Shown piece by piece: positions 1 to 64,000 of a stretch of DNA of 64,000 nt. The notes below the pieces were generated by a model. That model was not told where the DNA came from. It saw nothing but the letters and a program-made list of their open reading frames with translations, and ran no database searches. The position numbers were made by a program, and so were the translations under genes. How positions within the stretch are numbered: position 1 is the stretch's first letter; every line of letters begins with the position of its first letter. The DNA lies in the IMG/VR virus record IMGVR_UViG_3300019776_000324, positions 188,001 through 252,000 of that record; one strand, 5' to 3'. The DNA is from a virus.

Positions 1-45
1 AAATCAAAGGCAAAAGTCATGATAACTATTTACAGGAGATTGACA

Positions 46-399
46 ATGAACATAATTTTTGGTGACAATATAGCAGCACTTGAAGACAAGTACACAGTAT
101 TAGAGTTAGATACCTTTCGTATCGGATCAGATGGTCCAGTTAATACTGCTTATTGTGTTTTGGAACTTATTCCCCTTGAAGAAATGGCTCTAGCTGAAAG
201 TATGGTAGATTTACATCATAATCTTATGCAGGAGTACAAGAAGCGCAATTGGAACTATTGCGAGCAAGCCATGGAACAACTTATGGGCAAATGGAACGGC
301 GAACTGGATACTTTTTATCAAGAACTAGAAAAACGCATCGGCAAGCTAAAAACCCTGGAGTTAACCAACGAATGGTCTCCTATAATTGAAAAAGTCTAA
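46..399 (+). CDS. conserved phage protein of unknown function
   Basis: A 117-residue soluble protein, Asp/Glu rich, beginning MNIIFGDNIAALEDKYTVLE. An in-frame ATG exists at 19, but the start at 46 has a good AGGAGAT ribosome site at 34-40. It has no signal peptide, membrane segment or enzymatic motif that I recognise. It resembles hypothetical proteins I recall from marine T4-like phages, so its function stays open. A late promoter separates it from the curli genes downstream. Confidence 0.75.
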   Translation: MNIIFGDNIAALEDKYTVLELDTFRIGSDGPVNTAYCVLELIPLEEMALAESMVDLHHNLMQEYKKRNWNYCEQAMEQLMGKWNGELDTFYQELEKRIGKLKTLELTNEWSPIIEKV

Positions 400-439
400 A
401 AACCCTTAGTAATACCACTTAATTTCTTGCTCTAGATCC

Positions 440-447
440 TATAAATA
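440..447 (+). promoter_or_regulatory. T4-type late promoter TATAAATA before the curli cluster
   Basis: The octamer TATAAATA is an exact match to the T4 late promoter box. Transcription should start about six bases after it, leaving a short leader with the AGGAGCGA ribosome site before the ATG at 465. This places csgF, csgG and the following genes in the late class, inferred from sequence only. Confidence 0.75.
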
Positions 448-464
448 TCAATAGGAGCGAGAGT

Positions 465-917
465 ATGATAATAATAATAAGATTTACTCTGCTATGTATA
501 ATTGCGATCTCCTTACAAGCCGTCGCAGTGTCAGCAGAACTGATTCATCAGTTTAACAGCCCCGCCTTCAGCGGAATTGGCTGGTCCAGTCATGTGCTAA
601 CCATTGAGCAGATGGAAGCCGCACGGGCTCAAAAAATCAAAGACGAAAACAAGGCTGCGCAAGATAAAGCTGAGCGCGACGCTAAAAACACTAACTTGGC
701 TAAGTTTTTAGTCAATGTGGAAAGTCGTATCTATGCACAATTATCCAAGCAACTAGCAGATGCCATGTTCAGTGATGGCGGAAATAGTGGTAACATGGAC
801 TTTCAAGGTACAAATATCAATTGGGTTAAAACCGCAACTGATGTTACATTAACAATTACGGAAGCTGGCGGCGGTGTAACGCAGATAACAGTTCCGTTGG
901 CGAGCTTTGCATTCTAA
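465..917 (+). CDS. csgF: curli assembly protein CsgF-like
   Basis: A 150-residue secreted protein. Residues 1-24 form a signal peptide ending VSA. The mature N-terminus (ELIHQFNSPAFSGIGW) matches the CsgF pattern of an F-x-NP-x-F-G segment, the part that inserts into the CsgG pore in E. coli. A charged, Ala/Lys-rich helix (about 45-90) and a C-terminal beta region with ITVPLASF follow, as in CsgF. In bacteria CsgF caps the CsgG channel at the cell surface and links secretion to nucleation. Its stop overlaps the csgG start (TAATG), so the two are translationally coupled. Confidence 0.85.
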   Translation: MIIIIRFTLLCIIAISLQAVAVSAELIHQFNSPAFSGIGWSSHVLTIEQMEAARAQKIKDENKAAQDKAERDAKNTNLAKFLVNVESRIYAQLSKQLADAMFSDGGNSGNMDFQGTNINWVKTATDVTLTITEAGGGVTQITVPLASFAF

Positions 918-1699
918 TGAAACGGCTTGCTATACTCTTCTGCACACTAGCCCTCTCAGGTTGCGCTAATCTTCACATGATGGCCGCACAGGAAGAACCT
1001 GTGGTCGTTCAACCCAAAGAAAATTTAATGGCCAAACTACCTACACTAGAAGGCCCACCAATGACTGTAGCAGTGTATGGGTTCAAAGACCTAACTGGAC
1101 AAATGAAACCCAACGACAAACTAGCAGTATTCAGTAAGGCTGTTACGCAAGGTGCAGAAGTATTTTTAATTAAGAGTCTACAAGATTCTAGAGGATGGTT
1201 TAGAGTTGTTGAGCGTGTTGGACTTGACAACCTAATTAAAGAGCGTCAACTTATACGCAATCAGCGTGAAGTGTACGAAGGTAAAGATGCCAAAGCATTA
1301 AAGCCACTAACTGTGGCAGGTGTCTTGATTGAGGGCGGAGTTATTGGCTATGACAGCAATATACGCTCAGGTGGTAACGGTGCCAGATTTTTAGGCATCG
1401 GAGGCAGTCAACAATACAGAGTAGATGAAGTTACAGTTAGTCTTAGACTAATCAGTATTGCATCCGGCGAAGTATTGTTAACCAACGCTGTAAGTAAAAC
1501 CATTTACTCTACAGCACATGATGTAGGTGTACTAAAGTTTGTAGATAATGCAACCAAAGCATTGGAAATTGAAACTGGCACCGCATTAAATGAGCCCACG
1601 ACTTATGCAGTTCGTGTGGCCATTGAGCAGTCAGTTTACGAAATGATAGTAGACGGACAACGAAAGGGTCTTTGGAATTTTGTCCAAAGCAAAAACTAA
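917..1699 (+). CDS. csgG: curli secretion channel CsgG-like lipoprotein
   Basis: A 260-residue CsgG-family outer-membrane lipoprotein, close to the E. coli length. The lipobox LSGC places the lipidated Cys at residue 16. Family hallmarks run in order: VAVYGFKDLTGQ, RGWFRVVERVGLDNLIKERQ, GGVIGYDSNIRSGGNGARFL, the QYRVDEVTVSLR strand, and the C-terminal NEP...AVRVAIEQ...DGQ...LW helix. CsgG forms a nonameric diffusion pore exporting curlin subunits. Coupled to csgF upstream and followed one base later by the curlin-repeat gene. CsgE and CsgC are not seen. The family match is very clear; the role during infection is unknown. Confidence 0.93.
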   Translation: MKRLAILFCTLALSGCANLHMMAAQEEPVVVQPKENLMAKLPTLEGPPMTVAVYGFKDLTGQMKPNDKLAVFSKAVTQGAEVFLIKSLQDSRGWFRVVERVGLDNLIKERQLIRNQREVYEGKDAKALKPLTVAGVLIEGGVIGYDSNIRSGGNGARFLGIGGSQQYRVDEVTVSLRLISIASGEVLLTNAVSKTIYSTAHDVGVLKFVDNATKALEIETGTALNEPTTYAVRVAIEQSVYEMIVDGQRKGLWNFVQSKN

Positions 1700-1700
1700 A

Positions 1701-2321
1701 ATGAAATCAAGTATGACAAGCGTTTGTAAGTTGCTGAGTAAATTACTTACTGTAGTAGGAATCGTAGCCATGGGTAGTGCGATGGCCAATGAAGTTTATG
1801 TCGAGCAAGTAGGCAGTGGATCTACAATTAACATATTACAAGAAGGTTCTGATAATAGAATTGGCACAAGTTTATCGCCAGCCTATATTGGGTCTGGATC
1901 TAATACAGTTAATATTGATCAAATTGGTGCCAACAATACCTTAGACATGGTGGTTAATGGATCATCAACAGATGTTACAGTATCAACCACTGGTAGTAAT
2001 AACACTCAAGAGATTCAGTGCGGTACGACTGGGTCATCTGGTTGCGGTGGTAGTGTAATTACTCAAACCATTACAGGAGATAACAATACTGTACGACAAC
2101 TGCTAGGTGCTGGTGCCAATCATACCAGTAATATTGCAGTAACAGGTGATACCAATACTGTTACTCATACTAGTACTGCCACAGGCACAACCTCGGCAGA
2201 TATTACTGTAACAGGAAACACTAATACAGTAGCAGTTACTCAATCAGGAATGTTGAATCATAGTGTCACGGTTAATAGTAGCGGTAACCTTAATAACATT
2301 AGCATTATTCAGCGAGACTAG
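1701..2321 (+). CDS. curlin-repeat secreted protein (CsgA/CsgB-like)
   Basis: A 206-residue predicted amyloid subunit. A signal peptide (about residues 1-29, ending GSAMA) precedes imperfect repeats of the form V-x-I-x-Q-x-G-x-x-N, for example INILQEGSDN, VNIDQIGANN, VTQSGMLN and the terminal ISIIQRD. The Gln/Asn/Gly/Thr richness fits a curlin beta-solenoid. It has one Cys-containing loop (CGTTGSSGCGG), unusual for curlins. A TTG at 1680 is in frame but lies inside csgG, so the ATG at 1701 is preferred. Its last 59 bases overlap the next gene in another frame. Likely the substrate of the CsgG/F pore. Confidence 0.8.
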   Translation: MKSSMTSVCKLLSKLLTVVGIVAMGSAMANEVYVEQVGSGSTINILQEGSDNRIGTSLSPAYIGSGSNTVNIDQIGANNTLDMVVNGSSTDVTVSTTGSNNTQEIQCGTTGSSGCGGSVITQTITGDNNTVRQLLGAGANHTSNIAVTGDTNTVTHTSTATGTTSADITVTGNTNTVAVTQSGMLNHSVTVNSSGNLNNISIIQRD

Positions 2322-3348
2322 TATATCAGCGGTAGGGAAAGTTACAGAACAAACTGGCCCTACCGAGATAGTTAGAAACAAAAAGTCCTCGCCGAGTGCG
2401 GTTAATGCGCCAGTCGAAATGAACGACACTATCATTACGGCCAAGGCAAAGGCAAAATTAACATTTGAAGATAACACCACAATAAACATTACAGAACAAA
2501 GTAAAGTATTGATTGATGACTTTGTTTATGATCCAAAGAACAAAGATGCTGGCAAACTGTCAATGAAGATGGTACAAGGTACAGCTCGATATGCGTCAGG
2601 ACAGATTGCTAAAAACAATCCTCAGGCAGTAAACATACAAACACCCACAGCTACAGTAGCAGTGCGTGGCACAGATTTCTCAATGACAGTAGATGAACTA
2701 GGTCGTAGTCTTGTTATGTTGTTACCAAGTTGCGATAAGAAAGGTTGTGTTACTGGAGCAATTAGTGTGAGTAATGAAGCTGGTACAGTATTTCTTGATG
2801 TGGCATTTCAGGCCACATTAGTTACTAGTATTTCAGTACCGCCACAGGCACCAGTAATAGTAACTATTGATACTGCTAACATTAATAACTTGTTGATTGT
2901 TAGCCCTCCTAAGGAAGTAGTTAAAGACACAAATGAAAACTCTCAGAAAACTGCACTTGATATAAACTTCTTAAACAAAGATCTACTCAAGTACAATGAA
3001 TTAGATAAAAACGAATTGGAAAAATTTAGATCCTTGGACATTAACTTTTTAGATGTAGACTTATTGGTAAACCTATTAGACCTAAGCACTGCACAACTAT
3101 CAGCCAGTCAAGAACAACTGTCTAACGAAGCTTCGTTGTTACCAAAGTATTCGCCAGCTTCTGGAATAACTTACTATTTTAGTGATGACGAAAGTAAAGT
3201 AATTCTTCGTAAAGTTACCACACATATTGCAGAAGTTACTGTACCTGTAGACCACGATGTTGTAATTAATATCACGCAGGATGGTACAGCAGTAACACAG
3301 CAAGTCAATCGCGGTGGAACATCAGTTATCAATATCATTCAGCGTTAG
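2263..3348 (+). CDS. secreted FecR-domain protein with C-terminal curlin-like repeat
   Basis: A 361-residue protein. The GTG start gives a good signal peptide (MSRLIVAVTLITLALF..., cleavage near ISA), encoded entirely within the tail of the curlin gene. Residues about 25-165 are a FecR domain (TEQTGPTEIVRN; DTIITAKAKAKLTFEDNTTI; QTPTATVAVRGTDFSM). A linker with two DINFL repeats follows. The last 30 residues (NITQDG...QQVNRGGTSVINIIQR) read like one curlin repeat and end almost like the curlin protein. It may nucleate, anchor or co-assemble with the fibre. This is inference; the domain calls are firm. Confidence 0.85.
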   Translation: MSRLIVAVTLITLALFSETSISAVGKVTEQTGPTEIVRNKKSSPSAVNAPVEMNDTIITAKAKAKLTFEDNTTINITEQSKVLIDDFVYDPKNKDAGKLSMKMVQGTARYASGQIAKNNPQAVNIQTPTATVAVRGTDFSMTVDELGRSLVMLLPSCDKKGCVTGAISVSNEAGTVFLDVAFQATLVTSISVPPQAPVIVTIDTANINNLLIVSPPKEVVKDTNENSQKTALDINFLNKDLLKYNELDKNELEKFRSLDINFLDVDLLVNLLDLSTAQLSASQEQLSNEASLLPKYSPASGITYYFSDDESKVILRKVTTHIAEVTVPVDHDVVINITQDGTAVTQQVNRGGTSVINIIQR

Positions 3349-3444
3349 CTCCTGAGTAAGTATGCCGTTTATATTTTACGATTAATTCTTAAATAGAATG
3401 CAGGCATTATAACTAAAACAAGCCGGCTACGAAGGATTTTTAAG

Positions 3445-3470
3445 TACCCACTTTATTGTGGGTATTTTTT
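3445..3470 (+). terminator. Rho-independent terminator after the curli genes
   Basis: Perfect 7-bp stem TACCCAC / GTGGGTA with a six-base loop, followed by a run of T. It closes the csgF-csgG-curlin-FecR transcript and separates it from the cyclase gene. A GTG in frame with the cyclase lies inside the stem and is therefore not used as its start. Confidence 0.85.
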
Positions 3471-3472
3471 TC

Positions 3473-3480
3473 ATTAAATA
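3473..3480 (+). promoter_or_regulatory. late promoter variant (ATTAAATA) before the cyclase
   Basis: ATTAAATA matches the TAAATA core of the T4-type late box. It ends four bases before the ATG at 3485, so transcription would start at or next to the ATG and the mRNA would be leaderless. No Shine-Dalgarno sequence is seen. Confidence 0.5.
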
Positions 3481-3484
3481 CTCT

Positions 3485-5533
3485 ATGCTTAAAAAAATAA
3501 TAACAAGTCCTTGGACAGCATTACTAACATTGGCACTAGTAGTTGGATTGCGTGTAGCAGATCCTACTTTTGTTGAAAGCGTTCGTCTGCGCTACTTTGA
3601 CACACTAGTAACTAGTAAACCTGCAGAGGTCATTGGAGTTAGTGTTGTAAACATAGACGAGAAAGCCTTAGAAAAATATGGTCAATTCCCTTTCAGTCGC
3701 GATATCTACGCTTCCGTTATTCGAGAACTTTATCGTCGTAACGCTGGTCTGGTGGTTTTTAATATTCTTACTCCTGATCGCGATCGTATGGGTCAGGATC
3801 AATCTTATATCCAAGCACTCAGACAGTTCCCAACCATCCTACCTAGTATTGGATCTACACAAACAAGAAACCAACCAAGAAACCCAGGAACGATTATAAT
3901 TGGACCATACCAAAATCAAATAGTTACATATCCTGGAATTATTGCCAACATACCTGCTGTTGAAAATGCAGCTGCTGGAGTTGGAATTGTAAACACTTTT
4001 CCAGAAGTTGACGGAGTAGTAAGACGCATGCCGTTGGTAGTAATGAGCGATCAAAAACTTTATCCTGGTATGGCCATGGAAGTGTTGCGTGTAGCAGCAG
4101 GAGACTCGACATTCCAGGTTAAACTAAACGAGAATGGTGTAGAGAAAATGCGCATTCCAAAGTTTGGACCTATTGCTACTGATAGTTTAAGTCGTATTTG
4201 GATTGACTGGAGTTTGGTTCCGGACAAGTATAGTTTAACCAATCTGCCAGATGATTTTGAAGGTGAAATAGTTATTGTGGGTGTGTCAGCCCAAGGATTA
4301 AGTAATCCAGTAGCAACAAGCATGGGTGAAATGCTACCACAAGATTTACAAGCAGCAGTATTAGGCACAGTAATAGCAAATAAAGATCGACCTGCTATCA
4401 CTCGCCCAGATTGGGCCGATGGCGCTGAAATTATATTTGTGTTAGTGGCAGGTATTTTATTATTATTTTTATCAAGGTGGGTTTATGTTGGACTTTGTGC
4501 ATCTGTTGTTATACTCGGCGGGAGTTTACTATTTTCTAGTTGGGCTTATGGAAGTCTCGCTTGGCTTGTGGACGCAACTGTTCCGGTCGCTGGTCTTGTC
4601 ATTGTGCTTCTTCATGCTTATGGTGTTAAGTTTGTAAGTGAGTTCTTACAGAAGCAAGCGATCAAGAAACAGTTTGCTGGCTACTGCTCTAAAGAAGTTG
4701 TGGATATGTTGCAGAAGGATCCAGACTTGATCAAGCGTGGTGTGCGTAAGGATGTAAGTGTTATGTTTAGTGACCTGCGTGGCTTTACTCCTATTGGTGA
4801 ACACTACGGTGATGATGTTGCTGGACTTGGCAAGTACATGAACGGCTATATGGATGCTATTAGTCAGCCTATCATGGACAACAAAGGCATGGTTATCAAG
4901 TATGTAGGAGATGCAAGTATGCATATTCACGGTGCTCCTATTGAAGATCCTAATCACGCAAGAACAATCGTTGCTGTCGGTCTACAAATGTTAGATGCTG
5001 TAGACGAGTACACTAAGCTAATGGAAGCACAAGGCTTACCTCCTGCGGCAATGGGCTGGGGTTGTAACTCGGGCATTGGCTTTATTGGCGAAATGGGAAG
5101 CACAGATAGACACAGCTATGACATTTTAGGTGATATGGTTAGTACGGCGGCACGATTAGAAGCTCGTTGCAAAGCATATGGTGTACTATGTATTATTGGT
5201 GCTGAAACTTACAATCGTACCAAAGATGATTTCTTCTACCTGTTGTTAGATAACTTACAACCAAAAGGTAAAACTGTGGCAGACTTGATCTACACAGTAT
5301 TACGCACCAAAGGCGCAGACTACACCAAAGAACTATCAACACATAACAAGATGCATGCATTATACAAAGAGAAAAATTTTGATGCGGCCGCTATCTTATG
5401 TGGAGAATTAATTGGTAAGTTTGGCGGACAAATGGACAAGTACTATAAGATTTGGATCGAGCGTTGCGAGTTTATGAAAGAACAGAACTTACCAGAAAAC
5501 TGGAATGGTGAATTTGTAGCGCACGAAAAATAA
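3485..5533 (+). CDS. CHASE2-domain membrane adenylate/guanylate cyclase
   Basis: A 682-residue class III nucleotide cyclase. It has an N-terminal membrane helix, an extracytoplasmic CHASE2 sensor (about 30-300, with VVNIDEKALEKYGQFPFSRD), three membrane helices (about 310-385) and a C-terminal cyclase domain. Metal-binding Asp430 (FSDLRGFT) and Asp476 (KYVGDAS) are present, as are the adenine-selecting pair Lys472 and Asp546 and transition-state Arg557. The usual transition-state Asn is Ser553 (MVSTAAR). It probably makes cAMP, perhaps weakly. The start at 3485 avoids a terminator overlap. CHASE2 cyclases and FecR proteins are often neighbours in bacteria, so it may sense the curli/FecR product. 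Confidence 0.9.
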   Translation: MLKKIITSPWTALLTLALVVGLRVADPTFVESVRLRYFDTLVTSKPAEVIGVSVVNIDEKALEKYGQFPFSRDIYASVIRELYRRNAGLVVFNILTPDRDRMGQDQSYIQALRQFPTILPSIGSTQTRNQPRNPGTIIIGPYQNQIVTYPGIIANIPAVENAAAGVGIVNTFPEVDGVVRRMPLVVMSDQKLYPGMAMEVLRVAAGDSTFQVKLNENGVEKMRIPKFGPIATDSLSRIWIDWSLVPDKYSLTNLPDDFEGEIVIVGVSAQGLSNPVATSMGEMLPQDLQAAVLGTVIANKDRPAITRPDWADGAEIIFVLVAGILLLFLSRWVYVGLCASVVILGGSLLFSSWAYGSLAWLVDATVPVAGLVIVLLHAYGVKFVSEFLQKQAIKKQFAGYCSKEVVDMLQKDPDLIKRGVRKDVSVMFSDLRGFTPIGEHYGDDVAGLGKYMNGYMDAISQPIMDNKGMVIKYVGDASMHIHGAPIEDPNHARTIVAVGLQMLDAVDEYTKLMEAQGLPPAAMGWGCNSGIGFIGEMGSTDRHSYDILGDMVSTAARLEARCKAYGVLCIIGAETYNRTKDDFFYLLLDNLQPKGKTVADLIYTVLRTKGADYTKELSTHNKMHALYKEKNFDAAAILCGELIGKFGGQMDKYYKIWIERCEFMKEQNLPENWNGEFVAHEK

Positions 5534-5534
5534 T

Positions 5535-5948
5535 CTAATTTACAGGCACACGAAGATGCACAGCTATGGCGCTGGCACCACCTGCATTAACTTGTGGAAT
5601 AGCGATAGCACATAGATAACTGTAACAAACTTCAGGAAATGCCATGGGTGCAATCTTGTAGGAATTATATCCTGTTACTAGTCCAGCACCAATGCCTATG
5701 TCCCAAGGCCCGTCCTTATATAAAGCATAACGAGCATAACCATAGGTGCTGCCACGATACTCGCTATTGCGATACCAACCACCAGCAACTGACCAACTGT
5801 CTGTAATAGTTTGTTCAAGGCCTGCTCCGTAATTAAATCCATTGAACCCAGGGCGGTCATGCACACTGGCTCCGTTGACTTGGATATATGTTTCTGCTAA
5901 TGATAGATTGCATACTGCTATTAACAGCATAGCTACAAGTGTTTTCAC
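5535..5948 (-). CDS. small outer-membrane beta-barrel-type protein
   Basis: 137 residues. A signal peptide (MKTLVAMLLIAVCNLSLA) is followed by alternating aromatic/glycine strands: YIQVNGASVHDRPGFNGFNYG, SVAGGWYRNSEYRGS, GYARYALYKDG, IGIGAGLVTGYN. This suits an eight-strand outer-membrane barrel. The Ser-x-His near the N-terminus recalls small phage-encoded outer-membrane proteins and lipid A enzymes of the PagL/PagP type, but no catalytic set can be assigned. It ends one base from the cyclase gene on the other strand and is the last gene of a minus-strand cluster. Confidence 0.6.
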   Translation of the reverse strand: MKTLVAMLLIAVCNLSLAETYIQVNGASVHDRPGFNGFNYGAGLEQTITDSWSVAGGWYRNSEYRGSTYGYARYALYKDGPWDIGIGAGLVTGYNSYKIAPMAFPEVCYSYLCAIAIPQVNAGGASAIAVHLRVPVN

Positions 5949-5956
5949 ACTTTTAC

Positions 5957-6253
5957 TTATTTGTCTTTTTTAACGACTTCGTTAATTTGTGATTCAGCTT
6001 CTACACGCTCGTGCTCGATGGTCTTGCCGCGTAGGTGTAATACTGTGTTTACTTTTTGATTTAAACGAATTAAATCATTATCCAGCATGCGGATACGATC
6101 AATAAGAGCAATAAGAACTGTATTGGCGTCATTGATAACTGGCTTAACTTCTGTAGTAGCCCAAATCCAAACATATTTAATAATCATCCCCATTCCGACG
6201 GCCATAACAATTGGAAAGCCGTATTTGTTTACTAAGTTTACTATTTCGCCCAT
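5957..6253 (-). CDS. small membrane protein with coiled-coil tail
   Basis: 98 residues from the ATG at 6253 (a GAAG-rich leader precedes it). It begins MGEIVNLVNKYGFPIVMAVG with one or two membrane helices, then a charged helical tail (DNDLIRLNQKVNTVLHL). The organisation and the short GFPI motif match the product at 6883-7164, so the two are probably paralogues. Phage holin or spanin accessory proteins can look like this, but no specific function can be assigned. Confidence 0.7.
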   Translation of the reverse strand: MGEIVNLVNKYGFPIVMAVGMGMIIKYVWIWATTEVKPVINDANTVLIALIDRIRMLDNDLIRLNQKVNTVLHLRGKTIEHERVEAESQINEVVKKDK

Positions 6254-6254
6254 T

Positions 6255-6449
6255 TTATTTCTTCCACGGTGATGATGCACCGCCCTTTTCTAGTCTATCT
6301 ATTTTTTTCTGTAAGTCTTTATTAAGTTTGACCCATTGCTTGCCATTTTCAATTGCTTCGTTTAGTGTTAACAAAGCATACATGCTTATAATAATAGCAA
6401 TGCCACCCATGATAAAGCCAATAAACGCATAAGTTACTTCTAACATCAT
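6255..6449 (-). CDS. small membrane protein
   Basis: 64 residues starting at tandem ATGs (6449 or 6446). One N-terminal membrane helix (FIGFIMGGIAIIISMYAL) is followed by a Lys-rich amphipathic helix (KQWVKLNKDLQKKIDRLEKG). Its start overlaps the stop of the 38-residue gene upstream, and its stop lies one base before the next start. Function unknown. Confidence 0.65.
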   Translation of the reverse strand: MMLEVTYAFIGFIMGGIAIIISMYALLTLNEAIENGKQWVKLNKDLQKKIDRLEKGGASSPWKK

Positions 6450-6562
6450 GCTAACAACCCTACAATAACTCCAGCAACAAACGCTATCAGCGCAAACTTG
6501 GCCAAATCCCAATCGGTCCAAATTTGTTTAATGGGTAATGCATAAGGATCATACTTTTTCAT
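6446..6562 (-). CDS. 38-residue single-pass membrane peptide
   Basis: Very short gene: an N-terminal MKKYDPYALPIKQIWTDWD, then one membrane helix FALIAFVAGVIVGLLA. Its ATG at 6562 lies inside the preceding gene and its TGA overlaps the following ATG, so it fits the coupled array. Support comes from open frame, overlap spacing and a clear membrane helix. Function unknown. Confidence 0.6.
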   Translation of the reverse strand: MKKYDPYALPIKQIWTDWDLAKFALIAFVAGVIVGLLA

Positions 6563-6743
6563 TGTTATCACCATCTTTTAAAAATTTCACTAAAGGATCT
6601 ACCTTAACCAACACACAACGACCATTGACATTTTTAACTTGAAAATAATCGCCGCTCTTCCAATCTAGTTTGTCTGTATCAAGCTCGGCGTCTAATACAA
6701 TCCTATTAGGTTCTAGGTCCCAGGTATAATCGTAGTACAGCAT
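6549..6743 (-). CDS. conserved small phage protein
   Basis: 64 residues, soluble, beta-rich, beginning MLYYDYTWDLEPNRIVLDAE. It resembles a small protein I recall from several T4-like phages. Its start overlaps the previous stop (TAATG). No known motif; function unknown. Confidence 0.7.
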   Translation of the reverse strand: MLYYDYTWDLEPNRIVLDAELDTDKLDWKSGDYFQVKNVNGRCVLVKVDPLVKFLKDGDNNEKV

Positions 6744-6883
6744 TATTCGGCCTTGTTTAAATCACTTAGTCGATCAGCACAAGCACGAATGTTTTTGCTT
6801 AATTCACCGAATCCAATTCTTTGTTCTACTTGGTGAGCAATACTGTGTAATTGCATAACTAGATATTCAATATCAAAGTCCAT
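6743..6883 (-). CDS. 46-residue helical phage protein
   Basis: Short gene encoding MDFDIEYLVMQLHSIAHQV followed by a helical segment ending LSDLNKAE. The start overlaps the preceding stop (TAATG at 6881-6885) and its own stop overlaps the next start. This double coupling supports a real gene. Function unknown. Confidence 0.6.
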   Translation of the reverse strand: MDFDIEYLVMQLHSIAHQVEQRIGFGELSKNIRACADRLSDLNKAE

Positions 6884-7164
6884 TAGTCTCTCCGTGCATC
6901 ATTCTTGCCGTCGGCACGAGCAATACGATCTGTGTCGGGCTTTAAGCCTAGTGCGTTACTGACAATAGTGTCAATACGGATAACATCGTGATTCATTGTT
7001 TTAACACGATTATCTAAGGCTGTAATAATGCCAGCCATGCCTTTAATAGCTGACAGAACTCCAGCTAGTAATAGTTTAATTGTGAGATATACAAAGTAAC
7101 CACCAGCAAGTGCAGTGGCAATTGGAAAACCTAGATCCCCAATGATTTTGAAGATTTCATTCAT
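6883..7164 (-). CDS. small membrane protein, paralogue of the 5957-6253 product
   Basis: 93 residues, MNEIFKIIGDLGFPIATALAGG, with two hydrophobic segments (about 12-45), then a helical tail with NRVKTMNHDVIRIDTIV. The tail pattern matches DRIRMLDNDLIRLNQKV of the 5957-6253 product. A strong AGGAGC ribosome site precedes the ATG. First of the coupled series of small genes. Function unknown. Confidence 0.7.
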   Translation of the reverse strand: MNEIFKIIGDLGFPIATALAGGYFVYLTIKLLLAGVLSAIKGMAGIITALDNRVKTMNHDVIRIDTIVSNALGLKPDTDRIARADGKNDARRD

Positions 7165-7202
7165 ACTCAGCTCCTTTTGTTAGAGTCTTTTTATTATGTG
7201 AG

Positions 7203-7210
7203 TATTTATT
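7203..7210 (-). promoter_or_regulatory. late promoter variant (AATAAATA) on the minus strand
   Basis: AATAAATA reads towards the small membrane-protein array and leaves a leader of about 35 bases with an AGGAGC site before the ATG at 7164. Core TAAATA matches the other late boxes in the window. Confidence 0.45.
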
Positions 7211-7228
7211 TTAGTTTTAAATTATTCG

Positions 7229-8527
7229 TTATGTAGGGTTTTTAAGCCATTGCACTAGCAGTTCAACATCCTTTTGTGTGCGCCAAGGCAGGTCACTGTT
7301 TACTATTTCTGCTACTTCGGGATTGTGTTTGGCAACTTCTCGTAAATCATAAAAATGTTTACCACCTTTGTGCTGATTCATTTGTTGTACACCTGCAGTC
7401 AAGTTTGTTTTAAGTTCGTTGAGGATATTGTTTTGCCAGTCTACAGAGAAAAACAATTGTTTGTTATAATCAGCAATGGCCTGTGCTTCGGCCATTTTGC
7501 GTTCTCTAACCCAGGGCATCCAGTTGGCAATTTGTTTCATAAGATCCGCAATTCTTCCCAGTCGTTCTTCTGGATCTGCACACTGATCGTATCGTTCGTC
7601 CCAAATATGACCAAAGGTTTTGAATCCATAACTGCGCAGGTATTCTAAACTGCCAGGTGTACCAGCTAATATAAAAGGTTGTCCGCAAGCAATGGGTCGC
7701 AAACTTTTTTCAGTTAAATGAAGTCTACTGTCATCAAATAATGTTTCTAGCACTACTTCTATATCTGTAGACTCGTAATCTGCAATATCAAAGTCAGCAC
7801 TGTAGTGACTTTGTGCTGTGCTAATTGGAAAGTAGTTTTCTAACACATTTGTTGGACGCCACACAGGATTTTTAAACTTGTGTAATTCATAGTGTATGCC
7901 TAACTCAGGCTCGACTGCATTAATACTCATCTTGCAATCGTTTTCTAATCCTAGACGAACTAGGAAGTCGGCAAGTTTTAATCTGTATTCTCTAGTTCCG
8001 GCCCAGGCACGATTGTAAATTAAAAATCTTTTTTCTACTTGTTTTGATTGTGTAACATGCTCGGCATAACGAAACCAATCTCTAGCAATAACAGCGTGAC
8101 TCCACCAGTAGACTGCAATGAAATTGTTGTCTTGATATTTTGCAAGCTCACTGCTATTTTTCTCTGAATGTAACAACAAGGTATAATCATAACAACTTAA
8201 AGGAGATTCAACTGCTGAGCGTAGATGCAAGCTGGCTACTTTATTGATTAGGTATTCACCACGAGTATGATATTTTCTAGAAAACTTAACAAAGTCATAC
8301 AGCATTTCTTTGGTGTATAAATCATAGTACAATGGTTCTTGATCGTGACAAATTAGATTGGCAGTTATTTGTTGTTCAAACCAAGATCGGTTGTCTTGAT
8401 ACAATGGAACCAAGTCATCAAGTTTTTTTGATCCATGAGGGAAAAACCGATAAATTATAGTATCGTTTGTGATTTGCTTTAAAACACTGTCGATGTACAA
8501 ATAAAAACGATCTAATGGAATACTCAT
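7229..8527 (-). CDS. glycosyltransferase-like protein
   Basis: 432 soluble residues. The C-terminal half contains DDSRLHLTEKSLRPIACGQP followed by FILAGTPGSLEYLRSYGFKTF. This E-K-S/T...G-x-P-x-I/F...G pattern is seen in phage and bacterial fucosyltransferase/exostosin-type GT-B glycosyltransferases, where it binds the nucleotide sugar. The N-terminal half is not recognisable. It may glycosylate a virion protein, host surface or DNA; the acceptor is unknown. Its start lies about seven bases from a minus-strand late box. The gene is divergent from the 2OG oxygenase gene. Confidence 0.6.
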   Translation of the reverse strand: MSIPLDRFYLYIDSVLKQITNDTIIYRFFPHGSKKLDDLVPLYQDNRSWFEQQITANLICHDQEPLYYDLYTKEMLYDFVKFSRKYHTRGEYLINKVASLHLRSAVESPLSCYDYTLLLHSEKNSSELAKYQDNNFIAVYWWSHAVIARDWFRYAEHVTQSKQVEKRFLIYNRAWAGTREYRLKLADFLVRLGLENDCKMSINAVEPELGIHYELHKFKNPVWRPTNVLENYFPISTAQSHYSADFDIADYESTDIEVVLETLFDDSRLHLTEKSLRPIACGQPFILAGTPGSLEYLRSYGFKTFGHIWDERYDQCADPEERLGRIADLMKQIANWMPWVRERKMAEAQAIADYNKQLFFSVDWQNNILNELKTNLTAGVQQMNQHKGGKHFYDLREVAKHNPEVAEIVNSDLPWRTQKDVELLVQWLKNPT

Positions 8528-8534
8528 ATATCGT

Positions 8535-8542
8535 TATTTAAT
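8535..8542 (-). promoter_or_regulatory. late promoter variant (ATTAAATA) before the glycosyltransferase
   Basis: On the minus strand ATTAAATA ends seven bases before the ATG at 8527. No ribosome site fits between, so a leaderless or nearly leaderless mRNA is likely. Confidence 0.4.
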
Positions 8543-8566
8543 AAAAAGAATCCCCTGGAACTAAAA

Positions 8567-9091
8567 ATGTCAACGCAATACACGCACAAATATCAACTTT
8601 ATCCATTTTGGGATGATGAGTACAAAAAATTAAACTATATTACAGAACCATTTAACGATCCTGTAAATGTTAGTCTTTGGTTAGGGCAAGGATATCCTCC
8701 TAACTTTGTTGGTGAGTTGTGTGACATGCGCCACCAATTACCTGCATGGAGTCGTAGATTTATAGAAATTTTTGAAGGTCAAGGCTGGAAGGATGTGGGC
8801 ATTGCCTTTTACCGTATGCACACAGGAACAGTGTTGCCCAACCATGTGGACTTGTATAAACGATATATTGAATTATTTAAACTTGAAGGCCAAGAAAAAA
8901 CTATTCGTCGTGCATTGGTACTACTTGAAGATTGGAAGTCTGGTCATTACCTGGAAATAAATGGCAGTCCTGTGGTCAATTGGCGAGCAGGTCAAGTGGT
9001 AGAGTGGGTATATGATACTCCACACATGGCAGCAAACATTGGATTAGAAGATAGATACACATTACAAATTACAGGGCACATTGATGATTAA
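8567..9091 (+). CDS. 2-oxoglutarate/Fe(II)-dependent oxygenase (Asp/Asn hydroxylase-like)
   Basis: 174 residues. The HxD...H...R iron and 2-oxoglutarate triad can be placed: His-Val-Asp in LPNHVDLYKR, a distal His in YDTPHMAANIG, and Arg in LEDRYTLQITGH. The spacing and the WRAGQVVEWV strand fit the cupin fold of aspartyl/asparaginyl beta-hydroxylases. It would hydroxylate a protein residue or small molecule using O2 and 2-oxoglutarate; the substrate is unknown. The end overlaps the amidinotransferase gene, suggesting a shared pathway. Confidence 0.75.
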   Translation: MSTQYTHKYQLYPFWDDEYKKLNYITEPFNDPVNVSLWLGQGYPPNFVGELCDMRHQLPAWSRRFIEIFEGQGWKDVGIAFYRMHTGTVLPNHVDLYKRYIELFKLEGQEKTIRRALVLLEDWKSGHYLEINGSPVVNWRAGQVVEWVYDTPHMAANIGLEDRYTLQITGHIDD

Positions 9092-10007
9092 TAGTAGAAA
9101 TGAGTGGGATCCACTGGAAAAAATTATTGTAGGTAGTGCTACCAATGCAAACTGGCCCATGACTGATCCAGTGTTTGCAGAAGAAGCCCGCAATAGTTTA
9201 TGGACAGAAACACCAGCACCCAGTGGCCCAGTTCCACAATTTATTATTGATGAAGCAAATAGAGAGTTAGACATACTGTCCGAAACACTGGTGCGTTATG
9301 GCGCAATTGTTTACAGACCCAAGCCCATGGACTTTGTTGAAAACAAAGGCATGTACAATTACTGCCCTAGAGACCGTATGCTAGTAGCTGGCGATACATT
9401 GGTTGATTGTAATATGATGTATCCTTGCCGCAATCAAGAAAGTAAAAACTATGTCAGACTAATAGGCGAAGCTAGAAACATATTCACCATGCCTAGAGAC
9501 GAAGGCATGACACTAGACGCAGCTAATATATGTCGTTTAGGCGATACTTGGTTGTTTTTAGAATCAGCCAGCGGCAATCGTGCAGCCTATGAGTGGTTGT
9601 GTGGTAAGTTTCCTAAGATTAATATTGAGCTGGTTAATTTTTACGCAGGCGTGCATATTGATTCAACTATTACTCCGTTGCGTGAAGGATTAGTAATGCT
9701 CAATGCCGGTAGAGTAAATGCAGAAAACTGTCCTAAAGCCTTTAAAGATTGGGAAAAGATTTGGGTTACTGAGGATATGATTGTACCACAGAGCTTTTAC
9801 CAATATCCATATGCTAGCAAGTGGATTGCTATGAACTTGTTGGTATTAGACCCTGAAACAGTTATTATAGATGCTGCCCAAACTCAGCTAATTAATATAC
9901 TAAAGAGCAAGGGCATTGATAGTATTCCACTTACACTAAGTCATAGTAGAACATTAGGTGGTGGATTCCATTGCGTTACTTTAGACACCAGGAGACGACA
10001 TGCTTGA
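9084..10007 (+). CDS. glycine amidinotransferase-like enzyme
   Basis: 307 residues of the guanidine-modifying superfamily. The catalytic set is complete: Asp145 (TLDAANICR), His191 (AGVHIDSTI) and nucleophile Cys297 (LGGGFHCVTLDTRR), matching the arrangement of L-arginine:glycine amidinotransferase. Such enzymes move the amidino group of arginine to an amine; related members hydrolyse arginine. The ATG at 9084 overlaps the end of the oxygenase gene; a TTG just before it is less likely. The end overlaps a structural gene start. The acceptor is unknown: a small molecule, or a modification on virion or host. Confidence 0.85.
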   Translation: MINSRNEWDPLEKIIVGSATNANWPMTDPVFAEEARNSLWTETPAPSGPVPQFIIDEANRELDILSETLVRYGAIVYRPKPMDFVENKGMYNYCPRDRMLVAGDTLVDCNMMYPCRNQESKNYVRLIGEARNIFTMPRDEGMTLDAANICRLGDTWLFLESASGNRAAYEWLCGKFPKINIELVNFYAGVHIDSTITPLREGLVMLNAGRVNAENCPKAFKDWEKIWVTEDMIVPQSFYQYPYASKWIAMNLLVLDPETVIIDAAQTQLINILKSKGIDSIPLTLSHSRTLGGGFHCVTLDTRRRHA

Positions 10008-11274
10008 TCCTAATGCTATAACACGCATGATTGAAGACCAAATTACTAAAACAGTTAATGAGCAGATATTAACTGTAATGAGTTCTGACCAATGGTTAGA
10101 AAGTCTTGAGCAAAAAATACTACAGTACACTCAAGATCGTATATTGAGCAAATTTGCTAATGCATCAACTATGCCAGAAATTGTTAGTGCAGTCAAAGAC
10201 AGTGTCAGCAAATTGTTTGATGAAGGAAAAATACCCGGAGTAGAAGAGTTTGTTAACCCTGCGGTTATTAAGTCAACAATTGATCAAGCAGTTGAACAAT
10301 ATACACAAGCATCCGTTGAGCAATTTGGCCAAGATCCAAGATGGCAAGCCAGAGTTGAAGCACAAATCAATCAAGCTATCACGCAAAATACATTAGCAGT
10401 ACTAGGGTCTATTGATCTTAACCCAATTATCAAACAACGGGTTGATGACAATATGACCGTGTTCCGTCAAGACATATTAAAAGAGTTTGCAAGCACTGGT
10501 ATTAGCGATCAAGCCTCTGCATGTCAGTTAACTGTGATGGACGATACTGTGGTAGTAGAGAATTGCTTGACTGCACACAGTATAAATGTTGTAGAATCTG
10601 CTACCATACAAAATTTAGTAGTCAAAGGATCAATCAACACTGATAATTTTGCTTGGTCGCAACTGTCTGCAGATATCAGTCAAAAAACCCTGGATAGTTT
10701 AACAACAGAATGGCAAGGAAACTTGGTTAAACAAGTAGCTGATCATATTGTTGAAAACGGTATTGATTTTAAACAAGTCACGGTTGATGGCATAAAGTTA
10801 ATTGACGGTAATCGTTTATCAAGATCAATTACACAAACAAATATACAGTCATTGGGAGTGTTGGACACTTTATCAGTAACTGGAGAAGCACAGATTGGTG
10901 CTGCAAACATTCTAAAAACTCGTGTAGGAATCAACACTGATCTGCCAGACATGGCATTAAGTGTATGGGATGAAGAAGTATCAGTCAGCATTGGTAAATT
11001 TAAAAGCGATCAGGCCTTTGTGGGCACCAGCAGATTGCAAGGATTGGTTATAGGAGTAAATCGCCAGCCACAAATTGAAATTACTTCAGACGGGTTGACT
11101 CGAATTAAAAAACTTCAATTAGGCCTACATAAAGTTAGTTTTGAACCAGCAGTGCCAGGCTGGTCCGGTACTCGTGGCGACATGGTGTTTAATTCTAATC
11201 CAGGAGCAGATCGTGTGTTTGCCTGGGTATGCTTGGGCGCATTTAAATGGCAACCACTTAAGAGTGCAGAATGA
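10000..11274 (+). CDS. phage virion structural / tail-fibre-like protein
   Basis: 424 residues. The N-terminal half is a long amphipathic helical region with repeated DQWLESLEQKI and DPRWQARVEAQI units. The middle has beta-repeat strands (LTAHSINVVESATIQNL; DTLSVTGEAQIGAAN). The C-terminus GDMVFNSNPG...FAWVCLGAFKW is typical of trimeric phage fibre tips. A CAGGAGACGAC ribosome site precedes the ATG, which overlaps the amidinotransferase gene by eight bases. Likely a fibre or baseplate appendage; exact position in the virion unknown. Confidence 0.7.
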   Translation: MLDPNAITRMIEDQITKTVNEQILTVMSSDQWLESLEQKILQYTQDRILSKFANASTMPEIVSAVKDSVSKLFDEGKIPGVEEFVNPAVIKSTIDQAVEQYTQASVEQFGQDPRWQARVEAQINQAITQNTLAVLGSIDLNPIIKQRVDDNMTVFRQDILKEFASTGISDQASACQLTVMDDTVVVENCLTAHSINVVESATIQNLVVKGSINTDNFAWSQLSADISQKTLDSLTTEWQGNLVKQVADHIVENGIDFKQVTVDGIKLIDGNRLSRSITQTNIQSLGVLDTLSVTGEAQIGAANILKTRVGINTDLPDMALSVWDEEVSVSIGKFKSDQAFVGTSRLQGLVIGVNRQPQIEITSDGLTRIKKLQLGLHKVSFEPAVPGWSGTRGDMVFNSNPGADRVFAWVCLGAFKWQPLKSAE

Positions 11275-11822
11275 ATGTAAGCTGGGTATTATCTGATTCA
11301 GTAGTGCTAGATCCAACTCTGGATGTCACTCCACTCAAAAATATTGGAAGTTTCTGGGGATCGTGGTCTACTTGGCGTAGTTGCCAAACTGACAATGTAA
11401 TATGCAATGATCCTGTCAAAGCCGCAGAACTAATTAAACGAGAGTTTCAAAAAACTTGTAATTTTTATATTTCAAATTCAATATTTCAACAGTTAGGACG
11501 ACCAGAAGGAGTTAGACTCTACGGTGGTGCGTTCGAACATGATGTAGATCATCAAGACGACATTGTAGCCATGCATCTAGTTACTGGTACCAGCGATATA
11601 GTGCTACTGTTGGGATTTGATTTGACTGATCATGCACCAAACCCAGATAGATTAGAACAGCATCGTCGAATGAATTACAGAGGATTGATTCGGCAAGCAA
11701 TAACAGATAATGAGCATATACAATGGGTACTAGTAGACCATCCAGGAGAAATTGGTAAAGACATGATTTTGGATAATCTTACCAAAGACTCCATGTCTAG
11801 TGTGTTGAAATTACTAGATTGA
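11271..11822 (+). CDS. conserved phage protein of unknown function
   Basis: 183 residues, soluble, overlapping the fibre gene by four bases (ATGA). It contains HDVDHQDDIVAMHLVTGTSD followed by DIVLLLGFDLTD, suggesting an alternating alpha/beta fold. It has no catalytic motif that I can assign. Operon position suggests a role linked to the fibre or its modification. Function unknown. Confidence 0.6.
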   Translation: MNVSWVLSDSVVLDPTLDVTPLKNIGSFWGSWSTWRSCQTDNVICNDPVKAAELIKREFQKTCNFYISNSIFQQLGRPEGVRLYGGAFEHDVDHQDDIVAMHLVTGTSDIVLLLGFDLTDHAPNPDRLEQHRRMNYRGLIRQAITDNEHIQWVLVDHPGEIGKDMILDNLTKDSMSSVLKLLD

Positions 11823-11848
11823 CAAAATAAGTCATTTAGTTGTATAAT
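11819..11848 (+). promoter_or_regulatory. sigma70-like promoter of uvsE
   Basis: TTGACA at 11819-11824, 18-bp spacer, TATAAT at 11843-11848. The ATG at 11855 lies where transcription should begin, so the mRNA is predicted leaderless. The -35 overlaps the end of the preceding gene. Confidence 0.7.
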
Positions 11849-11854
11849 AGCTGT

Positions 11855-12883
11855 ATGACTACAACTACAGCTCCTCGTATTGGTTTTGCTTGCAAATGGA
11901 TCGATGAACCCAGCCAGGTCAACGGCATTAAGCCCAAAGATCCAGCAAAAGCATATAACACTGGATCAACCACAGTGCGCTGGCTAAACAACCAAACTCG
12001 AGATGTAGCCGAACAAAAGTTGTGGGACTTAATGGTTCAAAATATTGAATCGACCCGTAAACTAGTAGAAAGAGTAGGTACATTAAATGATAATCTTAGA
12101 ATGGTCCGCCTTAGCAGTGATCTCTTGCCTGTCTATACTCATGACGATTGGAAGTATTTTTGGCGCCGTGAAGATGTTAGACAGTACGCAGAAACTCACT
12201 TTGAACAAGTGGGTAACTTGGCAAGGTCATCTAATACTCGTCTCAGTTTCCATCCTGGGCAATTTACTGTGTTGGCATCTGATAACCCGGGCATTGTTGA
12301 CCGTTCAATAGAGGAGTTTGAGTATCATGCAGATATGGTCCGTTGGATGGGTTTCGGAAAAGAATTCCAAGATTATAAGATTAACGTACACATCTCAGGC
12401 CGTCAAGGGCCAGAAGGTATCAGAGCCGCCTACAAGAGATTGTCACCTGAGGCTCGTAACTGCATCACCATCGAAAACGAGGAAATAACACATGGGCTCC
12501 AACATACTCTTATGCTTTCTGATATTGTTCCTACTGTCTTGGACATTCATCATCACTGGGTCCGCGAGGGCGAATACATACACCCCAGAAGCGACAATTG
12601 TAAAAGAGTTATTGACAGTTGGAGGGGTACTCGTCCTACTATTCATTATGCTCTTAGTCGTGAAGATTATCTTGTCGGACATGATGCGACCTGTGCCCCC
12701 GACCATAAAGCACTTCTCGAATCCGGGCATAGTAAGCAAAAACTAAGAGCGCATTCGGACTTCTATTGGAATCATGCTACTAATGAATGGGCATTGAGTT
12801 TCTTAGAAGATTTTGATATTATGTGCGAGTCTAAGGGCAAGAATCTTGCTAGTCGTGCATTATATGAGCAATGGAAAAAGTAG
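11855..12883 (+). CDS. uvsE: UV DNA damage endonuclease (UvsE/UVDE family)
   Basis: 342 residues, a TIM-barrel apurinic-type nuclease that nicks DNA 5' to UV photoproducts. Family blocks seen: RIGFACKW at the N-terminus, MVRLSSDLLPVYTH, RLSFHPGQFTVL, INVHISGRQG, ITIENEE, and VLDIHHHW with metal-binding His residues. A TTG five codons upstream lies in the promoter, so the ATG at 11855 is chosen; there is no room for a ribosome site. UV repair genes are useful to phages in sunlit water. The gene overlaps the next by 13 bases. Confidence 0.92.
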   Translation: MTTTTAPRIGFACKWIDEPSQVNGIKPKDPAKAYNTGSTTVRWLNNQTRDVAEQKLWDLMVQNIESTRKLVERVGTLNDNLRMVRLSSDLLPVYTHDDWKYFWRREDVRQYAETHFEQVGNLARSSNTRLSFHPGQFTVLASDNPGIVDRSIEEFEYHADMVRWMGFGKEFQDYKINVHISGRQGPEGIRAAYKRLSPEARNCITIENEEITHGLQHTLMLSDIVPTVLDIHHHWVREGEYIHPRSDNCKRVIDSWRGTRPTIHYALSREDYLVGHDATCAPDHKALLESGHSKQKLRAHSDFYWNHATNEWALSFLEDFDIMCESKGKNLASRALYEQWKK

Positions 12884-13098
12884 ACTATCAAGATCCACCG
12901 CCTAATTGGACAAGTATTATAATATTGTGGAACGATATTCTTTCTGGTCCTGACTATCGTATTAGAGATATATTAGAGTGGATAGATGATGCTCCCGGTG
13001 GCCGATATCACTTACACGGACACCAGTTTGACAAAGGATTTGATTTTAGATTTGAACGCCCAGAAGATGCAACATATTTTAAATTAAGGTGGTTATAG
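12871..13098 (+). CDS. small phage protein of a local paralogous family
   Basis: 75 residues. The C-terminus FRFERPEDATYFKLRW matches the ends of two other products here (positions 39409-39654 and 40034-40270), which share an F-x-F-x4-D-A/Y-x2-F-x-L/M-K/R-W/F pattern. The ATG overlaps the end of uvsE. Function unknown. Confidence 0.65.
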   Translation: MEKVDYQDPPPNWTSIIILWNDILSGPDYRIRDILEWIDDAPGGRYHLHGHQFDKGFDFRFERPEDATYFKLRWL

Positions 13099-13388
13099 TG
13101 GAATGGATTACAAACAGTTGGCAGTATGTTAAACAAGATTGGGCAAGTAATCGAGTTAGATTCTGCGCAGAAGTATTTGCGTGGTCGTGTAGTGTAACTA
13201 GTGCTGTAATCTTTGCCGTTACAGTTCCAGATATTCCTGTAGTGCCGCTTTACAGTATTTTTATTGCTGGATGTTGTGCTAGTGCCTGGGCTTGTTGGAC
13301 TAGACGGAGTTTTGGATTGCTCGCCAACTCCGCCTTCCTAGTTACTATTGATAGTATAGGATTAATCCGGTATTTCTTACAGCATTAA
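13098..13388 (+). CDS. small multi-pass membrane protein
   Basis: 96 residues from a GTG overlapping the previous stop (TAGTG); an alternative GTG lies three codons upstream. Three hydrophobic segments (about 28-48, 50-68, 75-93) and a cytoplasmic-looking N-terminus. No family recognised. Its end overlaps the end of the convergent minus-strand gene by four bases. Confidence 0.6.
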   Translation: MEWITNSWQYVKQDWASNRVRFCAEVFAWSCSVTSAVIFAVTVPDIPVVPLYSIFIAGCCASAWACWTRRSFGLLANSAFLVTIDSIGLIRYFLQH

Positions 13389-13594
13389 ACCTTAGGAGCT
13401 TTAGGTTTACGGGCAGTTTTGGCCTTTACACCGGGTTTCTTTTCACCTTGGATTTTTGCTGGACGAGTAGTAGCCTTCTTAACAGTAGGTTTTTTAACTT
13501 CTACTGGTTGCTCCACCTTGGGTGCTTCCACCTTGTATGGTGCTGGTGTTTCTGCTGGTTTAGAGCCAAAAAGTTTCTTAAAAAATTCTAACAT
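13385..13594 (-). CDS. Lys/Ala/Pro-rich basic protein
   Basis: 69 residues from the ATG at 13594, which has an AAGGAG site. MLEFFKKLFGSKPAETPAP is followed by a very basic low-complexity tail (KKPTVKKATTRPAK, KTARKPKAPKV). The tail resembles histone H1-like or nucleic-acid-binding tails. The short hydrophobic start may be amphipathic. Function unknown. Confidence 0.65.
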   Translation of the reverse strand: MLEFFKKLFGSKPAETPAPYKVEAPKVEQPVEVKKPTVKKATTRPAKIQGEKKPGVKAKTARKPKAPKV

Positions 13595-13618
13595 AATAAT
13601 CTCCTTATGCATGTATTT

Positions 13619-13641
13619 AACCGTTTTAATCATTAACGGTT
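13619..13641. repeat. inverted repeat between divergent small genes
   Basis: AACCGTT and AACGGTT arms flank a nine-base centre. It lies between the start of the basic-protein gene on the minus strand and the plus-strand promoter near 13652-13680, so it could be an operator or an mRNA hairpin. Confidence 0.4.
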
Positions 13642-13651
13642 AATATTATTA

Positions 13652-13680
13652 TTGCATTGCCGCAATATATACTATATACT
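13652..13680 (+). promoter_or_regulatory. sigma70-like promoter
   Basis: TTGCAT at 13652-13657 and TATACT at 13675-13680 with a 17-bp spacer, upstream of three short overlapping genes. A second TATACT lies seven bases before the -10. Confidence 0.45.
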
Positions 13681-13693
13681 ACTAGTGAAAACC

Positions 13694-13780
13694 ATGAGAG
13701 AAAATACTATGCCAAAACATGAACGAATTGCTTTATTGCTATTGTTGGCAATACTAGCAGTCATGCTGGTAACCATTTAA
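13694..13780 (+). CDS. 28-residue membrane peptide
   Basis: Encodes MRENTMPKHERIALLLLLAIL and a few more hydrophobic residues: one membrane helix after a short charged start. An internal ATG gives a 23-residue form. Support is the position just after a promoter and before coupled short genes. Function unknown. Confidence 0.45.
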   Translation: MRENTMPKHERIALLLLLAILAVMLVTI

Positions 13781-13787
13781 GATTATT

Positions 13788-13934
13788 ATGACAAAAATTA
13801 TAGAACAATTTATGCACTTATTTGCCAAGGATGCAAGTGCCCTAGAACAATTCCTAAACTCACGCAATTTAAAAACCCATGCAGATGTAGAGTTTTGGAC
13901 ACGCTATTTTGAAAATAAAGGAAAAGTATTATGA
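13788..13934 (+). CDS. 48-residue phage protein
   Basis: Encodes MTKIIEQFMHLFAKDASALE followed by a helical region ending RYFENKGKVL. It ends in an ATGA overlap with the next gene. No motif; function unknown. Confidence 0.55.
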   Translation: MTKIIEQFMHLFAKDASALEQFLNSRNLKTHADVEFWTRYFENKGKVL

Positions 13935-14071
13935 AAATTATCAACGCAATTGTAAGTTTTATTCAAAGCATACGCGAAGCAAACTATGCAGCAAATTTAG
14001 CCCGTAACGGCAAAATTAAAGAATCTCAGTCTTGCTACGCTGATGCCAAAGGTATTTGTAGAGGTCTATAA
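13931..14071 (+). CDS. 46-residue phage protein
   Basis: Encodes MKIINAIVSFIQSIREANYA, then RNGKIKESQSCYADAKG. Both ends overlap neighbours (ATGA upstream, TAATG into the GNAT gene). The C-terminal pattern resembles small proteins I recall from T4-like cyanophages. Function unknown. Confidence 0.6.
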   Translation: MKIINAIVSFIQSIREANYAANLARNGKIKESQSCYADAKGICRGL

Positions 14072-14625
14072 TGATCATTACAGAATTTTTACCCGTTCAA
14101 CACTATAAACAGTTTGGCGATTGGCTAGAAATTCAAGACGAAGAAACTCGTCAACTGTACTTTGGTGTAGCTGGTAGTCAACATGTGATCAACGCACTAA
14201 TGGATCGTGTACTAGCGAACCCAGACGATCATTATTTTTTAGTGGCCAAAGACGGTGCTCGTTGGGTTGGTACTATTCATATCGCTGTCAGCAACACAGT
14301 AGTAGAATTTGGTGTGATTGTTGACGAAGAATATCGTGGACAAGGAGTTGCTAATATCTTAATGGATGAAGCTCTTATTTGGGCCCGAAATCGTGGCTAT
14401 AAAGAATTGTTTATGCATTGTTTAGGTTGGAACAAGCCTATACAGCATTTGTGCCACAAGCATGGGCTGGAAACTCACAACATGTATGGTGATAGCGAAG
14501 TCGAGATAAAGTTAGACCCAGCTAATTGGATTACTATCAACAAAGAAATCTGCATAAAACAACGCAACTTGTTCCACACATTCTTGCAGAATAATAGCAT
14601 GTTATATCGTGAGATGTACGGTTAA
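14071..14625 (+). CDS. GNAT-family N-acetyltransferase
   Basis: 184 residues. The acetyl-CoA pyrophosphate loop is seen in DEEYRGQGVANILMDEALIW, preceded by the beta-4 strand VVEFGVIV. The segment after it (RNRGYKELFMHCLGWNKPI) fits the GNAT fold. The acceptor cannot be told. The start is coupled to the preceding small gene. The last residues overlap the late box of the desaturase. Confidence 0.8.
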   Translation: MIITEFLPVQHYKQFGDWLEIQDEETRQLYFGVAGSQHVINALMDRVLANPDDHYFLVAKDGARWVGTIHIAVSNTVVEFGVIVDEEYRGQGVANILMDEALIWARNRGYKELFMHCLGWNKPIQHLCHKHGLETHNMYGDSEVEIKLDPANWITINKEICIKQRNLFHTFLQNNSMLYREMYG

Positions 14626-14628
14626 ATA
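14621..14628 (+). promoter_or_regulatory. late promoter variant (GTTAAATA) before the desaturase
   Basis: TAAATA ends four bases before the ATG at 14633, and no ribosome site fits, so a leaderless mRNA is predicted. Confidence 0.45.
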
Positions 14629-14632
14629 CTAG

Positions 14633-15337
14633 ATGACTACAATCATAGCAACCCTGGTAATGGTCCAACTTACCATAGCGTGTGTGACACTATATTTGCA
14701 CCGCGGAGTATGTCACCGAGCTGTTTCATATAATCCTGTGGTAGAACATGTCATGCGCTTTTGGCTTTGGTTAACAACCGGCATGGTTACTAAACAATGG
14801 GTAGCAATACATCGCAAGCATCATCAACGGTCAGACCAAGAAGGTGACCCACATAGCCCACAAATCTACGGCATCAAGCGTGTGTTGTTTGGTGGTGCAT
14901 TTTTATATCATGCGGCCAGCAAAGACAAGGCCATGGTTGAAAAGCTAGGAGTAGGCACACCCGACGACTGGATTGAACGGAACCTTTACACTCCACACAG
15001 CAGACTTGGCATTAGTATTATGCTTATCATTGATCTATGCTTGTTTGGCCTATGGGGCTGGTTAGTCTGGGGCATTCAAATGATTTGGGTTCCATTCTGG
15101 GCTGCTGGTGTAATCAACGGTCTAGGGCATTGGGTTGGATATCGCAACACTGATACCGCAGATACCAGTCGTAATTTAATTCCTATAGCTGTATGGATTG
15201 GTGGTGAAGAGTTGCATAATGGGCATCACGCAGATGGTGCCAATGCCAAGTTCAGTACCAAATGGTGGGAGTTTGATATTGGCTGGATGTATATTACAAT
15301 TCTTAAAAAATTAGGGCTGGCTCAAGTTCGTCAATAA
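14633..15337 (+). CDS. membrane fatty-acid desaturase (acyl-CoA delta-9 type)
   Basis: 234 residues, shorter than cellular delta-9 desaturases. The three di-iron His boxes are present: HRGVCH (about 23), HRKHH (about 60) and ELHNGHH (about 200). Hydrophobic segments sit at the N-terminus, about 60 residues later and around 125-160. It should introduce a double bond into host membrane acyl chains. Desaturases of this type occur in other aquatic T4-like phages. Leaderless late expression is suggested by the upstream box. Confidence 0.88.
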   Translation: MTTIIATLVMVQLTIACVTLYLHRGVCHRAVSYNPVVEHVMRFWLWLTTGMVTKQWVAIHRKHHQRSDQEGDPHSPQIYGIKRVLFGGAFLYHAASKDKAMVEKLGVGTPDDWIERNLYTPHSRLGISIMLIIDLCLFGLWGWLVWGIQMIWVPFWAAGVINGLGHWVGYRNTDTADTSRNLIPIAVWIGGEELHNGHHADGANAKFSTKWWEFDIGWMYITILKKLGLAQVRQ

Positions 15338-15345
15338 GTATTTTG

Positions 15346-16086
15346 ATGAAAATTGTGCTGGTCACCGGTGGGTTTGACCCTGTCCATTCTGGACATATTT
15401 CTTATTTTAAAGCAGCTCGCACCATGGGCGACATGTTGATCGTTGGACTCAACAGCGACGAATGGCTTGAGCGTAAAAAGGGTCGTGCATTTATGCCCTG
15501 GAATGAAAGATTATGTGTTATTAATAATCTCTCCATGGTTGATGAAGTGTTTACTTTCAACGACGAAGATGGCACAGCCAAGCATTTTATTCAACAGGTC
15601 AGAGCACACTATCCTGAAGCTGATTTGATATTTGCCAATGGTGGAGATCGCACAGCAACAAATATTCCAGAAATGGATTGTGCTGATAAAAATTTATATT
15701 TTGCATTTGGAGTTGGTGGCGAAAATAAATCTAATAGTTCAAGTTGGATCTTGCAAGAGTGGAAAGCACCTAAAACAGAACGCCCGTGGGGACATTATCG
15801 TGTACTGCATGAAGCGCCTGGCATGAAAGTCAAAGAGCTCACAGTAGAACCTGGAAAAAGTTTAAGCATGCAACGACATGCTCAACGCAGAGAATACTGG
15901 GTAGTAGAAGAAGGCAACTGCAAGGTTGAAACAGATACCAGTACATTGTTGTTGGATACACATCAAACTATAGATATTCCAGTGGGTTCGTGGCACCGTT
16001 TAAGCAACCCATTTACTAACCCTTGTAGAATTGTGGAAATACAGTATGGCACAGCCTGCGAAGAATCGGACATAGAGCGTAAGTAA
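15346..16086 (+). CDS. nucleotidyltransferase-cupin fusion protein
   Basis: 246 residues with two domains. Residues 1-135 are a cytidylyltransferase-like Rossmann domain: GGFDPVHSGHISYF holds the HxGH nucleotide-binding motif and GLNSDEWLERKKG follows. Residues about 140-245 are a cupin like the C-terminus of mannose-6-phosphate isomerase/guanylyltransferase: ERPWGHYRVL, PGKSLSMQRHAQRREYWVV, VPVGSWHRL-type end. This points to activated sugar or sugar-alcohol synthesis for surface glycans. The ATG at 15346 is preferred over the TTG one codon earlier. A TAAGTATTTTGA box lies just upstream. Confidence 0.8.
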   Translation: MKIVLVTGGFDPVHSGHISYFKAARTMGDMLIVGLNSDEWLERKKGRAFMPWNERLCVINNLSMVDEVFTFNDEDGTAKHFIQQVRAHYPEADLIFANGGDRTATNIPEMDCADKNLYFAFGVGGENKSNSSSWILQEWKAPKTERPWGHYRVLHEAPGMKVKELTVEPGKSLSMQRHAQRREYWVVEEGNCKVETDTSTLLLDTHQTIDIPVGSWHRLSNPFTNPCRIVEIQYGTACEESDIERK

Positions 16087-16101
16087 TTTCACCAAAAAGA
16101 C

Positions 16102-16130
16102 TTGCAAAATGTTGCAGTGCAATATATAAT
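16102..16130 (+). promoter_or_regulatory. sigma70-like promoter of the phasin-like gene
   Basis: TTGCAA at 16102-16107, 17-bp spacer and TATAAT at 16125-16130. A GATAAATA late-type box overlaps just downstream (16131-16138), so early and late transcription are both possible. Confidence 0.6.
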
Positions 16131-16154
16131 AGATAAATAAGTTAGAGAAAACAA

Positions 16155-16178
16155 GTTAGTGCCGATGGTCGGGCTAAC
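16155..16178 (+). promoter_or_regulatory. leader hairpin before the phasin-like gene
   Basis: Outer stem GTTAG/CTAAC and inner stem CCGA/TCGG form a stable hairpin in the 5' leader, about 30 bases before the ribosome site (TTTAGGAG). It may stabilise the mRNA or act as a regulatory element. Confidence 0.45.
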
Positions 16179-16209
16179 GCAGAAGCTCGCTTAATTTAGG
16201 AGATTTACC

Positions 16210-16458
16210 ATGCAACAATTTAATTTAGACACAATCAAAGAAGCATTGAACCCAGCCAAGTTTATTGACCAAGCTGAAAAGAACACACAGGCTGTATTGG
16301 CTTATGTAGAACCAAAAGAACTCAGCAAGACATTGGTTACTTTGACCAAAGATGCTAGCGATTTTGCTCGCGCACAAGTAGAAGCAATGAACAGTATTGC
16401 TAACCTTGTTAAAACACAAGCTGAAGATTTCGCTAAGAAATTCGCTGTAACCAAGTAA
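16210..16458 (+). CDS. phasin-like small helical protein
   Basis: 82 residues, all alpha-helical. It contains TIKEALNPAKFIDQAEKNTQ and DFARAQVEAMNSIANLV, resembling phasins that coat polyhydroxyalkanoate granules in proteobacteria. Own promoter, structured leader, TAGGAG site and a strong terminator mark it as an independent and probably highly expressed gene. If it is a phasin, the host probably stores PHA. An alternative is a helical virion or scaffold protein. Confidence 0.55.
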   Translation: MQQFNLDTIKEALNPAKFIDQAEKNTQAVLAYVEPKELSKTLVTLTKDASDFARAQVEAMNSIANLVKTQAEDFAKKFAVTK

Positions 16459-16470
16459 TTCAAGCAATAC

Positions 16471-16507
16471 AACCCAAAGCCCGTATTATGCGGGCTTTCT
16501 CTTGGGT
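16471..16507 (+). terminator. Rho-independent terminator
   Basis: AAAGCCCG (16476-16483) pairs with CGGGCTTT (16491-16498), extended by an outer AACCCAA/TTGGGTT stem. It ends the phasin-like transcript. Confidence 0.8.
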
Positions 16508-16529
16508 TAATTTCCTGGCCATAACCCAC

Positions 16530-16535
16530 TAAATA
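16530..16535 (+). promoter_or_regulatory. late promoter variant (CTAAATA)
   Basis: TAAATA core about 22 bases before the ATG at 16558; a CCGGAG ribosome site lies between. Confidence 0.4.
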
Positions 16536-16557
16536 CCTTGTCCAACCGGAGAAGCAA

Positions 16558-17283
16558 ATGCGTCAGGATTTTAACTGGAGTCAGCTCAATCGCAATAATT
16601 TGTACAGTATGTTGTATAGTGCTGGTGCTGATATTGTTGGCAAAAAAATGCCAGTTAAATTGCTACATCAGCGACTAAGCGCACACATTAAATCTTGCCT
16701 ACCAGTAACCATAAGAAAATGGCAGTATGATAGTAAACAAGATCGCGGCTTTCCTTATTTGGGCGGAGCCTATGACAGTGTGCAAGATAAACAGGGCAAA
16801 AAGAAGTTTATTGAAGTTGTCTTGAGTTATAATCCTTTGGATCAAGACGCACGAATAACCGAGTACCGTTGGCGCAGAATATGTAGTTTATTTGCTGATA
16901 CTATCTTACACGAAATTATTCACATGCGTCAGTATCGTAGCAGAAACTTTAAAGATATTCCAGGATACGAAAGCACAGCATACTATCACAAGCAACGCAT
17001 GGATCAAGAATACTATGGTCATCGCGATGAAATGGGTGCATTTAGTTTTAATATTGCTTGTGAAATGATTGATAAGTTTGGTTATAATCCAGCAGTTATT
17101 CGCAACTACATGGACAACATAACTAGTCGTACCAAGAAAGGTACATTTAGAAAATTCCTAGCTACCTTTGATTGGAATCATGACCACATCAAAGTGCGTC
17201 AAATGAAACAAAAGGTTCTCAAGCAGTTAGAATATGCTGCAATTGGCCGTCCTTTTAAAACAACCACTCATTTAACTTATTAA
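16558..17283 (+). CDS. HExxH zinc metallopeptidase-like phage protein
   Basis: 241 residues. ADTILHEIIHMRQY carries the HExxH zinc site, and YYGHRDEMGAFSFNIA may give the third ligand. The rest is basic. It resembles SprT/minigluzincin-like phage proteins, possibly used in virion maturation or host protein cleavage. A CCGGAG ribosome site supports the ATG at 16558. It is convergent with the minus-strand gene next to it. Confidence 0.65.
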   Translation: MRQDFNWSQLNRNNLYSMLYSAGADIVGKKMPVKLLHQRLSAHIKSCLPVTIRKWQYDSKQDRGFPYLGGAYDSVQDKQGKKKFIEVVLSYNPLDQDARITEYRWRRICSLFADTILHEIIHMRQYRSRNFKDIPGYESTAYYHKQRMDQEYYGHRDEMGAFSFNIACEMIDKFGYNPAVIRNYMDNITSRTKKGTFRKFLATFDWNHDHIKVRQMKQKVLKQLEYAAIGRPFKTTTHLTY

Positions 17284-18882
17284 TTACTTTTGACGACCGC
17301 GTCCTAAAGTTGCTTTAGATCCCAGTTTCTTTTCAACTCCACCTGCACTGGCCTTGAGCCCTGAAGATTGTTGTGCAACTGCATCTAAATCTTGTGTGGT
17401 AGTTTTTGCTGGTGCAACTACTTGACCTTCATCACCATCTGTGCCATCATCAGTGACATCTGTAGCACCGTTGTACAAGATTTTAAAAGTAAAGTTACCC
17501 TTGCTACCTGTACTGTAAAAGGTCTTGTCAGCACTTAATTCTACATTGGTTACAGCAGTGCTAGGAAATACTACATCAAATGGTTTCAAAACAATTTCGT
17601 CACCCTTTTGATCTGCGTGTGTATAAACTTGAATAAATGCACCCCAGTTTAGAATCTCTGAAGCTGCTTGGCCAAAGTTGGTATTTTTATTAACCCAGGC
17701 AGCAACTTCATTGGCAATAACAGCACGGATATGAAAGAAAGGAATAACTGCACTTGGATCTCTAGCTTTACGGCCTTCGTATTTCTTTTCAAGATTTTTA
17801 CTTAATAGCTTTTGCCCTACAACTTCACTGCCAGGCGGAAGTTTTCTAATGGCCATGATTTGATCTAATTCTTCTGGAGTAATAATCTTTGCCAACACAG
17901 CAGTATTAAGACTTCCAGGAGTACTACCCGCAGTTACAGTATTAATTAATTCAACTTCTTTGGCATATTTCTTTAACAGTTTCTGACCGTCGGGATCGGC
18001 TGCCATTTCATCAATCTTTTCCACTAGATTCTTTGCACTTGCTTTGGCACCAGCTTCAGCTTTACTTGACAAGCCCATTATTTGTCCAGCTGGATTAGTT
18101 AATGTACTGTCAGTGAGTCCGCCAATTTTGCTACTGCCGAATGTGATACTACAAGTAGTATATCCACCTTTGGTTAAGAATTTTTTAGCAGCGTCTTGAG
18201 CAGAGCCTGTGGTCTTTTTGCCCATGACTAGGGCCATTGGTTGCAACATTTCGCAGAAGTAATTGGTAAATGCTGTGTAGTTCATGTTGCCTAGAGGAAT
18301 ACGAATTGGATAGCTGGTTGAGCTCATAAAGATTTCTGTAGCTCGAGCTTCGTCGCTGTCAGCACCAAATTTTGTTTGTATTTGTGATAAGATATCAGCA
18401 GGTGTTAAATTGATTAAATTTGATAATACATCAGTGGGTTTATATCCAGCTGCTTCTTTTTTTGCCACAGCAGTTTGTAGTGTAAAGCCACCTGGTAATT
18501 TATTGGCAAAACTGTTTTCTGCACGAATTGGGGAAATCTTTTGAAAGTAGCGTCCTAGGTAATAGCTCTTGCCACTGTCATCATTGAATTGTGCAATACC
18601 AAACCCGCCCTTTCCTGGTGCTGGAGTAGCAACAGCATCGCCCTTGGGACTTACCCATTGTATTGATTGTGGAGTTATTCCTAACTGTTGACATACTTGT
18701 GCCAGTGCATCCTGAAACTCTTCTGGACTAGCATACGCACCACCGCCTTGTGGGTAAAATTCTAGCCCCTGAAATACCAGTTGATCACCTTCAGGATTGG
18801 CAAAAAGAGTACCGGGTTTACGGTTAGCTAGGCCAACACTTTCGGTTAATATGGAATCAAGTAAGTTTAGAATATCACGCAT
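17284..18882 (-). CDS. large conserved T4-like phage protein of unknown function
   Basis: 532 residues from the ATG at 18882, beginning [20 protein letters not shown]. No signal peptide or membrane segment. The C-terminus has a low-complexity Asp/Gly/Thr region followed by a basic end ([13 protein letters not shown]). Starts of the MRDILNLLD type recur in proteins I recall from marine T4-like phages, some annotated only as hypothetical. Divergent from clpP, whose promoter overlaps this start region. Possibly structural or head-associated; not certain. Confidence 0.7.
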
Positions 18883-18911
18883 TTGCTTTTCTTTAAAAAA
18901 TTTGTTATACT
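18883..18911 (+). promoter_or_regulatory. sigma70-like promoter of clpP
   Basis: TTGCTT at 18883-18888, 17-bp spacer, TATACT at 18906-18911. The -35 touches the start codon of the divergent minus-strand gene. Confidence 0.5.
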
Positions 18912-18936
18912 TACTTATCATTTATCCGGAGACAAT

Positions 18937-19527
18937 ATGCCAAACTTAGTACCCATTGTAGTAGAACAAACCTCAAAAGGCGAGCGCAGTTATGATATAT
19001 ACAGTAGACTCTTGCGTGATCGCATTGTCATGCTGGATACAGATGTAAACGAGCATACAGCCAGTTTAGTAGTGGCGCAAATGCTGTTTTTAGAATCAGA
19101 AGATCCAGACAAGGACATCCTATTTTACATCAATAGCCCAGGCGGTGTTGTTACAGCTGGCATGGCAATTTATGACACAATGAACTTTATCAAGCCCGAT
19201 GTTTCAACTGTAGTAATGGGCCAAGCATGTAGTATGGGTAGTTGTTTGGCACAAGCAGGCGCACCTGGCAAGCGTATTATTTTGCCCAATGCTAGACACA
19301 TGATTCACCAGCCATCAGGTGGTGCTCGTGGACAAGCAACAGATATTCAAATCCAAGCACAAGAAATATTAAAAATGAAGAAATACTTAACAGAGATTTA
19401 TGTCAAGCATAACAGTGCTGGTAAAACCTTTGAAGAATTAAGTGCTGATATGGAACGCGACTTCTTTATGAGTGCTGAAGAAGCTGTGGCCTACGGCCTA
19501 GCTGATCGAGTAATTAGCAGTAGATAA
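18937..19527 (+). CDS. clpP: ATP-dependent Clp protease proteolytic subunit
   Basis: 196 residues, the normal size of processed ClpP. The catalytic triad is seen: Ser99 (GQACSMGS), His124 (HMIHQPSGG) and Asp175 (MERDFFMS). [12 protein letters not shown] is the oxyanion loop. Phage ClpP homologues are often used as prohead proteases or to redirect host Clp ATPases. A CCGGAGA site supports the ATG at 18937. The stop overlaps the start of the radical SAM gene (TAATG). Confidence 0.93.
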
Positions 19528-20828
19528 TGTCCTTTAACCAAACCTTTTGCTCAAGCCCGTGGTTTCATATGCGAATTAATAATTCGGGTTCATATGAATA
19601 CTGTAGGTGGCAGCAAAGGGATGGTGAATATCGTGTTGATCTAGAGAATAATATACAGCAACAAGCACCCTTGGTATATTTTCAAAAGACCATGGCACCT
19701 TTACGAGCTAGCATGTTAAATGGCCTGGCAATTGATGGCTGTAAAGACTGCTATAAAATGGAACAGCACGGCAAAGTAAGCGGACGCCAGAAACAACTGT
19801 TAAAAACAGGAATTCAACAACAGTATTTTGAAAAAAGTTTAATCAGTAGCCCATTAAAAGCAGACTTTGATTACAGCAATCTTAATCACGGGCAGACACT
19901 GAGGACTGTAGTTGACTGGCAAATAGATCTGGGCAATTATTGTAATGGAGCCTGTGTATTTTGTATTCCCGAAAGCTCTAGCAAACTGGCCACGGAATTT
20001 AAACAATTAAAGCTGATAGATAAACTACCCCCAAGATCCTGGTGTGATGATCCTGTACTGTTAGAAAAGTTTATTAAAGATTTAATTGCGAGTCCCAGTC
20101 TTGAGTATTTGCATTTTATTGGCGGCGAAACATTAATTACTCCAGGATTTAAAAAGATATTGCAGGCATTAATTTCAGCTGATCTGTCTCGAAATATAAC
20201 CATTGGGTTTACTACCAATCTTATTTCCTGGGACGATGAATTAATCAACAATATACTGCCCGAGTTTAAACAAATTAATCTTGGACTGAGTGTTGAAGCA
20301 TTGACTGAGGTCAACGACTATGTAAGATATCCCAGCCGTTTGGCCACTACTAATGATATCTTAGACCAATGGGTTGCAATAGGAAAAGCTCAAGGCTGGT
20401 TAATGCAACTCAGAATCACTCCAACCTGTTTGTCCATAGCAGATCTGACCACCGTTTATGATTATGCGTGGACTCATAATTTAAGTGTGGAAAGTTGTAA
20501 TTTCTTAGAAGAACCAAAATTCATGCGCATCAGTGTGTTGCCCATAGAATATCGACTGGCAATACAAGATCAAATGAAAACCTGGCTGGCAAGCAAAACT
20601 GATATTTCCCAAGAGCAGATCATCAACACTAGAAATCCTGAGTTTGCCCGCCAACAAATTTGTCAAGATGCTGAAAGTTATATCAATTATCTTGAAACTG
20701 CTGTTGATGAAAGCTATCGATTACCTGACTTGATTGATTATCTAAAACGATTAGAATCAATTCGTAATAATAGCATTATAGATTATCTACCACAATATGA
20801 AGAATTATTCAGAAGTCAAGGATATTAA
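19527..20828 (+). CDS. radical SAM protein with additional Cys motifs
   Basis: 433 residues. The [4Fe-4S]/SAM site is CNGACVFC (about residue 139), matching CxxxCxxC. The GGE motif follows in FIGGETLITPGF. N-terminal Cys residues (FCSSPW, YCRW) and DGCKDCYKME may bind an auxiliary cluster, as in twitch/SPASM-type enzymes that modify peptides. Coupled to clpP and overlapping the next gene by 32 bases, so that product could be partner or substrate. The reaction is unknown. Confidence 0.82.
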   Translation: MSFNQTFCSSPWFHMRINNSGSYEYCRWQQRDGEYRVDLENNIQQQAPLVYFQKTMAPLRASMLNGLAIDGCKDCYKMEQHGKVSGRQKQLLKTGIQQQYFEKSLISSPLKADFDYSNLNHGQTLRTVVDWQIDLGNYCNGACVFCIPESSSKLATEFKQLKLIDKLPPRSWCDDPVLLEKFIKDLIASPSLEYLHFIGGETLITPGFKKILQALISADLSRNITIGFTTNLISWDDELINNILPEFKQINLGLSVEALTEVNDYVRYPSRLATTNDILDQWVAIGKAQGWLMQLRITPTCLSIADLTTVYDYAWTHNLSVESCNFLEEPKFMRISVLPIEYRLAIQDQMKTWLASKTDISQEQIINTRNPEFARQQICQDAESYINYLETAVDESYRLPDLIDYLKRLESIRNNSIIDYLPQYEELFRSQGY

Positions 20829-21222
20829 TCCATATTCTCAGCTTAGAATCGAGCTGAGCCCTGTTGGACTGCCCAATATTCGCATAATCACACCAGATGA
20901 TTTAATTGAATATACAGGATTATCTGCGCCTGTTATATTGGATTATCAAATTGATATATTAAAGCCATATAATATTATATTAGAATTATATGATAAACAT
21001 TATACTACAGAATATGAAACTGCTATAATCATTAATCAAATATGCATTGATAATATCGAAATAATACCCAAATATAGTCATTTAACTGAATATATTAATG
21101 ATCACAATAATAATAATCCAACCAATTATCTAGGATTTAATGGTAAGTGGGCACTAACTATAGATCGCCCTTTTTACCATTGGCTACACCAGCATTCTGG
21201 ACAGGGTTGGCTACTGGATTAA
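20797..21222 (+). CDS. unknown protein overlapping the radical SAM gene
   Basis: 141 residues, rich in Ile, Tyr and Asn, with a beta-rich core (LRIELSPVGLPNIRIITPDD) and a C-terminal YHWLHQHSGQGWLLD. The region is AT-richer than its neighbours. The start lies inside the radical SAM gene, implying coupling. Possible partner or substrate of that enzyme; no function recognised. Confidence 0.6.
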   Translation: MKNYSEVKDINPYSQLRIELSPVGLPNIRIITPDDLIEYTGLSAPVILDYQIDILKPYNIILELYDKHYTTEYETAIIINQICIDNIEIIPKYSHLTEYINDHNNNNPTNYLGFNGKWALTIDRPFYHWLHQHSGQGWLLD

Positions 21223-21227
21223 AACGG

Positions 21228-21256
21228 TTGACCAAAAACTCCATTTAGGCTATAAT
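21228..21256 (+). promoter_or_regulatory. early-type promoter (TTGACC, 17 bp, TATAAT)
   Basis: TTGACC 21228-21233, TATAAT 21251-21256. Part of the family of near-identical promoters in this window; drives the small genes from 21286. Confidence 0.85.
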
Positions 21257-21285
21257 GTATGTATAGTTAATAAAAAGGAGCAAGA

Positions 21286-21711
21286 ATGAAGCAGATTCAA
21301 TACGCAGGTTACAGTATTCTTAAAGACGGTACTTGGAAGTTCCGTACAGCGACTGACGAAAAACGAATCTCCCAACTAGAAGCATTTGGTGAAGCAGTTT
21401 ACATGGTCTCTATCAAGCCTGTTGAAACTAAGTCACAAGCCGCTAAGGAGTTATTGGCTATGGATTACATGGGCAAAGATCCAGCCTGTGTTGACTTCTT
21501 TACTCAGTTTGCTAAAGACGAAAACCCGTTTAAGCGTAAAGCACGGATTGTTAAGGTTACAGTGCCCAATCGTGCTATTGCTGAACTTACAGGTGCAAAG
21601 GTTCGAGTAAGTCGTGGTGTATTTGGTAAAGTATATCCAGAAATTCCGATGACACCCAAGCAAGCTGAACGGATCCGCAACGAGTTTAACGCTAAAAACA
21701 AGGTAGCTTAA
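21286..21711 (+). CDS. conserved early phage protein
   Basis: 141 residues, basic, with KPVETKSQAAKELLAMDYMG and a C-terminal MTPKQAERIRNEF. An AAGGAGC site precedes the ATG. No enzymatic motif seen. The promoter type suggests early expression. Function unknown. Confidence 0.75.
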   Translation: MKQIQYAGYSILKDGTWKFRTATDEKRISQLEAFGEAVYMVSIKPVETKSQAAKELLAMDYMGKDPACVDFFTQFAKDENPFKRKARIVKVTVPNRAIAELTGAKVRVSRGVFGKVYPEIPMTPKQAERIRNEFNAKNKVA

Positions 21712-21713
21712 TT

Positions 21714-21842
21714 ATGTACGAACTAACATCATATGGTAATCGCGAAACAGGCGAAGCACACTATCTAGTAGATGGTGTAGAAGTTACCAAAGCTGAATAT
21801 GATCGGTGTATGGTAGAGTATCGACTAGCAAAGGCAAACTAA
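21714..21842 (+). CDS. 42-residue early phage protein
   Basis: Encodes MYELTSYGNRETGEAHYLVD then VTKAEYDRCMVEYRLAKAN. Starts two bases after the previous stop. The YLVDG-x-EVTKAEYD pattern is common in small phage proteins. Function unknown. Confidence 0.6.
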   Translation: MYELTSYGNRETGEAHYLVDGVEVTKAEYDRCMVEYRLAKAN

Positions 21843-21845
21843 CAA

Positions 21846-22010
21846 ATGACCAAAGAATATATCCGCAATTTGCCCTTTCAAGAATTAATGCACTGGGCAG
21901 AGATTTACAACGAGAATCTAGCAACCGACGGCGAAGTAAGCGCAGTCAGGACGATCCTTAACGATGAAGTAGAACGCCGTATCAACAACTGGGAGGTAGC
22001 AGAAGTATGA
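21846..22010 (+). CDS. 54-residue early phage protein
   Basis: Encodes MTKEYIRNLPFQELMHWAEI with a helical C-terminus (LNDEVERRINNWEVAEV). It ends in an ATGA overlap with the next gene. Function unknown. Confidence 0.6.
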   Translation: MTKEYIRNLPFQELMHWAEIYNENLATDGEVSAVRTILNDEVERRINNWEVAEV

Positions 22011-22186
22011 CAAATCCAATTCCAAAAAGTAGCTTATGGGCCACACCCGCAGACTTTGATCACTTGACTATTATGCTCAACGAGTGTGGCAGCAAAGAAG
22101 AACAGCGAATGGCATGGTATGGTGCTATGTTGGCCCTTAACTTGTGCCACAATTTGCTAGAACAATACGAGAAAAGTGTAGCATAA
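22007..22186 (+). CDS. 59-residue early phage protein
   Basis: Encodes MTNPIPKSSLWATPADFDHL followed by a helical region (MAWYGAMLALNLCHNLLEQY). Coupled to the previous gene and followed by a terminator. Function unknown. Confidence 0.65.
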   Translation: MTNPIPKSSLWATPADFDHLTIMLNECGSKEEQRMAWYGAMLALNLCHNLLEQYEKSVA

Positions 22187-22199
22187 AAACAACACCTTA

Positions 22200-22222
22200 A
22201 ACCCCCGTAAAAGGGGGTTTTT
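22200..22222 (+). terminator. Rho-independent terminator
   Basis: ACCCCC/GGGGGT stem with a GTAAAA loop and a T run. It ends the transcript from the promoter at 21228. Confidence 0.85.
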
Positions 22223-22239
22223 CTGGGTTTACCAAACGG

Positions 22240-22268
22240 TTGACCCGAAATGCCCAATTTGCTATAAT
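22240..22268 (+). promoter_or_regulatory. early-type promoter
   Basis: TTGACC 22240-22245, 17 bp, TATAAT 22263-22268, with the shared spacer end CCCAATTTGC. Confidence 0.88.
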
Positions 22269-22299
22269 ATATGTATAGTGAAAATAAAGGAGCAATAAG

Positions 22300-22581
22300 A
22301 TGACTACATTACAAGTTCGACAAGGTGATATTATTCGTGCATATGACTTCAAGCCAATGGTTGGTCGTGACGATTGCTACATCGAAGGTCAAGTGATTGA
22401 AACCAATAACACCGAGCAAGGTTATCAAGCCTACAAGATTGTGGTTACCAAAGACCATTTTGGCAACGATCGAGTTTCAACTATAGCTGGTCCGGACAAT
22501 CGTGTTGGTATTGAAATGTTTGTTCCGTGGAGAGTTAGTTTTTCAGAGTTCCAAGGTCGTATTATCAACTTGAGCCGCTAA
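22300..22581 (+). CDS. conserved early phage protein
   Basis: 93 residues, beta-rich, beginning MTTLQVRQGDIIRAYDFKPM and containing VIETNNTEQGYQAYKIVVTK. An AAGGAGC site precedes the ATG. The pattern suggests a small barrel domain. Function unknown. Confidence 0.75.
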   Translation: MTTLQVRQGDIIRAYDFKPMVGRDDCYIEGQVIETNNTEQGYQAYKIVVTKDHFGNDRVSTIAGPDNRVGIEMFVPWRVSFSEFQGRIINLSR

Positions 22582-22592
22582 GGAGCAAGAAA

Positions 22593-22763
22593 ATGACAGT
22601 TAAAGAATTAATCGAGCAGTTACAGAAAATGAATCCAGAATCTACTGTTTACGTTGCTAAGTTTAATTTTGCCGAGACAGGTGATTTAAGTGATTATGTT
22701 GATGCTTATGAAAGACCCGTCGGTAACGGTGGAACTGAAGCCGTAATTATTGATCGCAGTTAA
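22593..22763 (+). CDS. 56-residue early phage protein
   Basis: Encodes MTVKELIEQLQKMNPESTVY, ending GGTEAVIIDRS. An AAGGAGC site lies nine bases before the ATG. The VKELIEQLQKMNPE start resembles small phage proteins annotated only as hypothetical. Confidence 0.65.
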   Translation: MTVKELIEQLQKMNPESTVYVAKFNFAETGDLSDYVDAYERPVGNGGTEAVIIDRS

Positions 22764-22773
22764 GGAGCGAATG

Positions 22774-22983
22774 ATGATACTAGAATCTAGTATGGACTAT
22801 GGTACAGGTATTGTTACTATGCTGTTCGAAGGTGAGCGTCCAAGTTATGATGCTGTTTGTGAATATTGCGACAAGAACTATGGATTTAAACCATTTGGAT
22901 TTACTGTTACAATGCCCGGTGAATATAAAGGATTAATGAATCCCGGAGTTGTTACTACTTCTAGAAAGGAATTAGAATCATGA
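22774..22983 (+). CDS. small early phage protein
   Basis: 69 residues from the second of two tandem ATGs (22771 and 22774); the AAGGAGC spacing favours 22774. It contains CEYCDKNYGFKPFGFTVTMP. It ends overlapping the next ATG. Function unknown. Confidence 0.6.
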   Translation: MILESSMDYGTGIVTMLFEGERPSYDAVCEYCDKNYGFKPFGFTVTMPGEYKGLMNPGVVTTSRKELES

Positions 22984-23201
22984 GAGAACTTACCAAATCT
23001 GAATTAGAAACCCTGGAGTTCTTAGGTAGCTTTGGCCCTACTGTTGATCCTGTGGCCTGCGAAGTTAAAGGTTACATGCACGACAGCGAAGGTGGCGGCA
23101 AAGTGTATTTGCGTTCACCTGACCTGCGAGCCATAGCTGAAGATTTAATCTCAATTGCCCAATGGTTGGATGAGCGTGCCACAGAAGCTGAACAGGTATA
23201 A
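22980..23201 (+). CDS. small early phage protein
   Basis: 73 residues, acidic, starting MRELTKSELETLEFLGSFGP and ending in a helix (LISIAQWLDERATEAEQV). Overlaps both neighbours. Function unknown. Confidence 0.65.
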   Translation: MRELTKSELETLEFLGSFGPTVDPVACEVKGYMHDSEGGGKVYLRSPDLRAIAEDLISIAQWLDERATEAEQV

Positions 23202-23464
23202 TGGAAACGCATTATAAAATTCGACATCGTGTTACTGGATTGTACAGCAAAGGAACCGCCTACAATCAGTGGAGCGAAAAAGGTAAAACTTTTGATACCT
23301 TAGGTAAGTTGCGTAGCTATATCACTCGTTGTTTGAATGATGACTATATGTGTAAGTTTCTTGGCGATTTCCAAGTAATAGAATATGAAGTTCAACAGTC
23401 GGCCGTTAAAGAGTTGCATGACATTGTGAAACCAGAAAAGATTATGGAGTTGTTAAAGAGATGA
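23201..23464 (+). CDS. small conserved phage protein
   Basis: 87 residues, METHYKIRHRVTGLYSKGTA. The KIRHRVTGLYSKG start with the following F-x-x-L-G-KLR-x-Y resembles proteins annotated as hypothetical in many phages. TAATG coupling upstream, ATGA overlap downstream. Function unknown. Confidence 0.65.
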   Translation: METHYKIRHRVTGLYSKGTAYNQWSEKGKTFDTLGKLRSYITRCLNDDYMCKFLGDFQVIEYEVQQSAVKELHDIVKPEKIMELLKR

Positions 23465-23829
23465 AAGCATTTCAAGAGATTACCGAGTGGGATACAGATT
23501 TTGCTATGCCCAACCATGTTTACTTTTTGTCAGATTCAAAGGACAAAATGTACGGTTATGTAAAGTCCAGCACAGGTGAGATTCAAGAAATGACCACTCC
23601 TTATAAGTTCAAGGCTAGTGGACGCAAGTTTAAGGAAGTTAATAACATTTGGGGGTTCTTCCCTAAAGAGGAATTGATCTTAGTTGGTGAAACTTTTCGA
23701 GTGCCTGGATCAAAGGGTTCTGTTTATACTGTGACTAATGATCGCGGATCATGGACTTGCACCTGCCCAGCCAGTAAATGGCAAAAGGGCGAGTGCAAAC
23801 ATATCATTCAGTTAAAAATTAATAATTAA
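23461..23829 (+). CDS. SWIM-type zinc-finger protein
   Basis: 122 residues. The C-terminus SWTCTCPASKWQKGECKHI contains CxC...CxH, the SWIM zinc-binding motif used for DNA or protein contacts. The N-terminal part (WGFFPKEELILVGETFRVPG) is not recognised. Last of the early run; its end overlaps the end of the convergent tail-fibre gene by four bases. Confidence 0.7.
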   Translation: MKAFQEITEWDTDFAMPNHVYFLSDSKDKMYGYVKSSTGEIQEMTTPYKFKASGRKFKEVNNIWGFFPKEELILVGETFRVPGSKGSVYTVTNDRGSWTCTCPASKWQKGECKHIIQLKINN

Positions 23830-25742
23830 CTTATTTTAGTCCAACCGTAGTTTATAGTTTGGCTGGAGCCCGAATTGTTAGTAATACCAAATGTAAACAC
23901 ATTGGTATTGGCCACAGCAGGTGCTGCGTTACTAATTGATCCTGCTGTTCCAATAATTTGATTGGGTATGCTGGTCCAAACTAGATTATTTCCTGTTAGA
24001 TAATACCAGGCAAATTGTTGCCCGATCGCTGGGACATTAGTATTGCTAAGACTTACAGTAGCATTCCATACAATGATACCGTTGGGTATGTTTCCATCAA
24101 CCCACAAGGCATAAGTTGCATTTGCAGGTACTGTAAAACTGTAAGTGCCAGAACCTGTGGTTACTGTCCATGATCCTTTAGATTGAGTAGCAACATTAGA
24201 AAGTGTTGCACCATTACCAAGAAGATTACTACCTGCAATATTACCTGTGGTACTGATATTACCTGGTGTGTATAAGGTACCATCGGTACTTAACACCATT
24301 TCTTTTGGTGTACCATCGCTGTCCGCAACAAATGTGATACTGGTGGTTGAATTCAATCCTGGGGAAGCAGTTGCAGTGGCATCGCCTAGTACTAGATTAC
24401 CGTTAGTAGCTTCTACATAAACATTATTAAGAGCACGAACATTGCCGCCTGTGATGTTGCCGATTGCACTTAAATCTATAGCGCCAACACTATGAAATCC
24501 GTTTAAACTCGGCGCAGGACTTGCACCACTACCTGTGATATTACCACTGGATAATACAAGATTTCCGCCAACACCTAAATCAATTCCGCCAGGCAGAATA
24601 ACTTGACCATTATCGGTAAATGTCGACAAATATCCATTGGAGTTAATAACAATATTTGCAACTGGCGATTGTTTTGTAATAGCAACTAACCCTCCGCCAG
24701 TATATGGTGTCCACCCACTGGCATCTACTAAATCTGTATAAGTGGCGTCTGTGTATAACCGATATGTAACAGTGTTAACTGATTCATAATACCAGGTGCC
24801 CAGTGCTTGAGTAGTGCTTATGTCACCGGTAATTGTTAACTGGCCGCGAGTTGGTTGGCTAAACGGAAACCCAAATACATCCATTTGAGCACCCGGGGCT
24901 AATGCTATAGAATTTATACCATCATTGATAACAATAGCAGTACCACCGTTGATATAGCCACTGTTTAGAGAAATATTATTTGCTGTAATAGTACCACCGG
25001 TAGTTGTAGAATAAGTTACCGCGGGTCCGCTGGCACTGAATGTGACCGCGCCATTGTCGGTTACAGTTTGTGTGTTGCTAGAATCTATAAGGTATGTTCC
25101 AGCAGACTCAACATCTAATAGAAGTTCTGTACCAGTTACTGCTGTCAGTGATGTAGTTGGGACAGTAATAGTTGAAGCATTAGGATCGTACACATTATAT
25201 CCAGCTACTGCTCTAATTTGAGTTGCGCCACCGGTATACCACCATTGACCACCAGTGTTGAATTTACCAACACTTGTACTTGCTCCACTAAAATCATAAT
25301 TAGTGGTTGTTATTCCATCTGATGATCGCACACCGTCGACAAACACAGTTTCGTCACCGCTACTGTTTCTTGTTACAGCAATATGATGCCAAGTATCATC
25401 GGCCATTGGTGCTACTGTATAGTTGTTGGCTGCAACACCATCTTGGTCAATATGTATTTGAGTAGCACTAGAAATTACTAAACTAAATCCACTGTTATCA
25501 GGAGTTAACGATCCTAAAATGGGGCCAGGTAAATTTGCTGCTTGGAAATAAACAAAGCACTCAACAGTATAAGCACCCGATCCAATAGTAACACCTGGAG
25601 AGAATGACAACCAGTTGCTACCACTAAACATTAACGAACCAATATTTTCTAATGTTGTTTCTGTTGATGTTACTATATTAGTACCTGTTATATTACCTGT
25701 AGTGCTAAACCCGCCGTCCGAGTTAAATGGTTGTTGTGACAT
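23826..25742 (-). CDS. tail-fibre protein with LamG-like carbohydrate-binding domain
   Basis: 638 residues. A short N-terminus with STTGNITGTNI is followed by a concanavalin/LamG-type domain (about 30-205: FSGSNWLSFSPG, YTVECFVYF, DDTWHHIAVTRN, ETVFVDGV). GNI-type fibre repeats and a C-terminal beta domain (TYSFTVPANATYALWVDG) follow. Such modules in phage fibres bind surface glycans. Last gene of the minus-strand fibre operon; AGGAAA site upstream. Confidence 0.82.
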   Translation of the reverse strand: MSQQPFNSDGGFSTTGNITGTNIVTSTETTLENIGSLMFSGSNWLSFSPGVTIGSGAYTVECFVYFQAANLPGPILGSLTPDNSGFSLVISSATQIHIDQDGVAANNYTVAPMADDTWHHIAVTRNSSGDETVFVDGVRSSDGITTTNYDFSGASTSVGKFNTGGQWWYTGGATQIRAVAGYNVYDPNASTITVPTTSLTAVTGTELLLDVESAGTYLIDSSNTQTVTDNGAVTFSASGPAVTYSTTTGGTITANNISLNSGYINGGTAIVINDGINSIALAPGAQMDVFGFPFSQPTRGQLTITGDISTTQALGTWYYESVNTVTYRLYTDATYTDLVDASGWTPYTGGGLVAITKQSPVANIVINSNGYLSTFTDNGQVILPGGIDLGVGGNLVLSSGNITGSGASPAPSLNGFHSVGAIDLSAIGNITGGNVRALNNVYVEATNGNLVLGDATATASPGLNSTTSITFVADSDGTPKEMVLSTDGTLYTPGNISTTGNIAGSNLLGNGATLSNVATQSKGSWTVTTGSGTYSFTVPANATYALWVDGNIPNGIIVWNATVSLSNTNVPAIGQQFAWYYLTGNNLVWTSIPNQIIGTAGSISNAAPAVANTNVFTFGITNNSGSSQTINYGWTKIS

Positions 25743-25756
25743 TTATTGTTTTCCTA

Positions 25757-27814
25757 TTAATCTACCATGAGTCCAAATTCTGTTGCATCAAAACTAGCCC
25801 AGCCATTTTGGCCCACAGGAAGTTGTAATAAAATTTGTAATTCGCCAAGTCCACCTTGTACCGCTGTAACAATAGTATCGGCAACAAGTGGATTAGCCTT
25901 AATTCTGTTGCTTACTACCCATAACAACAATCCTGAGTTAGCATAATCGTAAGTCACAACAACATCAAATTGTTCCCAGTTAGCGCCAACTCCTGTGCCT
26001 TGAACAGCAAAAGTAACTTTGGCACTGTTGATGTTTACACCTGTTTCTGACTTATACACCACAGTGGCGGAACCATCACCTGGTAATTCTACAGCAAACG
26101 GATTAGTTGCGCCAGTGTAAACACCGTTGATAATCTTGCGTGAACCTCGAAGCACTTGTGCTTCGCCCGGTGTACCATTTGACCCAGCATCTCCAACATT
26201 GGTTGGTGCTAATACTAAGTTTGCACCAGTAAATGTCCATTGTCCTTGTAATCCTGTGCCATCACCGTATGTGGAAATGTTTAATGTACCGTCAGCGTTA
26301 TCTGTAACACAACTTGAGTACATTCCACTGGAGTAATAACTTGTTAAACTAGTAATGTTACCATTGCCGCCAGTTATCATTGTGCCATCGCCCTTAACTC
26401 CAGCTGGTCCAATGTATCCACCAGTTGGCAAGTTTAAGTTGCCGTTGTTACTAAAGAACCATGAATGAGTATTACCAGTATCATTAACTCCCATTTCAAC
26501 AGAAAAACCATTAGAATCAATATAAGCCCAATTAGTTATAGCGTCAGTTGAGTTAGGATCAACATTGGCAACATCAGTGGTCCATTGTAACTGAACAAAA
26601 TTATTTGACACTAAATTAACTGGACCTGCTAGAGTATTTGCAGCGCGAATAGTACCAGGATTTGGTAAATTTAACGCACCGACATTATCAAAATACCAAA
26701 CATGCTGGTCTATTCCATCTTTAACTGCTAGTGCTAGATTGCCATCTTGTACATACAAATATCCGTCACCTGGGCCAAGTATATTTCCTAAACTGTTTTC
26801 TTGTGTGCCGTCCCAGGTGCTACTGGTTATGCCGAGGTCAAGAAAGTGTGTGCTGTCAGTGCCGTTGTCTGAAGTAATAATGTAATCGCCACTGGCTACA
26901 GGTGAGTCACTGATATTTTGAAAATTAGTTTGGCTATATCCAATAACATTGCCTGTAACTTGTGTCATTACTGACGAGCCAAGAATAGTAAATCCTGGAA
27001 CACCGGTATACAATCCATCAACTCCAGAATCTGGATTTCCACTAAATGATGCAGTATGCGCATACAAGGTGTTGCCTGCATAGTTAAATCCTGCTGCTGC
27101 TCCTAAGTGGCCATCGATGTTAATTTGCACTGAAGTATTGCCATCGGCGGCAGGAATATTACCAATAAAATTAGTAGCTGTAATATTGCCCGAGGTACTA
27201 ATGCTGTTGCTACCAAAGCTGGCTAATAGAGCAGTTACATTGCTGTTACTATAATTTCCAGCAGGCAAGTTGGTCAATTGACTGCCATCACCTTTGACAA
27301 ATCCGGCTGTAATATTACCAGTAGTACTAATTACATTAGCGCCAAAACTAGCCAAGAATGTAGCAACATTACTATTGCCATAGTTACCGCTACCGCCACC
27401 AATACCGCTAAGGATACTTACGCCATTGGCATAGTTGATGTTTGAAGTGTTGCTTGGTAATGTTATATTACCAGTTTTACCAAATGTATAAGTCGCTGTA
27501 AGTACGGCGTTGTTGCCAGCACTTAGAGCAATATTGCCATAGGTGTTGTTTAGTTGAATAGGACTGGTACTGCCATTGGCAGGAATAACCATTGCCGCTG
27601 TAGCACCATGTGATAAATCTGCATTTTCTATGATCATGCCATTTAGATCATAGATAGCGTCTCCGACAAATCCAATGTTGCCAGTACTAATTGGAACAGT
27701 GCCGCCACCTGTGCCTGCAGCTACCCACTTGGTGCCATCGTAAGTATAAACTACACCGTTTTCGGCTGTAAATGTATCACCTGTAGTAGGGTTTGGTGGA
27801 AATGTAATATTCAT
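25757..27814 (-). CDS. tail-fibre / virion structural protein with GNI repeats
   Basis: 685 residues. The N-terminus TFPPNPTTGDTFTAENGVVY then YDGTKWVAAG is a common start of marine phage fibre proteins. It is followed by repeats such as NVISTTGNITAGFVKGDGSQ and by C-terminal beta regions. An own late-type box (TAAATA at 27841-27846 on the minus strand) and an AGGACT site precede the ATG. Probably a host-range fibre. Confidence 0.8.
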   Translation of the reverse strand: MNITFPPNPTTGDTFTAENGVVYTYDGTKWVAAGTGGGTVPISTGNIGFVGDAIYDLNGMIIENADLSHGATAAMVIPANGSTSPIQLNNTYGNIALSAGNNAVLTATYTFGKTGNITLPSNTSNINYANGVSILSGIGGGSGNYGNSNVATFLASFGANVISTTGNITAGFVKGDGSQLTNLPAGNYSNSNVTALLASFGSNSISTSGNITATNFIGNIPAADGNTSVQINIDGHLGAAAGFNYAGNTLYAHTASFSGNPDSGVDGLYTGVPGFTILGSSVMTQVTGNVIGYSQTNFQNISDSPVASGDYIITSDNGTDSTHFLDLGITSSTWDGTQENSLGNILGPGDGYLYVQDGNLALAVKDGIDQHVWYFDNVGALNLPNPGTIRAANTLAGPVNLVSNNFVQLQWTTDVANVDPNSTDAITNWAYIDSNGFSVEMGVNDTGNTHSWFFSNNGNLNLPTGGYIGPAGVKGDGTMITGGNGNITSLTSYYSSGMYSSCVTDNADGTLNISTYGDGTGLQGQWTFTGANLVLAPTNVGDAGSNGTPGEAQVLRGSRKIINGVYTGATNPFAVELPGDGSATVVYKSETGVNINSAKVTFAVQGTGVGANWEQFDVVVTYDYANSGLLLWVVSNRIKANPLVADTIVTAVQGGLGELQILLQLPVGQNGWASFDATEFGLMVD

Positions 27815-27840
27815 TCTTAAGTCCTGTTATTGTTCTTCTA

Positions 27841-27848
27841 TATTTACC
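27841..27848 (-). promoter_or_regulatory. late promoter variant (GGTAAATA) on the minus strand
   Basis: Core TAAATA, about 26 bases before the ATG at 27814. Supports late expression of this fibre gene. Confidence 0.4.
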
Positions 27849-27883
27849 GTGACATAATGCAGTCACAGTTGCTAGCTTTCTGT

Positions 27884-28147
27884 TTAAATTTCTTCTTCTA
27901 ACCGATATCCACATCCATTGGGAATTCCTGACACTGTCAATGCTGTAACATCAGGATATCGACGACAGCCTTCGGGTCTAGTTTCATAGATATTACAAGT
28001 ACCATGTTCAGTATTGTATTCTGGACAAAATGTTTCAACATAAGTTTCTGAATCAGTGTAGGTTCTGACCCTGCAACATCCTCCATTGCAGGCTAGGCCA
28101 CCTAGGCATTGGCCACGAACCACAAGGTTGATCCATATTACACCCAT
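27884..28147 (-). CDS. Cys-rich metal-binding protein (YkgJ-like)
   Basis: 87 residues with clustered Cys: QCLGGLACNGGCCRVRTY, FCPEY, GTCNIYETRPEGCRRYP. CC plus the C-x-[IV]-Y-x2-RP-x2-C-R-x-[FY]-P block is typical of the YkgJ/UPF0153 zinc- or iron-chelating family. The start overlaps the end of the giant fibre gene by ten bases. May load or modify a fibre metal site; function unknown. Confidence 0.75.
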   Translation of the reverse strand: MGVIWINLVVRGQCLGGLACNGGCCRVRTYTDSETYVETFCPEYNTEHGTCNIYETRPEGCRRYPDVTALTVSGIPNGCGYRLEEEI

Positions 28148-31100
28148 GCTATGTATTCTATATCAATGTTGCCCAAGTCAATAGCACCACCTGTGATGTT
28201 CATGAATTGTATGCTCAATGTGTCTGCGGCACTTGCCCATGCAGCAGTAATAAAGATACCGTAAGTCAGTGCAGTTCCTACTGAAATAACCACCTTGTGA
28301 TTGGTAGTTAATCCAGTTAAGGTAAATGTTTGTGTACTAGCCGCAGTCTTACCAACCGATGCTGGGTTAATAACTAGGGTGCTTTTTAGTATGCTACTGC
28401 TTGCAAACACACCAGTTAGGGCTGATCCATTACCAACAAAGTTGCCACTAGTGGTAATATTACCTGTGGCAGTTACTTGTCCGGCAGTTGAAATATTGCC
28501 ACTTGTAACATTACCAGTGGCACTTACTATACCACCTGTTAGAACATTACCACCTGTGACATTACCAGTTACACTCAGACTTGATAATGTACCAACGCTG
28601 GTAATGTTAGGCTGACTTGCAGTTAATACTGTGCCAGTTAAGTTGCCAGTTACATTGCCTGTATGAATACCAAATGTGTTGCTGTTGACATTTCCAGCTG
28701 TAATATTTCCGCTGACACTTAATGCGCTAAGAGTTCCAATGGCTGTGATATTAGTCTGACTTGCTGTGGTCAGTGTACCTGTAATATTTGTACCAGATAA
28801 GTTGCCACCTGCAATGTTACCGACAACACTTAAACTTGTCAATGAACCAACACTGGTTATATTAGTTTGAGCAGCAGTGGTTAATGTACCTGTAATATTT
28901 GTACCAGACAAGTTGCCAGCAGTAACATTACCAGAGACACTTAAACTTGATAGTGTGCCAACACTGGTAATATTTGGTTGTGCGGCAGTAGTTAATGTGC
29001 CAGTGACATTGGTAACAATCAAGTTACTACCTACAATATTTCCTAATGCACTTACTATACCGTCGGTATTGATATTGGCTCCACGAACATTACCTGTAGC
29101 ACTTACAATTCCAGTAGTTAATAAATTGCCAGAACTGGTATTACCACTTACACTTACACTAGTTAATGTACCGACGCTAGTGATGTTTGGTTGTGCGTTT
29201 CCAGTTACAGTCACCGCAGTTGTTGCAGTTGTAGCAACTACACCAGTCAACACAGATCCGTTACCAATAAAGAAGCTACCTGTGATGTTGCCGGTGGCTG
29301 AAATTCCATCACCCGAAGAAATAGCACCAGTTGCGCTAACTTGTCCAGTGGTTAAAACATTACCACCAGCAATATTACCCGAGGCAACAACAATACCACC
29401 AGTTCTGATATTGCCACCATCCACATTACCTGTAGCACTTACTAGACCTGTGGTTCTTAGGTTGCCGCCAGAGATATTGCCAGTTGAGCTCAATACACCA
29501 CCAGTATTAATGTTGCCACCTGTGATGTTGCCTGTGGCTGATATCGATGAACTAAATGTTCCAGCTGTGGCAACCAAGTTGGCACCTGTGATGTTGCCTG
29601 TGGCTGATATGGCTGAACTAAATGTTCCAGCGGCAGCAATTAAATTAGCACCTGTGATATTACCTGTGGCACTAATAGTTCCAGCAGTTGCAAAGTTGGC
29701 ACCGGTTACATTACCGCTGGCACTCATCTGCCCACTAGTTCTTAGGTTGCCTGCATTAACATTTCCACTAACACTTGCGCTGGTCAGTATGCCCACGCTG
29801 GTAATATTTGGTTGAGCAGCCGTAGTTAATACAGAACTCGAGAATGGTGCTGTAATATTACCAGTAATACTGAGATTTGTTCCAAACACATTTCCTGATG
29901 CTGACAAGTTTGCGGCCTGTACAAGACCAACTACACTTAGGCCTGTGTCGGTAATAGTAGCACGAAGATTGCTGGTATTTGATCCTCCTGTGACAAACTG
30001 TATTACCTGTCCTGCATTGTTGGTAATCAATAAAAGATTTCCGCCACTAGCTGAAACAAATGTATCACTGTCGCCAAGTATTGATAAATCTGGATTTGAA
30101 AAAGTGCTACTGGTTATACCAATGGCTGCCGAGTAAGATGGACTATCTACACCTAGATCATTTAAAGCAACAAACATAGACATAGCATTAGTACCCGAGC
30201 TATGATTAATCTGTACTAACTGTGCAGGATTATTTTGATTCGCATCAATTTGAACTATTGCATTGCCGTAATTGATACCCTCGTAGGCTGCACCAAAGTG
30301 TGCAGTTCCGTTGGCTACCAAGTTGGCAACAGCTATGTCATCGGCAGTTAACGCTAATGTCTTTAGTCCAGCACCGTCAGTATCCCAACGATTGTTGTTT
30401 AAGTTATATAAGAATGTTCTGTAGTAACTACCATTCGAAACATTACCAAGAATCATACCACCGCCATCAATCTGTGTATTACTTGTAGAATTGTTTGCTA
30501 AGGTAAAGTTTTTATCGTTGATTGAGATGGTATTGGCTGATGTGCTAGTACCAGTGATTACAATATTACCTACAGTGATATTACCAAACTGTACACTAGA
30601 ATTAGTATTAATATTCTGTGGTAGACTTAATGTCAAGTTCTTGCCACCTGAATCAGACACAATAACTTGATTGGTAGTGCCAACTACATTTTGCACACCA
30701 GTGGCATTGATAGCCACATTACCTTGTGTTACTGTCTGTGTAAGACCGGTACCTACTGTTAGACTTTGAACCACTTGTGTAGGAACAAAAGCTGTATTTT
30801 GGAAAGTAGTGTCAGGGAATGTTATACCAGAGCCTGCTACTGGTAATGTAATACCATCAGTGTCAAGTTGCAGTGCATTTACACCAGCACTTCCACCAAC
30901 AGGTGTTAATTTAAATTGTGCGTATGTTCCTTTGCCGCTAGTGTTGGTTACAAAATCTTCCGCAGCAAAGAACTGTAAGCCTGCTACTTGTCCTGTACTA
31001 TAACTAGGAATGCCGTTGGCAACAGTACCAGTCATACCAAGCCCACTAAAGCTGGCTAGAATGTCGTTTTGTAAAACATAGTGAGGATTGTCAGCTGTTC

Positions 31101-33108
31101 CACGGCTTGCTCTAAGAGCAATTAATCCGTAACCTGCTTGCGCTGGCTGTGGGCCTGTGTTGCTAGTTGCATAACCATCAACAGTGATACGAGCAAGAGT
31201 ATTGTCGTTACCAGTAATGTGGATCATACCACCAGCGCCATTAACTGGTTGGTAGTTGCCAGAACTACTACCAACAATGTTTAATGCACCAGCTGTTCCT
31301 GTTGGAATATTATTGGCATTAATAGATACAAATCCGTTATTAAAGGCACTAAACACATTACGAGTGTTTGCACTGTCTCTAACAGCAATAGAACGATTGA
31401 ATACAACATTGCCTGTGGCACCAACAGTACCGATTGTGATGTCTTGTTGCAAATTGCCAATGGTAATTGCATTGTTGTAAAAAGTAAAGTCTGCTACAGT
31501 CAAGCCACCAGCATTGGCAATAACCAAATTGCCACTTTGGGCCAATAAGTTTACAGTGATATCTTCGACTGAGTCTTTGATGTTTAAACCGCCAGTACCA
31601 GCATAGATACTGTTCCAGTAGTTAGTCCCAGTTCCTAGTTCAGATGTATCTGGATTAGTTGGCAAGAATGAACTGTTGGTATAAACATTGCCCGAATCAG
31701 CATTGATACTGATATTACCTGTGCTAGTGGTGATATTGTAGCCACCTTCATCAGTGTATAACAAGGTATTGCTCATTGCAACGGCCGGTACAGCAACTAC
31801 ACCAGATCCTTCTGGAACAATATTAATATTGCCATTGATAGTAGTGCCACTAATGGTTTGACCTGTTATGCTTAGTAGGCCAACTTGCGAAGGAATACCA
31901 GTGAGTTGGCTAGCATTACCAAACAAGTAACTACCTGAGATATTTCCTGGAGTTGTAATGGTGCCAGTGGCTGTAATTAACCCATTAACATTTAAATTGG
32001 CACCGCGAATATTTCCTTGAGCAATAATAACACCGTCGGTGTTTATTGACCCAGTAACACTAAGATTGCCGCCGCTTAGATTACCAGTATAGGTTGGCAA
32101 GTAAGCAGCCACATTGGCATTGCCATACTGTGCTGGCAAGCCAGTTAACTGACTGCCATCGCCGATAAAATACCCAGCTGTGATATTACCTGTGGTACTG
32201 ACACTAGTATTACTATTATTGGTTAAAACTGGTTGTCCAGCAACAGTCAGTACATTACCTGTAGTGCCTAAACCAACACCACCAATGTAAACTGTGTTAG
32301 AACTGAACCATGCATCACGCCACCAGTTGGTACTGTTGCCCAAACTATAAGTTACATTGGCTGCAGGAATAATATTGCTGGCCACATTGGCAAAGTTTAC
32401 GCCACTTGGTGCTGCATCAACCCATTGGCTACCATCATCGTCGGTGTACCAAACATACAAACGACCCGATACTTCATCCCACCAAAGTGTTTGATCAGTT
32501 GGATTTGTAGGAGCTGAACTGCTTTGAATTACTCCACCACCAATTGCTTGTCCATTTGCATAGGATATGTTTATACTGCTGATCCAACTGTTGGTATTAG
32601 ATTGATATAAGAAAGTTGCAATATTTGAATTTGCACCAACCAATATGCCTGACCCATTGGCTGCATTGGCAGTGCTGGCTGAGTTTGCCAGATGTATTGT
32701 CTTTGAATCTGTTGTAATGTTACCCAGTTCAATAATGTCGCCTTGAACTGTTAAATCACCACCTACTGTTAAATTACCAGCTATTGATAAGCCACCCGAC
32801 ACATCAACATATTGCAAATACGCTGTAGCCCAGCGTTGTGTAGGGCTACCTAGGTTTCTAATATTAGCCAAGTTTGGTACAATGCTTACATTGGCTTGTA
32901 CTACTCCTATACCGTTTGGTGCTAGAATCAAATTACCATTGGTATTTGTAGTTAATATAGTATTGTTGGCAATACGAACATTACTTAACACTGGCCCTGC
33001 GGCAAAAACCTGATCAAAATTCAAGTTTACATCATTAAATGCGGTTCTTAAAGGGTCGCCAGTACCATCATTTGGTAGTGCGCCGATGTTGATTACATAT
33101 TGAGTCAT
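28138..33108 (-). CDS. giant repeat tail-fibre protein
   Basis: 1656 residues. The N-terminus MTQYVINIGALPNDGTGDPL is the virion-attachment signature shared with the gene at 61020. After this come about 450 residues with fibre domains (WWDEVSGRLYVWYTDDDG), a central beta region, and a C-terminal third of SATGNITGGN-type repeats, some near-identical over 66 bases (around 29531-29660). The C-terminal tip (about 1590-1656) is distinct. Probably a long trimeric fibre that contacts the host. First gene of the minus-strand fibre operon. Confidence 0.85.
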   Translation of the reverse strand: MTQYVINIGALPNDGTGDPLRTAFNDVNLNFDQVFAAGPVLSNVRIANNTILTTNTNGNLILAPNGIGVVQANVSIVPNLANIRNLGSPTQRWATAYLQYVDVSGGLSIAGNLTVGGDLTVQGDIIELGNITTDSKTIHLANSASTANAANGSGILVGANSNIATFLYQSNTNSWISSINISYANGQAIGGGVIQSSSAPTNPTDQTLWWDEVSGRLYVWYTDDDGSQWVDAAPSGVNFANVASNIIPAANVTYSLGNSTNWWRDAWFSSNTVYIGGVGLGTTGNVLTVAGQPVLTNNSNTSVSTTGNITAGYFIGDGSQLTGLPAQYGNANVAAYLPTYTGNLSGGNLSVTGSINTDGVIIAQGNIRGANLNVNGLITATGTITTPGNISGSYLFGNASQLTGIPSQVGLLSITGQTISGTTINGNINIVPEGSGVVAVPAVAMSNTLLYTDEGGYNITTSTGNISINADSGNVYTNSSFLPTNPDTSELGTGTNYWNSIYAGTGGLNIKDSVEDITVNLLAQSGNLVIANAGGLTVADFTFYNNAITIGNLQQDITIGTVGATGNVVFNRSIAVRDSANTRNVFSAFNNGFVSINANNIPTGTAGALNIVGSSSGNYQPVNGAGGMIHITGNDNTLARITVDGYATSNTGPQPAQAGYGLIALRASRGTADNPHYVLQNDILASFSGLGMTGTVANGIPSYSTGQVAGLQFFAAEDFVTNTSGKGTYAQFKLTPVGGSAGVNALQLDTDGITLPVAGSGITFPDTTFQNTAFVPTQVVQSLTVGTGLTQTVTQGNVAINATGVQNVVGTTNQVIVSDSGGKNLTLSLPQNINTNSSVQFGNITVGNIVITGTSTSANTISINDKNFTLANNSTSNTQIDGGGMILGNVSNGSYYRTFLYNLNNNRWDTDGAGLKTLALTADDIAVANLVANGTAHFGAAYEGINYGNAIVQIDANQNNPAQLVQINHSSGTNAMSMFVALNDLGVDSPSYSAAIGITSSTFSNPDLSILGDSDTFVSASGGNLLLITNNAGQVIQFVTGGSNTSNLRATITDTGLSVVGLVQAANLSASGNVFGTNLSITGNITAPFSSSVLTTAAQPNITSVGILTSASVSGNVNAGNLRTSGQMSASGNVTGANFATAGTISATGNITGANLIAAAGTFSSAISATGNITGANLVATAGTFSSSISATGNITGGNINTGGVLSSTGNISGGNLRTTGLVSATGNVDGGNIRTGGIVVASGNIAGGNVLTTGQVSATGAISSGDGISATGNITGSFFIGNGSVLTGVVATTATTAVTVTGNAQPNITSVGTLTSVSVSGNTSSGNLLTTGIVSATGNVRGANINTDGIVSALGNIVGSNLIVTNVTGTLTTAAQPNITSVGTLSSLSVSGNVTAGNLSGTNITGTLTTAAQTNITSVGSLTSLSVVGNIAGGNLSGTNITGTLTTASQTNITAIGTLSALSVSGNITAGNVNSNTFGIHTGNVTGNLTGTVLTASQPNITSVGTLSSLSVTGNVTGGNVLTGGIVSATGNVTSGNISTAGQVTATGNITTSGNFVGNGSALTGVFASSSILKSTLVINPASVGKTAASTQTFTLTGLTTNHKVVISVGTALTYGIFITAAWASAADTLSIQFMNITGGAIDLGNIDIEYIAWV
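29531..29660 (-). repeat. 66-base near-identical tandem repeats in the giant fibre gene
   Basis: Two 22-codon units (ISATGNITGANL...AGTFSS type) differ at only a few bases, pointing to recent duplication by recombination. Confidence 0.65.
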
Positions 33109-33130
33109 AGGTGGAATTAGCCTTTTTCAT

Positions 33131-33138
33131 TATTTATG
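33131..33138 (-). promoter_or_regulatory. late promoter variant (CATAAATA) on the minus strand
   Basis: CATAAATA lies about 22 bases before the ATG at 33108 and reads into the fibre operon. Confidence 0.55.
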
Positions 33139-33161
33139 GCTAAATGCTTAACCTAATGGCA

Positions 33162-33190
33162 TTGCGCATAGTGCAATACTCTGCTATACT
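33162..33190 (+). promoter_or_regulatory. sigma70-like promoter
   Basis: TTGCGC 33162-33167, 17 bp, TATACT 33185-33190. A CTGTT/AACAG hairpin lies in the leader before the ATG at 33243. Confidence 0.6.
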
Positions 33191-33242
33191 AGCATCATGC
33201 TGTTGTTAAACAGCGTTTAACATAGAAAGGTAATTTTTACAA

Positions 33243-33512
33243 ATGAAACATTTTAATCCAGAAACCAAGACTTTTAAAGTATTTTCCGCACTACAATCAG
33301 GCAAGGCTTTGACAGCTAGCCAAGCAGCAAAAATGGGCGTTAAGAACTTGTCCGCTGAAGTATCACGCATTCGTAGCAATGGCTTTGCCGTCTATACGAA
33401 TAGCCGCAAAGCTGGCAATGGTGTTCAAGTTACAGAATATGTACTTGGTAAACCATCACGCAAGCTAGTAGCCCTTGGCTACAAAGCTCAGGCAATGGGA
33501 ATTACATTGTAA
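33243..33512 (+). CDS. winged-helix-like DNA-binding phage protein
   Basis: 89 residues. FKVFSALQSGKALTASQAAK plus VSRIRSNGFAVYTN gives a helix-turn-helix followed by a wing-like strand, as in small phage wHTH regulators. Own promoter, long leader and own terminator. Probably binds DNA; targets unknown. Confidence 0.65.
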   Translation: MKHFNPETKTFKVFSALQSGKALTASQAAKMGVKNLSAEVSRIRSNGFAVYTNSRKAGNGVQVTEYVLGKPSRKLVALGYKAQAMGITL

Positions 33513-33550
33513 TTTAAGTCCTTAATACCCCGTTCGGAGGTATTACCCCT

Positions 33551-33578
33551 AGCCCAAGTGCAATGCTTGGGCTTTTTT
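33551..33578 (+). terminator. Rho-independent terminator
   Basis: AGCCCAAG/CTTGGGCT stem with a seven-base loop and a T run. Another small hairpin (AATACC/GGTATT, near 33523-33543) precedes it. Confidence 0.88.
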
Positions 33579-33621
33579 ATGAGCCCAAATTTCCTTCATT
33601 TTTGCACTAGTTTTAGCTCGG

Positions 33622-33650
33622 TTGACCATTAATTACCAAAATGCTATAAT
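33622..33650 (+). promoter_or_regulatory. early-type promoter
   Basis: TTGACC 33622-33627, 17 bp, TATAAT 33645-33650. Drives the HD hydrolase. Confidence 0.85.
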
Positions 33651-33678
33651 ATAGTTGTATAGTTAGGAAAGGATCATT

Positions 33679-34128
33679 ATGAAACGAGGTGAAATGCTTG
33701 CAAAAATGTTAGTTATTGCTACCAACGCACATGATGGCCAATTTGATAAGGGCGGCGCACCTTACATTTTGCACCCTCTAAAAGTCATGCACTACCTAAA
33801 GACCGACGACGAAGAATTGCAATGTATTGCTCTTGGACACGATGTTATTGAAGACACTAAGGTTACTTACAGGGACTTAGCTGACGCTGGAATTAGCGTA
33901 AGAGTTATGGATGGTATTAAGGCTCTAACTAAGCAACCTGGGCAGACACTAGACGAATACAAAGAAGGTGTGTTTGCCAATCGTGATGCTATGCTGGTTA
34001 AGAGTTGCGACCTGCGTCATAACAGTGATATCCGTCGGTTAAAGGGTGTCACTGATAAAGACCTTGCTAGGATTGCAAAATACAATCAGTTCTACATGGA
34101 GATCCAATCTCGGTTAGTTGACCATTAA
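33679..34128 (+). CDS. HD-domain hydrolase, RelA/SpoT or MESH1-like
   Basis: 149 residues covering only a hydrolase domain. Motifs: AHDGQFDKGGAPYILHPLKV with the first metal His, CIALGHDVIEDT (HD), and MLVKSCDLRHNSD (third motif). This set is that of (p)ppGpp or NADPH hydrolases of the SpoT/MESH1 family. A phage copy could lower alarmone levels during infection. An AAGGATC site precedes the ATG. The next promoter begins within its last codons. Confidence 0.85.
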   Translation: MKRGEMLAKMLVIATNAHDGQFDKGGAPYILHPLKVMHYLKTDDEELQCIALGHDVIEDTKVTYRDLADAGISVRVMDGIKALTKQPGQTLDEYKEGVFANRDAMLVKSCDLRHNSDIRRLKGVTDKDLARIAKYNQFYMEIQSRLVDH

Positions 34129-34146
34129 ATCCGTTCGTTGTATAAT
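34118..34146 (+). promoter_or_regulatory. early-type promoter overlapping the HD gene end
   Basis: TTGACC 34118-34123, 17 bp, TATAAT 34141-34146. Confidence 0.82.
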
Positions 34147-34175
34147 AGTAGTATATTAAGAATTAAGGATATCGT

Positions 34176-34694
34176 ATGCCAAATTGGTGTTCAAATCGTG
34201 CTCGTATTACCGGCCCTGCTCCTGTAATCAAAGAAATCACAGACATCTTAAATCAGGATGATCATCCACTATTAAACTGGATGGTACCACAACCTAAGTT
34301 TGCAAATGATCAAGATTGGTATGATTGGAATATTAATAATTGGGGAACTAAGTGGGACATCGCAGATGTGTACTTTGAAAATCAAGCAGAAGAAGATACA
34401 ATAGAATTCTCTTTTTGCACAGCGTGGGCACCGCCAGTTGATGCGTTTTTAACTTGGGCACAACAAGACGGACGAGTGCAGTTTAATTTGGATTATTGGG
34501 AACCCGGTGTTGGTTTTGTAGGTAGTGCGAATTGGGATGGCGATTACTTTGATGACAATTATGTAGACTGTAATCAGGACGAAACAGCTTATAAGCATAT
34601 AGCATCAGATGTCTGGGGTTACGAAGAATATGAAGAGCCGGAACCGTTAACGGAATGGTATAAAGACGGTGTCAAAGAAAAAGGATTAGCATAA
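34176..34694 (+). CDS. conserved phage/plasmid protein with MPNWC start
   Basis: 172 residues, acidic. MPNWCSNRARITGPA and later AWAPPVDAF are typical of a YubB-like (DUF1281-type, ferredoxin-fold) family found in phages and plasmids. No enzymatic activity is established for it. The stop overlaps the next start (TAATG). Confidence 0.75.
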   Translation: MPNWCSNRARITGPAPVIKEITDILNQDDHPLLNWMVPQPKFANDQDWYDWNINNWGTKWDIADVYFENQAEEDTIEFSFCTAWAPPVDAFLTWAQQDGRVQFNLDYWEPGVGFVGSANWDGDYFDDNYVDCNQDETAYKHIASDVWGYEEYEEPEPLTEWYKDGVKEKGLA

Positions 34695-35068
34695 TGGAAT
34701 TAAATGATATTGTTGTAAGCGTGTTGACCGGCATCGGAATTGGAGTTGGTCTAGCCGTTTTGTATATTATCTACCTAATTTTTAAAGTTAAAAAACGCAT
34801 TGACCAAATGGTAGAAGAAGTCATTGCCGAAGCCGAAGCCAGTATGGTTGGATTGGATATTGAACTAGACAAAGATACATATTTTTGCTATAATAGTGAA
34901 GATAAGCAGTTTGTTTGCCAAGGTAAAACAGTGGGGGAAATCGCCCAAGCATTTAGAAGTCGCTACCCAACCAAGACAGCATACTTGGCTGGCGGTGATC
35001 CAGAAGTAGTAGAACAATTTAAAACAGAATTATTAAAGTTAGTCACAGATGAAAATAGCCCTAGCTAG
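34694..35068 (+). CDS. membrane-anchored phage protein
   Basis: 124 residues. One N-terminal membrane helix (VLTGIGIGVGLAVLYIIYLI), a charged linker, then a soluble domain with KTVGEIAQAFRSRYPTK. Function unknown. The last 20 bases overlap the phosphoesterase gene. Confidence 0.65.
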   Translation: MELNDIVVSVLTGIGIGVGLAVLYIIYLIFKVKKRIDQMVEEVIAEAEASMVGLDIELDKDTYFCYNSEDKQFVCQGKTVGEIAQAFRSRYPTKTAYLAGGDPEVVEQFKTELLKLVTDENSPS

Positions 35069-35969
35069 TGATGTACATTTAGAATTTGGACCTATTACCT
35101 TGGACAATACCGAAGGTGCAGAGGTCCTAGTTCTTGCTGGTGACATTTGTGTGGCCAAGCATTTTGTGGATGGTCGCCCTACTTACCTGCAACATCTAGC
35201 AAAAGAATATCGTCAGTTTTTTGATCATGTGTGTCGAGAATTTCCGCATGTGGTGTACATCATGGGCAATCATGAACACTATTCGGGTGATGTAGCCCAT
35301 ACAGAGAACATTCTTCGATATCACTTGGACTACGGCAATTTACACATCCTTGAAAAACAAACATGGACTCACCAGGGCCATACCTTTATTGGTGGCACAT
35401 TGTGGACTGATATGGATCAGCAAAATGGTGTAGCTATGAGCTACTGTCAGAATGCCATGAATGACTTCCGCGAAGTGCTCAACAGTAATCGCATGGTTGT
35501 GCGTCAAGTTCCTATCTACGAACGGAATCCCTTATGGGTGCCAGATGGTAAAAATGGTGGACAATATAACAAGAACCCAGACGGATCTTTAATTAACATT
35601 GGCTACAAGAGCAAAGAAGAACCGGCTAGATGGACACCAGAAGATAGTGTTATTGATCATGATAAAATGCTGGCCTATGTTGACCATGTTACCCGTGATC
35701 CAGGTAGCTATATTGTTGTTGGCCATCATTGCCCAAGCGAGTTAAGCGTAGCTGAACAGTATAAAGGCAACATGTTAAATGCCGCATTCCGTAGCAAGCT
35801 AGACGACTTTATCGAAGCTCGCCCGCAGATACGATACTGGTTACATGGTCATACGCACCATAATTTTAATTACTGGATTGGCGAAACCCGTGTGGTATGT
35901 AACCCTAGAGGTTACACAGGTCACGAGGCTATGGCAGATTGGTTTAAACTACAGTATTTGGAGATCTAA
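35049..35969 (+). CDS. calcineurin-like metallophosphoesterase
   Basis: 306 residues. The di-metal motifs appear in order: ASDVHLEFG, LAGDICVAK, MGNHEHYSG, VVGHHCPS and WLHGHTHHNFNY. These define a Mn/Fe phosphoesterase acting on nucleotides, proteins or nucleic acid ends; the substrate is unknown. Similar enzymes occur in T4-like phages. Its stop overlaps the next ATG. Confidence 0.88.
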   Translation: MKIALASDVHLEFGPITLDNTEGAEVLVLAGDICVAKHFVDGRPTYLQHLAKEYRQFFDHVCREFPHVVYIMGNHEHYSGDVAHTENILRYHLDYGNLHILEKQTWTHQGHTFIGGTLWTDMDQQNGVAMSYCQNAMNDFREVLNSNRMVVRQVPIYERNPLWVPDGKNGGQYNKNPDGSLINIGYKSKEEPARWTPEDSVIDHDKMLAYVDHVTRDPGSYIVVGHHCPSELSVAEQYKGNMLNAAFRSKLDDFIEARPQIRYWLHGHTHHNFNYWIGETRVVCNPRGYTGHEAMADWFKLQYLEI

Positions 35970-36151
35970 TGTATAAATGGTTAAAATATTCAGGAGCAAG
36001 TGTATCAGTTACACTTAATCCCTTACACTGGCGATTGATTCCGTGGACCAGTAAATTTCGTGACGAGTGGGCTGGCCCTAAAGAATGGACTGGAACTGTA
36101 AGTTGGTTATTTTTAACTATTAATCTTTGGATCGATGACGGGAGTTGGTAA
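35969..36151 (+). CDS. 60-residue phage protein
   Basis: Trp-rich (SVTLNPLHWRLIPWTSKFRD, WTGTVSWLFLTINLWIDDGSW). Similar small proteins are common in T4-like phages. Coupled on both sides. Function unknown. Confidence 0.65.
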   Translation: MYKWLKYSGASVSVTLNPLHWRLIPWTSKFRDEWAGPKEWTGTVSWLFLTINLWIDDGSW

Positions 36152-36378
36152 TGCAAATGGAACCTAAACCGATTCGAGACTTGTATCTTAACCGTGCCGA
36201 AGTTGAGCGGTTGTTAGAGCTAATGGATACCTTTGGCAATGACTGGGTGCATATCATCAACGAAACCGATAATATAGGTGGTGAGGAAGGTGCTCGGGTA
36301 GAATTCTTTACAGACTTAAATTCATTTCCGGGCTTGTTTACTACAACACTTAGAAACCCTAACGAAAACTTGTTTTAA
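36151..36378 (+). CDS. 75-residue phage protein
   Basis: Starts at the ATG at 36151 (TAATG with the previous stop); an in-frame TTG lies two codons earlier. IRDLYLNRAEVERLLELMDT and a beta C-terminus. Function unknown. Confidence 0.65.
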   Translation: MQMEPKPIRDLYLNRAEVERLLELMDTFGNDWVHIINETDNIGGEEGARVEFFTDLNSFPGLFTTTLRNPNENLF

Positions 36379-36575
36379 TGAACAAAGAAAATACTTTTCG
36401 AGCACTCAAAGATCAAGCACCATTTGTGGAACGCTGGCAATGTCGTGTTGGGTTTCACCGCTGGATGAAGTGGTCTGACATCGAAAAGAAAACTAGTAAT
36501 CTCTATGCTTATCAAAAGAGATATTGTGCCGACTGTAACGAAGGCGAAAGCCGAAAATTAAAAATTGATTGGTAA
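36378..36575 (+). CDS. 65-residue Cys/Trp-containing phage protein
   Basis: ERWQCRVGFHRWMKWSDIEK and RYCADCNEGESRK suggest a small zinc-binding fold with one CxxC pair and a separate Cys/His. Function unknown. The coupled start overlaps the previous stop. Confidence 0.65.
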   Translation: MNKENTFRALKDQAPFVERWQCRVGFHRWMKWSDIEKKTSNLYAYQKRYCADCNEGESRKLKIDW

Positions 36576-36576
36576 T

Positions 36577-36798
36577 ATGATGAAAATTGAATCAGCTGAC
36601 GGCCGCGAAGGCTACTTGATCTGGTGCGGTGGAGACCGATATGTGTTTAGAATCTATGACCTATGGCATAACTTTGTAGACTATGATATTCGTCACTGTG
36701 ACATGCGAGTCAAGATCATAGATTCAGATGCGTTCTTTTACACAGACAAGCAAGGCAGTCGAGTTGATCACAGTCCGGAAACATTAGGATTAAAATGA
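36577..36798 (+). CDS. 73-residue phage protein
   Basis: Tandem ATGs at 36577 and 36580 follow the previous stop directly. MMKIESADGREGYLIWCGGD, beta-rich. Overlaps the next gene by four bases. Function unknown. Confidence 0.6.
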   Translation: MMKIESADGREGYLIWCGGDRYVFRIYDLWHNFVDYDIRHCDMRVKIIDSDAFFYTDKQGSRVDHSPETLGLK

Positions 36799-37049
36799 GC
36801 AAAGAAATCATTGGCTACAGATTTAAACGGCTAAAAGAATTAGTCGATGGCAAAATGTCTTTCACAGATCACTGGGAGCCAATCTATCCTATACAGCCGG
36901 GATGGATCTCTACAGCGGCTATTATGTCTTGTCAGGATTGTCACAGAACTATTAGTTCTTCAGGTGGGCCTGGGTACAACTGTTTATGTCCAGAATGTTA
37001 CAACAAGTTTAAGTTGGTTAATTTTACAGCAGGAAATGATCCCATATGA
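36795..37049 (+). CDS. 84-residue zinc-ribbon-like phage protein
   Basis: Two Cys pairs (SCQDCHR and CLCPECYNKF) form a likely zinc ribbon at about 53-75. The N-terminus is basic. May bind nucleic acid or protein; function unknown. ATGA overlaps at both ends. Confidence 0.65.
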   Translation: MSKEIIGYRFKRLKELVDGKMSFTDHWEPIYPIQPGWISTAAIMSCQDCHRTISSSGGPGYNCLCPECYNKFKLVNFTAGNDPI

Positions 37050-37690
37050 AAGTTTGGATAAGCAAATACCGTAATCACTGGATTAGTCCATATGTTATAC
37101 TTAAGGCTGTGTGCTTTTGGGAAAAAGATGAAGATCGCATTTACAATCTTAAAGATACAAACAATAATCCATATGTTCGTTGGGTTAAATTGTTAAATCC
37201 TGTTTGCCAAGGCATACAAAAGTTTTTAGATACAGTTCACCCACGCTGGACTTATGTTAAAATTGATCGCTGGGATACATGGTCAATGGATCATACCTTG
37301 GCTGATATTATTCTTCCCATGCTCAAGCAACTTGCTGCCACCAAACATGGTGCACCATTTGTTGATGATGAAGATGTTCCAGAAGGATTAAACTTGCGTA
37401 GTACTGAAGGAGAACCCAAAGAGAATGAGTGGGACACTGACAGTAATCACTTTAGACGCTGGGACTGGGTACTAGACGAAATGATCTGGGCATTTGAACA
37501 AAAAGTAGATGACAATGCTGACAGCAAGTTCTTTGATCACAGCGAATGCGATCCAGAAACAAGACTTGACGACCTGCTTAATAATGTAAGCAAAACCAAG
37601 TATGATCAAGCAGGACATCAAAAGTGGCAGGATCGCAAGGCAAATGGATTCCGCTTGTTTGGCAAATATTACGAAGCACTATGGGACTAA
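37046..37690 (+). CDS. conserved T4-like phage protein
   Basis: 214 residues, Trp/Asp-rich. It contains VKIDRWDTWSMDHTLADIIL and WDWVLDEMIWAFEQKVDDNA, a pattern I recall from hypothetical proteins of T4-like cyanophages and pelagiphages. No catalytic motif known. Function unknown. Confidence 0.72.
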   Translation: MKVWISKYRNHWISPYVILKAVCFWEKDEDRIYNLKDTNNNPYVRWVKLLNPVCQGIQKFLDTVHPRWTYVKIDRWDTWSMDHTLADIILPMLKQLAATKHGAPFVDDEDVPEGLNLRSTEGEPKENEWDTDSNHFRRWDWVLDEMIWAFEQKVDDNADSKFFDHSECDPETRLDDLLNNVSKTKYDQAGHQKWQDRKANGFRLFGKYYEALWD

Positions 37691-37694
37691 AATT

Positions 37695-38444
37695 ATGGCA
37701 ATGACAATACTACCAACCAAAGTTTATAATACTAATACTGTGTTTGAAGTTGACGACGACTTTGATATATTGTTAGAAGAAAAAACAGATCGTGCATTAA
37801 AGAAAGAAGTTCCCGACGCTACCTTTGAGGATGATCCTGTGGCCTTAACTATCACTAGCTACTTGATCTGGCTTAAGAATCCAGCTCGTCGTTGGGTTCC
37901 TGTTAACGAAGTTGGCCGTGTCACTCCTGAAGCCCGCGAAATGGCCCATGACTTACGCAAGTATTTCCTACATCGTAGCACAATGAAAGTTCTACAAGGA
38001 CAAACACCTACAGAGTTTCAGTATAAGCTGAATGCTTTCTTATCTGATATCCGTCCACTCAAAATAGACGAGCTAGGCATGCTGTATCGCTTGCCTTACT
38101 TTTGGCAGGAAGATCTTGCCCTGGATCAAGTGTTTGAAGGTGCTCCACAAATTGAATTTGATGGCCCAGGTATGTATAGTATGATCAGTCATACCACACT
38201 GACTCCTATTCGTGAAGTATTAAAAAGTCGTCGGTCAGGAGACTTTGCTCAGTTTTGGTTCAAGGACACCAGTGACCAACGCTGTGTGTATGAAGTTAAA
38301 ACTGACAACAAATTAATATCGTTATTTAGAAGTTTGTTTAAGCAACCCGAAATGGCAGTCAAGTGCTACTCCAAGATGGAACATCTGCGTGGTAGTCATA
38401 TCAAAACTAGATACTGGCGTTTGAGTAACCTGGAACTACAATGA
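37695..38444 (+). CDS. phage protein of unknown function
   Basis: 249 residues from the ATG at 37695. Soluble, with WLKNPARRWVPVNEVGRVTP and a C-terminal QFWFKDTSDQRCVYEVKTDN. Operon position links it to the preceding conserved gene. No function recognised. Confidence 0.65.
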   Translation: MAMTILPTKVYNTNTVFEVDDDFDILLEEKTDRALKKEVPDATFEDDPVALTITSYLIWLKNPARRWVPVNEVGRVTPEAREMAHDLRKYFLHRSTMKVLQGQTPTEFQYKLNAFLSDIRPLKIDELGMLYRLPYFWQEDLALDQVFEGAPQIEFDGPGMYSMISHTTLTPIREVLKSRRSGDFAQFWFKDTSDQRCVYEVKTDNKLISLFRSLFKQPEMAVKCYSKMEHLRGSHIKTRYWRLSNLELQ

Positions 38445-38454
38445 TTGCTGAGAA

Positions 38455-38655
38455 ATGGTCAGAAAAGTGGGTCTAGGTCCTTTAGTTTGTATTAATTGTG
38501 AACTACTTGCTGTGCGTGAAGATCACACGGATCGTTGCCCTCGTTGTGGTGAAGAAAATTTCTTAGATTACCTGTGGATGTTCACTGAAGAGCAGCAAGA
38601 ACGAGTTCACGCAAATAGTCGCTTTCATCGGTTTGTAGCAGGACAAGACGCCTAA
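38455..38655 (+). CDS. 66-residue zinc-ribbon protein
   Basis: CINCELLAVREDHTDRCPRC has two CxxC pairs spaced for zinc. The rest is acidic and helical. Function unknown. The stop overlaps the next ATG. Confidence 0.65.
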   Translation: MVRKVGLGPLVCINCELLAVREDHTDRCPRCGEENFLDYLWMFTEEQQERVHANSRFHRFVAGQDA

Positions 38656-39188
38656 TGGGCCTAACACTACCACCCGACGATCCACGCAATCCTAAAAGCA
38701 AGAAGAAATCAAATCTTGCAGATGGGCGTGACAGCTACGACTCTACATCAACTGGTAGTTTGGTTGAGTTCTTTAATCGTAATGTAACACCTTATCCTAC
38801 CGATGTGGGTGGTCCTGCTTTTGACCTTATTCCTGTGGAAAAGCAAAAGGACATCATGGTCAATGTTGCCCGTATGCATGCCAAACAGGAATACAACCGA
38901 ATTATGGAATTGGTGGAAGTACTACAGCGCCAAGCAGATGAAGTAAGAAAACGGTTAGATATTACCGATTTGGTTCATGCGGCCAAGTATTCCTTCCAGA
39001 TCTACCATGGTCAGTGCTATTGGTTGGCCATGGATCGTGCTAGAGGCGGAACCTTATTAACCCAAACTGGACCAGATGAATGGACTACAACCAAACCAGA
39101 CCATTATGAGTATGTTTGCCGTGTAAAATGGCTAGGAGATTATACCTGGATTGAAGTTGACAACAATGGCGAAAGCGTGTTAAAATAG
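38655..39188 (+). CDS. DUF2452-family protein
   Basis: 177 residues. VARMHAKQEYNRIMELVEVL, LVHAAKYSFQIYHGQCYWLA and VKWLGDYTWIEVD match the DUF2452 pattern known from bacteria and T4-like phages. It begins with a basic disordered tail. No function is established for the family. Confidence 0.75.
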   Translation: MGLTLPPDDPRNPKSKKKSNLADGRDSYDSTSTGSLVEFFNRNVTPYPTDVGGPAFDLIPVEKQKDIMVNVARMHAKQEYNRIMELVEVLQRQADEVRKRLDITDLVHAAKYSFQIYHGQCYWLAMDRARGGTLLTQTGPDEWTTTKPDHYEYVCRVKWLGDYTWIEVDNNGESVLK

Positions 39189-39191
39189 TAT

Positions 39192-39446
39192 ATGACAGGA
39201 CACAACGCATTTGGCCAATTGGTCACAGCAACAACAACAGCTCGAGTTCAATGGAACAATCACATCGCCCAGGATGATTTTGAATTATGGCAAAAAGACT
39301 ATACCTGGGAAGCCTTACATGGTCAACGCTATGGGCAAAGTTTTTGTAATAGGTTTGGTATAACAGACAACTTATTATATTACAGCACATGGCCTCCCGA
39401 GCAGATGGATGATTATATACGGAAACATTATCTTGCGAGAACCTGA
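39192..39446 (+). CDS. 84-residue phage protein
   Basis: MTGHNAFGQLVTATTTARVQ with a Trp/Tyr-rich middle and a C-terminal PPEQMDDYIRKHYLART. The last 38 bases overlap the next open frame. Function unknown. Confidence 0.55.
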   Translation: MTGHNAFGQLVTATTTARVQWNNHIAQDDFELWQKDYTWEALHGQRYGQSFCNRFGITDNLLYYSTWPPEQMDDYIRKHYLART

Positions 39447-39654
39447 GTATCTATACCATTGCACCATACCGTGGCGCGATCAAAATAATCCTATGTTTTA
39501 TTGGGATACATTGTGTGCTAATGCTATAGAATTATTTGGACTTCCGGGCGATAGGTATATAACAGATATAAGCGAGAAATCAATGACATGGAGTTTTCGC
39601 AACCAACAAGACGCATTACTTTTTAAACTTAAATTCGCAGAGGCAGTATGCTAG
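39409..39654 (+). CDS. small phage protein of a local paralogous family
   Basis: 81 residues if the ATG at 39409 is used; a later TTG (39433) would avoid most of the overlap and begin near REPEYLYHCTIPW. The C-terminus MTWSFRNQQDALLFKLKFA matches the family seen at 12871-13098 and 40034-40270. Function unknown. Confidence 0.6.
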   Translation: MIIYGNIILREPEYLYHCTIPWRDQNNPMFYWDTLCANAIELFGLPGDRYITDISEKSMTWSFRNQQDALLFKLKFAEAVC

Positions 39655-40043
39655 TAGAACGACAACTTTATTTTGCTTATGGCGCAAACATGCATCCAGG
39701 TAACATGCAATGGCGATGCCCTAATGCACTGGCTCGTGGAGCATTTGTTGTTCGAGACTGGGAGTTAAAGTTCTACAGTCATGCCACGATTGAACCTCGC
39801 AAAGGAAGAACAGTTAGTGGAGTATTGTGGGAAATTACTCCTGACTGTGAATTATCCTTAGATACCTTTGAAGGGTATCCTAGTTATTATACAAAACGCA
39901 CATGGATTCAAGATGGCGTCCAGTTTTTCTTTTACGAGATGACTGATCCTAAGAGTGGTAGACCAAGTTCTGGATATGTACAAGACATTGAAGAAAGTCA
40001 CCAATTTTGGGGAATTAAACAACCCATGGAAATATGCTCCTAA
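39648..40043 (+). CDS. gamma-glutamylcyclotransferase-like protein
   Basis: 131 residues. LYFAYGANMHPGNM is the substrate-loop YGxNM motif and LDTFEGYPSYY holds the catalytic Glu. This is the GGCT/AIG2 fold, which cyclises gamma-glutamyl groups to 5-oxoproline or releases amines. Phage GGCT-like proteins are known, but the substrate is unclear. It overlaps its neighbours by a few bases. Confidence 0.8.
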   Translation: MLVERQLYFAYGANMHPGNMQWRCPNALARGAFVVRDWELKFYSHATIEPRKGRTVSGVLWEITPDCELSLDTFEGYPSYYTKRTWIQDGVQFFFYEMTDPKSGRPSSGYVQDIEESHQFWGIKQPMEICS

Positions 40044-40270
40044 ACAGTCCTGTAGAGTGGTCAAGAGACAAAACAAGTTTTAATCATGCCAAAGAAATTA
40101 GCAAGGCATTTGGCGAAGTAGAACATGTATTAGATTGGTGTAAAAGTGAATTAGCTAATGAATGGCGCTGGCAGTTAGTTGATGTGTCAAGCGATCGTAG
40201 ACCCGGTCGTTACATATTTTATTTTGACGACGAGCGTGATTACCTAGCATTTGTAATGAAATGGGCGTAA
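40034..40270 (+). CDS. small phage protein of a local paralogous family
   Basis: 78 residues. The C-terminus YIFYFDDERDYLAFVMKWA matches the family ending of the products at 12871-13098 and 39409-39654. The start overlaps the GGCT gene by ten bases. Function unknown. Confidence 0.6.
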   Translation: MLLNSPVEWSRDKTSFNHAKEISKAFGEVEHVLDWCKSELANEWRWQLVDVSSDRRPGRYIFYFDDERDYLAFVMKWA

Positions 40271-41020
40271 ATGAAGGTAGATAATTTTGTAGTATTAGAC
40301 AGCGTGTATGGCAAGTTCATTGTACCACGCACTTGTTTGTTTCAAGCAGAATCTCTCGTCAAGACTGGTCGTACACATATCGAGGATGAACTAAACAATA
40401 TATTTGCTATTGTTGGAACATTACCTGCTGGATCGATCATTGTTGATGGTGGATGCAACGCCGGGTTCTTTACAATTCCTGTGGCACACATGACGCAGAA
40501 TCGTGACATAAGAATCATCAGCTTTGAACCACAGCGTCAGTTATTTCAGGCAGTAGGCGGCAGTCTTGCACTCAACGGATACCAGCATGTTTACCTACAC
40601 AATGTTGGTCTTGGTACAGAACCCGGAATAGCTCAACTGCCGGCAATTGACTACAGCGTAGCTCAGGACTTTGGCACTGTACAACTTAGCGACGATACCA
40701 CAGTAGAAGAAGATGGCTGGTTAAACGATCGTGTGGTAGACATAACCAGTATTGACGCTATGGATCTACCCAGTTTAGAATTTTTTAAATTGGATGTAGA
40801 AGGATACGAAGTTCCAGCACTGCAAGGATCAATTAACACTATACAAAAATACAGACCTTGGATATGGGTCGAGTACTTTATTACTGGTGCAGAAACGATC
40901 AAAGCGGCACTCAGTGATATAGATGACTATGAATTCTTTATAGTAGACTACCAAAATATGCTGTGTGCTCCTAAGGAAAAACTGGCTCAAATTACCACTG
41001 TAGGGCTGAAAAAAGTATAG
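40271..41020 (+). CDS. FkbM-family SAM methyltransferase
   Basis: 249 residues. SIIVDGGCNAGFFTIPV is SAM motif I, IISFEPQRQLFQAV motif II, and EFFKLDVEGYEVPALQGS the FkbM signature. These enzymes O-methylate sugars or lipids. In this phage it may methylate a glycan made by the nearby glycosyl genes; the acceptor is unknown. It starts directly after the preceding stop. Confidence 0.88.
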   Translation: MKVDNFVVLDSVYGKFIVPRTCLFQAESLVKTGRTHIEDELNNIFAIVGTLPAGSIIVDGGCNAGFFTIPVAHMTQNRDIRIISFEPQRQLFQAVGGSLALNGYQHVYLHNVGLGTEPGIAQLPAIDYSVAQDFGTVQLSDDTTVEEDGWLNDRVVDITSIDAMDLPSLEFFKLDVEGYEVPALQGSINTIQKYRPWIWVEYFITGAETIKAALSDIDDYEFFIVDYQNMLCAPKEKLAQITTVGLKKV

Positions 41021-41021
41021 G

Positions 41022-41050
41022 TTGACCAGAAATTACCCTTTTAGTATAAT
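41022..41050 (+). promoter_or_regulatory. early-type promoter
   Basis: TTGACC 41022-41027, 17 bp, TATAAT 41045-41050, then the shared AGTAGTATAGT start region. Confidence 0.87.
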
Positions 41051-41078
41051 AGTAGTATAGTAACTAATAGGGGTTGTA

Positions 41079-41606
41079 ATGACAAATCGTGCATGGATTG
41101 CCACTGGTTGTGTATTATTGCTTATTTTACTGTTTCGACAAGAAGCTCGAATGGATATGCTAGAAGAAAAACTTGACGATATTATTCAAGTCAAGGAACA
41201 AGTCAAATACAATAAAAATGATGTTGAATGTTTGACTCGAAATATCTATTACGAAGCTCGTGGCGAAGACGATCGTGGTCGAATGGCTGTAGCCCATGTT
41301 ACTATTAATCGATTAAAAACTGGATACTGGGGTAACACGATTTGCAAAGTGGTCTATGCTAAGAAACAATTTAGTTGGACACTAGCAAAGAAATTGCCCA
41401 GACCTGACAGTCGAGTTTGGGCAGAGAGTGAAGAAGTAGCTCGAAAGGTACTAGCAGGACATCGTGTTCGTGGGTTGGCAAAAAGTTTGTACTATCATGC
41501 AACCTACATCAAAGATCCAAAATGGGCTGATACTGATCACGAAGTAGGTCAGATTGGTAACCATGTTTTTTACAATCGTGCAAAAGGTAGTAATTTAGAA
41601 ATCTAA
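41079..41606 (+). CDS. membrane-anchored SleB-like cell-wall hydrolase
   Basis: 175 residues. The N-terminal anchor (ATGCVLLLILLF) is followed by a Hydrolase_2/SleB domain: DVECLTRNIYYEARGEDDRG carries the catalytic Glu, then MAVAHVTINR, QFSWTLAKK and YYHATYIKDPKWA. This family cleaves peptidoglycan glycan strands. It could act in lysis or entry. A second paralogue lies at 57713-58375. Confidence 0.86.
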   Translation: MTNRAWIATGCVLLLILLFRQEARMDMLEEKLDDIIQVKEQVKYNKNDVECLTRNIYYEARGEDDRGRMAVAHVTINRLKTGYWGNTICKVVYAKKQFSWTLAKKLPRPDSRVWAESEEVARKVLAGHRVRGLAKSLYYHATYIKDPKWADTDHEVGQIGNHVFYNRAKGSNLEI

Positions 41607-41615
41607 GGAGAGACA

Positions 41616-41966
41616 ATGAAATCATATCGTTTTTTAGGTGAAGAAGCAGAAGCATTGGGTAACCGTCTGGACCATGCTCGTAAATGTGCCACTGGCGCAA
41701 AGACCGCTTGGGCAAAGAATTACTGGCAACGAAATGTAGAACGGTTATTGTTTCAATGGCGTCAATTACCTATTCTACACGACGGCGGCGCACAGATGAC
41801 TATCATTCCTAAATGGATGGTCAGTTACGATTTTTATGAAAAGTCTGGTGCTCATGAATATACTGGCATTACTGAACGAGCATATGACAAGTTATTTAGA
41901 GAAAGTGCCAACTTGGATGCAAGTTGGGAAAATCATAGATCAGCAAGATTAGCAAAGGCACAATAA
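41616..41966 (+). CDS. conserved small phage protein
   Basis: 116 residues, helical start with Arg/Lys/Trp (GNRLDHARKCATGAKTAWAK). An AAGGAGAGAC site precedes the ATG. Function unknown. Confidence 0.68.
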   Translation: MKSYRFLGEEAEALGNRLDHARKCATGAKTAWAKNYWQRNVERLLFQWRQLPILHDGGAQMTIIPKWMVSYDFYEKSGAHEYTGITERAYDKLFRESANLDASWENHRSARLAKAQ

Positions 41967-42127
41967 TGGCAATAATTTACAAAGATAAACACGGCAAGTT
42001 CTTTTATGTACAAGAGCGTTATTCGGTTGACCAAAAAGACTGGATCCGTTATACTAATACTATGGGTGAGGAATTTACTTGCCTTAAAGACGCATTTGAT
42101 GAACGATTTACTCCACAGGAGCAATAA
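41966..42127 (+). CDS. 53-residue phage protein
   Basis: Encodes MAIIYKDKHGKFFYVQERYS then a beta/helical C-terminus ending FDERFTPQEQ. TAATG overlap with the gene before. It contains an internal promoter. Function unknown. Confidence 0.6.
   Translation: MAIIYKDKHGKFFYVQERYSVDQKDWIRYTNTMGEEFTCLKDAFDERFTPQEQ
42027..42055 (+). promoter_or_regulatory. intragenic early-type promoter
   Basis: TTGACC 42027-42032, exactly 17 bp, TATACT 42050-42055, preceded by CGG like the other family members. It sits within a coding region and would feed the genes from 42128. Confidence 0.6.
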
Positions 42128-42319
42128 ATGACTGAAGAACGCTTGATGGTAGCAGAAGCTGTAATGGCCGGCCAGATTCCAGAATATCACTTGACACAAG
42201 ATGAAATTGATGAGCTGTTTGAACGATGCTGTGACCTGGCCACAGAAAAGTTAATGGCAGAAGCTGAAGAGCGTGGTTGCTCAGTGTTCTACGGCGTTGA
42301 GGGCGATACAGTACAATAA
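42128..42319 (+). CDS. 63-residue acidic phage protein
   Basis: MTEERLMVAEAVMAGQIPEY, helical with a Cys pair (FERCCDL). The stop overlaps the next ATG. Function unknown. Confidence 0.6.
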   Translation: MTEERLMVAEAVMAGQIPEYHLTQDEIDELFERCCDLATEKLMAEAEERGCSVFYGVEGDTVQ

Positions 42320-42783
42320 TGTCCGACATCAAGTTCAAACGATTCTCTGCAGATAAACAGGAACAAATTCAACAATTTGTTGCTTATGCACAGATGTGCG
42401 GTTTGTCTGGCAAGGATATCCGTAGCATCGGCGATAAGCTGGATCGTGATCGTAAGGCTGAAGAGCGCCGTCAAAACTTGGAAATAGTTCAAGGCTTTGA
42501 ATGTTTACCCATCGGCGACGACAAGCGTTATAAGAATCATGGTGTAGGTTATTTTAACCAAATCTTAGATCGCAGATTCAAACTTAAAACTGCCCGCGGC
42601 CCTTACAACTTCAAACAAGATTACAACGGTTGGGAAATTAAAAGTTTAGAGACTGGCACAATTAAACGGCATCGTGTTGAAGTTTATGATTATCAACTTT
42701 CTGAAAGCAGTGGCTGGGAACGCAGAATGCGATATGCAGTATTGCTTGATATTTCATTTGGTAAATTGAAGTTAGATTTTTAA
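42319..42783 (+). CDS. phage protein of unknown function
   Basis: 154 residues: a helical N-terminal third (QEQIQQFVAYAQMCGLSGKD), a charged linker, then a basic, beta-rich C-terminal half (KLKTARGPYNFKQDYNGWEI). Possibly nucleic-acid binding from its basic charge; not recognised. Confidence 0.65.
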   Translation: MSDIKFKRFSADKQEQIQQFVAYAQMCGLSGKDIRSIGDKLDRDRKAEERRQNLEIVQGFECLPIGDDKRYKNHGVGYFNQILDRRFKLKTARGPYNFKQDYNGWEIKSLETGTIKRHRVEVYDYQLSESSGWERRMRYAVLLDISFGKLKLDF

Positions 42784-42784
42784 C

Positions 42785-43123
42785 ATGGATCACCAATTTA
42801 TTGTCATGTGGTGCAACGAAGGCTTGGAGTATGTGGCTGACATTACTGCTGATCAACAGCGTGTGGTGTGGGAAAACTTACAAGGTCACGAAAGTCCAAG
42901 ACATGCGTATGCCAATCCTTTCCATCTTAGATTGCGGGCACAACTTAACTTGGACCGACATTATGAGATATATATTGTTGATGGTGCAGAAGGTATAACG
43001 GAACAAGAAATTAAAAATATGTTTCGCTATGATCCACAAGGATCTGCAGATTTAATACGCAGTAAAGGTATTTGTTTTTACAGTAATCGACGAGATACAA
43101 CTCAACAATCGGTTATTGTCTAG
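42785..43123 (+). CDS. phage protein of unknown function
   Basis: 112 residues. MDHQFIVMWCNEGLEYVADI is followed by a helical/beta mixed fold with YEIYIVDGAEGITEQEI. The IVMWCNEGLE start recalls small T4-like phage proteins. It precedes the structured intergenic region. Function unknown. Confidence 0.65.
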   Translation: MDHQFIVMWCNEGLEYVADITADQQRVVWENLQGHESPRHAYANPFHLRLRAQLNLDRHYEIYIVDGAEGITEQEIKNMFRYDPQGSADLIRSKGICFYSNRRDTTQQSVIV

Positions 43124-43360
43124 TTTTCGAACGCCGGGTGATACCGGCTAGTGCGACCCGCACGATAACTGGTCTTATCAACCGGGGGTGGTCCCAGTCT
43201 AACCCTAACTGGCGCTGGCAATGCGATAACGAGCCCTGTCGAGCAGCGGATGAGGCCTTGCGTAGTGTGACTGACACTGATCGGTGAACTCACAGTAACA
43301 GTAAGAATAGCTGTTGCAATGCTAAGGATATAAAGGACCGCCGGGGGCTGAAGAGCATTT
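43124..43360 (+). other. GC-rich structured non-coding region before the HNH gene
   Basis: About 240 bases with several consecutive hairpins: GCCGG/CCGGC (near 43132-43147), GTGC/GCAC (43151-43163) and AGTGT/ACACT (around 43263-43278). It is clearly more GC-rich than its surroundings and has no good coding frame on the plus strand. It may be a small structured RNA or a remnant. No tRNA T-arm is visible. Confidence 0.4.
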
Positions 43361-43363
43361 TGG

Positions 43364-43392
43364 TTGACGGACACAAGTATTTTTGCTATACT
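43364..43392 (+). promoter_or_regulatory. early-type promoter of the HNH gene
   Basis: TTGACG 43364-43369, 17 bp, TATACT 43387-43392. Confidence 0.78.
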
Positions 43393-43420
43393 ATAGCTCT
43401 TAATAACTTTTAAGGTGACA

Positions 43421-43873
43421 ATGAGACCAATTTGCGTAAACCTAGGATGTAACAAATTTGCCGTGCCTGTGCGCGGCCGTGTTGGCGAACCTGGAGTTAG
43501 GTATCGTGTGTTTTGTGGCGATTGCCATATTAGTAGCTACAGCCAAACACCGTTGCGTCCCGGAGTTACACCATTTAAGAAGAATCAATGTAGTAATTTA
43601 GATGGTCGTTTGGGATTTCCGTGTATTACTGATCACAGCAAGTTTGATCAAGTCAGTACCAAAGGCAAATTTGAAATCGATCACATAGATAGAGATCCTA
43701 ACAACAATGACCCTGCCAATTTACAAGAATTATGTATGCACTGTCACAAAGAAAAGGGCATGCGACAGGGCGACTTTGACAGGCACAAAAAAAAAGGTGA
43801 AATAACTATTTCGGGCAGACGCTTGAGATGGTCAAGTAAAATTATGTTTAACGAATTATTTGATGAAGCATAG
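43421..43873 (+). CDS. HNH endonuclease-like protein
   Basis: 150 residues from the ATG at 43421 with an AAGGTGAC site; a GTG two codons earlier is less likely. FEIDHIDRDPNNNDPANLQ followed by ELCMHCHKEKG is an HNH metal-binding fold, and Cys pairs in the N-terminal part (CVNLGCNK, FCGDCH) suggest an extra zinc knuckle. Could be a homing-type or host-DNA-cleaving enzyme. It sits at the head of the nuclease/methyltransferase module. Confidence 0.82.
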   Translation: MRPICVNLGCNKFAVPVRGRVGEPGVRYRVFCGDCHISSYSQTPLRPGVTPFKKNQCSNLDGRLGFPCITDHSKFDQVSTKGKFEIDHIDRDPNNNDPANLQELCMHCHKEKGMRQGDFDRHKKKGEITISGRRLRWSSKIMFNELFDEA

Positions 43874-43889
43874 TATAGTGTGTTATAAT
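43860..43889 (+). promoter_or_regulatory. sigma70-like promoter before the possible nuclease
   Basis: TATAAT at 43884-43889 with a weaker TTGATG at 43860-43865 (18 bp). The ATG at 43895 lies five bases after the -10, so the mRNA should be leaderless. Confidence 0.5.
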
Positions 43890-43894
43890 AAACA

Positions 43895-44467
43895 ATGGCA
43901 AAATATCTAGACCCAGCAATCCTAAAAGAACTCGACGAATACCGAAAGCGTATTTTTAAAGAGCGTGAAGAAATTTATCGCAAGCACAAAATTGATGTGC
44001 TTGACACAGACACGCTGAGTTCCTTATCAGTTTACGAAATCGTCAGTCAATACGACGCCGACTATAATATTAACTTTGCTAGAAATGGCGAAGATGCAAA
44101 ATCTCAAGGTGTGCTAATTGAACAAAAATGCAGTCGTGTTGAACGACGCAAGCGATTAGGCACTTACCCAGATGCACTGTATCAATTTCATGCCATGGGC
44201 GATCTAATATATCCAAGATATATCTTAGTAAGTCGAGACAAAACCACATTAGAACTAGTTAGGATTTACGATATCAGTGCTCCTAAAAATATCAAGGTAG
44301 TTCAAGACTGTTTAATGGGCGAGCGCCAGGCTTGGGAAGATCGTTGTGCCATTGATAAAAAATATATGAAACGAGATGTAATTGGTATTCCTGAATCTGT
44401 ACTCAAAGACAATTTAAAAATTACAAAAACATTAACCGTTAACAATTGTGAAGTAACTATTGCTTGA
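43895..44467 (+). CDS. possible PD-(D/E)xK-type nuclease
   Basis: 190 residues. An N-terminal charged helix is followed by a core with DADYNINFARNGEDA and GVLIEQKCSRVE, resembling the D...E-x-K active site of restriction-type nucleases, then YILVSRDKTTLELVRIYDIS strands. Lying between an HNH gene and a DNA methyltransferase-like gene adds weight. The nuclease call is tentative. No ribosome site; leaderless start predicted. Confidence 0.45.
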   Translation: MAKYLDPAILKELDEYRKRIFKEREEIYRKHKIDVLDTDTLSSLSVYEIVSQYDADYNINFARNGEDAKSQGVLIEQKCSRVERRKRLGTYPDALYQFHAMGDLIYPRYILVSRDKTTLELVRIYDISAPKNIKVVQDCLMGERQAWEDRCAIDKKYMKRDVIGIPESVLKDNLKITKTLTVNNCEVTIA

Positions 44468-44475
44468 TATAAATA
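44468..44475 (+). promoter_or_regulatory. exact T4-type late promoter TATAAATA
   Basis: It directly precedes the methyltransferase ATG at 44480 (four bases between), with no ribosome site. A leaderless late mRNA is predicted. Confidence 0.75.
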
Positions 44476-44479
44476 CGTG

Positions 44480-45727
44480 ATGATATATACCCGGCAACAA
44501 TTTTTAAAACAGTTTAAACTAAACAAAAATATTAGTTATACAGACTTTTGCTCAAAGATTGCTGTTCTCAACGGCAGTGATACTTCTGGGCAATTTGTTA
44601 CTCGCAGTGACTTGGATACCTTTGTTAAGAAGAACGCAACCAAAGACAATCGTGTCAGTAGGCTAGACGATTACAAGAAGAAACTGTACCAAGTGCTGGT
44701 TACAGATGCAGATGAAGCACTAGGACAGTGGTTTGACCGTACTGCTGCTATCTCTGAAAATATTGATTATTATTTTCAACTTCCAAATGCCAGCATACTT
44801 GAAGACAAGACATTTGCTGGGCGCACACATTCCAAGTATGGTCGCTTGTGTAAGAATATAAACTTTGAGCAGTTCTTCAACACACGCAAACTATACTCCA
44901 ATGACTTTGAATATACATTTGGCTTGATGCGAGCCATGTTTGAAGATTTTAAAATTCGTAATAGTTTGGTTGGCCCTGCTATGTTTGATCATATATGCCG
45001 TATAGAAGATCGTAACTACGGGCAGTTCTGGACTGACTTTATGATGGGGTGTAATCGTGCAAGCGTATTCAATCCTGTAACATATCGTGGCATACTAGAT
45101 GAACTATTGCCAGGAGAAACATTGTTTGCACCTGTTATGGGTTGGAATAGCTATCAGCTGGCATTTTATAACAGTCACTTTAAACATTTTGTAGCTACTG
45201 ATGTGATTCCAGAAGTAGTCAACAATGGAAAGAAATTACACCAAGAGTGGTTAGCGTATAAAGATCGCAGTTTATTTGAACTAGAGGACAAGACTGTTAA
45301 GTTATATTGTTCGCCCAGCGAAGAGCTAGCAAAGGGCACAGACTTTGTGGCTATGTATCAAGGTCAAGTTGATGCGGTGTTGTTTAGTCCACCATACTTT
45401 GACTTAGAGATATATCCCAGTGCTGACCAAAGTTTTACTAACTATCCCAACTATCAAGATTGGTTATTGAACTATTGGGAAGCTACAGTTAAGACAGCTA
45501 AACAAGTTCTCAAACCTGGCGGCCGCTTTGCTTTTGTAATTAGTAACTATCGTAACAAGGCCAAACAAGAAGTCGCTATTAGCCAAGACATGCGAGATAT
45601 AGTTGAATTACATTTAGGTAAACCTACACACTATAAAGTACAGTGGTCTGCTATTGCTGGAGGTCGACAAGCTATGAAAACTAGAGATGGTAATTTTGAA
45701 GATCTCTGGTTATTTGAAAAGGATTAA
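44480..45727 (+). CDS. SPPY-type amino-methyltransferase (DNA methylase-like)
   Basis: 415 residues. DAVLFSPPYFDLEIY contains the SPPY motif IV of N4-cytosine/N6-adenine DNA methylases. LFAPVMGWNSYQLAF and FVATDV form the SAM site (motif I region), and LKPGGRFAFVISNYR a later motif. The N-terminal third is a helical domain of unknown role. It overlaps no gene but is two bases from the ABC-GNAT gene, so the two probably act together. Target DNA or other substrate unknown. Confidence 0.82.
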   Translation: MIYTRQQFLKQFKLNKNISYTDFCSKIAVLNGSDTSGQFVTRSDLDTFVKKNATKDNRVSRLDDYKKKLYQVLVTDADEALGQWFDRTAAISENIDYYFQLPNASILEDKTFAGRTHSKYGRLCKNINFEQFFNTRKLYSNDFEYTFGLMRAMFEDFKIRNSLVGPAMFDHICRIEDRNYGQFWTDFMMGCNRASVFNPVTYRGILDELLPGETLFAPVMGWNSYQLAFYNSHFKHFVATDVIPEVVNNGKKLHQEWLAYKDRSLFELEDKTVKLYCSPSEELAKGTDFVAMYQGQVDAVLFSPPYFDLEIYPSADQSFTNYPNYQDWLLNYWEATVKTAKQVLKPGGRFAFVISNYRNKAKQEVAISQDMRDIVELHLGKPTHYKVQWSAIAGGRQAMKTRDGNFEDLWLFEKD

Positions 45728-45728
45728 C

Positions 45729-46775
45729 ATGAATTACTTAGACGAAATTCGAGCTCGATATGATATCAAGGACTATGTAGAAAGTCCTGTAACTATACCA
45801 GAGCTACCTACAGATGGCATTGTACTAATTGTTGGCACAAGTGGGTCAGGAAAAACTACAATATTAAAAACAGTAGACAACCCAAAACCTATTGTGATTG
45901 ATCACGCTAAAACTGTCATTGAAAACTTCTCTACTCCTGAGCAGGGTGAAGAACTGTTACTGGCTTGCGGGCTAAGAACTATTCCTGCTTGGTTCCGTGC
46001 TCCTAATACTTTAAGCAATGGTGAGTTTCATAGATTTGAAATTGCTGTAGGCTTAGATCAAGGACACACAATCATTGATGAGTTTACAAGTGTTGTTGAC
46101 CGTGACACTGCTAAAAGTCTTGCTTATAGTGTTCGCAAGTATTTTGACCGTAATCCTGGTGTGTTGTATATTGCATCATGTCACAGAGATATCATTGACT
46201 GGTTAGATCCAGAATGGGTGTACGATACCGACTTACAGGTATTAGAAAACCGGAGGTCACCCTTTCGTCTGGGACGACGACCCGACATTACCCTTACCAT
46301 CAGAAGCACAGGTCCGCAGTATTGGGATATGTTCAAAAAGTATCACTATCTCGACACAAACATGAGTCGTAGTGGTCACTATTATGTTGGCCTTATTGGA
46401 GATAAACCTGTGGCATTTCACGCAGTATTACATTCGACCAACAGAGATATTCATAGTTACTGGCGTGGACATCGCACAGTTGTACTACCTGAGTTTCAAG
46501 GCATGGGAATAGGCACAGCATTTAGCGATGCTATTGCTCAGATCTATGTAGACAAGGGCTTAAGATATTTCTCTAAAACAGCACATCCTAGCTTTGGTGA
46601 ACACCGCGAAAAGTCTGACCTATGGCGTCCAACCAGCACTAACAAGAAAAGTCGTTTAGGTAGCTATCTACTTAAAGACGGTTCAGCTCGTAAGATGCCC
46701 GGCTACGGTGGAACTACTACAGCCCGAGATGCTGGTCGTATTTGCTACAGTCACGAATATATTGGCCAAAAGTGA
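45729..46775 (+). CDS. ABC-type ATPase fused to GNAT-like (Mom-like?) domain
   Basis: 348 residues. The N-terminal half is a full ABC ATPase: Walker A GTSGSGKTT, signature LSNGEFHRFE, Walker B HTIIDEFTS, H-loop IASCHRD. The C-terminal half (about 205-348) is GNAT-like: GHYYVGLIGDKPVAFHAVLH, HRTVVLPEFQGMGIGTAF, YFSKTAHPSFGEHREKS. Proteins of this plan are widespread in phages and can resemble Mom, the GNAT-fold enzyme of phage Mu that modifies adenine in DNA. DNA modification is therefore a reasonable guess. The start at 45729 is the first ATG after the methylase stop. Confidence 0.8.
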   Translation: MNYLDEIRARYDIKDYVESPVTIPELPTDGIVLIVGTSGSGKTTILKTVDNPKPIVIDHAKTVIENFSTPEQGEELLLACGLRTIPAWFRAPNTLSNGEFHRFEIAVGLDQGHTIIDEFTSVVDRDTAKSLAYSVRKYFDRNPGVLYIASCHRDIIDWLDPEWVYDTDLQVLENRRSPFRLGRRPDITLTIRSTGPQYWDMFKKYHYLDTNMSRSGHYYVGLIGDKPVAFHAVLHSTNRDIHSYWRGHRTVVLPEFQGMGIGTAFSDAIAQIYVDKGLRYFSKTAHPSFGEHREKSDLWRPTSTNKKSRLGSYLLKDGSARKMPGYGGTTTARDAGRICYSHEYIGQK

Positions 46776-46776
46776 T

Positions 46777-47700
46777 ATGGAAAAACTTGAATATGGACTA
46801 TCCAGTGTCGGACTAGGAACCAATATTGGTTTCATGTCGGCGTTGATTGACGCAGGAATTCCAAGTTGCATTTATGTTGATGATCAAAATCATCTCATGT
46901 TCAAGTTAAAACGCATTTTTAACATAAGCGACGATGTATTGGATGTGGTGTTTGATCCAGACTACAATAACAACATAACTGACCAACTGGGCGATCAACT
47001 AAAATATTTTAGTCCGTATTTTGATGTAGATTCAATTAACGCATTTGATCAGCAGTTCTCAATTAACAAACAAAACAAGCCAGCTATTGGCCTAGCAATG
47101 TTTCATCGCAGTAACCCTGGGGAAAACATAGATAACCGGTATCCTCACAGCAAGTTATACTCCAGAGAAGTATATGCCAACATTTTTAATCTAATTGTTG
47201 CCAGCGGATATGATGTAATTACATTCAACAGTGAAAACATAGATATCGAACACAAAGTTTGGCAACTCAACGAACTATGCGAGTGCGTTATTGGATATGA
47301 AGGCGGAATTGCTCATATTGCACACTTATTAAAAATACCAAGTATTGTTCTTCCGTATCATCATTGTGGAGATGGTGTCAGACCCTTATGGGCCGACAGT
47401 GGCATACTGGATGTTAACCTATTACATGCTCCTCAACTGTTACACATAGATCGTAGAACTTATTTTTTAAGTTCCCCAAGAGAAATTGTCAATTGGTCTC
47501 CTGATCAACTCAAACAAAAAATTCAAGACTTGCACGATCAAAAAGGAAACAATGTATTATTTGGCGCAGGAGTTACTGTAAAGAATGACACATTACAAGT
47601 GTTTACTGATGTTCCTGGGTTAGAAACAATGTCACCGTGGTTATCTACTTTTGAATTTGAGTTTGTAACAAACTATATTAAAGGTCGCACATTTGTCTAA
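46777..47700 (+). CDS. GT9-like glycosyltransferase
   Basis: 307 residues. CECVIGYEGGIAHIAHLLKI followed by PSIVLPYHH is the G-x-x-H-x-A block of family 9 heptosyltransferase-like enzymes, which transfer nucleotide-activated sugars. The N-terminal half (SSVGLGTNIGFMSALIDAGI) forms the acceptor-binding Rossmann fold. The start at 46777 follows the preceding stop by one base. It may glycosylate LPS, a virion protein or modified DNA; acceptor unknown. Confidence 0.65.
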   Translation: MEKLEYGLSSVGLGTNIGFMSALIDAGIPSCIYVDDQNHLMFKLKRIFNISDDVLDVVFDPDYNNNITDQLGDQLKYFSPYFDVDSINAFDQQFSINKQNKPAIGLAMFHRSNPGENIDNRYPHSKLYSREVYANIFNLIVASGYDVITFNSENIDIEHKVWQLNELCECVIGYEGGIAHIAHLLKIPSIVLPYHHCGDGVRPLWADSGILDVNLLHAPQLLHIDRRTYFLSSPREIVNWSPDQLKQKIQDLHDQKGNNVLFGAGVTVKNDTLQVFTDVPGLETMSPWLSTFEFEFVTNYIKGRTFV

Positions 47701-48445
47701 ACAATTACATGCGTTTGGTGATAGTTTTATTGTAGGGGACCAAGATGATTTTTTGCACGAAGTCCCTACTGCTACTCACGGCATGCCTTGGGACCAAAGA
47801 CTTGAATATTTAAAAACACAAGTAAGTTTTGTTTCAATACTGGCCAAACACTACGGATATGATTTAACAAATTATGCCGAGCGTGGCACGGGTAACTATC
47901 CGCAGATTGATCGCTTATGGACAAATTTAATCAACGGTAATATTAAACCAGGCGACTTGGTTTTGTTTGGAATCACTACTACTATTAGAGATCGATTCAT
48001 GTTGCATGAAGTTGATAGATGCACTAGTGATAAATTTGGTGCGTTTATGGTTGATAGGAACCTGTTGGATAAGAACAGTGATCGCCAGCGACTGTTAGAA
48101 CTTGATTATTTTTATATTCTTAGTTTGCTGGATCAGTTGAGCAAAAAGTTTAATGTTAGAATTATCAAGTTCAATCTGTTTGACAATTCGTTAGATCATG
48201 CCAACTCCAAAATAACTGATGTATGTCAAGTTGACGACTTTGTGGGCTGGGCAACTCCAGGCAATACTTTGGTTGATATTCTTAACGATTCCTGGGGACA
48301 GGGTGTATTTTATACCTTTGCACACGAAGAAATAAAAATACCAACAGGATACGAATACTTGTACACAGCTAAAAAACATCCTAGCATTGAAGGACATAAA
48401 AAGATTGCCGATTGGTGGATTTTGAACAATATTGTGTCAACTTAA
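47693..48445 (+). CDS. SGNH/GDSL-family hydrolase
   Basis: 250 residues from a TTG (AAGG site seven bases upstream). HAFGDSFIVGD is block I with the catalytic Ser, AERGTGNYPQ and FGITTTIRDR fit blocks II-III, and KHPSIEGHKKIADW fits the block V His. These enzymes remove acyl groups from glycans or lipids. Overlaps the GT9-like gene by eight bases, so a shared glycan pathway is likely. Confidence 0.78.
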   Translation: MSKQLHAFGDSFIVGDQDDFLHEVPTATHGMPWDQRLEYLKTQVSFVSILAKHYGYDLTNYAERGTGNYPQIDRLWTNLINGNIKPGDLVLFGITTTIRDRFMLHEVDRCTSDKFGAFMVDRNLLDKNSDRQRLLELDYFYILSLLDQLSKKFNVRIIKFNLFDNSLDHANSKITDVCQVDDFVGWATPGNTLVDILNDSWGQGVFYTFAHEEIKIPTGYEYLYTAKKHPSIEGHKKIADWWILNNIVST

Positions 48446-48470
48446 TACCTAGCTTGTGCGTTAATATAGT

Positions 48471-48872
48471 ATGATGAGGAGACAATCATGCTTATGCGTA
48501 CTAACAATTCCAATCTTAGTGATACTAAGTTTAATGGCACAATCGAGCTCAGCTCAATCCAGCCCAGTCTTGAACGATACTCTCTTAGAACCGCCTGCCC
48601 GCATTGTGACAGCCGAAGGTCGGGCCCGTGTGGTCATCACAAAACACAAACCAAAACTACACCTACCTAAACACCAACGCCCTGTTGTTCGTTTAGCCTT
48701 AAACGACGACGATGATTACTATGATGAATTGCCTGACATACAAGTTGGGTATCGTCGTCCAGAGTTGGTTGATCAAACAGCCGAAGTCAATGACATCTCC
48801 GATGAAATAAAAATTAGATTACTACTTGCTCGAAAGCGGGCACTCGAAGCATATCACGCAAATTGGTCCTAA
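48471..48872 (+). CDS. secreted or periplasmic protein of unknown function
   Basis: 133 residues. Residues 1-28 form a signal peptide (MMRRQSCLCVLTIPILVILS...). The mature part is Arg/Asp-rich, with a KHKPKLHLPKHQRP basic stretch and a DDDDYYDE acidic one. Tandem ATGs at 48471/48474. Function unknown. Confidence 0.55.
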   Translation: MMRRQSCLCVLTIPILVILSLMAQSSSAQSSPVLNDTLLEPPARIVTAEGRARVVITKHKPKLHLPKHQRPVVRLALNDDDDYYDELPDIQVGYRRPELVDQTAEVNDISDEIKIRLLLARKRALEAYHANWS

Positions 48873-48900
48873 ATCGTTATTTAAAAAATTAATAACGATT
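48872..48900. repeat. perfect 10-bp inverted repeat upstream of ahpC
   Basis: AATCGTTATT and AATAACGATT arms with a nine-base AT spacer. A third AATAACGA copy lies at 48922-48929. Likely operator-type site or terminator-like hairpin for the preceding gene. Confidence 0.5.
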
Positions 48901-48927
48901 AACAAAAAATATTATAAACCAAATAAC

Positions 48928-48947
48928 GAAAATCCATAGATTTTCGA
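48928..48947. promoter_or_regulatory. palindrome CGAAAATC-CATA-GATTTTCG beside the ahpC -10
   Basis: Perfect 8-bp arms just before a TATAAT (48952-48957). A similar AAAAATC-ATA-GATTTTT occurs near 57370-57386 in front of another promoter. A shared regulator is suggested. Confidence 0.5.
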
Positions 48948-49019
48948 GGTATATAATGTTACAATCAATTATCAGTACAAACACTGAGAAACCAATTTTT
49001 CAACTTAAAGGAGATTTAC

Positions 49020-49559
49020 ATGAAGACAGTAGGACATAAATTAGAGAAGTTTGTAGTAACCGGTGTCAAGCCAGGACAACCAGAAGATGCGTTCTTTGAT
49101 ATCACAGAAGAATCATTTCCAGGCAAATGGAAAGTAATCGTTTACTATCCAAAAGATTTTACATTCGTATGCCCAACAGAGATTGTAGCCTACGACAAGT
49201 TAACAGGCGACTTTAGTGACCGTGATGCAGTATTGCTAACAGGTAGCACAGACAATGAGTTCTGTAAAGTTAGCTGGCAGAATGCTCACAGTGATTTGAA
49301 GAAGATCACACACAATCAGTTCGCTGACACACAGCGTGGTGAGTTGAGTTTGATCGAACAGTTAGGCGTGTTCTATGCTCCAGCAGGTGCAGCACTTCGC
49401 GCAACATTCATCGTTGACCCAGACAATGTTATCCAGCATGTCACAGTAAACAACTTGAATGTTGGTCGTAGCCCAGAAGAAACATTGCGTGTATTGGATG
49501 CGTTACAAACTGGTGAATTATGTGCATGTAACCGTACAGTAGGCGGGGAGACTCTATAA
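49020..49559 (+). CDS. ahpC: peroxiredoxin AhpC
   Basis: 179 residues, a 2-Cys peroxiredoxin. The peroxidatic Cys is in DFTFVCPTE, the resolving Cys in GELCACNRTVGG. It reduces hydrogen peroxide and organic peroxides, normally recycled by AhpD or AhpF. An AAAGGAG site precedes the ATG. The stop overlaps the AhpD start. Phage copies are rare. Confidence 0.93.
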   Translation: MKTVGHKLEKFVVTGVKPGQPEDAFFDITEESFPGKWKVIVYYPKDFTFVCPTEIVAYDKLTGDFSDRDAVLLTGSTDNEFCKVSWQNAHSDLKKITHNQFADTQRGELSLIEQLGVFYAPAGAALRATFIVDPDNVIQHVTVNNLNVGRSPEETLRVLDALQTGELCACNRTVGGETL

Positions 49560-50065
49560 TGTCTTTTATCGAGCAAGTCAAAAGTGCCTTGCCTGATTAC
49601 GCAAAGGACGCCAAGTTAAATCTTGATGCGGTCCTTTTGCGTAGTACATTAGATGCTGATGTGGCCATGGGTTGTGCTGTAGCCGCATTGGCCGCAACAG
49701 GCAATGGCAAATTAGTTAGTTTAATTTTAGCCGATGAACCAGCACTAGCTGAATCAGCAATGACAGCCGCTAGCATTATGGCACAAAACAATGTATGGTA
49801 TCCATATGTTGAAATGGCTGATGATCCTGCACTTAAAGGTTTGCCTGCACAGTTGCGCATGAATGCTATTGCTAGCCATGGCGGAACTACCAAGTCAAAC
49901 TTTGAAGCATTCTCATTGGCAGCTAGTATCGTAGGCAAGTGTCACTTCTGTGTAAAAGCACACTACGAAACACTCAAGCAAGAAGGCTATACAGTAGAGA
50001 ATCTGCGTGATATTGGCCGTATTGCCGCAGTAATGAATAGTGTAGCAAAAGTGTTAAATAGCTAA
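49559..50065 (+). CDS. ahpD: alkyl hydroperoxide reductase partner AhpD
   Basis: 168 residues. The catalytic SIVGKCHFCVKAHYETL holds the CxxC plus His of AhpD, which reduces AhpC through a thiol relay in some bacteria. Full length and coupled to ahpC (TAATG). Together they form a working peroxide-removal pair. Confidence 0.92.
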   Translation: MSFIEQVKSALPDYAKDAKLNLDAVLLRSTLDADVAMGCAVAALAATGNGKLVSLILADEPALAESAMTAASIMAQNNVWYPYVEMADDPALKGLPAQLRMNAIASHGGTTKSNFEAFSLAASIVGKCHFCVKAHYETLKQEGYTVENLRDIGRIAAVMNSVAKVLNS

Positions 50066-50785
50066 GTGAAACCTGTTTTAATACTACAACATCAAGTTCC
50101 AGAAAACGCAGCATATTTGACTACATGGCTAGATCGCAATCATGTCGTGTATCAAATATGCAACGCTGGAGCGGGCGAACAATTTCCTAGTAGTATTGAA
50201 CCATATTCTGCCCTGGCAGTAATGGGCGGAGGTATGAGTGCTAACGATCCATTATTAAGTAATCGTCAAGCAGAAATATTAATCCTGCAAGCCATACATA
50301 GAGATATTCCTGTTGTGGGACATTGTCTTGGTGGACAGTTAATGAGTCGTGCATTGGGTGGGGAAATCTCAGCCAGTCCGCAACCAGAAATAGGTTGGCA
50401 AAATATCACCTATGAAGACACTCCGTTGGTCCAGGAATGGTTTGGCGACAATCCTACACCTACAGTTATCCACTGGCACTACGAATCATTTAGTATTCCA
50501 GAAGGTGCAACCAGATTAGCTACTAGTCCTAGTTGCCCTAATCAAGTCTGGGCCTATGGTAAACACCTGGCCATGCAGTTCCACATAGAAATCAATGAAG
50601 TTAAAATTGATTCATGGGTTTACGAGGACGATGACAAGTGGGCACTAGCTAGACAGCAGTATGAATCTGCCCAAGATAAAATTACAATTCTCGCTGGTAT
50701 TCCATATCATTTGGCACAGCATCAAGCCACAGCTGATTGTATATACACCAAATGGCTCAGCACAACAGAGTGGTCTGTTGCCTAA
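50066..50785 (+). CDS. class I glutamine amidotransferase-like protein
   Basis: 239 residues. Nucleophile Cys in VVGHCLGGQLMSRALGG and the His/Glu pair in MQFHIEINE complete a GATase1 triad. Related stand-alone proteins include gamma-glutamyl hydrolases and GuaA-like subunits. The GTG start follows the ahpD stop directly, so it belongs to the same operon. The ammonia acceptor is unknown. A strong terminator follows. Confidence 0.82.
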   Translation: MKPVLILQHQVPENAAYLTTWLDRNHVVYQICNAGAGEQFPSSIEPYSALAVMGGGMSANDPLLSNRQAEILILQAIHRDIPVVGHCLGGQLMSRALGGEISASPQPEIGWQNITYEDTPLVQEWFGDNPTPTVIHWHYESFSIPEGATRLATSPSCPNQVWAYGKHLAMQFHIEINEVKIDSWVYEDDDKWALARQQYESAQDKITILAGIPYHLAQHQATADCIYTKWLSTTEWSVA

Positions 50786-50800
50786 AAACAACACATTTTT

Positions 50801-50823
50801 AGCCCCGTAAAAGGGGCTTTTTT
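50801..50823 (+). terminator. Rho-independent terminator
   Basis: AGCCCC/GGGGCT stem with a GTAAAA loop and a T run. Same loop sequence as the terminator at 22200. Confidence 0.88.
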
Positions 50824-50840
50824 ACGGGTTTACCAAAAGG

Positions 50841-50869
50841 TTGACTCAAAATGCCCAATTTGCTATACT
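50841..50869 (+). promoter_or_regulatory. early-type promoter
   Basis: TTGACT 50841-50846, 17 bp, TATACT 50864-50869, shared spacer end CCCAATTTGC. Confidence 0.85.
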
Positions 50870-50898
50870 ATTATTATAGTGAACAATAAGGAGCTGAA

Positions 50899-51129
50899 AT
50901 GAATCAAGTAGAATATAAAGTTGGAGATGATGTTAGCCACGGAATTGGTGGCGATCGTTACTACGATGGTAAAATTGCTAGAATCACCAAGCGTTTTATT
51001 TTTACAGATTCAGGTCGTCAATATACCCGTAAAGAAGCCAAAGATGGCCGGGTGTATTATACTCAAACCGGTTGCAAATACTGTTATTTGATGCCAGGCA
51101 AGCACGAATACATGGACCCACACTTCTAA
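50899..51129 (+). CDS. 76-residue early phage protein
   Basis: VGDDVSHGIGGDRYYDGKIA and RQYTRKEAKDGRVYYTQTGC suggest a small SH3/KOW-like barrel. An AAGGAGC site precedes the ATG. Function unknown. Confidence 0.65.
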   Translation: MNQVEYKVGDDVSHGIGGDRYYDGKIARITKRFIFTDSGRQYTRKEAKDGRVYYTQTGCKYCYLMPGKHEYMDPHF

Positions 51130-51135
51130 AAACGG

Positions 51136-51164
51136 TTGACCCGAAATACCCAATTTGCTATAAT
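51136..51164 (+). promoter_or_regulatory. early-type promoter
   Basis: TTGACC 51136-51141, 17 bp, TATAAT 51159-51164. Confidence 0.87.
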
Positions 51165-51194
51165 AGTATATAGAGTTAAAAAACGGAGCAAGAA

Positions 51195-51350
51195 ATGACA
51201 AGAAAACATTTTATCGCAATGGCAAAAGAAATCGCTGAAATGCCAGATCGTAAGTCAGCCAAAATTGCAGCCGAAGCATTTGCCCAGGTAGCCCGTTCAG
51301 TTAATCCAAGATTTGACTTCGGTCGTTTCTTTACAGCCTGTGGAGTTTAA
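51195..51350 (+). CDS. 51-residue early phage protein
   Basis: Encodes MTRKHFIAMAKEIAEMPDRK, with the end RFDFGRFFTACGV. This pattern is common in small phage and plasmid proteins. An ACGGAGC site precedes the ATG. Function unknown. Confidence 0.72.
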   Translation: MTRKHFIAMAKEIAEMPDRKSAKIAAEAFAQVARSVNPRFDFGRFFTACGV

Positions 51351-51352
51351 TA

Positions 51353-51610
51353 ATGTTGAAAGAATTTAACGAAGTTCAAAAACTTGTTCAAGTTCTCCGT
51401 GGCCCACAGTTTGATCGCAAGCGTCACGGTGGTTTATTTGATCGTGGCAGTGCAGACAGTTATTATGGTCGTGGACACGATCCACACTGGTATCCAGAGG
51501 GCACCGGTAACGGTGTTAAAATTACCGAGTTAAACTCGGCAGAATTAGAAGAATATTTGGCTGGATACGAGCATAATGAACGCCATGGTGACAAAAAGAG
51601 TTACGACTAA
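51353..51610 (+). CDS. 85-residue early phage protein
   Basis: Contains RHGGLFDRGSADSYYGRGHD and HWYPEGTGNGVKI; the RGSADSYYGR block is also seen in hypothetical proteins of other phages. Starts three bases after the previous stop. Function unknown. Confidence 0.65.
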   Translation: MLKEFNEVQKLVQVLRGPQFDRKRHGGLFDRGSADSYYGRGHDPHWYPEGTGNGVKITELNSAELEEYLAGYEHNERHGDKKSYD

Positions 51611-51615
51611 AACGG

Positions 51616-51644
51616 TTGACCAGAAATTACCGATTTGTTATACT
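51616..51644 (+). promoter_or_regulatory. early-type promoter
   Basis: TTGACC 51616-51621, 17 bp, TATACT 51639-51644. Confidence 0.85.
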
Positions 51645-51674
51645 ATTAACATAGTAAAGAAAAAGGAGCAGAAA

Positions 51675-51872
51675 ATGACTACATTACAAGACAAATTAGG
51701 CCGTACCTTAACAGTAGGTGATCGTGTAGCTTATGCCTCATTTAAAAACCTGGGCATGACATTTGGTACTGTTACCAAATTGGGTCGTTTGCGGGCCATA
51801 GTAACACCAGAAGCACCTGCATTTAACCCCGATTCTGAGTCGTTTCGCACTACAGAATTGGTAAAGATCTAA
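51675..51872 (+). CDS. 65-residue early phage protein
   Basis: MTTLQDKLGRTLTVGDRVAY, beta-rich small barrel. An AAGGAGC site supports the ATG at 51675 over upstream codons, which lie in the promoter. Function unknown. Confidence 0.7.
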   Translation: MTTLQDKLGRTLTVGDRVAYASFKNLGMTFGTVTKLGRLRAIVTPEAPAFNPDSESFRTTELVKI

Positions 51873-51878
51873 AACGGT

Positions 51879-51907
51879 TGACCCGAAATACCCAATTTGC
51901 TATAATA
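51879..51907 (+). promoter_or_regulatory. early-type promoter
   Basis: TTGACC 51879-51884, 17 bp, TATAAT 51902-51907. Nearly identical to 41022, 51136 and 22240. Confidence 0.88.
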
Positions 51908-51935
51908 GTAGTATAGTAATTAATTAGGAGCAGAA

Positions 51936-52277
51936 ATGAACTACACAGTAGAACAAATTAAAGAAATTGTGTTTGAAGCTAGACTCGAGGCACAGAAAGC
52001 CGCTAAGTTCTTTTTTGATACCAAGTTAGGCGGCGAGGACAAGTTTAGTTGTGGTTTTGCTTGGGTTGATATCTACGGAGTCAAAGGTAATACCAAATTG
52101 GGTCGTGCGCTAAAAGAAGCTGGTGTGCGTAAGAGTTATACCGGTAGCTACCAAATTTGGAACCCAAGTGGCTTGGGGGTGCAAAACATTGACACCCTTG
52201 AAGCAGGTGCAGAAGCGGCCGCCAAAGTATTTGAGAATTACGGCTTTAAGGCCTATGCTGGCTCAAGGTTAGACTAA
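51936..52277 (+). CDS. conserved T4-like phage protein
   Basis: 113 residues, with CGFAWVDIYGVKGNTKLGRA and GVRKSYTGSYQIWNPSG. Proteins with this block recur in T4-like phages; no function is known. It contains a helical N-terminal half and a beta middle. The stop overlaps the next ATG. Confidence 0.75.
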   Translation: MNYTVEQIKEIVFEARLEAQKAAKFFFDTKLGGEDKFSCGFAWVDIYGVKGNTKLGRALKEAGVRKSYTGSYQIWNPSGLGVQNIDTLEAGAEAAAKVFENYGFKAYAGSRLD

Positions 52278-52591
52278 TGAAACTTATTGCTCGAACAAAA
52301 ACCGGTTACCTGGCCGAGATCGAAGAAGGAGAAATTGCCAACCTCCTGGGCTATAATAGTACATACGACGATGGATATCGTACAGTGGTTAGAAATCAAC
52401 CCAGTGAAGACTTAACAGGCTTTGAAGTTGAAGTAGAGAGGATGTATGATATTGCCAAGATGTTGCGTGGTCTAAACAAGACAGATATTGAAAAAGTTCA
52501 AGCAACTCTCAGGAATACACAAGAAAAGATAGATGAGTTGCAAGATATTGTTAATAAATTGACATTGTTTGAAACATTAAAGGACGCTTAA
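52277..52591 (+). CDS. phage protein with coiled-coil end
   Basis: 104 residues: IARTKTGYLAEIEEGEIANL domain, then a long helix (VQATLRNTQEKIDELQDIVN). Followed directly by the next gene. Function unknown. Confidence 0.65.
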   Translation: MKLIARTKTGYLAEIEEGEIANLLGYNSTYDDGYRTVVRNQPSEDLTGFEVEVERMYDIAKMLRGLNKTDIEKVQATLRNTQEKIDELQDIVNKLTLFETLKDA

Positions 52592-52592
52592 T

Positions 52593-52760
52593 ATGACCTT
52601 AGATCAAGCCCTAGCTGAAATTATTACCTACAGTATTGCCAACGGTGTTGACAGTTTAACAGCAGTTGAGCGTATGGTTAAAAACTACAAGACATTGAAC
52701 GCAGAACAGCAACAGGCCGTTACAGTATTCATGGCCGAAACTAAAATGGAAATGGTATGA
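52593..52760 (+). CDS. 55-residue helical phage protein
   Basis: Encodes MTLDQALAEIITYSIANGVD and ends AVTVFMAETKMEMV. The stop overlaps the next ATG (ATGA). Function unknown. Confidence 0.6.
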   Translation: MTLDQALAEIITYSIANGVDSLTAVERMVKNYKTLNAEQQQAVTVFMAETKMEMV

Positions 52761-53416
52761 GCCGCAGAGAAAAATACGATCGTATTGATGCAATAGACGC
52801 AGACTTGGTATGGTCAGCGGCACAAGCGGCTTATCGCATCAACGGCGGTTACTTGAAAGTTCCTGAGAGGTCCGGCGACAAGATTGTCAAGCCAACCAAC
52901 CGAGAAATTGTAACTATTGCACTTTACGATCCGTCGTTGATTACTGATGCTGATCGTGAAGCGGCCCAGAAGTGTCGTCAGTACATGGCAAGCTCAGCAA
53001 CTATGGCCACACTCAAAGATGAAATCACTGAATGGGGACAAATTGTTGCTCGTCTATGCGATAAGAAAACAATTACCAGCAACTATGACATGGCAGTACT
53101 TACAGCTATACCGCAGAGTCATGTCAACGATTTGAAAAAAGAAGAAACAGAAGGTCGCTTGGCTCGTTGCTCGTGTATTCAAGCAATCGCTGGAGATAAG
53201 ATAGAAGTTACAGGCGAAGTAGTTCGTTGTAATTTTTCGATGAAATTTAACACTTGGTTTGTTACTGCAATTACCACCGACGATCATGCGATATGGTTTG
53301 CTTATCGTGAAGGTGCCAAAGTAGGAACCAATGTTGTTGTCCGTGGCACAGTCAAACGACACAGTGACCGAGCTACTCAACTTAATCGTGTCAAACTCGT
53401 GGAGGAATCCAAATGA
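52757..53416 (+). CDS. phage protein with possible OB-fold domain
   Basis: 219 residues. The N-terminal half is helical. The C-terminal half has strands GDKIEVTGEVVRCNFSMKFN, TWFVTAITTDDHAIWFAY and NVVVRGTVKRHSD, fitting a small OB-like barrel that could bind DNA or RNA. Overlaps the next gene by four bases. The nucleic-acid role is inferred only. Confidence 0.55.
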   Translation: MSRREKYDRIDAIDADLVWSAAQAAYRINGGYLKVPERSGDKIVKPTNREIVTIALYDPSLITDADREAAQKCRQYMASSATMATLKDEITEWGQIVARLCDKKTITSNYDMAVLTAIPQSHVNDLKKEETEGRLARCSCIQAIAGDKIEVTGEVVRCNFSMKFNTWFVTAITTDDHAIWFAYREGAKVGTNVVVRGTVKRHSDRATQLNRVKLVEESK

Positions 53417-53541
53417 AAGCATTTGTGTTAGGAACTGTTTTTGGTATTTTGATTTGCACTGTTGGTCTATCCGGAATTGCTAGGATTTTGGACAACGGTG
53501 TGGCCAAAGTCCAGGAAGTGTCCAAAGAAGCTGCCAAATAA
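53413..53541 (+). CDS. 42-residue membrane peptide conserved in T4-like phages
   Basis: Encodes MKAFVLGTVFGILICTVGLS with a C-terminal charged helix (NGVAKVQEVSKEAAK). I recall very similar peptides from T4-like cyanophages. Function unknown. Confidence 0.7.
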   Translation: MKAFVLGTVFGILICTVGLSGIARILDNGVAKVQEVSKEAAK

Positions 53542-53574
53542 GGCATTTTGGACAACCAAAAGCATACTATATGG

Positions 53575-53603
53575 TTGACATTAAAACCCAATTCAGCTAT
53601 AAT
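53575..53603 (+). promoter_or_regulatory. early-type promoter
   Basis: TTGACA 53575-53580, 17 bp, TATAAT 53598-53603, preceded by ATGG. A tandem 14-base repeat (CAACTTAG-x-AAGG) follows in the leader at about 53645-53671. Confidence 0.83.
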
Positions 53604-53678
53604 AGTATTTGTAGTATGTAATAAAGGCAGTACAGTATTTTAAATCAACTTAGTAAGGCAACTTAGAAAGGCAACATC

Positions 53679-54005
53679 ATGTCAGTAGAAAAATTATTTA
53701 CAGTAGCAGGTACAGCAACAAATCCTAACGGTACAGTTAAGGCTCGTTTCGCTAACGATTTGGTAGCTCGTATTAAGATTTTGAACAAAGCAGGTTGTAC
53801 TAACATTAACTTGGTAGAATTGCCAAAGGCAATGACCAAGTTAGAAGCTCTCCAACATTTGCAAAGCATTGGTATCACTGAAGGTGACGCTGGTTATGCT
53901 GTAGCAAACAAGTTGGCTGAGAAGACCAAAGTAGCCAAAAAAGGCGAAGTAAAGGTCAAAGCAACTAAGGCATCTGCTAAAACAGCAGAAAAAGTAGTAG
54001 CCTAA
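53679..54005 (+). CDS. conserved T4-like phage protein with basic tail
   Basis: 108 residues. VEKLFTVAGTATNPNGTVKA with RFANDLVARIKILNKAG and LVELPKAMTKLEALQHL recurs in T4-like cyanophages. A Lys/Ala tail ends it (KVKATKASAKTAEKVVA). Function unknown. Confidence 0.75.
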   Translation: MSVEKLFTVAGTATNPNGTVKARFANDLVARIKILNKAGCTNINLVELPKAMTKLEALQHLQSIGITEGDAGYAVANKLAEKTKVAKKGEVKVKATKASAKTAEKVVA

Positions 54006-54077
54006 TAACCCAGGGGCAGGACGCTGGGTGTAGGCCCAGACTGTAAGTCCCCTGATAACTTTCTTAGAAAGCATATC
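54004..54077 (+). other. structured leader between two genes
   Basis: A 74-base segment in which CCCAG pairs with CTGGG, GGGC with GCCC and CTTTC with GAAAG in nested or alternative hairpins. Could be a leader regulating the membrane-protein gene at 54078, or a weak terminator. No known riboswitch consensus fits. Confidence 0.35.
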
Positions 54078-54437
54078 ATGAGTAAACCAGTATTTTCAGA
54101 CCTATTCAAATTTTCAGGTCGTCGCAATCGTCAATCCTTTATTCTTTTACAGTTGGCAAGTATTGTAGCTGTATTGTTAGGCATTGGCATTATCACAGCC
54201 GTTACCGCAGTATCACCAGGTGTAGGTGGCGTACTAGCTATCCTTGGCATCATTGGATTCATTGCTATTTGCGTAGCCAACTGGGCCAGTGCTAGTCAAC
54301 GCATTCGTGACTTTGGTCAGTCGGGTGTATGGGCATTGGTAATGTTGATCCCTTACATTGGTCCTGTGTTTAGCCTGGCACTATGGTTCATTCCAAGTAC
54401 CGAAGGTGAAAACAAATACGGTCCTAGCTGTATCTAA
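54078..54437 (+). CDS. DUF805 inner-membrane protein
   Basis: 119 residues. FKFSGRRNRQSFI start, three to four membrane helices, and QRIRDFGQSGVWAL is the DUF805 signature. Family members in bacteria (for example YhaH) lack a known function. A phage copy may alter host membrane behaviour. Confidence 0.83.
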   Translation: MSKPVFSDLFKFSGRRNRQSFILLQLASIVAVLLGIGIITAVTAVSPGVGGVLAILGIIGFIAICVANWASASQRIRDFGQSGVWALVMLIPYIGPVFSLALWFIPSTEGENKYGPSCI

Positions 54438-54443
54438 TACCAA

Positions 54444-54743
54444 ATGATATTAAGAATAACAGCCAAGTTTTTAGCGATCTTGGCTGTTATTCTTTTGTCT
54501 GGTTGTGCAATACCAGTAGTAGTATCTATGGCAACAGGAGCTGCTAGTGTAGCAGTAAATGAAACCACAGGCAAAACTGCCACTGATCATGTTGTTAGTG
54601 CAGTTAATGGCAAGGACTGCCGGGTGAGTAGAATGGGCAAACAAGACATTTGCCAAGAAGAAGTACAACAATTTCAATTTACAGTAATCACCACAGGTGT
54701 TACTTCGTCCTCAGTAGAAGAAATTCAATCTAAATATCGTTAA
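54444..54743 (+). CDS. small lipoprotein
   Basis: 99 residues. A lipobox LLSGC with Cys21 follows a hydrophobic signal. The mature domain is small and Val/Thr/Asn-rich with one more Cys pair (KDCRVSRM, DICQEE). Its signal-peptide codons lie within a 16-bp terminator-like hairpin. Possible entry-exclusion or lysis-related lipoprotein; function unknown. Confidence 0.7.
   Translation: MILRITAKFLAILAVILLSGCAIPVVVSMATGAASVAVNETTGKTATDHVVSAVNGKDCRVSRMGKQDICQEEVQQFQFTVITTGVTSSSVEEIQSKYR
54452..54494 (+). terminator. 16-bp hairpin inside the lipoprotein signal sequence
   Basis: Perfect arms AAGAATAACAGCCAAG and CTTGGCTGTTATTCTT, an 11-base loop, and a short TTGT tail. It probably ends the DUF805 transcript yet lies in the coding region of the next gene, so read-through or another promoter is needed to express it. 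Confidence 0.55.
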
Positions 54744-54755
54744 TAGGTTAGCCGT

Positions 54756-55004
54756 TTGGCTAAGTATTTTGATATGTTTGACGAATTAGATCTAACAATC
54801 AAAACCGCAATACACAATCTTATGCTAGTGCTGTATGAGCAGGGCATAACGGAAATTCACACTGGCGGACTTATGAGATTACTGGGTGTGTCTGACGAAG
54901 TGGCTCAGAAATACGATAAAGAACGAGTAATTTTAGATGATGATTTTGTTAAATATGTAAAGGAATACAATACTCCTAGACCCAAAGATCAACCTTTACA
55001 TTAA
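54756..55004 (+). CDS. conserved small phage protein
   Basis: 82 residues from a TTG, or 76 from the ATG at 54774. Contains AIHNLMLVLYEQGITEIHTG and LLGVSDEVAQKYDKERV. A TAAGTATTTTGAT box lies at the start, as before the gene at 15346. Recalled from T4-like cyanophages. Function unknown. Confidence 0.65.
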   Translation: MAKYFDMFDELDLTIKTAIHNLMLVLYEQGITEIHTGGLMRLLGVSDEVAQKYDKERVILDDDFVKYVKEYNTPRPKDQPLH

Positions 55005-55246
55005 TGACCTTACCAATATTTAAAAGCGGCGATGCACTGTTTACCGTTATAATCCGAGACTCTGCAGCCAATGACCGTTTAATAAAATGGACCAAAACCA
55101 GCCGCAGTATTCAAGCCCGTGTTGAAGATAACCGCATGCATATCTATGACCATAATACTTTAAGTTTGTTTATGGTCACTTGGACACACTCGTGGGATAA
55201 TATGGTTATTTGGGATCCGTGGTCAAAACGGCATATAAACTTTTAA
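55004..55246 (+). CDS. 80-residue phage protein
   Basis: Beta-rich: IFKSGDALFTVIIRDSAAND and RMHIYDHNTLSLFMVTW. A weak resemblance to the small paralogous family (final FMVTW) is seen. The start overlaps the previous stop. Function unknown. Confidence 0.58.
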   Translation: MTLPIFKSGDALFTVIIRDSAANDRLIKWTKTSRSIQARVEDNRMHIYDHNTLSLFMVTWTHSWDNMVIWDPWSKRHINF

Positions 55247-55251
55247 AATAC

Positions 55252-55279
55252 TTGACACACTGCCTTTATAGTGTATAAT
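55252..55279 (+). promoter_or_regulatory. sigma70-like promoter
   Basis: TTGACA 55252-55257, 16 bp, TATAAT 55274-55279. Lacks the CCCAATTTGC spacer of the main family. Confidence 0.8.
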
Positions 55280-55317
55280 TAATAGGTGCTCAGGCACTTT
55301 ATATAAAGGAAATAACA

Positions 55318-55506
55318 ATGTCACAACATGACGCAATCGTAGAAGCATTTAACACTTACCTCTCTGAAAACGAGAAGTTCACAACCAAAGGCGTTAAAGC
55401 GTCAGCTGCTCGTGCTCGTAAAGCATTACAAGAAATGAGCAAAGGTATCAAAGAGCGTCGTAAAGAAATTACCGCAGAAAAAGAAGCGTTAGCTGCTGCC
55501 AAGTAA
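55318..55506 (+). CDS. basic helical phage protein
   Basis: 62 residues, Lys/Ala/Glu-rich: TKGVKASAARARKALQEMSK then GIKERRKEITAEKEALAA. The start (MSQHDAIVEAFNTYLSENEK) recurs in T4-like phages. Could bind DNA. An AAGGAAAT site precedes the ATG. The stop overlaps the next ATG. Confidence 0.7.
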   Translation: MSQHDAIVEAFNTYLSENEKFTTKGVKASAARARKALQEMSKGIKERRKEITAEKEALAAAK

Positions 55507-55955
55507 TGATGGATGCCCATTCTCAAATGGCCGAAGCACTAGCTGATAGCATGACTGTATCGGTTAGTGCTCCTGGAACTTATAGTACAATTACCAATGG
55601 CGGGTTTGCCTACTCTAACACTGCTATTACCAACAACGGTGTTGCTACTGGATCCTTAGGACCGTACACTGTTAGCACTGGTTATTCACAACCATGGTTC
55701 AGCAACTCTGCTAGTCCAAAAATCCGTTTAGATGGTGAAGACGCTGACATAGAAGTCAACGGCGAAAGCCTCATGGGCTTGATGAAAGAAATCCGCGAAC
55801 GACTAAATCTCATAACCATTAACGAAAAGATGGAAAAGGAATGGGACGAACTACGAGCCTTAGGTGATCAATATCGTGCCCTAGAAGCCAAGTTAAAAGA
55901 ACAAGGCGAAATGTGGAACAAGCTAAAAGCTATGCCACCGCCTGATATCAAGTAA
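55506..55955 (+). CDS. conserved T4-like phage protein
   Basis: 149 residues. A Ser/Thr/Asn-rich first half (GTYSTITNGGFAYSNTAITN) precedes RLDGEDADIEVNGESLMGLM and a coiled-coil end (YRALEAKLKEQGEMWNKL). The DGEDADIEVNG block recurs in hypothetical proteins of T4-like phages, where it is sometimes next to structural genes. Function unknown. Confidence 0.72.
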   Translation: MMDAHSQMAEALADSMTVSVSAPGTYSTITNGGFAYSNTAITNNGVATGSLGPYTVSTGYSQPWFSNSASPKIRLDGEDADIEVNGESLMGLMKEIRERLNLITINEKMEKEWDELRALGDQYRALEAKLKEQGEMWNKLKAMPPPDIK

Positions 55956-57337
55956 TGTCAGCATGGAAAGAGTTTTATAATCAAATTCGCGACCCAAGCT
56001 GGCCCGACTGCGACAACGAAACTGACTTTGAACAACTACCTGACAATATCAAACAAGAGTGTATCAAAGTGTTTGGTTATCAGCCCAACCAGTTTAAAAA
56101 AACTTCTAAATTAAAAAATCAAGTATTTCCTATTAGGTCTGAAACAAGTTGTCAACTCAAATGGTCCTGGAGTACATTATTTTTAACCACAGAAGAAACA
56201 GCCAGTTGCCACAGAACTGACCATCATAAATTTGATACAGATCAATTTGATTTTCATAATACACCAAGTAAATTAGACGACCGTCGGCGTATGCTTGAAG
56301 GGTTGTGGCCCAAGCGCGGTTGCAACTATTGTCAAGATATTGAATCAGCGGGCGGCCAAAGTGATCGCATTACTAATTTAGATTTTCCTGGCATACATGC
56401 ACCTCCAGAATTAGACACTGATCCAACCGCGGTACATGTTACTCCTAGAATACTTGAAGTTTATTTTGATAACACTTGTAATCTAAAATGTCTATACTGT
56501 GGCCCGCACTTTAGCAGTTTATGGGATGCTGAAAATATAAAATTTGGGCAACCTGCATTTAACAAAAGCAAAAACATTGAGCAAAATAAACAAAAAATAT
56601 TTGAATGGCTAAAAGTCAACGGAAAACATTTAACTCATTTTAATATTCTCGGTGGTGAACCGTTGTATCAAAGTGAACTAGAAGAATGTTTAGAATTATT
56701 TGATCAGTATCCAGCACCTGAGCTTAAATTACAAATTTTTACCAATCTTAATTGTCGATTGCCCTATCTACAAAAAATAGTACAACGGGTTGGTCAATTA
56801 GTTGATCAAGATAAACTAAGAGAATTTGAAATTACTGCTAGTTTAGATTGTTGGGGAGCTCCGCAAGAATATGTTAGATATCCGTTAAACTTGGTTGCAT
56901 GGGAAAAGAATTTTGAATATTTGTTAACTCAAGACTGGATTAATTTAATAGTAAGTTCAACAGTAACGCCACTTACAATAAAAACTCTTCCGGACTTGCT
57001 TGAAAAAATACAACAGTGGAATCAGCAAAGAATTGTGCATCATTATCAAAATAGTGTAAATGGTCCTAGTTACATGTTCATTGATATTTTTGGTGACATT
57101 TTTGCCGAGGATTTTAAACGAGCATTGGATTTTAAACCTGCTGATACTCCTGAGCAACAATCAAGCAAAGGTTATCTTGAAGGGATTGCAACGCAGTCTG
57201 GTTCCAAAGGTCCAAACTTAAAAGAAATCAAAAATCTGTTTAATTTTTTAAATGAAATGGATCGCAGAAGATCGACTAGTTGGCGTGAGGTGTTTCCTTG
57301 GTTGATTGTGGAATTTAATAAACATGGGTTATATTGA
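55955..57337 (+). CDS. radical SAM protein with twitch-like motifs
   Basis: 460 residues. CNLKCLYCG (about residue 170) is the CxxxCxxC cluster site. NILGGEPLYQSELEECLELF is the GGE motif. N-terminal Cys residues (RGCNYCQD, CHRTD) may bind an auxiliary cluster, as in twitch-domain enzymes recorded in other marine phages. The overlap with the previous gene implies coupling. The substrate is unknown; a peptide or virion protein is likely. Confidence 0.83.
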   Translation: MSAWKEFYNQIRDPSWPDCDNETDFEQLPDNIKQECIKVFGYQPNQFKKTSKLKNQVFPIRSETSCQLKWSWSTLFLTTEETASCHRTDHHKFDTDQFDFHNTPSKLDDRRRMLEGLWPKRGCNYCQDIESAGGQSDRITNLDFPGIHAPPELDTDPTAVHVTPRILEVYFDNTCNLKCLYCGPHFSSLWDAENIKFGQPAFNKSKNIEQNKQKIFEWLKVNGKHLTHFNILGGEPLYQSELEECLELFDQYPAPELKLQIFTNLNCRLPYLQKIVQRVGQLVDQDKLREFEITASLDCWGAPQEYVRYPLNLVAWEKNFEYLLTQDWINLIVSSTVTPLTIKTLPDLLEKIQQWNQQRIVHHYQNSVNGPSYMFIDIFGDIFAEDFKRALDFKPADTPEQQSSKGYLEGIATQSGSKGPNLKEIKNLFNFLNEMDRRRSTSWREVFPWLIVEFNKHGLY

Positions 57338-57712
57338 GTAATATACCCAGATAACGGCAAAAACCTATCAAAAATCATAGATTTTTATTAACATCAATAG
57401 TATAATACTAAGTATTTTAGAGAACAGTAAAACAACCAGGCTGTCATTTGATTGATCAGCGGAGGATTACAATCTAGAACTGTTCCAAAACGGACGGGCT
57501 TGTGCCGTAAAGCAAGCAGTAGTATAAGAGGACTTCGGAACTCCTCTTCAATGACAAATGGTATAGGCCGTGTGAGAAACAAAGCACCGCTTAAAGAGTA
57601 TGGCACTGAGGCCCGAGGTCTTAATCTGTCTCCAATTCTATACACTTCATCTGTCTTTGCGCCCATCCTGGGAATCCGCTGATACGCACAGTATTGCGTC
57701 GAGGAGACGAAG
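57338..57712 (+). other. 375-base intergenic region with promoter elements and structured RNA candidate
   Basis: AT-rich first part: AAAAATC-ATA-GATTTTT palindrome (57370-57386), TATAAT at 57401-57406 and a TAAGTATTTT box next to it. The second part is GC-richer. TCAGCGGA (57456-57463) can pair with TCCGCTGA (57675-57682), closing a region of about 225 bases that contains a GAGGA/TCCTC hairpin. No convincing coding frame is seen. An ACGCA/TGCGT hairpin and a GAGGAG ribosome site end it. Confidence 0.5.
57456..57682 (+). ncRNA. candidate structured RNA closed by an 8-bp terminal stem
   Basis: The 5' TCAGCGGA and 3' TCCGCTGA ends are complementary over eight bases, with internal hairpins between, downstream of a TATAAT. 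No tRNA, tmRNA, RNase P or 6S hallmarks are evident. It could also be a long leader for the SleB-like gene. Confidence 0.35.
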
Positions 57713-58375
57713 ATGAAACTTAAAAAACTTCTTATATCGTTATTAACAGTAGTAAGCAGTAGTGCATTTGCAGTAGATGTAGCAGAAGTAAAAGCAGAAG
57801 TCTCTTATAGAGATCAAATTGTTGACCAAGCCAGCAAGTTTGTTGAGCGCACAGTTAACATAATTGCAACTCCATTCTTGTCAGACAAGGATGTAGAGTG
57901 TCTAGCTCGTAACATATTTTACGAGTCAGGTAGCGAACCAACTGAGGGCAAAATTGCCGTTGGTCTTGTTACTATAAATCGTGCCCAAGATCCACGCTTT
58001 GGTAAGAGCGTATGCGAAGTTGTCAAAGCTCGCACAGTGGTCACTAAAACACGCGAAGTCAAACGCACAGAAATGGTTCGAGTAGGGTATTTTGGCCCTC
58101 CTGAAAAAGTTGTTAGAACAGAAGAAGTAGTTCAACAAGTGCCAGTATGTCAGTTTTCGTGGACATGCCAGGGCTATGCCCGTGCTCCAAAACCCACAGA
58201 TGAACGCTGGGTAGAAAGTCAGCGTATTGCTGAAGGTATTGCTCGTGGAGACTACGAAGAATATCGCGGCAAATACGGCTCTGCACTATTCTTCCACTCT
58301 ACAGGAGTGCGCCCAATTTGGGCTAAAACCAAGAAGTTTGTAACCAAGACTGGACAGCACTTATTCTACGAATAG
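57713..58375 (+). CDS. secreted SleB-like cell-wall hydrolase
   Basis: 220 residues. A signal peptide (about 1-20, ending SAFA) is followed by DVECLARNIFYESGSEPTEG with the catalytic Glu, then IAVGLVTINRA. A 35-residue insertion (KTREVKRTEMVRVGYFGPPE...) precedes the conserved CQFSWTCQGYARAP and SALFFHSTGVRPIWA. It cleaves peptidoglycan in known relatives. The GAGGAG site and long structured leader suggest control of expression. Paralogue of 41079-41606. Confidence 0.86.
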   Translation: MKLKKLLISLLTVVSSSAFAVDVAEVKAEVSYRDQIVDQASKFVERTVNIIATPFLSDKDVECLARNIFYESGSEPTEGKIAVGLVTINRAQDPRFGKSVCEVVKARTVVTKTREVKRTEMVRVGYFGPPEKVVRTEEVVQQVPVCQFSWTCQGYARAPKPTDERWVESQRIAEGIARGDYEEYRGKYGSALFFHSTGVRPIWAKTKKFVTKTGQHLFYE

Positions 58376-58376
58376 G

Positions 58377-58405
58377 TTGACCAAATATTCGCATTTTGTT
58401 ATAAT
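58377..58405 (+). promoter_or_regulatory. early-type promoter
   Basis: TTGACC 58377-58382, 17 bp, TATAAT 58400-58405, followed by AGTAGTATG. Confidence 0.85.
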
Positions 58406-58411
58406 AGTAGT

Positions 58412-58438
58412 ATGAATAACAAATGTGAGTTCGTATAA
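58412..58438 (+). CDS. eight-codon leaderless upstream ORF
   Basis: An ATG six bases after the -10, so at the expected transcript start, encodes MNNKCEFV. Its TAA overlaps the ATG of the next gene (TAATG). It may deliver ribosomes to that gene, which lacks a ribosome site. Confidence 0.35.
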   Translation: MNNKCEFV

Positions 58439-58833
58439 TGGCATTCCATCTTGAAGGACCCTGGTTAAGCACAACTGGACGCAAGAAAGGCCCACGCAAA
58501 TGGGCTAGTTCTGAAGCCAAGCGTTTAGCACAAAAGCGACAAGCTGACTGGGATCGCAAGCTCGTTGAGTTTGACAAGATGGCGCCTAAATTTAGTACAG
58601 GACCATATAATGCACCTAAAAAATCTATCACAGACTTTATCCCAAAAACGCCACCAGGTCGTGAAACGGCTCAAATACCTAGCCAAGATACTGGTTGGGT
58701 TACCTGCGTAAAGCCCACAGATAACGAATACACAGGCACTAAAATCAAAGGCATTGGTACTATGCACAAGTCCAATGCCGTGCCTGTATTCTCTGATGAA
58801 GAGGCAATTGAGATAAGTAAAATGCGTAGATAA
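58438..58833 (+). CDS. basic phage protein of unknown function
   Basis: 131 residues. N-terminal GRKKGPRKWASSEAKRLAQK is strongly basic; a Pro-rich middle and a helical end follow. I recall similar proteins from T4-like cyanophages. Might bind nucleic acid. Function unknown. Confidence 0.68.
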   Translation: MAFHLEGPWLSTTGRKKGPRKWASSEAKRLAQKRQADWDRKLVEFDKMAPKFSTGPYNAPKKSITDFIPKTPPGRETAQIPSQDTGWVTCVKPTDNEYTGTKIKGIGTMHKSNAVPVFSDEEAIEISKMRR

Positions 58834-58859
58834 TGAAAGGATAGTCGCAAACAAAATAC

Positions 58860-59078
58860 ATGAGTAAAGATGATTTTATTAAAATGGAAGGTGTAATTAC
58901 CGAAGTATTGCGTAATACACAATATCGAGTTCAGCTCGAAAACTTTGAAAAACCTGTGCTTGCTAGTCTAAGTGGGCGCATGAGACAAAACAATATTAAA
59001 GTGCTTGCAGGAGATACAGTAGAGCTAGAATTTAGCCCGTACGATCTTAACCGCGGGCGTATCACAAGACGCAGATAA
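58860..59078 (+). CDS. infA: translation initiation factor IF-1
   Basis: 72 residues, the full normal length of IF-1. DDFIKMEGVITEVLRNTQYR, then SGRMRQNNIKVLAGDTVE and SPYDLNRGRITRR match the OB-fold factor. The residues that contact the ribosomal A site (Arg/Lys in the GRMRQN region and the final basic stretch) are kept. IF-1 binds the 30S subunit and helps select initiator tRNA. A phage copy could favour phage mRNAs, for example leaderless ones. Stop and next start are adjacent. Confidence 0.9.
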   Translation: MSKDDFIKMEGVITEVLRNTQYRVQLENFEKPVLASLSGRMRQNNIKVLAGDTVELEFSPYDLNRGRITRRR

Positions 59079-60083
59079 ATGATAGAAGATAAGCATGGGC
59101 TAGCTCATGCGATTCCTATTCAATCGGGCACTATTGCCCTGCGTATTAAAGTTGAAGATTTTGGACAACACAGTCTTTTACCGTTCTTAAATTTGTTTGG
59201 CAAATTGTACATTGGAAACATTAACCAAGAATACTTTGCCCAACTGTTCACTCCTAAACGACGCCGATTCCTACAAGATTTAAACTCTGCTACAACCAAT
59301 AGAGATTTAGAATTTCAATTAAGCATGGCAAGACTAGCACTGACCACTGAGTGGAAGTGGCCAGCCTTTGTTAACATGATATATTCAGATGGCGAACTCG
59401 AGTGGGCCACAGGCGGCAGTAGAATACTTGCCAGTGGATTAAGCAAGCCCAATCCGGAACAAACTATATCAGTATTATTATTTGATCAAACTAAAACAGC
59501 AGTTGATCAGTGGTTGGTTGATCCAGTGGAAATTACTACAGATCAACAGTTACATCAAGTTCTTAATTTAACTTATACACAAATGCAAAGCCCAACTATA
59601 CAATTATCATCAGTGTTAAAACAAGTTGGCGATCATACTAGATTATTTTTGCATGGCATTATTGACGAAGAACTACAAGGATATCAAAACTCCAACGAAT
59701 CAACTGAATTAAAATTGCTGGATAATCTAAGGCAGTGGCAAACAAATAACCCTAGGCCGCAAATAGAAATTTATACAAATTGGCCCGAGCTAATAAGCGA
59801 TAGTTTAGGCGTATGGGATTGCCGTATTGTAGGGCCTATTCCTCAAGTGAGTAGTCCTGATTTCAAGCCAGGACACTTGGAACGCTTGGCCAAGATGAAC
59901 GCAGAAAACAACAAGGCCAAACATATATTGTATGTTAGGAATCCTAGACCCATTGATTTGTCAGAGTTTTTGGTTTGGATAGATAACAAACACACTGCCT
60001 TTATTGAAGCAAACTGGGACTTTTTATTGTATCAAAGCACACTGGAATACCAGTCAAGAATGATTGGTTTCAGTACCATTTAA
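59079..60083 (+). CDS. phage protein of unknown function
   Basis: 334 residues, soluble. Contains LALTTEWKWPAFVNMIYSDG and FKPGHLERLAKMNAENNKAK. No recognised family. Starts one base after infA. Its tail carries the late box of the SOD gene. Confidence 0.55.
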   Translation: MIEDKHGLAHAIPIQSGTIALRIKVEDFGQHSLLPFLNLFGKLYIGNINQEYFAQLFTPKRRRFLQDLNSATTNRDLEFQLSMARLALTTEWKWPAFVNMIYSDGELEWATGGSRILASGLSKPNPEQTISVLLFDQTKTAVDQWLVDPVEITTDQQLHQVLNLTYTQMQSPTIQLSSVLKQVGDHTRLFLHGIIDEELQGYQNSNESTELKLLDNLRQWQTNNPRPQIEIYTNWPELISDSLGVWDCRIVGPIPQVSSPDFKPGHLERLAKMNAENNKAKHILYVRNPRPIDLSEFLVWIDNKHTAFIEANWDFLLYQSTLEYQSRMIGFSTI

Positions 60084-60091
60084 AATAAATA
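60084..60091 (+). promoter_or_regulatory. late promoter variant (AATAAATA) before the SOD gene
   Basis: Ends five bases before the ATG at 60097 with no ribosome site, so a leaderless mRNA is predicted. Confidence 0.5.
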
Positions 60092-60096
60092 TTAAT

Positions 60097-60639
60097 ATGC
60101 GTAACGAAATCAACTTAATTGAAGCAAGCACCCGTCCAGCTAAACTGGAAACTACTCCACTGCCATATGCAGAAAAGGCCTTAGATCCTGTAATGAGCAA
60201 AGAGACCATAGAATATCACTATGAACATCTTGCAAAAGGCTACGCAAAACGCTATAATAGTGGTGAAGGCAATGCAGACTTTAACCGTGCTGGTAGCTTT
60301 TTACACAATAAATTTTTCCCACAACTACAACCGCCCAAAGGCGCAAACCGTCCCAAAGGAGCAGTACTTGAACTCATTGAAACAAACTTCAAAACATACG
60401 AAGACTTTAAAGATGAATTTAAAAAAGTGGCCATGGCTGTGCAGGGATCGGGCTGGGTATACCTTAGCACATCGGGCACGATTAAAACCATTCCAAACCA
60501 TCAGGTTAGAACAGATATCTGTTTACTCGTTGATTGGTGGGAGCATGCTTGGGCACTAGATTATCAATGGGACAAAGAAAAGTACCTGGATAATATTTGG
60601 AAAATTATTAATTGGAATGTTTGTAGCGAAAGATTATGA
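60097..60639 (+). CDS. Fe/Mn superoxide dismutase-like protein
   Basis: 180 residues from the ATG at 60097. The metal ligands can be placed: His in TIEYHYEHL, His in GSFLHNKFF, and Asp plus His in [10 protein letters not shown]. The gateway Tyr is kept (KGYAKRYN) while the usual His before it is Leu. The middle is slightly longer than typical SodB. It should convert superoxide to peroxide, matching the AhpC/D pair. The stop overlaps the Fe-S gene. Confidence 0.85.
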
Positions 60640-60962
60640 TAACAGTAACCGAACAAGCAGTAGCTAAAATCAAGGATATTTTAGCAGAAGAAAACAACCC
60701 AGATCTCAAACTCCGTGTATTTGTACAGGGAGGCGGATGTTCAGGCATGAGCTATGGCTTTACCTTGGACGATGCCCAGGCAGAAGATGACTGGGATTTA
60801 GAAGTTTCTGGCATAAAAGTGCTGGTTGACAGCATGTCGGGTGGCTACCTACAAGGTGCTACAGTTGACTACAAAGAAAGTGATTACGGTAGCAGTTTTA
60901 CCATTGATAATCCACAAGCAACTACAACCTGTGGTTGCGGTTCCAGCTTTAGTCCTTACTAA
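60636..60962 (+). CDS. A-type iron-sulfur cluster carrier (ErpA/IscA family)
   Basis: 108 residues. The three conserved Cys sit in [12 protein letters not shown] and TTCGCGSSF, as in HesB/IscA/ErpA carriers that deliver Fe-S clusters. Full family length. Coupled to the SOD gene (ATGA). In this phage it could supply the two radical SAM enzymes, or repair clusters after oxidative damage; both are inference. Confidence 0.88.
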
Positions 60963-60981
60963 AATACCCAAAACACCTTAA

Positions 60982-61017
60982 ATCTAGTTTCTGCTAAATA
61001 CAGCAGAGGAACTAGAT
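60982..61017 (+). promoter_or_regulatory. hairpin with late promoter in its loop, hiding the next ribosome site
   Basis: Outer arms ATCTAGTT/AACTAGAT and inner CTGCT/AGCAG enclose a TAAATA late core (60995-61000). The AGGA ribosome site (61007-61010) for the fibre gene lies in or beside the 3' arm. Read-through mRNA would hide it; late mRNA starting near 61006 would lack the 5' arm and leave it free. Same design as T4 genes e and soc. Confidence 0.6.
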
Positions 61018-61019
61018 CT

Positions 61020-62483
61020 ATGGCTCAACAAATTATCAATATTGGCGCGGCTCCGAACGACGGGCAAGGTACCCCTTTACGGACAAGTTTTGAATATTGT
61101 GATGAAAATTTTACAGAATTATACGCTAGAGCACAAACAGAACCACCACCTACACTAGTAGGCAGCGCTGGCGATGTGCCCGGAATGTATGCATATAATA
61201 GTACATATTTTTACTATTGTTTTGGCACCTACAATGGCTCCAGTGTTATTTGGGCGCAGTTGACCAACACTGGTAATATTGCAGCCACACAAATTTCAAG
61301 TGGGACCAGCAGTGTTGCAATTGCTAGTCCCAACGCAAATGTTACTTTTACAGTCAACGGCACTAGTAATGTAATTGTAGTCAATTCATCTGGTGCTAAT
61401 CTTAATGGATACTTAAACGCTACAGGCAATATCACAGGCGGCAATGTTTCAACTGCTGGTAATGTTTCTGCTGGATACTTTGTTGGTAACGGTAGTTTAT
61501 TAACTGGATTACCAGCAACCTATGGCAATGCTCAAGTTGCTGCATACATGCCATTTTACACTGGCACCTTGTCTCCTATAGGAATATATACCAACAATTA
61601 TTATTATGCCAACGGCACTCCGGTTTCATTCAGTGGAAACGGTGGCGGATCATATGGCAATGCTCAAGTCGCTGATTACTTGCCAACATACACTGGCAAC
61701 CTTGGTGGGACATTAACCACCGTCAGTCAACCACACATTACTACAATTGGTACATTAACTGGACTTACTGTCACCGGACTAGGTGCTGTAGCATTAAACC
61801 CAACTGCAAATAATGTTTCAATTAGTCCAACCTTTGGTGGAACTGTAACTATTAATCCAGCAGGCATCGGATCAATAGATAATATGAACATTGGTGTTAC
61901 TACACCGGGCACCGGTAAGTTCAGCACATTATCTGCTACTGGTAATATTACTGGTGCATATTTTGTAGGTGACGGCAGTCAATTAACCAATTTGCCAGTT
62001 GGCAATTATTCCAACGCCAATGTGGCAGCATACTTGCCAACCTACACCGGAGATGTTACTGCTGGCAATGTTTTAGTTACAGCCAATGTTAGTGCAACTG
62101 GTAACATTACTGGTACATATTTTGTTGGTAATGGTAGTTTATTAACTGGAATCACCGGTAGCGGAAGCAACTATACCAATGCCAATGTGGCAGCATATCT
62201 ACCAACCTACACTGGCAATTTAACTGCTGGTAATATATCAGTTACTGGAACCACAACCAGTAGCGTAGTTGGCAATGTAACAGGAATAGTTACCGGACAA
62301 CTTTATGGATTAACCAACGGTGTTAATACCACTTATGGCGCATGGGACTTTGGATACATTGCTGCCAACACATATACCAATCCATTACAATGGATTTTTG
62401 CCCAGACCTCAGCAGGAAACATTGACATGGGAACAATTGCATCACCGGCGTCTTATGAAATAGACATTGGCACAATATTCTAG
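61020..62483 (+). CDS. tail-fibre protein with GNITGG repeats
   Basis: 487 residues. The N-terminus MAQQIINIGAAPNDGQGTPL is the same attachment signature as the giant fibre at 28138-33108, which lies on the other strand. Repeats like SATGNITGAYFVGDGSQLTN and YANANVAAYLPTYTG-type blocks follow. The C-terminal DFGYIAANTYTNPLQWIFAQ is a distinct tip. Probably a short fibre or adaptor. Expression is controlled by the hairpin upstream. Confidence 0.82.
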   Translation: MAQQIINIGAAPNDGQGTPLRTSFEYCDENFTELYARAQTEPPPTLVGSAGDVPGMYAYNSTYFYYCFGTYNGSSVIWAQLTNTGNIAATQISSGTSSVAIASPNANVTFTVNGTSNVIVVNSSGANLNGYLNATGNITGGNVSTAGNVSAGYFVGNGSLLTGLPATYGNAQVAAYMPFYTGTLSPIGIYTNNYYYANGTPVSFSGNGGGSYGNAQVADYLPTYTGNLGGTLTTVSQPHITTIGTLTGLTVTGLGAVALNPTANNVSISPTFGGTVTINPAGIGSIDNMNIGVTTPGTGKFSTLSATGNITGAYFVGDGSQLTNLPVGNYSNANVAAYLPTYTGDVTAGNVLVTANVSATGNITGTYFVGNGSLLTGITGSGSNYTNANVAAYLPTYTGNLTAGNISVTGTTTSSVVGNVTGIVTGQLYGLTNGVNTTYGAWDFGYIAANTYTNPLQWIFAQTSAGNIDMGTIASPASYEIDIGTIF

Positions 62484-62492
62484 GAGAAATAA

Positions 62493-64000
62493 ATGAGTTT
62501 GCAAATTAGACGCGGAACAGCCGCACAACTAGCTAACATAACACCAGTCACTGGCGAGTTGATTTATACAACTGACAGCAAGGCTGTATTTGTTGGCGAC
62601 GGTACTACAGCAGGTGGTATTGCTATTGCAGTTGGCGGATCTGGTAACGTTACCGGCACTAACTTGCTCACTAGCGGAATCGCAAGTGCTGCAGGCAATG
62701 TAACCGGTGGCAATGTTAATACAGGCGGCCAAGTAAGTGCCACAGGAAATATCACTGCAAACTATTTCATTGGTAACGGATCTGCGTTGACTGGGTTGGT
62801 AGCTAGTAGTGTCAATGCTAACTCTTTAACAGGTACTGTATTAAATTCAGGTGTAGTTACTTCTAGTTTAACAAGTGTTGGAACTCTTACAAGTGTAAGT
62901 ATCACCGGAAATGTTAACGGTGGAAATTTAAGAACAGCTGGATTAGTTAGTGCCACTGGTTCAATTACAGGCGCCAGTGTTGTTGGTGGTGTAATGACTG
63001 GTACAAGTTTATCAGTAAGCGGTGCAGTCACAGGCGCCAGTGTTGTTGGTGGTGTAATGACTGGTACAAGTTTAAGTACAAGTGGTGCAGTTACTGGAGC
63101 AAGTTTAGCCACAGGTGGAACAGCAAGTGCAACTGGTAACATTACAGGCGGTAATGTCTTAACAGGTGGCATTGTAAGTGCAACTGGAAACATCACAGGT
63201 GGCAATGTTAGTGCCACAGCTCATACTGGCGTTACAGTATCTGTAGTAGGAAACATCACAGGTGGCAACTTAGTTACTAGTGGAACTGTTATTAATTCTT
63301 CAGTATCATCAACTGGTAATGTGATTGGTGGCAATGTTACAACCGGAGGTGTTGTAAGTGCAACTGGTAATATTAGTACTGCTGGATTCTTTATAGGTAA
63401 CGGTTCTGCATTAACTGGTGTTATTTCTTCATATGGTAATACTAATGTTACAACATTATTATCTGCATTTGGTAGCAATAGTATATCTACAACAGGTACA
63501 ATTACTTCAGGTAATGCCACAGTTGGAAATGTATTAACAGGTGGTATCGTAAGTGCTACTGGTAACATCACAGGTGGTAATATTACAATTTCTACTGTGA
63601 CTGCTACTACAGTTAGTGCAACTGGTAATGTACAGGGCGGCAATTTAAGAACCGCAGGATTAATTTCAGCTACTGGTAATATTTCTGGTGGCAATGCGAT
63701 TGTTACAGGAGATGTTAATGCTGGCGGTAATGTCAGTGCTACAAATCATACAGGTAGTACTGTGTCAGTTGCTGGTAACATCACTGGCGGCAATATTAGT
63801 GCTAGTTTACACAGTGGTACTACAGTTAGTGTAACTGGTAACATCACTGGTGGTAATATTTCAAGCGGTGCTGCTGTTAGTGCAATCACATACACAGGTA
63901 CCACATTTAGTGCAACCGGTAACATCACTGGCGGCAATGTTAACACAGCCTCTTTAAGTGCTAGTGGTACTGTAACAGCTGCAAGTACAGTAGGTGGCGT
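62493..64000 (+). CDS. tail-fibre protein (partial, runs past the window)
   Basis: At least 502 residues; open to the window end. The N-terminus MSLQIRRGTAAQLANITPVT plus GELIYTTDSKAVFVGDGTTA is a common phage fibre start (hyaluronidase or tropism-determinant type). Dense SATGNITGGN repeats follow. A 45-base segment is exactly duplicated at 62967-63011 and 63030-63074. An AGGAG site precedes the ATG at 62493. The C-terminus is outside the window. Confidence 0.82.
   Translation, partial: MSLQIRRGTAAQLANITPVTGELIYTTDSKAVFVGDGTTAGGIAIAVGGSGNVTGTNLLTSGIASAAGNVTGGNVNTGGQVSATGNITANYFIGNGSALTGLVASSVNANSLTGTVLNSGVVTSSLTSVGTLTSVSITGNVNGGNLRTAGLVSATGSITGASVVGGVMTGTSLSVSGAVTGASVVGGVMTGTSLSTSGAVTGASLATGGTASATGNITGGNVLTGGIVSATGNITGGNVSATAHTGVTVSVVGNITGGNLVTSGTVINSSVSSTGNVIGGNVTTGGVVSATGNISTAGFFIGNGSALTGVISSYGNTNVTTLLSAFGSNSISTTGTITSGNATVGNVLTGGIVSATGNITGGNITISTVTATTVSATGNVQGGNLRTAGLISATGNISGGNAIVTGDVNAGGNVSATNHTGSTVSVAGNITGGNISASLHSGTTVSVTGNITGGNISSGAAVSAITYTGTTFSATGNITGGNVNTASLSASGTVTAASTVGG
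62967..63074 (+). repeat. 45-base exact direct repeats within the fibre gene
   Basis: Identical 45-base segments start at 62967 and 63030 (63-base period, in frame). They mark recent internal duplication in the fibre repeat region. Confidence 0.75.

Follow-up and report, generated by a model that had tools for sequence, protein, structure and literature searches.

Why does a phage carry genes for curli (type VIII) secretion, and when during infection would their products act? The locus that raises this question lies at the start of a window of 64,000 nucleotides of viral DNA (64 kb), and its features are collected in Table 1. We consider it rather probable that the locus is a late-expressed curli module under a two-layer time lock, which exports curlin for a coat or fibre. 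The lock, a predicted hairpin in the csgF leader, bears on the question of why curli genes are found in phages.

Table 1. Features of the curli module and its surroundings (feature, position in the window, strand, evidence)
csgF leader hairpin	428–465	+	fold z ~−3; covariation across relatives
Candidate T4-type late promoter box TATAAATA, core TAAATA 442–447	440–447	+	within csgF leader hairpin loop; conserved in relatives
csgF	465–917	+	Pfam PF10614, E 4.8e-15; N-terminal F-x-x-P-x-F-x-G motif (alignment)
csgG, outer-membrane lipoprotein pore	917–1699	+	PF03783, E 1.4e-52
Secreted curlin-repeat protein, ATG at 1701, signal peptide	1701–2321	+	PF07012, E 6.1e-5
FecR-domain protein	2263–3348	+	PF04773, E 2.2e-12
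Intrinsic terminator	3442–3467	+	
TAAATA core, second candidate late promoter, 10 nt before cyclase ATG	3475–3480	+	conserved at −10/−11
CHASE2-domain membrane adenylate cyclase	3485–5533	+	PF05226 1.1e-36; PF00211 9.8e-14
PagP-like lipid A acyltransferase, secreted small barrel	5535–5948	−	phrog_3600, 3e-13
Small holin-like protein, single TM and coiled coil	5957–6280	−	phrog_18771 5.5e-28; phrog_4898 holin 1.5e-4
Small holin-like single-TM protein	6883–7164	−	own TAAATA at −44; homologue precedes csgF in Melnitz and HTVC008M

The virus record that contains the window comprises 344,244 bases and encodes a T4-type major capsid protein gp23 (E 1e-97), a portal protein and a gp55-type late sigma factor (phrog_12791, E 7e-72); judged by its genes, the genome is that of a very large T4-like phage of 344 kb. 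A search of the genome for gp33 gave no match, and its positive control was equally silent. The preliminary description had pointed to curli-like clusters from T4-like phages predicted to infect SAR11; gp23 and gp55 confirm the T4-like part, whereas a link to SAR11 is not supported here, the relatives being T4-like contigs of up to 364 kb. CsgG relatives with an identity of 61–85% were found in at least 75 viral loci, many of which sit on contigs of 280–364 kb, and gp23 was present in all eight of the large relative contigs tested (278–364 kb). The genes csgF and csgG occur in 75/75 viral loci, curlin and fecR in 68/75 each, and the cyclase in 54/75; these counts cover the loci as read, several of which end early at contig edges. 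Comparison of pairs of relatives indicates purifying selection on csgF, csgG, curlin, fecR and the cyclase (dN/dS ~0.05–0.20). A match named 'Salmonella phage S.Kent' was set aside as an unverified 1.5-kb fragment, probably of bacterial DNA.

Profile searches matched all four products that had been described as one coupled unit (CsgF, CsgG, the curlin-repeat and the FecR-domain protein), and their gene junctions overlap or nearly abut, which supports that description. The stop codon of csgF and the start codon of csgG share one base in TAATG (915–919), curlin starts 2 bases past the end of csgG, and the 5' end of fecR overlaps the 3' end of curlin by 59 nt, so that the DNA of the last curlin repeat also encodes, in a different frame, the FecR signal peptide. 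The latter overlap is kept in all relatives measured (47–158 nt). The terminator reported behind the cluster was also found. The four genes do occupy 465–3348, but the module does not end at 3348 as had been proposed, because the CHASE2 cyclase gene beyond it is part of this module in other phages; the holin-like pair nearby had been missed as well. The PagP-like gene is loosely linked to the cluster (2 of the 75 loci).

As components of a type VIII system, we found the CsgG pore lipoprotein, the N-terminus of CsgF and the curlin-repeat subunit. The CsgE gate gave no match in the phage's own genome record, which is possibly incomplete, in a search whose control detected CsgE in E. coli; the absence noted earlier is upheld for this record. 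Phage CsgG aligns with E. coli CsgG over nearly its full length (5e-48), its lipobox Cys16 is invariant, and its structure model matches the solved pre-pore fold 4uv2 (E 1e-18). We take Tyr51, Asn55 and Phe56 of E. coli CsgG to be the constriction residues; Phe56 is kept in the phage protein, and Tyr51 and Asn55 are replaced. The retained fold and lipobox speak for the secretion reading, the two replaced residues against it.

The F-x-x-P-x-F-x-G stretch at the N-terminus of CsgF is conserved in the alignment and is presumably of the CsgG-binding type. Its retention argues against a proposal that CsgF in phages no longer has a CsgG partner (PMC9004378). By sequence, CsgF matched no solved structure. 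The curlin-repeat match lies above the family cut-off, yet it is the weakest of the four Pfam matches, and the signal peptide of this protein was identified by eye. The FecR protein consists of a signal peptide, the FecR domain, a Leu/Asp-rich linker and a C-terminal curlin-like unit; the last is present in the FecR protein of every relative and, in a weaker form, in Melnitz and HTVC008M. The structure model of this protein had low confidence and was therefore not used. The FecR protein is probably a periplasmic or surface-anchored partner or nucleator. Its curlin-like end and the occurrence of the module on dozens of large phage contigs provide concrete proteins to assay.

The claim of late expression had been founded on an exact TATAAATA box. 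This box is present, but its weight as evidence is small, because exact copies are not over-represented (2 against 5.8 expected in the window; 14 in the whole record, where the reversed motif has 19); we dropped it as an indicator of lateness and used a test of the core motif instead. Within 50 nt upstream of 166 ORFs, TAAATA was found 23 times against 1.9 expected, an enrichment of ~12-fold, in 124 kb of the phage's own genome with 57 occurrences in total on both strands. The genes it precedes include those of the portal, the head-tail adaptor and virion proteins, and this enrichment, virion genes included, makes TAAATA a good candidate for this phage's late promoter core. It should be noted that gp23 has no TAAATA directly upstream, which counts against this reading. 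By the spacing known in T4, the late csgF transcript is predicted to start near 452–454. Of 36 distinct relatives, 21 have TAAATA at −10 or −11 of the cyclase gene, as do Melnitz and HTVC008M by inspection; from such a position the transcript would begin at the start codon or immediately beside it, possibly yielding a leaderless or near-leaderless late mRNA.

The hairpin in the csgF leader has its left arm at 428–442, TAAATA in the loop and its right arm at 451–465, reaching the start codon, with the Shine-Dalgarno sequence AGGAG (453–457) inside the right arm. Across 38 distinct csgF leaders, the mean fold z against shuffles was −2.8, compared with −0.64 in ordinary leaders and −0.65 in 81 further genes of these phages that have TAAATA upstream (p 5e-8 against csgF leaders). 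The median probability that the Shine-Dalgarno sequence is unpaired was 0.06 for read-through RNA, 0.75 for late RNA (n = 38 leaders) and 0.54 for ordinary leaders. The arms covary, with a score of 0.54 against 0.20 for shuffled and at most 0.18 for slid alignments, and among 13 leaders in the same register both partners have changed in 11 of the 14 pairs. The hairpin encloses the core in 37/38 leaders and pairs the ribosome-binding zone in 31/38. A search of window positions 1–8000 against Rfam gave no credible RNA family.

The distribution of the hairpin among relatives is consistent with a role against read-through. The lock is present in 0/3 leaders with an intrinsic terminator just upstream and in 31/35 others (p 0.004, in a test framed after the pattern was seen). 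Three leaders (L005, L008 and L075) deviate from this, having no significant fold, yet no terminator that would block read-through. The strand of the upstream gene does not predict the lock (p 0.24) and was rejected as a predictor. Overall, the prediction of late expression stands, now on a stronger argument than the exact box: the enrichment of TAAATA before genes, including virion genes, together with a conserved hairpin.

In T4, genes e, soc, 49 and I-TevI have a late promoter inside a hairpin at the ribosome-binding site, and the read-through RNA is untranslated, whereas the late RNA is translated (PMC3014915, PMC2988022). Box, hairpin and ribosome-binding site are arranged in the same way in the csgF leader, and two marks of a T4-type gated late gene are found, gp55 in the genome and a late box within a hairpin that pairs the ribosome-binding site. 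In contrast to the T4 genes, here a secretion operon would be controlled, the arms covary over dozens of phages, the box has the core TAAATA with a loose 5' end, and the gating is predicted from sequence.

The cluster itself is already known from pelagiphages and Melnitz. Phage curli genes were described by Zaragoza-Solas 2020 (PMC7029224) and Buchholz 2022 (PMC9004378), and, with FecR and cyclase in pelagiphages, by Wittmers 2022 (PMC9599517). The module in pelagiphages (HTVC008M, Melnitz; PMC9599517) shares the order csgF-csgG-curlin-FecR-cyclase and likewise has no CsgE; identity to HTVC008M and Melnitz is 47% for CsgG and 35–45% for the cyclase. It differs in residing in phages of 141–147 kb or podoviruses rather than in a giant 344 kb T4-like phage. 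The present phage has no second curlin, its cyclase gene stands behind its own terminator and candidate promoter, and its csgF is predicted to be hairpin-gated. What is new is the spread in giant phages, the hairpin lock, the curlin-like unit that ends every FecR protein, and the holin-like pair; in the open-access literature we found neither the hairpin nor a giant-phage curli module reported. Bacterial curli operons have CsgF, CsgG and curlin-repeat homologues in common with the module, whereas bacterial CsgG loci (L094 onward, leaving out the phage-like MAG contigs L109, L125 and L152) have no adjoining FecR, CHASE2 cyclase or small TM genes. We also considered whether the module came from a bacterium that has FecR and a CHASE2 cyclase next to csgG, and rejected this: none of the true bacterial loci was of this kind, and the matches to the full set were phage-like contigs binned in MAGs.

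By analogy with T4 gene e, we infer that RNA reading through from upstream early in infection would fold the csgF hairpin and stay silent. Later, the gp55-type sigma factor would start RNA inside the hairpin, the left arm would be missing, csgF would be translated, and translation of csgG, curlin and fecR would follow through coupling. CsgG-CsgF pores without a CsgE plug would then enter the outer membrane late in infection and export the curlin-repeat protein, and the FecR protein would partner the CHASE2 cyclase, whose catalytic residues are kept and which would signal the state of the periplasm as cAMP. As a net effect, the infected cell may acquire an amyloid-like coat or fibre, by which other phages are excluded or cells are clustered. 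In this proposal the open pore must not appear early, because it would be harmful. As judged from the sequence, the module most likely serves to export curlin for a coat or fibre at a late stage, although clumping was not seen in Melnitz-infected cells (PMC9004378), which counts against this reading. The lock tells when the curli genes may act and suggests selection against early action; action confined to the late phase would leave a coat, exclusion, clustering or lysis as possible roles.

Lysis is the first alternative. CsgG as an outer-membrane pore and the two holin-like proteins in the inner membrane would form an egress device, with curlin and the FecR protein as plugs or triggers and the hairpin preventing premature lysis, as for T4 lysozyme, the best-known T4 gene with such a lock. 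A pinholin-like role for CsgG was proposed by Buchholz et al. (PMC9004378), although CsgG is an outer-membrane lipoprotein and pinholins work in the inner membrane. The 93-aa (6883–7164) and 107-aa (5957–6280) proteins are paralogues with matches to phrog_18771, small TM proteins occur near the cluster in ~45/75 loci, and homologues stand directly before csgF in Melnitz and HTVC008M, whereas here they lie downstream on the opposite strand. Their matches to the holin family phrog_4898 (1.5e-4 and 0.007) are weak and confined to the first 22–30 residues, and the strict keeping of curlin, CsgF and cyclase would be left unexplained; we regard lysis as unlikely. In Melnitz and HTVC008M, the small TM genes that precede csgF encode products of 92–115 aa with no kinase domain and are probably the genes called 'histidine kinase, sometimes two' by Wittmers et al. 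No 'histidine kinase' gene lies directly before csgF in this phage, whose small TM homologues downstream have no kinase domain either and are too short to be kinases.

A related reading treats the module as a late envelope machine of T4-like phages and not as an add-on metabolic set. The holin-like pair, a periplasmic FecR-curlin sensor with its cAMP cyclase and the ungated CsgG pore would jointly govern when or how the cell opens, and for this reason translation would be locked like that of lysozyme. We hold this view as doubtful, too.

Uptake of nutrients or signals, proposed earlier (PMC7029224, PMC9599517), appears quite improbable. An ungated CsgG pore would admit larger molecules, and the FecR-CHASE2-cyclase pair would sense the periplasm and alter host genes controlled by cAMP. 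The missing match to CsgE in the genome record agrees with this, as do the intact active-site residues of the cyclase: across 47 relatives it keeps the two metal-binding Asp, the adenine-specifying Lys and Asp/Thr and the transition-state Arg, with the usual Asn being Ser in 30/47, this phage among them, a pattern that indicates a CHASE2 class III adenylate cyclase. The FecR protein and the cyclase may act as partners, as their gene adjacency suggests, and in Sinorhizobium a FecR-domain gene likewise lies near a CHASE2 cyclase. Uptake would gain little from late timing, however, and such a pore needs neither CsgF nor curlin.

Finally, the loop of the csgF leaders is more constant than the stem, as would be expected of a protein-binding or RNA-processing site recognized through TAAATA with no time lock, but this is very improbable, since many hairpin-free genes have TAAATA at similar upstream distances, the motif matches the T4 late box, and the hairpin is absent where a terminator blocks read-through.

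Several observations were made beside the module. The genes adjoining the cluster in relatives L002–L073 include, by appearance only, Hsp20, ClpS, ribosomal S21, DnaK, ClpX/ClpP, haem oxygenase-like and desaturase genes. Large extra ORFs of 660–1445 aa are present in about 20 loci (e.g., L006:11128–13176 and L028:10444–12486), located either between fecR and the cyclase or in the csgF–csgG interval. An autotransporter beta-domain (PF03797, E ~1e-11) is present in at least two of them and a discoidin-type (F5/8 C) domain in one; ORFs with such domains read as phage-encoded autotransporter-like surface proteins. Window proteins of 638, 685 and 1656 aa were considered as autotransporters akin to these and rejected, having no similarity to them. 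They are repetitive, resemble tail fibres and are encoded at 23826–33108 on the minus strand, with TAAATA at −32 of the 685-aa gene and −28 of the 1656-aa gene.

In the stretches of the phage's own genome that were read, a similar leader with a late core in a hairpin precedes only the gene at 61020 (window 61020–62483, 487 aa; leader 60980–61020, z −4.2). In four relatives, genes upstream of csgF (L004:5943, L011:5949, L032:5958 and L035:5523) have CATAAATA in a hairpin loop, with the start codon itself paired in that hairpin, which amounts to a variant of the lock centred on the start codon.

Follow-up and report, generated by a model that had tools for sequence, protein, structure and literature searches.

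The four genes at positions 43421 to 46775 of the window (64,000 nucleotides, part of the 344-kb phage record G000) probably represent two overlaid modules of a T4-like jumbo phage, an ACGT-specific restriction-modification (R-M) pair and an ABC-GNAT modification module. This reading is founded on computed features: the genes present, a predicted fold, gene linkage, the motifs of the promoters, and a purge of ACGT that is associated with ORF2, the second gene. We infer from these the cleavage and methylation of ACGT, the timing of expression, the DNA targeted, self-regulation of the methylase, and whatever modification ABC-GNAT may perform. On balance, we lean toward a family of restriction enzymes confined to phages and deployed as a weapon, with immunity obtained mainly by purging of the target word. 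Restriction without modification could be stable in some carriers; in others, the last sites would be guarded by a methylase made late and regulated through a conserved ACGT in its promoter. Site avoidance in phage genomes is usually taken to reflect past restriction by the host, and its tracking of the phage's own restriction endonuclease (REase)-like gene reverses that argument. If true, this reading would define a new family of restriction enzymes specific to phages, with a predicted target of 4 bp, explain how phages can harbor an REase whether or not a methylase accompanies it, and provide a general method, in which a lost word and an unknown REase-fold gene are sought in phage genomes.

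Gene content and the ORF2-methylase pair

All four genes reported by the first-pass annotation were present, on the + strand and in the order HNH, ORF2, methylase, ABC-GNAT. The first (43421..43873) encodes a 150-residue HNH endonuclease with CxxC pairs (family c25, which in relatives also occurs upstream from ABC-GNAT), an assignment borne out by matches to Pfam HNH_3 and HNH, both above the cut-off, and to phrog_1271 (E 2.5e-9). ORF2 (43895..44467) encodes a 190-residue predicted PD-(D/E)xK restriction endonuclease with a PvuII-like fold and ACGT as the predicted target. It is followed by the gene for a 415-residue SPPY DNA methyltransferase (44480..45727, alternative GTG start at 44477) and, after a gap of 4 nt, by the final gene of the cassette (45732..46775), which encodes a 347-residue ABC ATPase-GNAT fusion, a predicted base-modification enzyme. 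Such a nuclease and modification locus could target foreign or host DNA, in keeping with the proposed potential for attack on host DNA. A MADS defence system (PADLOC mad2, mad3, and mad8) was rejected, the matches being partial, due to generic ATPase and methylase motifs, and limited to two of the four proteins scanned; ORF2 had no such match and the HNH protein matched ZorE-type HNH only.

ORF2 matched no Pfam, PHROG, or PADLOC family, and the NCBIfam search returned irrelevant matches below the cut-off only. An R-N-G-E-D ... E-x-K motif (D67, E76, K78) is invariant among its relatives, D67 and E76-x-K78 being conserved in all 19 relatives displaying 45-63% identity to ORF2. The AlphaFold model (pLDDT 93.8) was used for a Foldseek search, and the 19 best PDB matches were restriction endonucleases of Type II (PvuII, NhoI, Eco15I), with E-values of 2.5e-3 to 0.1 and TM-scores of approximately 0.4-0.6. 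Because of the invariant motif, the model, and the REase best matches, the earlier description of ORF2 as a possible PD-(D/E)xK nuclease is now well supported as a prediction of an REase-fold nuclease. The fold search of BFVD gave weak, mostly unnamed matches including some PD-(D/E)xK proteins, PDB sequence searches with the ORF2 and methylase profiles gave nothing useful, and a GTDB genome scan revealed no bacterial relatives of ORF2.

The best fold match of the model was R.PvuII, from the Type IIP R-M system of plasmid pPvu1, which has a similarly spaced RxG(N/E)DA...ExK motif and whose partner, M.PvuII, also contains an SPP(F/Y) motif. Membership of ORF2 in the PvuII sequence family was excluded by profile comparison (hhalign, probability of 0.2%), leaving the resemblance of fold alone; the pairwise z reached approximately 2.4 with ORF2 itself and stayed under 1 with several relatives. 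M.PvuII aligns with the phage methylase around the catalytic motif only, PvuII recognizes CAGCTG rather than the predicted ACGT, and the phage pair differs by the lack of a controller gene and by the same-strand order of the REase and methylase genes.

The methylase contains the reported SPPY motif, which is usual in N4-cytosine methylases. It matched phrog_498 (DNA methyltransferase, E 4e-8) and PADLOC MTase_II (E 1e-7), and fell below the cut-off for Pfam N6_N4_Mtase (E 1e-3). It was the only match to PF01555 in G000, which had no match to PF00145, and relatives were found in 57 viral loci. Linkage was counted from a search with ORF2 alone as the query, which provided 50 viral loci. The same methylase family was located directly downstream from ORF2 in 38 of them, and other methylases of the SPPY, DPPY, and NPPF types in at least six further loci (L165, L183, L195, L207, L211, and L212); ORF2 had no adjacent methylase in L177, L182, and L197. 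The locus therefore displays two features of a Type II R-M system: a methylase gene linked to that of the REase, and an REase encoded by its own gene and endowed with a nuclease fold and catalytic residues, the latter as a prediction rather than an activity. A phage-borne Type II-like R-M pair is the best reading of ORF2 and the SPPY methylase.

ACGT loss and its association with ORF2

G000 contains 22 copies of ACGT for 726 expected (observed/expected ratio, O/E, of 0.03), the next lowest O/E for a palindromic 4-mer being 0.64. The first-pass annotation had proposed that modification could protect the phage DNA from the two nucleases or from host defences; protection from the nuclease appears instead to come mainly from absence of the site. 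The ABC-GNAT and AhpC genes of G000 contain no ACGT, for an average of 2.4 in the ABC-GNAT genes of relatives. Of ten further ORF2-positive records sampled, nine were depleted in ACGT (O/E of 0, 0, 0.015, 0.019, 0.075, 0.11, 0.12, 0.12, and 0.26), the exception being G046 (0.98), in which ORF2 looks intact and is accompanied by a DPPY methylase. Six records of the ABC-GNAT clade lacking ORF2 were not depleted (0.90-1.13). Methylase-bearing records devoid of ORF2 were partly depleted (0.42-0.91), and ORF2 may therefore not be the whole cause.

At the level of the loci, depletion was associated with ORF2 with a Mann-Whitney p of 9e-12, although such tests overstate independence because the ORF2-positive contigs are from related phages. 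ACGT ranked first among the 256 4-mers in every ORF2-positive group and 24th in the ORF2-negative clade. ORF2-free loci with an 85-88% identical ABC-GNAT keep ACGT (22/28 in L059, 20/29 in L060, and 24/26 in L062), and only mild depletion was found in some loci containing both ORF2 and the methylase (L037, L172, and L192). The loci containing ORF2 without an adjacent methylase had no ACGT for 64 expected; restriction without modification could therefore be a stable strategy, since these carriers are free of ACGT in the stretches read. ORF2 is best read as a phage REase specific for ACGT, which the phage tolerates by having lost the sites from its genome.

A phage genome almost free of one short palindrome has a precedent in the study of Rusinov et al. 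(2018), according to which phages, mainly non-temperate, avoid the sites of host Type II systems (PMC6286503). The avoidance described there is directed against host enzymes, whereas ACGT loss here tracks a phage-borne REase-like gene. A similar origin, in which the hosts had an ACGT-cutting R-M system and the phages lost ACGT and gained the methylase, and perhaps ORF2, as protection, appears unlikely, even if the partial depletion in methylase-bearing records devoid of ORF2 and the depletion of additional 6-mer palindromes in G000 (AGCGCT, AAGCTT, and GTATAC) are consistent with it. The strongest depletion tracks ORF2 even in the absence of an adjacent methylase, the ORF2-free relatives of the clade are not depleted, and the GTDB scan did not reveal the ORF2 family, all of which argues against a host origin. 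An R-M system with the same target, either of the host or of a competitor, could nonetheless drive avoidance. An exact-phrase search of the open-access literature did not reveal any paper on a phage that avoids the target of its own REase.

Selfish behavior is possible for R-M pairs, and the cassettes move between phages. ORF2 might accordingly not be an anti-host weapon but part of a module killing the cells that lose it, or else a non-cutting REase-fold protein involved in DNA binding or repair, since the fold by itself is no proof of cleavage. We consider both versions to be very improbable. The invariance of D67 and E76-x-K78 in the 19 relatives argues against a non-cutting protein, the genome-wide loss of a single word fits repeated cutting, and a simple addiction pair would not allow the presence of ORF2 without an adjacent methylase in L177, L182, and L197.

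Promoters and the proposed course of expression

Sigma70-type promoters were identified upstream from the first two genes, both on the + strand and each with a 10/12 match, in a scan that was as a whole slightly above shuffles (22 vs 16.4). The promoter of the HNH gene (43364..43392, TTGACG-17-TATACT with a TG before the -10 element) has the same arrangement and the same distance to the start codon in relative L065, and copies with 11-12/12 matches are present in L069, L070, L084, and L085. The promoter of ORF2 (43860..43889, TTGATG-18-TATAAT) ends 5 nt before the ATG; in 18 relatives, the corresponding promoter was perfect (12/12) in eight and had an 11/12 match in three more.

The methylase gene is preceded by an exact T4-type late promoter, TATAAATA (44468..44475, + strand), as previously noticed. 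The promoter is located 4 nt before the ATG, and a near-leaderless transcript is expected. ATAAATA is the rarest of 21 heptamers of the same composition in the phage, and an ATG was found 4-9 nt after it in 14 of 46 cases versus 51 of 2781 for control words (p 4e-13). ATAAATACGT is present upstream from the methylase in 19 of 31 relatives, and a late sigma factor of the gp55 type (phrog_234, E 6.5e-23) is encoded in G000, so that the same genome combines this factor with (T)ATAAATA promoters located before genes. The heptamer statistics and the gp55 homologue make a late-type promoter believable, and TATAAATA is unlikely to be a chance word. Its dismissal as an artefact too close to the ATG was overturned by the 14 near-leaderless cases and by conservation upstream from the methylase.

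The methylase promoter contains one of the 22 ACGTs of the 344-kb record (44475..44478, within ATAAATACGTGA), a candidate site for self-regulation. The position is conserved: among ORF2-positive loci, the 60 nt upstream from the methylase included an ACGT in 15 of 17 cases (0.43 expected), the figure for ORF2-negative loci being 7 of 15 (1.07 expected). The CfrBI R-M system likewise has a recognition site within the methylase promoter, whose methylation represses transcription of the methylase gene (review PMC12707154). The CfrBI genes are divergent with overlapping promoters, whereas the phage genes are in line, the promoter is of the T4 late type, and regulation is conjectural. Methylation or methylase binding at the retained ACGT probably adjusts expression of the methylase.

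In the proposed sequence of events, ORF2 should be made early because its promoter is of the host sigma70 type, and would cut at ACGT, either in the chromosome of the host or in the DNA of competing phages and plasmids. The phage would be spared chiefly because its own genome has lost nearly all ACGT, and ORF2 could for this reason attack the remaining DNA of the cell and leave that of the virus intact. The methylase would be made later from the gp55-dependent promoter and would protect the few remaining ACGTs on progeny DNA.

The ABC-GNAT module

The fourth protein is the ABC ATPase-GNAT fusion that had been described. The Walker A, LSNGE signature, Walker B DE, and H-loop motifs are complete and invariant, the GNAT domain scored above the cut-off for Pfam Acetyltransf_1, and the protein matched phrog_11143 (E 1e-82), the family in which both domains are fused with intact motifs. 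The designation as Mom-type did not hold: among the matches listed, there was none to PF25680 at E-values up to 10, Mu Mom scoring 253 bits in the same scan, and profile similarity to Mom was weak (29-45% probability). ABC-GNAT was on these grounds rejected as a member of the Mom family. Mu Mom shares with it the GNAT superfamily and, weakly, an HY(S/L) motif near the start of the domain; ABC-GNAT retains a canonical QGxGIG acyl-CoA loop, absent from the Mom alignment, and an ATPase half. In G000, a DGQHR gene and Mom were both searched for without a positive control, and neither was found.

Could the four genes form a single system, in which the methylase and ABC-GNAT jointly modify adenines of the phage DNA in a Mom-like manner and the HNH protein and ORF2 cut unmodified DNA? 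The genes are adjacent, with only 4 nt between the methylase and ABC-GNAT, GNAT-ABC fusions have been predicted to modify DNA bases (PMC7824862), and in relatives ABC-GNAT repeatedly adjoins nucleases and methylases, often with 4-nt overlaps. The four genes were not seen together elsewhere, and ABC-GNAT, ORF2, and the methylase co-occurred in one other contig only, L192; the ORF2-methylase pair and ABC-GNAT are otherwise separate modules. Profile searches, which recovered their positive controls, did not detect ABC-GNAT in any of ten methylase records or a methylase of this family in any of 13 ABC-GNAT records. Together with the lack of a Mom match, these results make the single system improbable.

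In the reading with two modules favored above, ABC-GNAT is a predicted base-modification gene upstream from which nuclease, R-M, and DGQHR cassettes can be swapped. Relatives were found in 81 cultured-phage records, a ParB-like gene being located directly upstream in five cultured phages, and the upstream genes alternate between DGQHR/ParB-like, HNH, GIY-YIG-like, and complete R-M pairs. The same two-domain protein belongs to the system predicted by Iyer et al. (2013, 2021) in Tenacibaculum phage pT24, whose protein is a direct full-length match to ABC-GNAT (36% identity). ParB-like genes are nearby in other phages, whereas here ABC-GNAT ends a cassette with swapped upstream genes. ABC-GNAT and HNH, with DGQHR/ParB-like proteins and other nucleases in relatives, would constitute the predicted acyl-type base-modification system, with ABC-GNAT at the end of the cassette and the nuclease and R-M genes being exchanged. 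This recurring cassette would be a source of further uncharacterised nuclease and methylase pairs. Searching viral contigs with the HNH protein retrieved one close relative, located beside ABC-GNAT, and three short unrelated matches; among the loci fetched with ABC-GNAT, family c25 has ten members, three of which overlap the ABC-GNAT start by 4 nt.

Four adjacent genes and the fold of ORF2

Record G000, the whole virus record, comprises 344,244 bases, of which the window covers bases 188001-252000. The four genes that the first-pass annotation had placed in sequence were all present in the claimed order: an HNH endonuclease gene (43421-43873; HNH domain above the Pfam cut-off), ORF2 (43895-44467), an SPPY methylase gene (44480-45727; PHROG and PADLOC methylase models), and ABC-GNAT, encoding an ABC ATPase fused to a GNAT domain (45732-46775; GNAT domain above the Pfam cut-off; phrog_11143, E = 1e-82). 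Inspection by eye suggested that the gene-poor ~200 bases right before the HNH promoter (43130-43340) are structured and have a high GC content. Searches of the window, this region included, detected neither a tRNA nor any Rfam family. Host-like metabolic genes were recognized by eye at 49020-50065, 60636-60962, and 917-1699 (an AhpC/AhpD-like pair, an IscA-like Fe-S protein, and a CsgG-like lipoprotein). In relatives, the AhpC/AhpD pair (clusters c27 and c43) is again located immediately 3' of ABC-GNAT.

Searches of Pfam, PHROGs, NCBIfam, and PADLOC gave no relevant match for ORF2. Residues D34, RNGED (63-67), and E76-x-K78 were invariant across 19 ORF2 sequences. The best 19 matches of its AlphaFold model (pLDDT 93.8) in a PDB structure search were without exception restriction enzymes of Type II (PvuII, NhoI, and Eco15I). 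These observations support the earlier proposal of a PD-(D/E)xK nuclease and indicate, at the level of the model, that ORF2 is a restriction-enzyme-fold protein. The claim is limited to the fold, and does not extend to membership of the PvuII family, because the E-values (2.5e-3 to 0.1) were modest and a profile comparison of R.PvuII with ORF2 was negative.

ORF2-methylase pairing and ACGT loss

Scanning viral contigs with an ORF2 profile identified 52 loci. The same methylase family was found directly 3' of ORF2 in 38 of the 50 loci with enough downstream sequence. Ten of the 12 exceptions were inspected, and six had a different methylase at this position: another SPPY-type enzyme in L165 (the locus with the most similar ORF2, 81%), DPPY-type enzymes in L183, L195, and L207, and an NPPF-type enzyme in L211 and L212. 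The methylase was ~13 kb away on the same record in L167, and ORF2 had no adjacent methylase in L177, L182, and L197. Conversely, members of the methylase family are preceded by a different predicted nuclease (cluster c76) in L011, L017, L045, and L046. Since one nuclease family has several methylases, and the reverse, gene order identifies ORF2 and the methylase as a predicted pair, partner exchange in both directions having the look of restriction-modification (R-M) pairing.

G000 contains 22 copies of ACGT, the predicted ORF2 target, versus 726 expected from trinucleotides. The second-lowest palindromic 4-mer had an observed/expected ratio (O/E) of 0.64, and near-cognate words were plentiful (ACGA/TCGT, 2494; ACGC/GCGT, 1522). 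Ten further ORF2-positive records were sampled (20-60 kb from each); nine had ACGT O/E values of 0, 0, 0.015, 0.019, 0.075, 0.11, 0.12, 0.12, and 0.26. Six records from the same ABC-GNAT clade that lack ORF2 had values of 0.90-1.13. Among the 256 4-mers, ACGT ranked first in every ORF2-positive group and 24th in the negative clade. Comparison of ORF2-positive and ORF2-negative groups by locus gave a Mann-Whitney p of 9e-12, which overstates the evidence because related phages are not independent samples.

The main, less probable rival explanation is host-driven avoidance of ACGT, which is left some probability by one clear exception, the ORF2-positive record G046 (O/E 0.98), and by partial depletion in four methylase-positive, ORF2-negative records (0.42-0.91). 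This explanation is weakened because ACGT loss is tied to ORF2 within one clade and because orphan ORF2 loci, with no adjacent methylase, are also ACGT-free (0 versus 64 expected). ACGT was kept in ORF2-less loci encoding an ABC-GNAT protein with 85-88% identity to that of the window (L059, 22/28; L060, 20/29; L062, 24/26), which suggests that the purge arose inside this clade.

Further palindromes are depleted in G000 (O/E: AGCGCT, 0.04; AAGCTT, 0.22; GTATAC, 0.27; GTGCAC, 0.30) and may be a record of host restriction systems. In G045, the record of L197, ACGT was absent from 40 kb and AGCT nearly so (O/E 0.05).

Promoters and proposed mechanism

Sigma70-type promoters precede HNH and ORF2; the one before ORF2 is perfect (12/12) in 8 of 18 relatives. 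The methylase promoter in G000 is TATAAATA, and a ATAAATACGT(G/T)A element is present just 5' of the methylase start in G000 and most relatives. ATAAATA was the rarest of 21 same-composition words in G000 (46 copies). Of these 46 copies, 14 were followed 4-9 nt later by an ATG that begins an ORF of 70 codons or more; the corresponding count for the remaining words was 51/2781 (p = 4e-13). G000 also encodes a gp55-type late sigma factor, detected in addition by tblastn with T4 gp55. The word statistics and the sigma factor make the late methylase promoter of the first-pass annotation believable, and a nearly leaderless methylase transcript is expected. Promoter types suggest an order of expression. 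T4-type late promoters were observed at window positions 440, 44468, and 60084; because such promoters are so near start codons, late mRNAs with little or no leader should be common in this phage.

ACGT was present within 60 nt 5' of the methylase in 15 of 17 loci with ORF2, where 0.43 would be expected, and in 7 of the other 15, where 1.07 would be expected. It was also present just 5' of an unrelated DPPY methylase in L195 and L183. CfrBI provides a precedent, as its methylase promoter contains a recognition site whose methylation exerts control (PMC12707154); the phage promoter likewise contains a predicted target site, here ACGT.

In the best reading of these data, ORF2 would be produced early and cut ACGT in the DNA of the host or competitors, sparing a phage genome almost devoid of this site. 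The methylase would act late, marking the ACGT sites left on progeny DNA, and might be tuned via the ACGT in its promoter. Phage-borne Type II R-M, site avoidance, and ABC-GNAT proteins have each been described separately; we found no account in the open-access literature of a phage restriction enzyme linked to the disappearance of its target from the phage genome.

Gene neighborhoods of ABC-GNAT

Profile searches in which positive controls were found detected ABC-GNAT in none of ten methylase records, and the window's methylase family in none of 13 ABC-GNAT records; ABC-GNAT, ORF2, and the methylase occurred together in one contig, L192. These results argue against the proposal that the four genes form a single modification or attack system. 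In 49 closer loci, ABC-GNAT was normally preceded by a nuclease, methylase, or DGQHR-motif gene, frequently with a 4-nt overlap with its start whichever gene preceded. Complete alternative R-M-like pairs were found at this position in L059, L062 (D12 methylase, E = 5e-29), L065 (N6_N4_Mtase, E = 7e-36), L085, and L097, their nuclease halves being assigned by eye from PD-(D/E)xK-like motifs. A ParB-like gene is directly 5' of ABC-GNAT in the cultured phages Leptospira LE4, Pasteurella Pmp13, Gordonia Jace, Gordonia BiggityBass, and Streptococcus MismyG. A published prediction assigns to the fusion an acyl-type modification, of unspecified kind, acting on a DNA base (PMC7824862), and these neighborhoods are consistent with such a predicted activity. 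The suggested Mom-type identity was rejected by a family test, a weak motif being common to both GNAT halves.

A 185-aa family (c7; motif FEHxIPA...QALNxPT) encoded 5' of ABC-GNAT in L059-L107 looks like an unrecognized HNH-like nuclease. With c7 as the query, the DGQHR-motif protein (c9) was found 5' of c7 in 13 of 13 new loci (L213-L225).
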